A stretch of DNA of 20,902 nt, taken from a virus. Made by a program: the position numbers and the translations under genes. The stretch is taken from positions 1 to 20,902 of the IMG/VR virus record IMGVR_UViG_3300011253_000795; one strand, given 5' to 3'. Under the pieces are notes generated by a model. The model saw only the letters and a program-made list of their open reading frames with translations, was not told the DNA's origin and did no database searches. Shown here one piece after another: positions 1 to 20,902 of the stretch. The first letter of the stretch is position 1, and every line of letters starts with the position of its first letter.

Positions 1-2376
1 CACTTGACCAATCAGTGCCCAACGCCCTGTCTTGAAATCAACACGCCTTGCAATCAGCCTGTTGACACGATGTCTGAACATCGCATCACGGAAAACTTGT
101 GAAGGGCGCGTCGTGCCAAACAACTGTTGCTGTTGTGGTCGCCATTGATCACCAAACAATTCTGATGGGTCATTCAACGTGCCTTCAGAATCTTCAACCG
201 TCATCACGTCTTGCTTATAGTTTTCATCCTCATTCAAGAACTGATAAACAAACGCTGTTGGTCGTGATGCACGGGGCAACCAAGTGACTGCAAAATCTTG
301 CAGGTTGCCGGTAGTAAACAACTGTGAAGAAGCTTTGGCAGGCACACTGATTGGTCCTTGTGAGTGTGCATCTTTGTATTCATAGACCACGCTGATTTTG
401 CCGTTGGCAAAGACTGGCGTTGCTCTGCCTGCTGAACAAATGGTTATGACCCATTCCCAAGCAGGGCGTGCTTGATCCAAAACTAAATCACATGTGAACT
501 GTGGTTCACCCCATGGGTCACTTGGGTTTGGGTCACGATCACAATAGACCGCCCAAGCAGCAATTGACGGCAAGTCAATGTCATCTTCAGTCAGGTACGA
601 ACCCAACCCCCAAGGCGACAACAAGAAGTCTGCCAAGATCCATGCCGGGTTGCGTCCTGGTGCATAGGTGTGATAGTTCCAAGGCGCAGAAGGAACGTCC
701 CAACAACGCGGTGACCAACCGTTGGTTGGATGCCAAACGCGAATTGTCTTGCCATCAATCCTGATGTTGCATTGTGGCAACCCACCATTGAAACGGGCGT
801 TGGCTTCAAGCACCAAGCCAACACATGCTGTTCTTGGGTACGTCAGTTCATACGGGCTTTGCACACTGGCATCTGACCAAGTGACTGACGACACTGTGCC
901 TGACGGGCCTGCTGGCGTGATGCGCTGGATGCGTACTTCAATGACGCCTTTGACTGCTTCACCATTGGTTGCTGTGAAATCTGCGAAGTACTCTTCTTTG
1001 GCTAGTCTTGTTGGCCCTGTCCGAAATAGTTGAATTGCAATGCTTGCGTTTGGCGGTTGTGTTCCAAAAGTCCATGGCCCACCGTCGATGCGCCAAGATA
1101 TGTTGAAGAAGGCTGCATAGGGTATTTGCAAACCTGAAGTGCCGGAAACCGTATACATGCCACCCCGTGCAGTGAATGACAGATTGATGCCTGTGACTAG
1201 CCGCGTGCCGCTGTCATACGTCCAGATTTGTTCATCACCCCAGTTGCCAAGTTCAAGGTTTTGATTGAACGTTGTTTGCGTGCCTGCAAAGAACCCCAGT
1301 TGTGAAGGCATCGGCGGTTGATCGACTTCACCTGATCGGATGCAGGCAAATGCACCGGCATTCGGAACAACTTTGACCACAGTGCCAACGCTTGTGATAA
1401 GTCGCCTTGGCTGACTGTTGTTTGAATTGGGTAAACCCTGATGCACATATATGTCATCGCCAGATGCCAAGGCACTGGTGACCGCTGCTGAAGGCTCTGT
1501 GCTGATTTCAATTTGTGGGTTGCTTGCAAGTCCGTAAATCTTGACCACTGTATGTGGCCCACTGATGATGTTGACGCCTGCTGTATGGTTGCGGAAATAC
1601 ACAGCAGCACCCAGCGTCAACCCTGGGGTGCTTGGGTCCCAAGATGCCAAGCCAAAAAACCTGAAGGTGTTGATACCTTCAAGGTTTTCTGTCGGTAACA
1701 CCTGACCGTTGATGCGCATGTTTGAAGGCAACGCACCGCTGCTTAATGACGTGTATGAACTGGTTGAACCCAACCAATCATTGCTTGTCACTTTCAGTTC
1801 ACCAACCTTGTCAATTGGCCCTTCTGACAAAGCCAACACCAACGTCAGATAATCAGAGTTGATGACGAACGTATTGCCTGCACCCGGTTTTTGTGAACTG
1901 CTTGAATAGACAACCTGACCACCAACTGCGTGCCGTCCATAGCAAACCGGCACCAAGAAGCCTTGTGAATAGTTGGTGCGCACACCGTTCCATGCATAGG
2001 TTTGGCTGCCTTCATCACCACGCAACAACGGGTCATCTGGCCCTTTGGGCTTGCCTGCCAAAGCTTGCACCGCATAGTTTACGGCAACACTGACAACAGC
2101 ACTGATGACCGCATACACAATGTATGCAAGCCAATCAATTCCCGCTGTGGTTAACGGGCAGAAGATCAGTTCATCATTGTCTTTGATGTCTTGTTCATAG
2201 TCGCCGTCATCTAGCAGTTGGCCGTTGATCGCCACATCAATGGGCACATGATGCGGCAACACGTCTTGCAGACGGTCAACAAGTTTGCGCGGCGTCAAGC
2301 CTTCTTGAAACGGCACACGTTTGGTCAACGTGCCGTCTTCCCCAATCATGCCTTTTCTAATGTGAATGGTTAGCAT
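1..2376 (-). CDS. Tail tip / host specificity protein, lambda J-like with gpI-like N-terminus (3' end outside window)
   Basis: The frame is open from the ATG at 2376 to the window edge (792 codons, no stop), so the C-terminus is missing. The protein should form the central tail tip that contacts the host receptor. Residues 1-75 look like a small beta-grasp domain, residues 80-107 are a hydrophobic segment, and about 124-158 carry the motif around SQTYAW, NYSQG, VPVCYGRHAVGGQVV. This is the order seen in lambda gpI (beta-grasp, hydrophobic hairpin, VLPVLYGEMRVGS). The remaining visible part is beta-rich tip sequence ending near FRDAMFRH and RLIARRVDFKTG, as in J-type baseplate hub domains. The start overlaps the stop of the preceding K-like gene (ATGCTAA). 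No separate gpI gene lies between K and J, so I infer an I-J fusion. The receptor-binding end cannot be seen. Confidence 0.88.
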   Translation of the reverse strand, partial: MLTIHIRKGMIGEDGTLTKRVPFQEGLTPRKLVDRLQDVLPHHVPIDVAINGQLLDDGDYEQDIKDNDELIFCPLTTAGIDWLAYIVYAVISAVVSVAVNYAVQALAGKPKGPDDPLLRGDEGSQTYAWNGVRTNYSQGFLVPVCYGRHAVGGQVVYSSSSQKPGAGNTFVINSDYLTLVLALSEGPIDKVGELKVTSNDWLGSTSSYTSLSSGALPSNMRINGQVLPTENLEGINTFRFFGLASWDPSTPGLTLGAAVYFRNHTAGVNIISGPHTVVKIYGLASNPQIEISTEPSAAVTSALASGDDIYVHQGLPNSNNSQPRRLITSVGTVVKVVPNAGAFACIRSGEVDQPPMPSQLGFFAGTQTTFNQNLELGNWGDEQIWTYDSGTRLVTGINLSFTARGGMYTVSGTSGLQIPYAAFFNISWRIDGGPWTFGTQPPNASIAIQLFRTGPTRLAKEEYFADFTATNGEAVKGVIEVRIQRITPAGPSGTVSSVTWSDASVQSPYELTYPRTACVGLVLEANARFNGGLPQCNIRIDGKTIRVWHPTNGWSPRCWDVPSAPWNYHTYAPGRNPAWILADFLLSPWGLGSYLTEDDIDLPSIAAWAVYCDRDPNPSDPWGEPQFTCDLVLDQARPAWEWVITICSAGRATPVFANGKISVVYEYKDAHSQGPISVPAKASSQLFTTGNLQDFAVTWLPRASRPTAFVYQFLNEDENYKQDVMTVEDSEGTLNDPSELFGDQWRPQQQQLFGTTRPSQVFRDAMFRHRVNRLIARRVDFKTGRWALIGQV

Positions 2377-2756
2377 GGCAGAAGTTGTCGCCAGATTTCA
2401 TTAGGCGTTTGCTGAAAGTTGCGAAGTTGTTTGCACCACACACCCACGTCAGGATGCGCTGACCATACTTCGCCTTGGTAAACGATTGCCGCCCAACTGT
2501 GATCACCCTGAAAGATGCCAACGTCACCTTCAATCAATGGACCTTCACAACGATGCCAGTCACATGGGAACGCACTTGCCGTTGCAACTTGGCCTGATTT
2601 CCATTCATGCAACAAGTTGCGCCAAGGGTCAAGCGCAGCAGATCCGCGCAACTGAAGCACATGCAACACCACACCCAAACAGTCAATGCCGGATGTGGTG
2701 CGACCGCGCAATTTATATGGTGCGGCAAGCAGTTGTCTTCTTTCGTTTTGGTTCAT
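2370..2756 (-). CDS. Tail assembly cysteine peptidase, NlpC/P60 type, lambda gpK-like
   Basis: This 128-residue protein has the NlpC/P60 signature: catalytic Cys26 in SGIDCLG and a candidate His86 in GDHSWAAIVYQG, separated by a tryptophan-rich stretch. Family members cleave peptidoglycan peptides or act in tail-tip assembly. In lambda the equivalent protein K follows L and precedes I/J, which is the position here. It lacks the N-terminal JAMM-like domain of lambda gpK, so it corresponds to the NlpC half only. The ATG overlaps the stop of the L-like gene (ATGA) and its own stop overlaps the start of the tip gene, indicating translational coupling. The family call rests on the Cys and His motifs plus position; the third catalytic polar residue was not assigned. 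Confidence 0.8.
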   Translation of the reverse strand: MNQNERRQLLAAPYKLRGRTTSGIDCLGVVLHVLQLRGSAALDPWRNLLHEWKSGQVATASAFPCDWHRCEGPLIEGDVGIFQGDHSWAAIVYQGEVWSAHPDVGVWCKQLRNFQQTPNEIWRQLLPC

Positions 2757-3454
2757 TGCTTTGGTATGCCAGGGAAACCACCAAACCTGCCAGGATGAAG
2801 CACCGGCAAACCCCTTGCCGCGTGGTCTTCACCCCTCGCCGCACAATTCACAATCGTTTTGTTGCACGTGGTAAACGCTGCGAACTGGTTAATGACGTAA
2901 CCGCATGTGCCACGGTCACCAAATTGCCAGCGGCAACGACTAGCCACAAACCGATCTTGCGGCGCACGACGTGCAAAGAAGTTGGCGCGTTCTAGCTTGA
3001 ACGTCACTGACTCTGAATCTGCTGACGCGCTGGCAATCGTGAATTCAAACTTTTGGAACTGGTGGTTTGGGTATGCCGTAGCCAACGCACTGCGCGGCAC
3101 CAAATACATTGTGACGGGGTTGCCTTCAAGTGCGTCACCAGCATGAAGCGTTGGCATCAGCACACGCCCTGTGTTGTCAACGCTCAACTGAACCGTTGGC
3201 AAGTCACCTTCTGATGTTTCTTCCATCGGGCTGATGTCAAAGTTGAACGGTTGCCATGACTGCGCAGTTGGGTTGCTGACTGGCCACGTATGCACTTGCG
3301 TGTCATTGCACATGCGAAAAGCAATGCCTGCCAACACAGTGCCAGCAGGGTTGCGACTTGCCTTGCTGATCAATACTTCAATGAACCACAAATAGTCATC
3401 AGAACTGTTTGGCAATTCACGGTCATCAAATGAACTTGGCAGTGTGATTGGCAT
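2753..3454 (-). CDS. Tail tip protein, lambda gpL-like, putative iron-sulfur cluster protein
   Basis: A 233-residue tail tip protein in the lambda L position (after M, before K). The C-terminal part has four cysteines at 174, 184, 197 and 204 (SRCRW, GTCGY, TTCNK, VNCAARG) followed by the conserved ending FGGFPGIP. Lambda gpL is known to bind a [4Fe-4S] cluster through four C-terminal cysteines, and the arrangement here matches that type. The N-terminal 170 residues are beta-rich and probably dock onto the tip ring. The start lies two bases after the previous gene's stop and the stop overlaps the K-like start (ATGA). Length is close to lambda gpL (232 residues). Cluster binding is inferred from the cysteine pattern alone. 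Confidence 0.82.
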   Translation of the reverse strand: MPITLPSSFDDRELPNSSDDYLWFIEVLISKASRNPAGTVLAGIAFRMCNDTQVHTWPVSNPTAQSWQPFNFDISPMEETSEGDLPTVQLSVDNTGRVLMPTLHAGDALEGNPVTMYLVPRSALATAYPNHQFQKFEFTIASASADSESVTFKLERANFFARRAPQDRFVASRCRWQFGDRGTCGYVINQFAAFTTCNKTIVNCAARGEDHAARGLPVLHPGRFGGFPGIPKQ

Positions 3455-3456
3455 GG

Positions 3457-5256
3457 CTATGCAGTGAACAACAGTTCAACAACTTGAACTTGAATGACTT
3501 CACGACCGTCTGACAGCACTGAACGATTGACTGTGCTGGTCATGGTCACAGGTATTGCGACAGTTGAACCCGGTGGCGTAAAGGCAAACGAATCATTGAC
3601 GTTGAAGAACGTGCGCAGCGTCAATGCTTGCGAACGAGTCAAAGACCAATTCAGTTGCCAACTTCGCCTTGGCCTGATCCATGTTGGCCATGTGCGTTTG
3701 TATCCCTGCGCACCTGTGATTTGTCCGTGTTGTATTGGTTCAATTGTTTGCTGCGCGGTGGCATCTGGTGCCAATGGCAATGCGTTCATGCTGCCAACCA
3801 ATGGCCCTTCAGCGGTGATCGTAATTGGCAACGGTGGCAAGTTGACCCATTTGGCTTCATATTCGTTGTTGGTCACATCCAATGTGTCATGAAACATGAT
3901 CAAACAACCATCAAGCAAATCACCTGCTGAAGATGCATGCGGCGCGAACATGTCTAGCGCATATTGATAGTACAACCCACCAGACGCAGCACGCTGCGCA
4001 AACGTCTGCACCATGTTTCGTTCTTTGTAGAAGTTCATATTGCGGCAATATGATTCAGTTGACGGGCGCAGTTTGTTGCCTGAAGCGTTGCGCAACCTCA
4101 TTTGATTTGCGCTGGAATCATTCGAGCCTGTCGCCATCAGAACAGGAAACCAAACCGCATTTGCTTGCGGTGGTTCAATCAGAATTGGGATGTACCCAGG
4201 CGTCTGACCGTTGAATGTTGGCGTTGATTGGTTCGCAACCTTGTTGGTTTCTAGCCTGCTGATAGTGGTGTTTTCTGCGTAGTATGGCAGATCATCAACA
4301 CGCACATGCAACAACGCAGCACGATTGACAATGCTTGCTGATGAAACGCCAATTTGATCACCACCACCCAAAAACGGTTTTGGCCTGCTGGCGTCATAGG
4401 TCCACGCGCAAAAACTGCCTTGATGTGTGCGGCCAAGTTCAGTGCCGCTTTGGTCATCAACCGTGTTGTACCCGCCAAACTCCAAATCAACATCTGATGG
4501 ACTCAACAAGGTGCCACTGCTGACCACATGGCCAAAACCAATGGTGGGCGCAAGCCTTGGCGTGACAGTTTTGGTTGTTACATCACAAGATGCCATGGTC
4601 AGCCATCTTTGACCAGCACTGCCAACCGTCACTTGGTCATTCAAAATTGGCAAATAATTAGCCAGCGACCCGCCAACACTTACTGCCAATGTCGTTGGCG
4701 TTGTTACTTCTGTGGCATGCACCCTGTTGTCTGCTTCCAACACGTCCATGTCCATGACAAGCCATTGAATGTCACGCACATAGAAGTACCCCGCATACAA
4801 TTGTGGGTCACCGTTGAAGAACGTTCGCGCATACAGCACCAAGTCAGATGACGAAATTGTGTTGATGGTCGCGCCAAAATCTGGGTCTGCAATGGCTGGG
4901 CTTGCTTGCTGAATCATCAACATTGACATTGCCTTGCCATAGCTTTCTGTGGTGCCTGCTGCCAATGGTGTGATGTTCGGCAACAGCGGTATGCTTGTGC
5001 GGTGCTTGGTGCTTTTGATGCCACCGGCAAACCCAAGTGCAACCTGCATCATGCCTTTGCTTGGTGACGCACCTGCAACAGTCAAGTCACCAATGTGCGC
5101 TTTGACATTGATTGCCAATCGCTTGGTTGCACCTTGCGGCAACTTGTTCATTGGTAGTCTTGCAACTTCTAGCCAGCCATCATTGACGCCAACGCCTTGG
5201 CCTTGGCTCCAACCATCAGCGTTGTCATGCATCACCAACCACTTGTCATTTGCCAT
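3457..5256 (-). CDS. Large tail tip protein with C-terminal lambda gpM-like domain
   Basis: This 599-residue protein sits between the tape measure and the L-like gene, exactly where lambda M lies, but lambda gpM has only 109 residues. The match is confined to about residues 518-599: GYKRTW, then RRSWQLNWSLTRSQALTLRTFF, FAFTPPG and a closing beta strand VIQVQVVELLF, paralleling lambda's GYSQRA, YSVTLSVPREEATVLESFL, FLWTPP. The first ~500 residues are beta-rich and rich in Gly, Ser and Thr, and I do not recognise them. They could form an enlarged tip collar or carry glycan-binding modules, but no catalytic motif is visible. The ATG directly follows the tape-measure stop (TAAATG). Role in the tail tip is well supported by position; the N-terminal function is unknown. 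Confidence 0.72.
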   Translation of the reverse strand: MANDKWLVMHDNADGWSQGQGVGVNDGWLEVARLPMNKLPQGATKRLAINVKAHIGDLTVAGASPSKGMMQVALGFAGGIKSTKHRTSIPLLPNITPLAAGTTESYGKAMSMLMIQQASPAIADPDFGATINTISSSDLVLYARTFFNGDPQLYAGYFYVRDIQWLVMDMDVLEADNRVHATEVTTPTTLAVSVGGSLANYLPILNDQVTVGSAGQRWLTMASCDVTTKTVTPRLAPTIGFGHVVSSGTLLSPSDVDLEFGGYNTVDDQSGTELGRTHQGSFCAWTYDASRPKPFLGGGDQIGVSSASIVNRAALLHVRVDDLPYYAENTTISRLETNKVANQSTPTFNGQTPGYIPILIEPPQANAVWFPVLMATGSNDSSANQMRLRNASGNKLRPSTESYCRNMNFYKERNMVQTFAQRAASGGLYYQYALDMFAPHASSAGDLLDGCLIMFHDTLDVTNNEYEAKWVNLPPLPITITAEGPLVGSMNALPLAPDATAQQTIEPIQHGQITGAQGYKRTWPTWIRPRRSWQLNWSLTRSQALTLRTFFNVNDSFAFTPPGSTVAIPVTMTSTVNRSVLSDGREVIQVQVVELLFTA

Positions 5257-7215
5257 TTATGACACCGCCCGTTGCAAAGTTTGACGCATGCCGTTTTGGT
5301 TGTCGGCTTGCTGGGTGAATATGGACTGAAGCACTGAACGGTTTTCAATCAACCCACGTGCCGCGTCTTTGCTGTCCCATGCATACACGTTGACGTTGAC
5401 TTGTTGACCCTGGCCCGGTTGGCTGCCGGTGAACGTCACTGGAATGCTTCTGTTGTCGGGCAACGGCACAAAGGCTTCATTGCGGTTGCCTTCACCAAAC
5501 ACCGCAAGTTGTGGTGATTTAGCAATGCCACCGCGTGCGTAATTCTGAACCGGCAATGCGTTGTCTGTATTAACCCCAGGCAGCACGCCACCATCAGCCA
5601 AAGCAAACAACGCTTGCGTGATCTTCAGTGCTGCCATCTTTGCAATCAATTGCGCGATCAATGCCAGTGTGCTGCGTGCGAAATCTTTCCAAGCTTCTTT
5701 GGCACTCTTTGTTCCGTCAATGATTCCAGCAAGACCGTTGGCAAATCCGTCAAACACGCCTTTGACTGTCACTGCTAAACCTTTGCCAAGTTCACGGTCA
5801 AACTCTTCAGCTTGTGATTGCAACCCGCCAATGCCTTCTTCCCAACCGGCATCAACTTTCTTCCAATCAATGAACGGGTCATTCTCGTCAGCAGACTGGT
5901 CAAGTTGCATCTGATGCAACTCAGCCAAGAACTTGTCAACCGCATCACTTGCCTCAAAGAAGAATCCATCACCAAAACTTTTGCCAATGTCTTTACCTGC
6001 TTCTCTGATCGGTCCTGTTTCACTAGAAAGTGATTCAGTCAATGCAGCAAACTCTCTGCCAAACTGTTCTTTGCCGCGCCGCAAGTATCCAGACAAAGAC
6101 TCAACTTGCGGGATGCCGTTTTTGATTTCTTCAGCAACTGCTGCTTGGGCCTGAACAACATTGACATGTGCTTTGGCCAACTCAGCTTGCAATGTGGTCA
6201 ACAATGCAGGCATGCGCTGGCCAAATGTTTCAACATTGACCAGTGCGGTGCGTTCAGCAGCCAACGCTTTTTGCAAGTTTTCACTTGCTCCCGATGATCT
6301 AGATAGATCGGTGCCGGGTATCTTTTCAACCAATTCAATGATTTCAATGATCGCGTCGATCATCCAGCCTAACGACTTGACGAACATATCTCTGATCGTT
6401 ATCGACAAATCAACAATCACGCCTTTGTTTTCATTGAATAGCTTTGCGATGCTTTCCAACGTTGTAGTCAACGCTGGGCCAAACGTCACAAGCAGTTCAC
6501 GCCCTACGTTTTGAATTGCTGTTTCCAGTTTCAAAAAACCGTCAATGATGTCTGCTGATGCCTGCACCTGCTGTGTTGTGACTTCTGCACCTGCTTTCTT
6601 GGCATCGCGCAAGCGGTCTTGAAACATCTTGCCGCCACCATCAATCAAGTTGATGACGTTTCGCCATTGCTCAGGAAACAGCGTTGCCAGCAATTGCGTT
6701 TCGCGTGTTGAATCTTCAATCTTGCCAAACCCTTCAGCCATCTGCGCAAGCATGGTTGCTGGTGACATCTTGCGAAGTTCCGACATCGAGAACCCCAGTT
6801 CTCGGAATGCGTTTGCTTGTTCTTTCGCGCCACCCAACGCGCCTTTCTGTGATGACAGAAGGGAAGACAAAACACTTTTGAAACTGTCTGCATTGCCGCC
6901 AGCAGATTCAAACGCATATGACAGCAGGCTAATTTGTTCAACAGTGTCACCAGTTGCATTGGCAAGCTTGCCAATCTGGTCTGTTGTGTTGGCTAGTGAT
7001 TTGAGTACTTGAACTGACTTCAGCGCGAGAAACGCCCCTGTCAGAAACTTAACAGCATCAGCAACAGCCCTGAATGATTTGGCGTTCTTCTTGTTGCCCT
7101 TCTCAATGGTCTTGCCAGTCTTCTCAACTGCTTTGCGAATGTCAGTCAACTGCGTGCTAACTTCATCAATTAGCAATGCACGAATGTTCAGAGTACGTTT
7201 CTCGTTCTTCGCCAT
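5257..7215 (-). CDS. Tail tape measure protein (lambda gpH-like)
   Basis: A 652-residue tape measure protein that sets tail length and is ejected with the DNA. The N-terminus is helical and charged (LIDEVSTQLTDIRKAVEKTGK), followed by a hydrophobic stretch near residues 57-72. Around residues 490-560 is the typical lambda-type C-terminal region, with IDGTKSAKEAWKDFARSTLALIAQLI followed by GGVLPG, ARGGI and GEGNRNEAFVPLP. If the usual relation of about 0.15 nm per residue holds and the protein is not heavily trimmed, the tail would be close to 100 nm. It follows the G/T chaperone pair with a TAATG overlap, as in most long-tailed phages, where these chaperones coat the tape measure before the tube polymerises. 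Confidence 0.9.
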   Translation of the reverse strand: MAKNEKRTLNIRALLIDEVSTQLTDIRKAVEKTGKTIEKGNKKNAKSFRAVADAVKFLTGAFLALKSVQVLKSLANTTDQIGKLANATGDTVEQISLLSYAFESAGGNADSFKSVLSSLLSSQKGALGGAKEQANAFRELGFSMSELRKMSPATMLAQMAEGFGKIEDSTRETQLLATLFPEQWRNVINLIDGGGKMFQDRLRDAKKAGAEVTTQQVQASADIIDGFLKLETAIQNVGRELLVTFGPALTTTLESIAKLFNENKGVIVDLSITIRDMFVKSLGWMIDAIIEIIELVEKIPGTDLSRSSGASENLQKALAAERTALVNVETFGQRMPALLTTLQAELAKAHVNVVQAQAAVAEEIKNGIPQVESLSGYLRRGKEQFGREFAALTESLSSETGPIREAGKDIGKSFGDGFFFEASDAVDKFLAELHQMQLDQSADENDPFIDWKKVDAGWEEGIGGLQSQAEEFDRELGKGLAVTVKGVFDGFANGLAGIIDGTKSAKEAWKDFARSTLALIAQLIAKMAALKITQALFALADGGVLPGVNTDNALPVQNYARGGIAKSPQLAVFGEGNRNEAFVPLPDNRSIPVTFTGSQPGQGQQVNVNVYAWDSKDAARGLIENRSVLQSIFTQQADNQNGMRQTLQRAVS

Positions 7216-7640
7216 TATCGTGCCTTACCTTTGGTGTGCGCTTTCTTGGTCGCCTGTTCTTGTATTGAATTGCGCATCTTGGCCACTTCACTGGCAACCA
7301 ACGGGTACGCCTGCACGAACAAGCTTGCTTGATCTTGCCACCCACCAGGGTCAGGCAAGATGCCTTGTTCAACCATCACCACCGCACCAACCAATTCAAG
7401 GTGCTTGCTTGTTGCCATCTTGTTGGGGCAACGATGAACACCAACGCGCCCTTCACCGTGGCAATGGTCACACTTGTCAACCATGCCGTTGCACCATGGG
7501 CACGGGTTCAACCAGAACAACGGTTCAACCGTTGGCTGATCACAACCCCACTGATGACGCAGATCAGCACTTGTCACGCACTGTCTGCAATCTTGTTCAA
7601 GGCCGCTGCCGCTGCTTTGAAAGGCAACAGCAACAGCCAC
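7215..7640 (-). CDS. Tail assembly chaperone T-like region, cysteine-rich, probably made as a G-T frameshift fusion
   Basis: This 141-residue reading frame occupies the place of lambda T, between G and the tape measure. It contains a dense set of cysteines: CRQC (18/21), C33, CPWCNG (47/50), CDHCHGEG (57/60) and C71, where two CxxCxG motifs resemble the zinc centre of DnaJ. The lambda T domain is not known for such a metal site. The C-terminal half is mainly helical and basic. A GTG at 7640 could start it, but the same frame stays open back through a slippery heptamer at the end of the G gene, so the main product is probably a 258-residue fusion. It would link the tape measure to tube subunits during assembly. 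Its stop overlaps the tape measure ATG (TAATG). Confidence 0.72.
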   Translation of the reverse strand: MAVAVAFQSSGSGLEQDCRQCVTSADLRHQWGCDQPTVEPLFWLNPCPWCNGMVDKCDHCHGEGRVGVHRCPNKMATSKHLELVGAVVMVEQGILPDPGGWQDQASLFVQAYPLVASEVAKMRNSIQEQATKKAHTKGKAR

Positions 7641-7642
7641 TA

Positions 7643-7990
7643 TCAGTTTCCCACTTCTTCATTCATCAGGTTGTTGGCCTTCAAAATGGCTGTGCTTAGA
7701 TCACCCAGCAATGAAAACGGCAACGATTCAAAGCAGTCAAGGGTCAGAGCGTCTGTCACGCTGACGCCTTCAATGACTGCCGTTTTGGTCGCGCAATCTA
7801 AAACACTGCCGTCAGCATTTGTGATGCCTGACCAACCAGCAAGGCCAGCACGCAACATCAATTCAATCCGGTGACTGTCAGACAAGTCAGCCAAACGAAG
7901 CATTGTGCGATGTGGCAGCATGCGAAGTTGAAACGTCGCACCGTCTTGTTGGTGGTCAACAATGTCAGTAAGTGAGCGAGCAATAACCAT
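7643..7990 (-). CDS. Tail assembly chaperone, lambda gpG-like
   Basis: A 115-residue protein directly after the tail tube gene and before the T frame and the tape measure, the position of lambda G. It has the compact helical make-up of tail chaperones, with a conserved-looking early segment FQLRMLPHRTMLRLADLSDSH and a late SLLGDLSTAILKANNLMNEE. These proteins bind the tape measure in excess and are not found in the mature virion. The reading frame ends in TGA immediately after a slippery heptamer, so a fraction of ribosomes should continue into the T frame. I see no strong Shine-Dalgarno sequence before the ATG at 7990. Confidence 0.78.
   Translation of the reverse strand: MVIARSLTDIVDHQQDGATFQLRMLPHRTMLRLADLSDSHRIELMLRAGLAGWSGITNADGSVLDCATKTAVIEGVSVTDALTLDCFESLPFSLLGDLSTAILKANNLMNEEVGN
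7646..7652 (-). promoter_or_regulatory. Programmed -1 ribosomal frameshift site, slippery heptamer GGGAAAC
   Basis: On the minus strand the last sense codons of the G-like gene read GTG GGA AAC, followed at once by TGA. This puts the heptamer G GGA AAC in the correct phase for simultaneous slippage. After a -1 shift the ribosome reads CTG ATA GTG GCT and continues through the whole T frame. Lambda uses G GGA AAG at the same place in its G gene to make gpG-T at a few percent. The phase, position beside the stop and open downstream frame all agree. Predicted fusion: 115 residues of G, then Leu-Ile, then 141 residues of T. Confidence 0.82.
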
Positions 7991-7995
7991 TTGAA

Positions 7996-9423
7996 CTAGA
8001 GTTGTGAGAAGAAGATTTCATCGTCGCCAGATTCAGCGATGCGACGTGGACGCAAAGTCAGATCCATTGTGGAAACCCCATCACTGTCACCAATTGAAAC
8101 TTCAGTGACTTGGCAATTGGGCATGACCATGCTGACAATGTTACCAGCAGTCGTGCCCAACACAAAGCCAACACGCACTGCTGTGCCAGCATCACGCAAC
8201 CCTTCCCAATCAACAGTGCTCAGTGTGTTGTCTACTGTGACCGTCAACGACGAATCACGGTCAGTCACGTTTGCGCCTGTGCTGCCACCTGCGCTGTTGG
8301 CATCAAGGTTTGGTGACACGGTGCCACCATTGTCAAAGTTGATTGATTTGGTTTGGAGCGTTCGCAGATCGGCCCCAGATCCATACGCGCAAATTGCACC
8401 CAACAAACGCGGTGCACGGGTTGTGCCCAGATTGCTGGTGACTAGCGGCGAAGCGTTTACGTCTGTGCCAACGTCCCCTTGGTAATTCCAAGTGAATGAC
8501 ATAGGTTGTCCGACTTCACCTGCCACGCTAAACGTTGCGCGTGCGCCATTCAGAATGCGGTTGCGCCCATCAAGGTTGTGTTGGAATGCAAGTGAAGGCG
8601 TGCGCGTCATTACTGGCACAACGTCCAATGTTCCGTTGGTAGTCGCACCAGTCTTGATCACGTCACCGCTAGCAACTGAACCCCACAGCAACACAATGTC
8701 AGCAGTGGTTGTTGTGGCTGAAATGATTTGTGCGCTTCCAATCAATACGCTTGAACGCTCAATGCGAACAACGTTGCCTGCAACGGGGTTGTTCGTCCAG
8801 TTTCCTGAATCGCTGATCTGTATCAGTTTGTCACTGGTTGGAACGTATGCGTGATGATTGCTTGTCACGCTCACGTCAGCAGTGCTGATCGTCGCACCGC
8901 TACTGCCGCCAGTTGTGGCCACATCTGTTTCAATGGTGCCAGCAATTTCAACCGCAATCATGTAGTCATCAGTGAGTGACGCAGTTGTTTTGGGAACGTT
9001 GCCACTTGTGAAGCAACCAACAACAACAGCAACATCAGCACCAGCACTTTGCGTGATCTGTTCGCCTAGTTGAAACAATCCACTTGCCGCGCCATCACTT
9101 GAGAAGTCAATTTTAAGCAATCGCAACGTTGTGCCGTCTTGCTTGTACCCGCAAGACTCAAGCAACTGCCCCCAATCAGGCACAGTCGCAGGCGTGCCGC
9201 TTCCCCTGAAGTCACTGGTGAACGTCAGTTCACGTTGCTTGCGTCCCACTGGCGTGAAGTCACGTGACAACGTAGCACCAGACGGCACCCTGTCCAATTG
9301 GTCAACCGTGTCACTGATGCTTGGGTCATAGACTTGGATGGCGTCAGATCCTGCAAAGGTTGCACCACCGCCTTCAGTGGTCTCTTTCTTGACTAGTATT
9401 TGCTGCTTTCGTGTAATCGGCAT
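7996..9423 (-). CDS. Major tail tube protein (lambda gpV-like position) with large internal insertion
   Basis: A 475-residue protein in the lambda V position. Its N-terminus (MPITRKQQILVKKE, then DRVPSGATLSRDFTPVGRKQ and LLESCGY) and the segment at about 276-316 (PSLAFQHNLDGRNRILNGAR, FTWNYQGDV) look like the halves of a siphovirus tube subunit. Between them, about residues 105-268 form a Gly, Ser, Thr and Val-rich insertion that I infer to be an extra beta domain on the tube surface. Lambda gpV has 246 residues including its C-terminal Ig-like domain, so this protein is nearly twice as long. It is followed by the G/T chaperones and tape measure, which supports the tube assignment. Only a weak purine-rich stretch precedes the ATG. 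Confidence 0.75.
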   Translation of the reverse strand: MPITRKQQILVKKETTEGGGATFAGSDAIQVYDPSISDTVDQLDRVPSGATLSRDFTPVGRKQRELTFTSDFRGSGTPATVPDWGQLLESCGYKQDGTTLRLLKIDFSSDGAASGLFQLGEQITQSAGADVAVVVGCFTSGNVPKTTASLTDDYMIAVEIAGTIETDVATTGGSSGATISTADVSVTSNHHAYVPTSDKLIQISDSGNWTNNPVAGNVVRIERSSVLIGSAQIISATTTTADIVLLWGSVASGDVIKTGATTNGTLDVVPVMTRTPSLAFQHNLDGRNRILNGARATFSVAGEVGQPMSFTWNYQGDVGTDVNASPLVTSNLGTTRAPRLLGAICAYGSGADLRTLQTKSINFDNGGTVSPNLDANSAGGSTGANVTDRDSSLTVTVDNTLSTVDWEGLRDAGTAVRVGFVLGTTAGNIVSMVMPNCQVTEVSIGDSDGVSTMDLTLRPRRIAESGDDEIFFSQL

Positions 9424-9432
9424 GTTTCTTTT

Positions 9433-9786
9433 CTACGGTATGAATGCCAGCACGGGTTCAACATCTGCAACCACAGTGGCTGTTGTTGCTGATGTCCAAT
9501 TGACTGTTGGTGCTGACAACCAACGCCATGTGCTTTCAATTGATGAACCGGGGCCAATCCATTTGAATACCCCGGCAGCGTGTGCTTGATAGTGCTGCCA
9601 GATCACTTCAACATGTTCTGCTGTGCGATCAGTCCAACTGACGCTATACGTGAAAGGCTGCACCACACTGTCTGTTCTGTTCAGATACAGCATGCCACCT
9701 TGTGACGGGGCAGACAGATTCCGGTTGTGGTCAGTGCTGACTTGATACGCCGCAACCCTTGGCAGCATGTCGCCTGTTATGGTCAT
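9433..9786 (-). CDS. Small tail protein of unknown role between terminator and tube genes
   Basis: I do not recognise this 117-residue protein. It is aromatic and beta-rich, with the segments PFTYSVSWTDRTAEHVEVIWQ, GVFKWIGPGSSIESTW and RWLSAPTVNW, and no membrane segment or catalytic motif. The ATG overlaps the stop of the terminator-like gene (ATGA) and the gene ends nine bases before the tube start, so it belongs to the tail operon. Lambda has no gene here between U and V. The pattern of a strand, a Trp-rich loop and a helix with VEVIWQHY faintly recalls small distal-tail or gpM-like domains, but not enough to assign it. A minor tail or neck role is the simplest inference. Confidence 0.6.
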   Translation of the reverse strand: MTITGDMLPRVAAYQVSTDHNRNLSAPSQGGMLYLNRTDSVVQPFTYSVSWTDRTAEHVEVIWQHYQAHAAGVFKWIGPGSSIESTWRWLSAPTVNWTSATTATVVADVEPVLAFIP

Positions 9787-10229
9787 TGTGCTGTTGGGTC
9801 TTGGTAGTTGTGGCGATAGGTGAACTGAATTGAAAGACGTGCCATCAATTCATTATCTTCACTTGGGTCTTCAACAACGTGGCCTGTCATTTCAACATCA
9901 GTGAAGGTTGGTGACGCCCCCCATGAATCAGGTGTGTGTACGACTTTTTGCACTTCAACCAACATGCGGTCTAGGTACCTGTATTCATTGCTAGCGTCAA
10001 CGTCTGCTGATGCGTCTTCAGCACGCACAATCAACAGCACTTCAACACGCAGTGAAGCGTCATACGCATATGCGTTTGCCAACCTAGTGTCTTCACTGTC
10101 TGGGTAGACGATTGCCGTGACTGCACTGTCAACAGTGTTGCTGCGACTTCTTAAAGCGCATGAAATCCCACTGATTGCGTTGATACGCGTCACCAATGTA
10201 TTCATCAGCGTGTCACGAATGCTGCCCAC
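9783..10229 (-). CDS. Tail terminator-like protein (lambda gpU position)
   Basis: A 148-residue protein that begins IRDTLMNTLVTRINAISGI and continues with beta strands such as LRVEVLLIVRAED, then the helix YRYLDRMLVEVQKVVH and a final strand ARLSIQFTYRHNY. This helix-strand-helix-strand order is typical of gpU-type tail terminators, which cap the tube and join it to the head. It follows the gpZ-like gene, as U follows Z in lambda. The chosen start is GTG, forming TAAGTG with the stop of the previous gene; an ATG eight codons downstream is an alternative. Assignment rests on pattern and gene order, not on a single diagnostic motif. Confidence 0.7.
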   Translation of the reverse strand: MGSIRDTLMNTLVTRINAISGISCALRSRSNTVDSAVTAIVYPDSEDTRLANAYAYDASLRVEVLLIVRAEDASADVDASNEYRYLDRMLVEVQKVVHTPDSWGASPTFTDVEMTGHVVEDPSEDNELMARLSIQFTYRHNYQDPTAQ

Positions 10230-10898
10230 TTATGTTTTCCCCAATTCGATGTCAGCCATAATCAGATCAGTCGCCTTGCGCAGTTGCAGTCTTCGCACTG
10301 GTTCTAGTTTGTCCCAAGTTTTGTAGAAGTTCAGAATGGGCTTGTTGATGACTTTGTTGGTCAAGACATATCGCAAACGCGCCTTCTTCTTGCGCTTGCC
10401 TGTTATTTCATACAGCAATGTTGAACCACCACGCTTGACCACTGACAAACGTTTCTGTGGGTACTTCTTGCGCCACTCTTCTGGGTCACGAATGCGAGTG
10501 CGAACCGGTACCGGCATCCTTTTGCCGCTTCGAATAGTGGCACCGCTTTCATGAATGCCAAGTGCTGTGCTGCCTGTGTAGATTGCAGCATCCCATGCCG
10601 CCCACTTTTGCAGCGCGTCTGCTGTGCTTTTTGCTGTTCTGTCTTTTGGCAAGTGCCACGCAACTTCACGCTTGGTCAACACTGTTGGATTCTTGCCTAC
10701 GCGGTAAAACTTCAACCGCTTTGGGCTTTTGCCGCGTCCCATCTTTGGGGGTGCTTGCTTCAAGAATGCTTTGCGATGCGATAGCCAAGCCACGAAAGTG
10801 AACTCACGCAAATGCTTGTATGCGCTGCGCGGTGCTGTGCGGATCAAGTCGCGCAACACATCGTCACCAAGCTTCATGCTGACAGTGCCGCCAGTCAA
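10230..10898 (-). CDS. Minor tail / tail completion protein (lambda gpZ position)
   Basis: A strongly basic 222-residue protein between the gpFII-like and terminator-like genes, the place of lambda Z. It begins with SMKLGDDVLRDLIRTAPRSAYKHLREF, contains a basic stretch MGRGKSPKRLKF, a central ATIRSGKRMPVPV and ends in a helical region with RLQLRKATDLIMADIELG. Proteins of this position in lambda-like and HK97-like phages sit at the head-tail interface or complete the tail before joining. The ATG overlaps the previous stop (ATGA); an in-frame ATG seven codons later is also possible. The family assignment is by position and general composition. Confidence 0.68.
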   Translation of the reverse strand: MTGGTVSMKLGDDVLRDLIRTAPRSAYKHLREFTFVAWLSHRKAFLKQAPPKMGRGKSPKRLKFYRVGKNPTVLTKREVAWHLPKDRTAKSTADALQKWAAWDAAIYTGSTALGIHESGATIRSGKRMPVPVRTRIRDPEEWRKKYPQKRLSVVKRGGSTLLYEITGKRKKKARLRYVLTNKVINKPILNFYKTWDKLEPVRRLQLRKATDLIMADIELGKT

Positions 10899-11233
10899 GT
10901 TTGCACCTCAACTGTGATGCCGCCTTCATCTTGCGTGTCAATGCGTGTGATGCGTGCATCACTGGTGCTGCCACCAATACGCATGGCCAATCTGATCTGA
11001 TCACCCGGCACAGGTGTGGCGACTAGATCGGCAGTTGGCAAGAAGACCATTGCAGACATGCGAACAACACGGGTAGTTGCATCAGTCGGTTCAACATCAA
11101 ATCGATGCACTACCGCTTTCACTGTGGTCAACACGCTGCCGTCACTTGTAATGACAACAACAGATTCACCAAAATGATCAATGCGAGTCAGCGCACCGCT
11201 GGCATGTGCTGCAATAGTCTGGCGAAGGGTCAC
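10895..11233 (-). CDS. Head-tail joining protein, lambda gpFII-like
   Basis: A 112-residue protein that matches the length and layout of lambda gpFII (117 residues): an N-terminal helix (MTLRQTIAAHASGALTRI), then VVITSDGSVLTTVKAVVHRFD, a central strand AMVFLPTADL, the turn VPGDQIRL and a final ITRIDTQDEGGITVEVQ. Lambda reads ATITSGEQSGAVIRGVFDD, LFVRTDEV, RRGDTL and VDRVSPDDGG at equivalent places. gpFII sits under the portal and gpW and receives the finished tail. The gene overlaps both neighbours by four bases (ATGA), and lies just before the gpZ-like gene as in lambda. Confidence 0.72.
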   Translation of the reverse strand: MTLRQTIAAHASGALTRIDHFGESVVVITSDGSVLTTVKAVVHRFDVEPTDATTRVVRMSAMVFLPTADLVATPVPGDQIRLAMRIGGSTSDARITRIDTQDEGGITVEVQT

Positions 11234-11442
11234 TTGCGTGACCCCCGCTTGCCGCGCTTAGTGGTCCCACTGCTGGCAACCTCCACCTTTGCCGCAGTCA
11301 CTGGCGCGGTAATTTCGTCAGGCATTTGGGGGCCAAGAACACAGCGCATGCGTTGCAAAGCCTGCACCAGATCAATCGCACTCACTTCAAGATCCATGAC
11401 CCCAAGTCTGTTGCCTGATTTGTCGTTGATCTGGTATCGCAT
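11230..11442 (-). CDS. Small protein of unknown function in the lambda FI position
   Basis: A 70-residue protein starting MRYQINDKSGNRLGVMDLEV, with a helix (AIDLVQALQRM) and a basic C-terminal tail (TTKRGKRGSRK). I do not recognise a family. I chose the ATG at 11442 because it forms TAATG with the stop of the preceding decoration gene, the same junction style as its neighbours. An earlier ATG at 11466 would add eight residues and overlap the preceding gene by 25 bases. By position it corresponds to lambda FI, which helps the terminase dock on the prohead, but FI proteins are longer and no similarity is visible. Confidence 0.6.
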   Translation of the reverse strand: MRYQINDKSGNRLGVMDLEVSAIDLVQALQRMRCVLGPQMPDEITAPVTAAKVEVASSGTTKRGKRGSRK

Positions 11443-11939
11443 TAGACAATCAACAAGCTTGACCATGCGGCGTTGAACTCAACAAGCACTCTGCCAGTGT
11501 TGGCACCGCCTGTCACTGCTGCGTCAGCGTCAGCAACTTTGCCAATCTTGACTGCGTTGCCTGCTGAACTGGTTGTGAATGTGTTGCCATCTGTTGCATA
11601 AACAACCAAACCCAAATCGTCAAACGTCCATGCTGCACCATTATCAACATCAAGCCAAACGCTGCCATTCACATGCAGATCAGTTTGGCATGATCTAGCC
11701 GCGCCGCCATGCGGCACGGTGTTCAATCGGTTGTCAACTGACTCAGCCGCAAAGCCAACAAAGTCTGCTGCCGCTTGTGAAGCACAGTTGACGATTCCAC
11801 CAGTATGCGGCGAATCACCAACTGGGCCAGCCATCATGGCTTGACCAACAAACACGCGCACGTTTGCGCCCACGTCCAAACGTCCTTTCTTCACGATGCC
11901 GCGAAAGTCACGCGGCGTGTTCATTGTCAAGTCTGCCAT
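11442..11939 (-). CDS. Putative capsid decoration protein, second copy
   Basis: A 165-residue protein clearly related to the gene before it (11942-12391). Shared segments include MA(D/N)LT at the start, FVGFAAE, the motif N-x-(V/I)PHGGA-x-R, a VWL strand and VYATDGN-x-F, ending in a V(L/V)V-F strand. It is slightly longer, with extra residues near 37-46 and at the C-terminus (NAAWSSLLIV). A pair of small beta-rich proteins just after the major capsid gene most likely decorates the capsid, analogous in role to lambda gpD though not visibly homologous. The gene starts two bases after its paralogue's stop and has only a weak GGA upstream. Confidence 0.65.
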   Translation of the reverse strand: MADLTMNTPRDFRGIVKKGRLDVGANVRVFVGQAMMAGPVGDSPHTGGIVNCASQAAADFVGFAAESVDNRLNTVPHGGAARSCQTDLHVNGSVWLDVDNGAAWTFDDLGLVVYATDGNTFTTSSAGNAVKIGKVADADAAVTGGANTGRVLVEFNAAWSSLLIV

Positions 11940-11941
11940 GA

Positions 11942-12391
11942 TTATCCGAACTTAACTAAGATAGAAGCATCAGCCGCGCCGCTGAAATCGGCATTGTCCA
12001 AGTTGGCAATCGTGCCAACAATAGGACGCGTGCCAGCGTCAACAATGTCAAAGACATTGCCGTCAGTCGCATAGACTGTCTTGCCTTGGTCAGTTGCTGC
12101 CCAGTTGCCGCCACTTGCCTTGCCGACAGTTAGCCACACATAGCCAGAAATCATCACGTCAGCCTTTGCTGCACGGTTTGCGCCGCCATGCGGAATTGAG
12201 TTTGTCAGGTTGTTGACATACTCAGCGACAAAGCCAACAAACTCTTCATCAGCAACACATGCTTTGATGCCGTTGGTTGACTGTGACACTGCTTGGCCCG
12301 TGAAGGCTTCAATGTTGCCATGCACTTCATAGCGTGCTTTGGTAATTGGCCCGAGAAACTCGCGCCCCAGATTGCTTGTCAAATTAGCCAT
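11942..12391 (-). CDS. Putative capsid decoration protein, first copy
   Basis: A 149-residue beta-rich protein immediately after the major capsid gene. The core has EEFVGFVAEYVNN, NSIPHGGANR, SGYVWLTV and KTVYATDGNVFD, all echoed in the following paralogue. It has no signal peptide or catalytic motif. Position after the capsid gene, small size and duplication suggest a cement or decoration protein bound to the outer capsid; I infer this, since no named family was recognised. The gene has the clearest Shine-Dalgarno sequence in the window (AGGAG, eight bases before ATG), consistent with a product needed in hundreds of copies. Confidence 0.67.
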   Translation of the reverse strand: MANLTSNLGREFLGPITKARYEVHGNIEAFTGQAVSQSTNGIKACVADEEFVGFVAEYVNNLTNSIPHGGANRAAKADVMISGYVWLTVGKASGGNWAATDQGKTVYATDGNVFDIVDAGTRPIVGTIANLDNADFSGAADASILVKFG

Positions 12392-12399
12392 CAGTTATG

Positions 12400-12404
12400 C
12401 TCCT
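12400..12404 (-). promoter_or_regulatory. Strong Shine-Dalgarno AGGAG overlapping the capsid stop codon
   Basis: On the minus strand the end of the capsid gene reads AGC TAG GAG, so AGGAG uses the last two bases of the TAG stop. It lies eight bases before the ATG at 12391. Most other starts in the window rely on weak purine stretches and overlapping stop/start codons, so this site marks the decoration gene as independently and strongly initiated. Confidence 0.7.
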
Positions 12405-13332
12405 AGCTGAAGGTGGTAAGGGTTGCGAGTTCAAAGCGACCAAGTGCCGCCTGACAAATACGCTTTGCGCCAAATGCGACTTCTTCACGCCAGAAGGCGT
12501 TGTCACTGTCAATGCCAAGCGTCTTGAACGCTTCGCCACCCGGCAACATTTCTTCTTGCCAGATGCCTGCCTTGACCGGCGCATCAGTGCGGAACATATA
12601 CATTTTTGTGTCTGCCGTCAGTCGTGGATTGACAACCGGCGTGATTGTCAAACCCATGCCTGCCGCTGACTGCAACGTGTTGCTAACACCAGCAGACGTG
12701 AAGACGTCCTTCAGTGCTGCAATCAATGGTTGCCACATGTTCACTGGAACCATCACCATGAATTGCTGTGCGAACTCATTGCATGGGTCACCCGAATCAT
12801 CCTTGAAGCCATACATGGCTTGCACAGCTTCAAGAATTGCCGCGCTCATTTCAGCACTTGTTGGCGCATTGGCAACGGTGCTGTTGTATGCCAAGTTGTT
12901 GTCAACACTGCCAGCGTTGTGCGCATTAGCAAAGAACGCTGCGCCATCATAGCCAGTGCCGTTTGCTTCAAGCAACGTGGTGAACAATCGCTGTGGCAAC
13001 GTTGCTGCCTTCTGGCCCATTTCAGCAACACGGCGCACAATCTGCCCCGTCTTGTCACGCCTGATGTCATCAACATCAAAAGCCAACGTGCTGTCAAACT
13101 TGTCACTGATCACGTTCAGTTCATAATCACCAAGACCACTGCGCACGCGCTCGCCGCGCCATGCTGACATGGAAGGCGCACTGCCTAGCCATTTGTAGAT
13201 TTCATATGGTTGATCACTGTCAAACATGTTTGAAATCATTGGCACCCATGATGCTTGTTGGGTTTCTTCCAACGACCAAAAGTAGCTGCCTTCAATGTTG
13301 CGCAGGCTAAACGACGAAAACTGACCACTCAT
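12403..13332 (-). CDS. Major capsid protein, Mu gpT-type
   Basis: A 309-residue capsid subunit whose features match the Mu-like gpT group: YKWLGSAPSMSAWRGER at about 46-62, then YELNVISDKFDSTLAFDVDDIRRD, RRVAEMGQKAATLPQRLF and GYDGAAFFANAH. Mu gpT has YGWLGKFPTLKEW, a KTFEGTVGISRDDFEDD-like stretch, EMGRSAA and CYDGQNFFDKEH at equivalent places. The second half contains a probable P-loop/E-loop region with MVMVPVNMWQPLIAAL and ends REEVAFGAKRICQAALGRFE. No long N-terminal delta domain is visible; the scaffold is supplied by the upstream protease-scaffold gene. The ATG overlaps that gene's stop (ATGA). Coat family is well supported. Confidence 0.88.
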   Translation of the reverse strand: MSGQFSSFSLRNIEGSYFWSLEETQQASWVPMISNMFDSDQPYEIYKWLGSAPSMSAWRGERVRSGLGDYELNVISDKFDSTLAFDVDDIRRDKTGQIVRRVAEMGQKAATLPQRLFTTLLEANGTGYDGAAFFANAHNAGSVDNNLAYNSTVANAPTSAEMSAAILEAVQAMYGFKDDSGDPCNEFAQQFMVMVPVNMWQPLIAALKDVFTSAGVSNTLQSAAGMGLTITPVVNPRLTADTKMYMFRTDAPVKAGIWQEEMLPGGEAFKTLGIDSDNAFWREEVAFGAKRICQAALGRFELATLTTFS

Positions 13333-14372
13333 TGGGAAACCCCGTTGTTAGTTGTGTTGCCATACTTGCGGCAACGGTGCTTGTTGTTGTTCCAAGAAAG
13401 CCAAACAGATTCAATGCCGCCAAACTCTGCACGCAGTTCTGCGCTTTTCTTCCAATCTGAACGCCACTTGTCTTCACCTTCTGGCAACTCTGGTTGCGCT
13501 TCAATCGCAGGTGCAGACAGCGCGGCAGTGTTAGCAGTTTGAACAGTGCTTGGCGACGTGCTTTGCTCACGCGTGCGAGCATCGGCAGCAAGTTGCAAAG
13601 ACGCTTGACGTTCGTCAACACCGTCTTTGATCAGCGTCCGTGCCAAATCAATTTGGCAGTTGGCAGCAAGTTCAAGAATATACGCAACCCGTTCTGATTC
13701 GGCTTGCTGCGCTTGCAAGCGCACTGCCTCGGTATCAACCATAGGAGCAACGGGTTTTGGCTCACTGGTTGTCGTGTCGTTGTCGGTCATGGTTTCACCG
13801 GGTACTGACAAAGATGCATGGACCACTTGCGCTACATCGCTCAAGCTTGCGTCCGATGCGGTATTAGGATCTGCGCCAAGGGCTGTGAAAGTCACTTCAC
13901 GCAGTTTGGATTTTGAAAAGATGGTGGCTGGCCCTTCAACATTGTGGCCATTGACTTGGGCAGTTTCGCCGCTTTCTAGTGGGCGCACTTCGCTGGCAAC
14001 CAAGTAGCACGACGCCTGCCATGGGAAACCTTCTTGGCTATCTGCCCTGACTTGCTTGGCGTCGTTGTTGCTCAACATGATGCCTTCAGCCATCAAGCCT
14101 TCTGATTCATCAACATACAACTTGGTTGTGTAGCCAACGCGCCTTGTTGCATCGTGATCAAGCAATGCCGCAACGTGCTTGCCTTCCCATTCAATGCCAC
14201 TCAGATCAACAGCCAATGTGCCAAAGTGCCAATGGTCCATTGGAATGCCGCTGTTGACTTGCATTTTGAATCTTGGCTTGCGCCCTTCTTCAACAGGATC
14301 TTGCAAGCGCACTTCATCTTCAGGAATCTGCAAGCGGCATGCCTGCAACGGTATTGCAACTGTGTTGGTCAT
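13329..14372 (-). CDS. Prohead protease fused to scaffold domain
   Basis: A 347-residue protein in two parts. Residues 1-185 look like a prohead serine protease of the HK97/U35-like kind: AALLDHD with His73, FPWQASCYL with Ser121 and the strand LREVTFTALGADPNT at 157-171. Residues from about 195 to the end are charged, alanine and glutamine-rich and probably coiled (RLQAQQAESERVAYILELAA), ending in a region with WRSDWKKSAELRAEFGG. This is the layout of protease-scaffold genes such as lambda C/Nu3 and Mu I/Z. The product should template prohead assembly and then digest the scaffold. An in-frame ATG at residue 195 could start a scaffold-only product. The start overlaps the portal stop (ATGA). 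Confidence 0.8.
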   Translation of the reverse strand: MTNTVAIPLQACRLQIPEDEVRLQDPVEEGRKPRFKMQVNSGIPMDHWHFGTLAVDLSGIEWEGKHVAALLDHDATRRVGYTTKLYVDESEGLMAEGIMLSNNDAKQVRADSQEGFPWQASCYLVASEVRPLESGETAQVNGHNVEGPATIFSKSKLREVTFTALGADPNTASDASLSDVAQVVHASLSVPGETMTDNDTTTSEPKPVAPMVDTEAVRLQAQQAESERVAYILELAANCQIDLARTLIKDGVDERQASLQLAADARTREQSTSPSTVQTANTAALSAPAIEAQPELPEGEDKWRSDWKKSAELRAEFGGIESVWLSWNNNKHRCRKYGNTTNNGVSQ

Positions 14373-16279
14373 TCTTGTTCGTCTTCTGATTCTGATTGCG
14401 TGGCGGTTTCGTCAATGTCTGCACCGTCTTCTTCATTGATTTCTTGTGCGTTAACTGATGACAACGTGACTGGTCTGCGCACTGGTTCGTTGCCCCAGTT
14501 GTCAGCAACGTCTGTGCTGAAATCTGGCAAGTTGAGTTCTTCACGCAATGCTTGTTCAACTTCTGCACTAGGACTGATCAAGCCAGAGCGAACGGCAATG
14601 CCTAGCGCATCAATGCGTTCACGCACTGTCATGCCTGAATCAAGAGGGGTTGCGTCATTGTTTTGACTGCTGTTGCCTTCTTCTTCATTGGATGAAGAAC
14701 GATCATTCACCATTGATGACGCAACCCCAGTAAGCGAACCAGGAACCAAGTTGTACTCTTCTTCAATGCGTGCTGCTTGGCTAGCAAACTGCGCTTTGCG
14801 TTCTAGTATTTCAATCGGGTCCAAGCCTGCACGCCCTGCTTCATGCCAGGGTGTGCTTAGATTTGCGTCGATGGCTTCCTTGGCTGCTGCAATTTCTTTC
14901 ATCGGATCAACCCAACCGTATGCCGGTGGGATCCAATCAGCAGCCAACCATGGTTCAGGGTTGTCAAGGTATTCAGAAGGCGGAACAAGTGCACCCGTTT
15001 GAACACCGTGACGAATCACATTGCGCCACCATGGACGGCAGAACAAACGCACAAGCAATGCGCGGTCACGATCAAAGCCGCGTTGCTCTTCTTTCAGTTG
15101 GCCGCGCATTGAACTGTAATTCATGCCGCCAAAATCACGCGCCATGCGTTCATATGACATGCCGTTGCTCGCAGCAATCGCACGCAACATGCGCACAACG
15201 AATGTGTCACTGATGCCGGGGCGATTGGGGTTGAACGGCACTGGCTCTTCACCTTCGTTCAGGTAAGCAATAGTGCCTGCTTCAAGCTTTTCATGGTACG
15301 CCAAATCACCGCCAGCTTCTTCACCCTGCACAGGGATAATGTCACTGTCACTTGCGTTCACCGATTTCTTGATGAACATGGCATAGTTGGCAGCAGCACG
15401 CGCACCGATGATTTCACTTTGCAAATAGTGGTGAAGGTGTTCGACATAGCTTGCAGAACTGGCACTGTCTGGCACGCCACGTGATTGCCCTGGCCTGCTT
15501 CGCCTGTAAACGTGTTGCATCACTGACAGTTCACTGTCACCAGCAACAATCAGCGTGGTTTCAGAGTTGCGCCAGAACTCCACATCATCAGGGTGCGACG
15601 TGGCAACGTAGTACCCCTGTGGACGCATCATCCTGTCAAGCAATACGCCGCTGCGCAGGTTTTGCGCGTCACGGTCATTGTTTGGGTTGATGATCCGGTC
15701 AGCGTCTATTGTTTCAATGGCTAGTGTGTTGTCACCACCAACGACAGCATGCGTGAAGCATTCGCCATCAATCTTGCGTGTGCGTGCAACCAGTGCTTGC
15801 AAGTCATAGAACGTGCCATGGCCACTGGCGTCAGCTTCTTCATTTGCCCAGCGTTCAAAGTAAGCTTCACACGACTTGCGCCACTGTGTCACCACTTCTT
15901 CTGTAGATTTGGTTTTTTCAACAGACGTTGCGCATTGCGGTTTCACGCCTTGGCCAACAACCGCGTCAACGTAGACATCAACGACGCTTGCCGCGTGGCT
16001 ATCGTCTTGCGCTTGACGCCGCGAACGCGCACGCATCGTTGAAAGTCCTGGCAGCGTTTCAGCGTCTGCGCTTTGTGCGCGTTCCCTGGGCATCACGCGG
16101 TCAACTGTTGCCGCTTCATATGCCAACAATGCCTGCGACTTCATGCGCCGCGTTTGCATCTTGTGTGCCAACCCAGGCGCGATCAGACCAACTGTTGTGT
16201 CAATCGCCTGCGCAATGCGACCCTGAACGCCCTGATATATGGGTTGCCGACTGCTGCCACCGCGCATTTTGACGCCCAC
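14369..16279 (-). CDS. Portal protein, lambda gpB family
   Basis: A 636-residue portal subunit that forms the dodecameric DNA channel. Recognisable lambda-family segments are LSTMRARSRRQAQDDSHAAS near residues 79-98, VVGQGVKPQ, FYDLQALVARTRKIDGECF, the IETIDADRI strand and MSYERMARDFGGMNYSSMR, followed by RDRALLVRLFCRPWW. The C-terminus is acidic. I list the GTG at 16279, which forms TAGTG with the gpW-like stop and has AAGGTG eight bases upstream; an ATG four codons later is a fair alternative. It is flanked by gpW-like and protease-scaffold genes exactly as B is in lambda. Confidence 0.92.
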   Translation of the reverse strand: MGVKMRGGSSRQPIYQGVQGRIAQAIDTTVGLIAPGLAHKMQTRRMKSQALLAYEAATVDRVMPRERAQSADAETLPGLSTMRARSRRQAQDDSHAASVVDVYVDAVVGQGVKPQCATSVEKTKSTEEVVTQWRKSCEAYFERWANEEADASGHGTFYDLQALVARTRKIDGECFTHAVVGGDNTLAIETIDADRIINPNNDRDAQNLRSGVLLDRMMRPQGYYVATSHPDDVEFWRNSETTLIVAGDSELSVMQHVYRRSRPGQSRGVPDSASSASYVEHLHHYLQSEIIGARAAANYAMFIKKSVNASDSDIIPVQGEEAGGDLAYHEKLEAGTIAYLNEGEEPVPFNPNRPGISDTFVVRMLRAIAASNGMSYERMARDFGGMNYSSMRGQLKEEQRGFDRDRALLVRLFCRPWWRNVIRHGVQTGALVPPSEYLDNPEPWLAADWIPPAYGWVDPMKEIAAAKEAIDANLSTPWHEAGRAGLDPIEILERKAQFASQAARIEEEYNLVPGSLTGVASSMVNDRSSSNEEEGNSSQNNDATPLDSGMTVRERIDALGIAVRSGLISPSAEVEQALREELNLPDFSTDVADNWGNEPVRRPVTLSSVNAQEINEEDGADIDETATQSESEDEQE

Positions 16280-16500
16280 TAGAAACGCACCTTGGTATAC
16301 CTGACGCCATTGGCACGCGCTTTCTGTGCTTCATAGTATTTCCGCGCTTCAATGATTTCATTCAGACTGCGCATGTTGACGGTTCTGCCGTTGACTGTGT
16401 AGCTGCCAACGTCGCCACCTTTCAAGATTGCATCATCTAACGCGTCAAGAATCGCCTGCGCATCTAGCGCGGTGATGCTTGGTTGTTCATCGCCTGACAT
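16279..16500 (-). CDS. Head-tail joining protein, lambda gpW-like
   Basis: A 73-residue protein with the gpW pattern: an N-terminal helix (ITALDAQAILDALDDAI), the strand-turn SYTVNGRTVNMRSL, a second helix EIIEARKYYEAQKARA and the ending GVRYTKVRF. gpW (68 residues in lambda) fills the bottom of the portal after packaging and provides the platform for FII. Its place immediately before the portal gene agrees. The codon before the ATG is an in-frame TGA, which fixes the start region. The 78-base gap upstream separates it from the inserted glycosidase-like gene. Confidence 0.85.
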   Translation of the reverse strand: MSGDEQPSITALDAQAILDALDDAILKGGDVGSYTVNGRTVNMRSLNEIIEARKYYEAQKARANGVRYTKVRF

Positions 16501-16544
16501 TCACGCGATGATGACCAAACACGTTTCACAATCAACCCTGCAAT

Positions 16545-16557
16545 CTCGCAGTGCGAG
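16545..16557. repeat. Short perfect inverted repeat in the only sizeable intergenic gap
   Basis: CTCGCA and TGCGAG flank a single central base. As RNA this could form a five-pair stem with a three-base loop. It lies in the 78-base gap (16501-16578) between the glycosidase-like gene and the gpW-like gene. No T-run follows it on the minus strand, so it is not a standard terminator; a run of six T lies 13 bases after it on the plus strand. I see no convincing promoter or other element in the rest of the gap. Confidence 0.4.
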
Positions 16558-16578
16558 CAACGCCGCAATGTTTTTTGC

Positions 16579-18147
16579 TTACCACCAACGCTTGTTCTTT
16601 GCGTTGAAGTCATGCAACGCACGCGCCTTTGGTGCAGTCATTAGTGGTTGGCCTTGCCACTCTTTTGAACCCCAGCAACCCCACTGGCTGAACTTTGACA
16701 CGTGGTTGTAGTGCACAAACAAGTTGCCGCCTGACAACATCCATGAATCTAAGTACTTCAAATACATGCCATGCATGCGCTGATTGCGGTTGGCTTGCAT
16801 CATCAGATCAACCATTGGCTGACGGTATGTTGATGGCACAGTCACGGTCACGTGTTGCCCACCTTCATACGCAATCATGGGCAGACCGTATGAACCAGAC
16901 ACGTTGGCATTCTGGTGCATGCGTGACACTGCAATTGGCATGCTGACTTGTTCGATGTAGTCCAACAGATCATTGTCAGACATAGCGATGAACTGCATGA
17001 CGTTGTTGGCATTGATTGACAAGTTGAAGTATGGCGCAACAGCCAAAGCGTCACATGACTTGTACGCTTGCTGATGGCTCAACACTTGGTCTGCCGTCCA
17101 TGAATTGCCAGCCTGTGACGCCATGACTCTAACGATGCGATCAGTTCCACCAAATGAAGCCGTGAACAAATTGAAGACATCGACTGCACGCCGTGAGTAG
17201 TAAAACAAACGCGCCTGAAACGCGCTGGTACCAAGACCAGAATTGATGCCAAGCGTTTCACAATATGCAGCCTGTTCAAACTGGTTGTTCCAAACTTCGT
17301 TGGAATACTCAATGTATACAGTCAGCGGACCGTTCAAATTGTCGCGCACCATATCTGCAAGACTGGTCACCATTGCATCAGTTGCTTGATGTGGCACACA
17401 CAACCACGCGTCTTTCATCAACGTGTTGCACATATCAACTGCAAGTTCATACGGCATGCCCTTTGTTGTTGTGTATCGCGCATCACTGATCTTTGGGCGG
17501 TCTGACCAATCTTGAATGCTGCTGTGGTTGGTGCGCGTCAAATCCATCCAGCGCAAACACGCAACATCAGTCAGACCGTTCACAAACGCAGGGTGCCAAG
17601 TTGCCGTTGATGTTTCATGCGCTTCTTCTGTGATGCGAATGTTTCGCATGTAGTCATTCACATCTGTTGATGTGAAATACAACAACACCTTGCCAGTGAC
17701 AATCAGCACAGCACGTTGCGCCGTTGTTTCACCTGCCGACAAAGTGCAGCCACCGCTGACAGTGAAAGCACCATTTCCTTGCCATGTCATGACATACCGC
17801 CCGGTGGGTGGCATTGGTAATTCTGCAAGCAATACCGTTCGCACAATTTGCCCTGGTGCAATAGATGTCACCCAGCCTGATGCATCAGTGGCAATTGGTT
17901 GGCCATTGTCCCACGTACTTGAATCACCAGAAACCCACGGTGCGCTGTACTTGAACAAGTCGATCAGCGGCAATTGTGATGACCAGTATGACGGTTCAAG
18001 AATGTTGGTGCCTAATGCAGAACGGCCACTGTCATCACCAACACTTGAATGAACCAGTGGTGCGGCAGTTGTTGGCGAACTATCAACACCAACATCACCA
18101 GTGCAACTGGCCAACAACAAAACAGACCACATCAAAATCTTGGTCAT
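16579..18147 (-). CDS. Predicted lipoprotein with glycoside-hydrolase-like (clan GH-A type) barrel; cargo gene
   Basis: With the ATG at 18147 the product has 522 residues. It begins MTKILMWSVLLLASCTGD: a short basic start, a hydrophobic core and the lipobox LAS-Cys15, so it should be exported and lipidated. Residue +2 is Thr, which favours the outer membrane in a Gram-negative cell. After a beta-rich segment (to about 175), the C-terminal part has WSDRPKISDARYTT, VYIEYSNEVWN with Asn283-Glu284, and LPMIAYEGG with Glu428. NE and a later strand-end Glu are the acid/base and nucleophile pattern of clan GH-A glycosidases. Substrate unknown. The ATG follows the previous stop by one base (TGATATG). 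A start at 18237 would overlap the zinc-finger gene by 89 bases and bury the signal peptide, so I rejected it. Lambda has nothing here between A and W. Confidence 0.72.
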   Translation of the reverse strand: MTKILMWSVLLLASCTGDVGVDSSPTTAAPLVHSSVGDDSGRSALGTNILEPSYWSSQLPLIDLFKYSAPWVSGDSSTWDNGQPIATDASGWVTSIAPGQIVRTVLLAELPMPPTGRYVMTWQGNGAFTVSGGCTLSAGETTAQRAVLIVTGKVLLYFTSTDVNDYMRNIRITEEAHETSTATWHPAFVNGLTDVACLRWMDLTRTNHSSIQDWSDRPKISDARYTTTKGMPYELAVDMCNTLMKDAWLCVPHQATDAMVTSLADMVRDNLNGPLTVYIEYSNEVWNNQFEQAAYCETLGINSGLGTSAFQARLFYYSRRAVDVFNLFTASFGGTDRIVRVMASQAGNSWTADQVLSHQQAYKSCDALAVAPYFNLSINANNVMQFIAMSDNDLLDYIEQVSMPIAVSRMHQNANVSGSYGLPMIAYEGGQHVTVTVPSTYRQPMVDLMMQANRNQRMHGMYLKYLDSWMLSGGNLFVHYNHVSKFSQWGCWGSKEWQGQPLMTAPKARALHDFNAKNKRWW

Positions 18148-18148
18148 A

Positions 18149-18382
18149 TCAATCACGCTTCTTGTGCCTTTGTTCATCGGGTAGCCATTTGTGCAAGTCA
18201 CTTCGTTCAACCTGAACACTGCGATACCTTTGCCCACAGTTCTGGCATGTATGGTATCGCATAGTTGCGCAGCGTGGTGAACGGTTCACACTGTATGTGC
18301 GTGGCTTGAAAGACCCGCACTTGGGGCAACGGAATGGCAGGAACGGCACAGTTGGCAACCACCGTTCGTCATGATCTACCAT
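18149..18382 (-). CDS. Small zinc-finger protein, resembling Ogr/Delta-type fingers
   Basis: A 77-residue basic protein with CPKC at 19-22 and CQNC at 46-49, spaced to bind one zinc ion. The stretch from FRCPKCG through RYHTCQNCGQRYRSVQ resembles Ogr/Delta late-gene activators of P2-like phages, which have CPLC, then RYHQCQN and a second Cys pair. Such proteins bind DNA or RNA polymerase. The C-terminus is charged (DEQRHKKRD). The ATG overlaps the TerL stop (ATGGTAG) and its own stop is one base before the next gene's start, so it is translated with the terminase genes. A packaging-related role, for example an HNH-like accessory, is not supported because no nuclease motif is visible. Function is inferred only from the finger. 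Confidence 0.65.
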   Translation of the reverse strand: MVDHDERWLPTVPFLPFRCPKCGSFKPRTYSVNRSPRCATMRYHTCQNCGQRYRSVQVERSDLHKWLPDEQRHKKRD

Positions 18383-20286
18383 TGTTGTCTTGGCATGTTC
18401 ACGCCAGAACTACTGCGCCCCATAATGCGGCGTTGATGTTTTGGGCGTTGCCGGTTCTGCTGCTGTGCTTCAGCGTTGCTGCTTCTAAGCGTATCAACGC
18501 GCACCATGCGTGCAGCGGCAATGTTGTACACGAACACGTCCCAAGCTTCATTGCGCTTGCGCCCTGGCTTCAACACCCAACGGCGCACAACACGATTGCC
18601 GCTGCGTCTTGCTGTCTTGTGTTCTGCTGACAACTGCTGAACAAAGTGTTGCGGCATGTCACTTGGCAGATGGGTCAAGCCAATGGGGTTTTCTTGCGGT
18701 CGTAACTTCAACCGCAACCTGTGGCTTGCAAGGTCTTTGAACATGCCAACGTTGACAGTCCAAACGGTCAGACTGTTGGGCAGCACTTGCCCCGTCTTGG
18801 GGTGCTTGTCAATTCGCGTTGTTGAGAATGGCACAGGTGAATTGCGTTCAACGCCAGCAATCATGCGCGTGCCTGTGTTGCGTCGTGCAAACTCCATGAC
18901 TTCATCACGCCTATACCGCGAGTCAATCGCCACGCATCTTGGCCAAATCTCTTTTGCGCCCCATGGTTTGTAGACTTCTGCGCGTAGCTGTTCCCAAGTT
19001 TCAACGCGTGCAGTTGCAATGACCCAGCATTGTTCATCCATGCCCCACGCACAAACCATGTAGACCATGTAGTCAAGTTGCACGTCAACCGCTGCTGTGA
19101 TGACTAGTGCTGCATCCGGCACCGTGTGTTCTTCATATTCACTGATGCACGCGGCAACAGCATCATCACTGGTTGCTTCAACACGTTCTTCAAAGACTTC
19201 AGCCAACCAACTGTTGGTGAAGTTCTGCAACCGCGCCGGGTCATCTTTGCTTTCAAGAAACGCCACAGCCAGTTTCCAGAAAGTCAGCCAAGGTGAATAG
19301 GCTGCCCAAATGTGATAGCTACGGTGCTCATGACGGTCAGCGTCAGCACCACCGCTTTGCCACTCTTCAACCGTCTTGCCGTCTGGCACCCACACACCAC
19401 GGCGCAGCATGTCGCGTTTGTCGATGTCATTGATTCGTGCTTTGCAGTGCTTGCACTCGTACCAGGCTTCACGCTGTTCACGCATGTCTGATGCTGTGCG
19501 CACTTTGTCGCTGTGCCATTTGACTTGCGACCATTCCAACACTTGCATTGCTTCGCAGTGTGGGCAGGGCAAATGATATTTGCGCATGTCGCCTTGCTCA
19601 TACTCACGCCACACAGTGCCGTCACGCGTGGTTGGTGTGCTGCTGATGACAATGCAGTGATCATGGAATGTGCGCGTACGTTCTGCGACCAGTGCCAACG
19701 GGTCTGCTTCACGCCCTGACCACCTGGGCCATTTGTCCACTTCATCACAGAGCACCAGTCTGACTGGCACGCTAGCCAGATCAGTTGGTGACTGTGCACT
19801 GCGCATGTATAGCACGCTGCGCTTGAACACAATTTCACGGTGCTTCACATCGTGTGCGCGTTCAGTCAATTCATCCAACAGCGTTTCACATGATTGAACC
19901 ATTGGCAACACTCTGCGTTCTGCCGCCAGTCTTGCCGCGTCCCTGTTGGGCAAAACAAACATGGTTGGTGATGGCTTCTGGTTGACGTAGTATCCAGCCA
20001 CATTGTTCAGTGCTTCGCTTTTGCCAACCTGCGTTGATGCCATCAGCGTCACGCGCCGCACCCATGGCAATGCCGCGCTGTCCATCCATTCACGCGCATA
20101 CGGGCAACGATCAGTGCGCCATGGTCCCGGCTCAGATGCAAACAGCGGTTCAAGTATCCGGTTGTCATCTGCCCATTGGCTGACTGACATACGCTTGGGT
20201 TGACGCCAGTTGCGCACCACGTCCACATCATCACACCACAGTTCCAGCGGTGCCGTGTTCATTGGTGCCATTGATCGTTCAGTCAT
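18376..20286 (-). CDS. terL: Terminase large subunit, lambda gpA family
   Basis: A 636-residue packaging motor and nuclease, near lambda gpA's 641. The ATPase has Walker A ASTQVGKS at 83-90, Walker B VRLVLCDEVD at 175-184 and the coupling motif ISSTP at 214-218. A zinc-binding module follows, with Cys241/Cys244 (CPHC) and Cys278/Cys281 (CKHC). The nuclease half contains acidic strands ITAAVDVQLD and CVAIDSRYRRDEV and a late AWDVFVYNIAAARM segment. gpA-type terminases usually cut at cohesive-end sites, so cos packaging is a reasonable inference. The start overlaps the small terminase stop by eight bases, indicating coupled translation. Confidence 0.95.
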   Translation of the reverse strand: MTERSMAPMNTAPLELWCDDVDVVRNWRQPKRMSVSQWADDNRILEPLFASEPGPWRTDRCPYAREWMDSAALPWVRRVTLMASTQVGKSEALNNVAGYYVNQKPSPTMFVLPNRDAARLAAERRVLPMVQSCETLLDELTERAHDVKHREIVFKRSVLYMRSAQSPTDLASVPVRLVLCDEVDKWPRWSGREADPLALVAERTRTFHDHCIVISSTPTTRDGTVWREYEQGDMRKYHLPCPHCEAMQVLEWSQVKWHSDKVRTASDMREQREAWYECKHCKARINDIDKRDMLRRGVWVPDGKTVEEWQSGGADADRHEHRSYHIWAAYSPWLTFWKLAVAFLESKDDPARLQNFTNSWLAEVFEERVEATSDDAVAACISEYEEHTVPDAALVITAAVDVQLDYMVYMVCAWGMDEQCWVIATARVETWEQLRAEVYKPWGAKEIWPRCVAIDSRYRRDEVMEFARRNTGTRMIAGVERNSPVPFSTTRIDKHPKTGQVLPNSLTVWTVNVGMFKDLASHRLRLKLRPQENPIGLTHLPSDMPQHFVQQLSAEHKTARRSGNRVVRRWVLKPGRKRNEAWDVFVYNIAAARMVRVDTLRSSNAEAQQQNRQRPKHQRRIMGRSSSGVNMPRQQW

Positions 20287-20842
20287 CTTCCCTCAAATCA
20301 CAGAAGGGGCATGCGGCATCTTCATCAATGCCGCCAAACGTCTTTGACATGCCACCGGCAAAGGCATTGCAGATGGCGTCAACTTCATCTTGCAACTCTT
20401 CAACGACCACGTGACCGGGCACATTCTCAAGACGTGATTGCATCTTCATCACCATCGCATTCAATCTGCTGCGAACGGTCAGCACTGATTTGCTGGCCAA
20501 CTCTATCACGTCACGTCTGCTGACTAGGCTTTTGGTTTTTTCGCCAACGCGCAGTTTGGCTTCAGCGGCACGCCACTGCGCCAACTCGCGGTCATGCTTG
20601 GCTTTCAATGCATCTTTGCCAGATGACGCTGCCGCCTGCTGCTGCTGCTGGAATGTGCCAACGTTGTCTTTGCGCCACTGGTGAAACCGCACTGCCCATG
20701 GTTGCACATCGCGTGCATTCTTTGGGGTGGGCGCACCGTCTGCCAGATTCTTGCGCAAGGTCTCTGAAGACAGACCAACCAACTTGGCCAATTCGCTGAT
20801 TGGCTTGGCGAACTTGGGCTTGGCACCTGTGCGTCCTGGCAT
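20279..20842 (-). CDS. terS: Terminase small subunit, Nu1-like
   Basis: A 187-residue DNA-recognition subunit. Residues 13-60 form a winged helix-turn-helix (PISELAKLVGLSSETLRKNL, then VQPWAVRFHQWRKD) as in lambda Nu1. A glutamine run (65-69) and a helical, charged region (AKHDRELAQWRAAEAKLRVGEK) follow, typical of Nu1-type oligomerisation segments. The C-terminus has an unusual CPFC pair at 178-181. A G-rich stretch (GGGGGTG, 20851-20857) about eight bases upstream can serve as ribosome binding site. It is adjacent to and overlaps TerL, as expected. The packaging site (cos) would normally lie just upstream, which is outside the window. Confidence 0.85.
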   Translation of the reverse strand: MPGRTGAKPKFAKPISELAKLVGLSSETLRKNLADGAPTPKNARDVQPWAVRFHQWRKDNVGTFQQQQQAAASSGKDALKAKHDRELAQWRAAEAKLRVGEKTKSLVSRRDVIELASKSVLTVRSRLNAMVMKMQSRLENVPGHVVVEELQDEVDAICNAFAGGMSKTFGGIDEDAACPFCDLREDD

Positions 20843-20901
20843 TAGCTACACACCCCCGGCTGACGTTTGGCAGGTACTGACACAGAACTTTCTTTTGCCG
20901 C
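20842..20901 (-). CDS. Possible 3' end of a preceding gene (partial)
   Basis: One minus-strand frame is open from the window edge and stops at TAA 20844-20842, giving a TAATG junction with the small terminase start, the same style as several other junctions here. It ends SSVSVPAKRQPGVCS. A second frame ends earlier at TAG (20848-20846). Only 19 codons are visible, so a real gene cannot be shown. Confidence 0.28.
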   Translation of the reverse strand, partial: AAKESSVSVPAKRQPGVCS

Positions 20902-20902
20902 T

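Follow-up and report, generated by a model that had tools for sequence, protein, structure and literature searches.

A predicted lipid-anchored glycosidase encoded by a single-gene insertion in the packaging operon of a tailed phage

The window, i.e. the whole stretch of DNA analysed here, spans an entire IMG/VR virus record of 20,902 bp, and all its recognised genes lie on the minus strand (Table 1). Among the packaging and head genes is an intact open reading frame for a glycosidase-like protein; the position and length that a first-pass annotation made from the DNA alone had given for this frame were exact. The same annotation had placed the gene between those for the terminase and gpW. The downstream half of this placement holds in that gpW adjoins the gene; upstream, however, the adjoining frame is that of the zinc-ribbon protein and not terL, and a single base separates its stop codon from the ATG of the glycosidase gene. 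Viral hallmark genes flank the cellular-type glycoside hydrolase (GH) gene on both sides, i.e. terL upstream as well as gpW and portal downstream. The zinc-ribbon protein has weak likeness to Lar-type and zinc-ribbon families and is kept in both sister phages described below. Past the capsid gene, the adjoining genes at 11442-11939 and 11942-12391 each match the other's counterparts in these sister phages, a cross-matching that suggests tandem duplication of a decoration or cement protein.

Table 1. Features of the window in the order of transcription, with positions counted from its first nucleotide
Feature	Position	Strand	Remarks
terS	20279-20842	-	
terL, terminase large subunit (gpA type)	18376-20286	-	PF05876, PF20454, phrog_15
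77-aa zinc-ribbon protein	18149-18382	-	weak zinc-ribbon matches; left neighbour of the insertion
Glycosidase-like, predicted lipoprotein gene	16579-18147	-	intact ORF, ATG at 18147, stop at 16579, 522 aa
Predicted prolipoprotein signal MTKILMWSVLLLASC, residues 1-15; lipobox L12-A13-S14-C15, Thr at +2	18103-18147	-	agrees with the PS51257 rule
EYSNEVWN, residues 280-287; E284, proposed acid/base, after barrel strand 4 (277-281)	17287-17310	-	DSSP of the model
AYEGG, residues 426-430; E428, proposed nucleophile, after barrel strand 7 (424-426)	16855-16869	-	DSSP of the model
Spacer, 78 bp, glycosidase stop codon to gpW start	16501-16578	-	holds GCTCGCACTGCGAG
gpW-like head-tail adaptor	16279-16500	-	phrog_118, E 8.5e-9; right neighbour of the insertion
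Portal protein, lambda family	14369-16279	-	PF05136, phrog_21
Protease	13329-14372	-	
Major capsid protein (MCP)	12403-13332	-	
Tail genes after MCP, down to J-like tail fibre	left end of window	-	

Sister phages were searched for with the terminase, which returned one contig (IMGVR_UViG_3300044512_002740; L188/L229), and with the capsid protein, which returned a closer one (IMGVR_UViG_3300031627_000054; L228). L228 is 79% identical to the window in terL, 74% in the zinc-ribbon protein, 87% in gpW, 80% in the portal protein, 73% in the protease and 88% in MCP, and the corresponding values for L229 are 66, 64, 75, 63, 62 and 70%. In both, the gene order is terS-terL-zinc ribbon-gpW-portal-protease-MCP with no glycosidase gene, and the zinc-ribbon gene is directly followed by gpW after about 70-80 bp of spacer. 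Moreover, GCTCGCACTGCGAG downstream of the glycosidase gene corresponds to GCTCGCCCTGCGAG directly after the zinc-ribbon stop codon in L228, and this correspondence marks the right edge of the insertion. The comparison of gene orders indicates that one gene of about 1.6 kb is added precisely between the zinc-ribbon and gpW genes. Because the nearer as well as the farther sister lacks the gene, a gain in the lineage of the window is the simplest reading. The two empty sites thus support the suggestion of the first-pass annotation that the gene is an insertion in a head operon, and they rule out that the glycosidase is a fixed part of the packaging operon of this phage type. Absence from the same site in close relatives, as seen in L228 and L188/L229, is also expected of a moron, i.e. 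a cargo gene of tailed phages.

A scan for promoters and terminators at the glycosidase gene gave no sites above the shuffled expectation, although the promoters of the host may be of another type; similarly, RNA folding of the 78-bp spacer gave no structure above shuffles. As no promoter or terminator stands out, the gene is presumably read with the operon, and gene order suggests late co-expression with it. The GC content of the gene is 0.492 compared to 0.513 for the window, and its codon-usage correlation is within the range of the other genes.

The N terminus of the protein, MTKILMWSVLLLAS followed by C15, fits the PROSITE prolipoprotein rule (PS51257), i.e. a positively charged N terminus, a hydrophobic core and a lipobox Cys within residues 15-35. 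No other gene in the window fits this rule; when the first 40 residues were shuffled 20,000 times, 109 of the shuffled sequences (0.5%) did so. The rule is also obeyed by the relatives L039, L049 and L038. When L039 and L049 were aligned with the glycosidase, M1, L5 and L12-A-S-C15 were invariant and a Lys or Arg was present near the start, while the hydrophobic core had diverged. Thus, the lipoprotein signal (LAS-Cys15) noted in the first-pass annotation is corroborated, including by its retention in the gene's own phage clade at 58-60% identity, and the protein is probably exported and lipidated through Cys15. By the Lol rule of enteric bacteria, Thr after the Cys would direct the protein preferentially to the outer membrane. 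In the structure model described below, residues ~16-40 lack order and plausibly form a tether for an anchored domain.

Single-sequence structure prediction gave a pLDDT of 30 only. By contrast, the AlphaFold model built on an alignment of 102 phage and bacterial relatives had a pLDDT of 92.1 and a pTM of 0.89 and is a TIM barrel, (beta/alpha)8. In this model, the signal and lipobox (residues 1-15) and the linker (~16-40) are followed by one folded unit, in which an inserted beta-sandwich (~residues 93-174) lies between strands 1 and 2 of the barrel. In a Foldseek search against the PDB, nearly all of the 50 matches listed were clan GH-A enzymes, comprising GH51 arabinofuranosidases, GH53 galactanase, GH79 heparanases and glucuronidases, GH5/GH10 endo-enzymes, GH42 and GH164. 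With modest TM-scores to solved enzymes (0.3-0.4, relative to the query), these matches establish the class of the barrel but do not reveal a substrate. The best match, A0A6N1NJT8, and a phage 'GH5' in BFVD superposed poorly (rmsd about 19) and were set aside.

The first-pass annotation had read EYSNEVWN and AYEGG as marks of clan GH-A. The model bears this out in that a barrel was obtained in which Asn283-Glu284 and Glu428 lie at the ends of strands 4 and 7, where the clan has its acid/base and nucleophile, respectively. E428 is present in 101 of the 101 alignment rows covering that position, and R199, W248, N283 and E284 are each present in 102 of 102 rows; for N283 and E284, the count is in part a product of the retrieval of relatives by EYSNEVW patterns, although E284 is also kept in five rows obtained with another pattern (L081, L083, L088, L090 and L093, with L081 and L090 being near copies). 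On the strength of the model, we propose that the glycosidase domain is a retaining clan GH-A enzyme with E284 as acid/base and E428 as nucleophile. The protein had no family match in Pfam or NCBIfam at E<=1 and none in PHROGs at E<=0.1, and neither the protein alone nor the family profile matched PDB sequences. Similarly, there was no Pfam barrel match for 30 aligned phage members and no NCBIfam match for eight phage and bacterial members. Therefore, we consider the protein an enzyme of the clan GH-A type for which these libraries define no family, and which could belong to a recent CAZy family.

Relatives in phages were found at 53 loci in an alignment scan of viral contigs and in 49 contigs in a motif scan; an exact-peptide scan of viral contigs found nothing. 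Neither the glycosidase gene nor a member of the signal-peptide group had a match among 50,697 named phage genomes, which thus yield no isolate or host for the gene. The nearest relatives, L039/L051 and L049/L052, are phage genes 58 and 60% identical to that of the window, and both bear a lipobox. In the tree, the window gene, L039 and L049 form a clade with an SH-aLRT support of 100%. L051 shares no gene with the window apart from the glycosidase, and its head type differs (phrog_2 terminase and phrog_332 connector); its glycosidase gene lies between the connector and the scaffold/capsid genes and, thus, again in the head region. In L049, the gene is beside DNA-metabolism genes. A 58% identical glycosidase, the lack of any other shared gene and the different head type point to spread from phage to phage, and the computed comparisons indicate separate acquisition in unrelated phages. 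The dN/dS ratio was 0.17 for L039 versus L049 (0.038/0.218) and 0.11 for L034 versus L019 (0.043/0.384), arguing that the enzyme is under constraint by purifying selection.

In other phages, the family takes other forms. A group of some 20 contigs encodes a signal-bearing protein with a short hydrophobic start (MLLSLLLALAPQ...), and its gene is located next to that for a small basic protein, opposite thyX and DNA polymerase genes, or near terL/portal. In L064 (7050-7949), the protein preceding the glycosidase in one phage group is small and very basic, and over its first 100 residues it resembles the C termini of several large PHROG families without an assigned function. Also in L064 (9458-12073), and in L061, L066, L068 and others, matches to the phrog_17 DNA polymerase extend over three successive open reading frames of 339, 174 and 344 aa, which cover successive parts of the profile; this arrangement recurs in about 13 contigs. 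More distant family members are found inside large multidomain phage proteins together with a beta-helix (L081), Ig repeats (L083), collagen and a GDSL lipase (L091) or a PhoD phosphodiesterase (L080), suggesting that a virion-borne use of the fold may exist in those phages; nothing indicates such a use for the window protein. The N-terminal, beta-helix-like half of the L081 protein (7086-9665) is homologous (30%, E 1e-25) to a separate L051 protein encoded near the glycosidase gene (5168-6670), and this fusion in one phage of what is separate in another hints that both parts act together. In L051, which is the closest complete relative, the lipoprotein glycosidase gene is preceded at 6677-7997 by small membrane open reading frames and one for a 74-aa lipoprotein, which resemble a lysis cassette by size and topology only and had no match to a lysis family.

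In cells, a genome scan confirmed relatives on at least 590 stretches of bacterial DNA, with a best identity of 39% among the matches listed. These matches come from Planctomycetota, Cyanobacteriota, Armatimonadota, Myxococcota, Pseudomonadota and others, and this cellular family (loci L103-L182) has no Pfam or NCBIfam model among its scanned members. Of the N termini inspected by eye, most resemble Sec, Tat or lipoprotein signals. The gene of Methylophilus (L165) is among genes for Wzx, Wzy, acyltransferases and glycosyltransferases, and in Hyphomicrobium (L118) it is near genes for Wzy_C and glycosyltransferases. With the exopolysaccharide (EPS) proteins of these two loci as probes, EPS-type genes were detected close by in 13 of 85 cellular or plasmid loci, 10 of them with Wzx, a frequency obtained without a matched control set; no EPS genes were near by in the remaining 72. 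Four of the 10 Wzx-bearing loci belong to a cellular clade of nine rows, the neighbour of the phage lipoprotein clade in the tree. Plasmid-borne relatives have varied gene surroundings, often without annotation. As part of an explanation that we regard as the best one and hold, as a whole, with even confidence, the phage gene would have descended from a bacterial family of secreted proteins that is partly tied to EPS clusters.

Altogether, these observations suggest, with about equal chances of being right or wrong, that the gene is phage cargo for an envelope-anchored, retaining hydrolase of EPS or a surface glycan, made late and easing release or preventing re-adsorption. In this mechanism, a single cargo gene inserted in the packaging/head operon of a tailed phage would be expressed along with the late genes, and its product would be exported, lipid-anchored via Cys15 and tethered by a flexible linker of 25 residues. 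The anchored enzyme would then probably hydrolyse the infected host's own EPS or surface glycan, such that progeny could leave the matrix of the cell and would not stick to infected cells or debris. That Gram-negative lipoproteins often face the periplasm and that most of the bacterial loci had no EPS genes close to them count against this explanation, in which the side of the membrane faced by the protein, and its exposure at the surface, are what we infer. In a bolder form, which we put forward only tentatively, a lipid-anchored glycosidase passed between unrelated tailed phages might strip the host of its own EPS so that progeny are released and not recaptured, and would thus be a receptor- or matrix-destroying factor.

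Several other functions would be compatible with parts of these data. The gene could be an auxiliary metabolic gene (AMG) whose product breaks down environmental polysaccharide, providing more sugar for the infected or lysogenic host, a role suggested for glycosidases of soil viruses. GH genes with viral genes on either side have been described, one GH5 enzyme having been shown to be active (PMC6786970), and polymer-degrading bacteria of the Planctomycetota and allied phyla commonly carry the cellular family; however, a late packaging operon leaves little time for a nutritional gain, the window contains no transporter or catabolic partner gene, and the visible partner genes in Proteobacteria are for EPS synthesis and not for uptake systems, making this function unlikely. 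Alternatively, an anchored enzyme could remove a glycan receptor and, in this way, protect the infected cell or lysogen from superinfection. As a rule, proteins that mediate exclusion are produced early or by a prophage, whereas the glycosidase gene is in a late operon with no promoter or terminator beyond chance, and the 20.9-kb record, which is incomplete, contains no integrase or repressor. Thus, although two phage lipoproteins, T5 Llp and TP-J34 Ltp, have a role in exclusion (PMC9586334, PMC3952083) and a single-gene insertion suits moron-like cargo, we regard exclusion as decidedly unlikely; the late position would fit release or an anti-adsorption function after lysis better than classical exclusion.

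The multidomain relatives in L081, L083, L091 and L080, as well as the separate homologue in L051 of the beta-helix part of L081 close to the lipoprotein GH gene, would also agree with a virion-associated depolymerase on the tail or head, for which the N-terminal signal would be irrelevant or cleaved off. But apart from the barrel and the inserted sandwich, the window protein lacks any domain for virion structure or tail binding, and the export signal has been kept over the divergence to 58-60% identity, and we judge this function very unlikely. Finally, a periplasm-facing anchored glycosidase placed like a spanin could weaken the wall or clear periplasmic polymer at lysis, in line with the late operon position and with the L051 gene following small membrane and lipoprotein reading frames that are lysis-cassette-like by size and topology only. 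These L051 frames match no lysis family, the cellular relatives point to EPS, and, to our knowledge, clan GH-A is not a usual clan of murein hydrolases, all of which makes a lysis factor extremely improbable.

An envelope-acting clan GH-A lipoprotein in the packaging operon, as envisaged in the first-pass annotation, is in agreement with the fold, the signal and the insertion; by contrast, its precedent, T5 Llp, does not speak for surface exposure. Llp is expressed early and has been argued to be periplasmic (PMC9586334), and so a lipobox does not imply surface exposure. In the same paper, exclusion is described as avoiding, among others, non-productive adsorption to fragments of lysed cells (PMC9586334), a purpose that suits a late enzyme. 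Like the window protein, T5 Llp and TP-J34 Ltp (PMC9586334, PMC3952083) are phage-encoded envelope lipoproteins; neither has been described as an enzyme and Llp is early, whereas the window protein is enzyme-like and late by position. No phage lipoprotein glycosidase was found in the literature searched, which excluded most subscription papers; phage glycosidases and phage lipoproteins are each already known, and the combination is new within that literature. The empty sites of the sister phages suggest that the gain is recent enough for a clean test with and without the gene. Moreover, the phage copies are compact, selected versions in which to assay a family that occurs on at least 590 stretches of bacterial DNA and has no Pfam model or assigned substrate.

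The phage protein has the same TIM barrel as the clan GH-A hydrolases (GH51, GH53, GH79, GH5, GH10 and GH39-type), with Asn-Glu after strand 4 and Glu after strand 7; it differs from them in having no sequence-level match and a beta-sandwich inserted between strands 1 and 2. As a working analogy, Pseudomonas PslG is a glycosidase of an EPS operon that can cut the cell's own EPS (PMC9075953, PMC7237758), and cellular relatives of the phage enzyme also occur in Wzx/Wzy-type EPS clusters; however, a PDB profile search found no sequence relation to PslG, and the phage gene product would be lipid-anchored and is phage-borne. With virus-encoded glycosidase AMGs such as a soil-virus GH5 endomannanase (PMC6786970) and a chitosanase (PMC9485262), the window gene shares that a cellular-type GH gene is flanked by viral hallmark genes, and it differs in its family without a Pfam model, its lipoprotein signal and its site inside a packaging operon. 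For phage tailspike and fibre depolymerases, the comparison is with other family members, which in phage proteins are joined to regions of beta-helix, Ig or collagen type, whereas the window gene product is free-standing and has an export signal. If the enzyme destroys a matrix, its role would be comparable to that of the receptor-destroying enzymes of animal viruses. The gene joins phage glycosidases, until now described either as metabolic genes or as depolymerases of the tail, with the envelope lipoproteins of phages.
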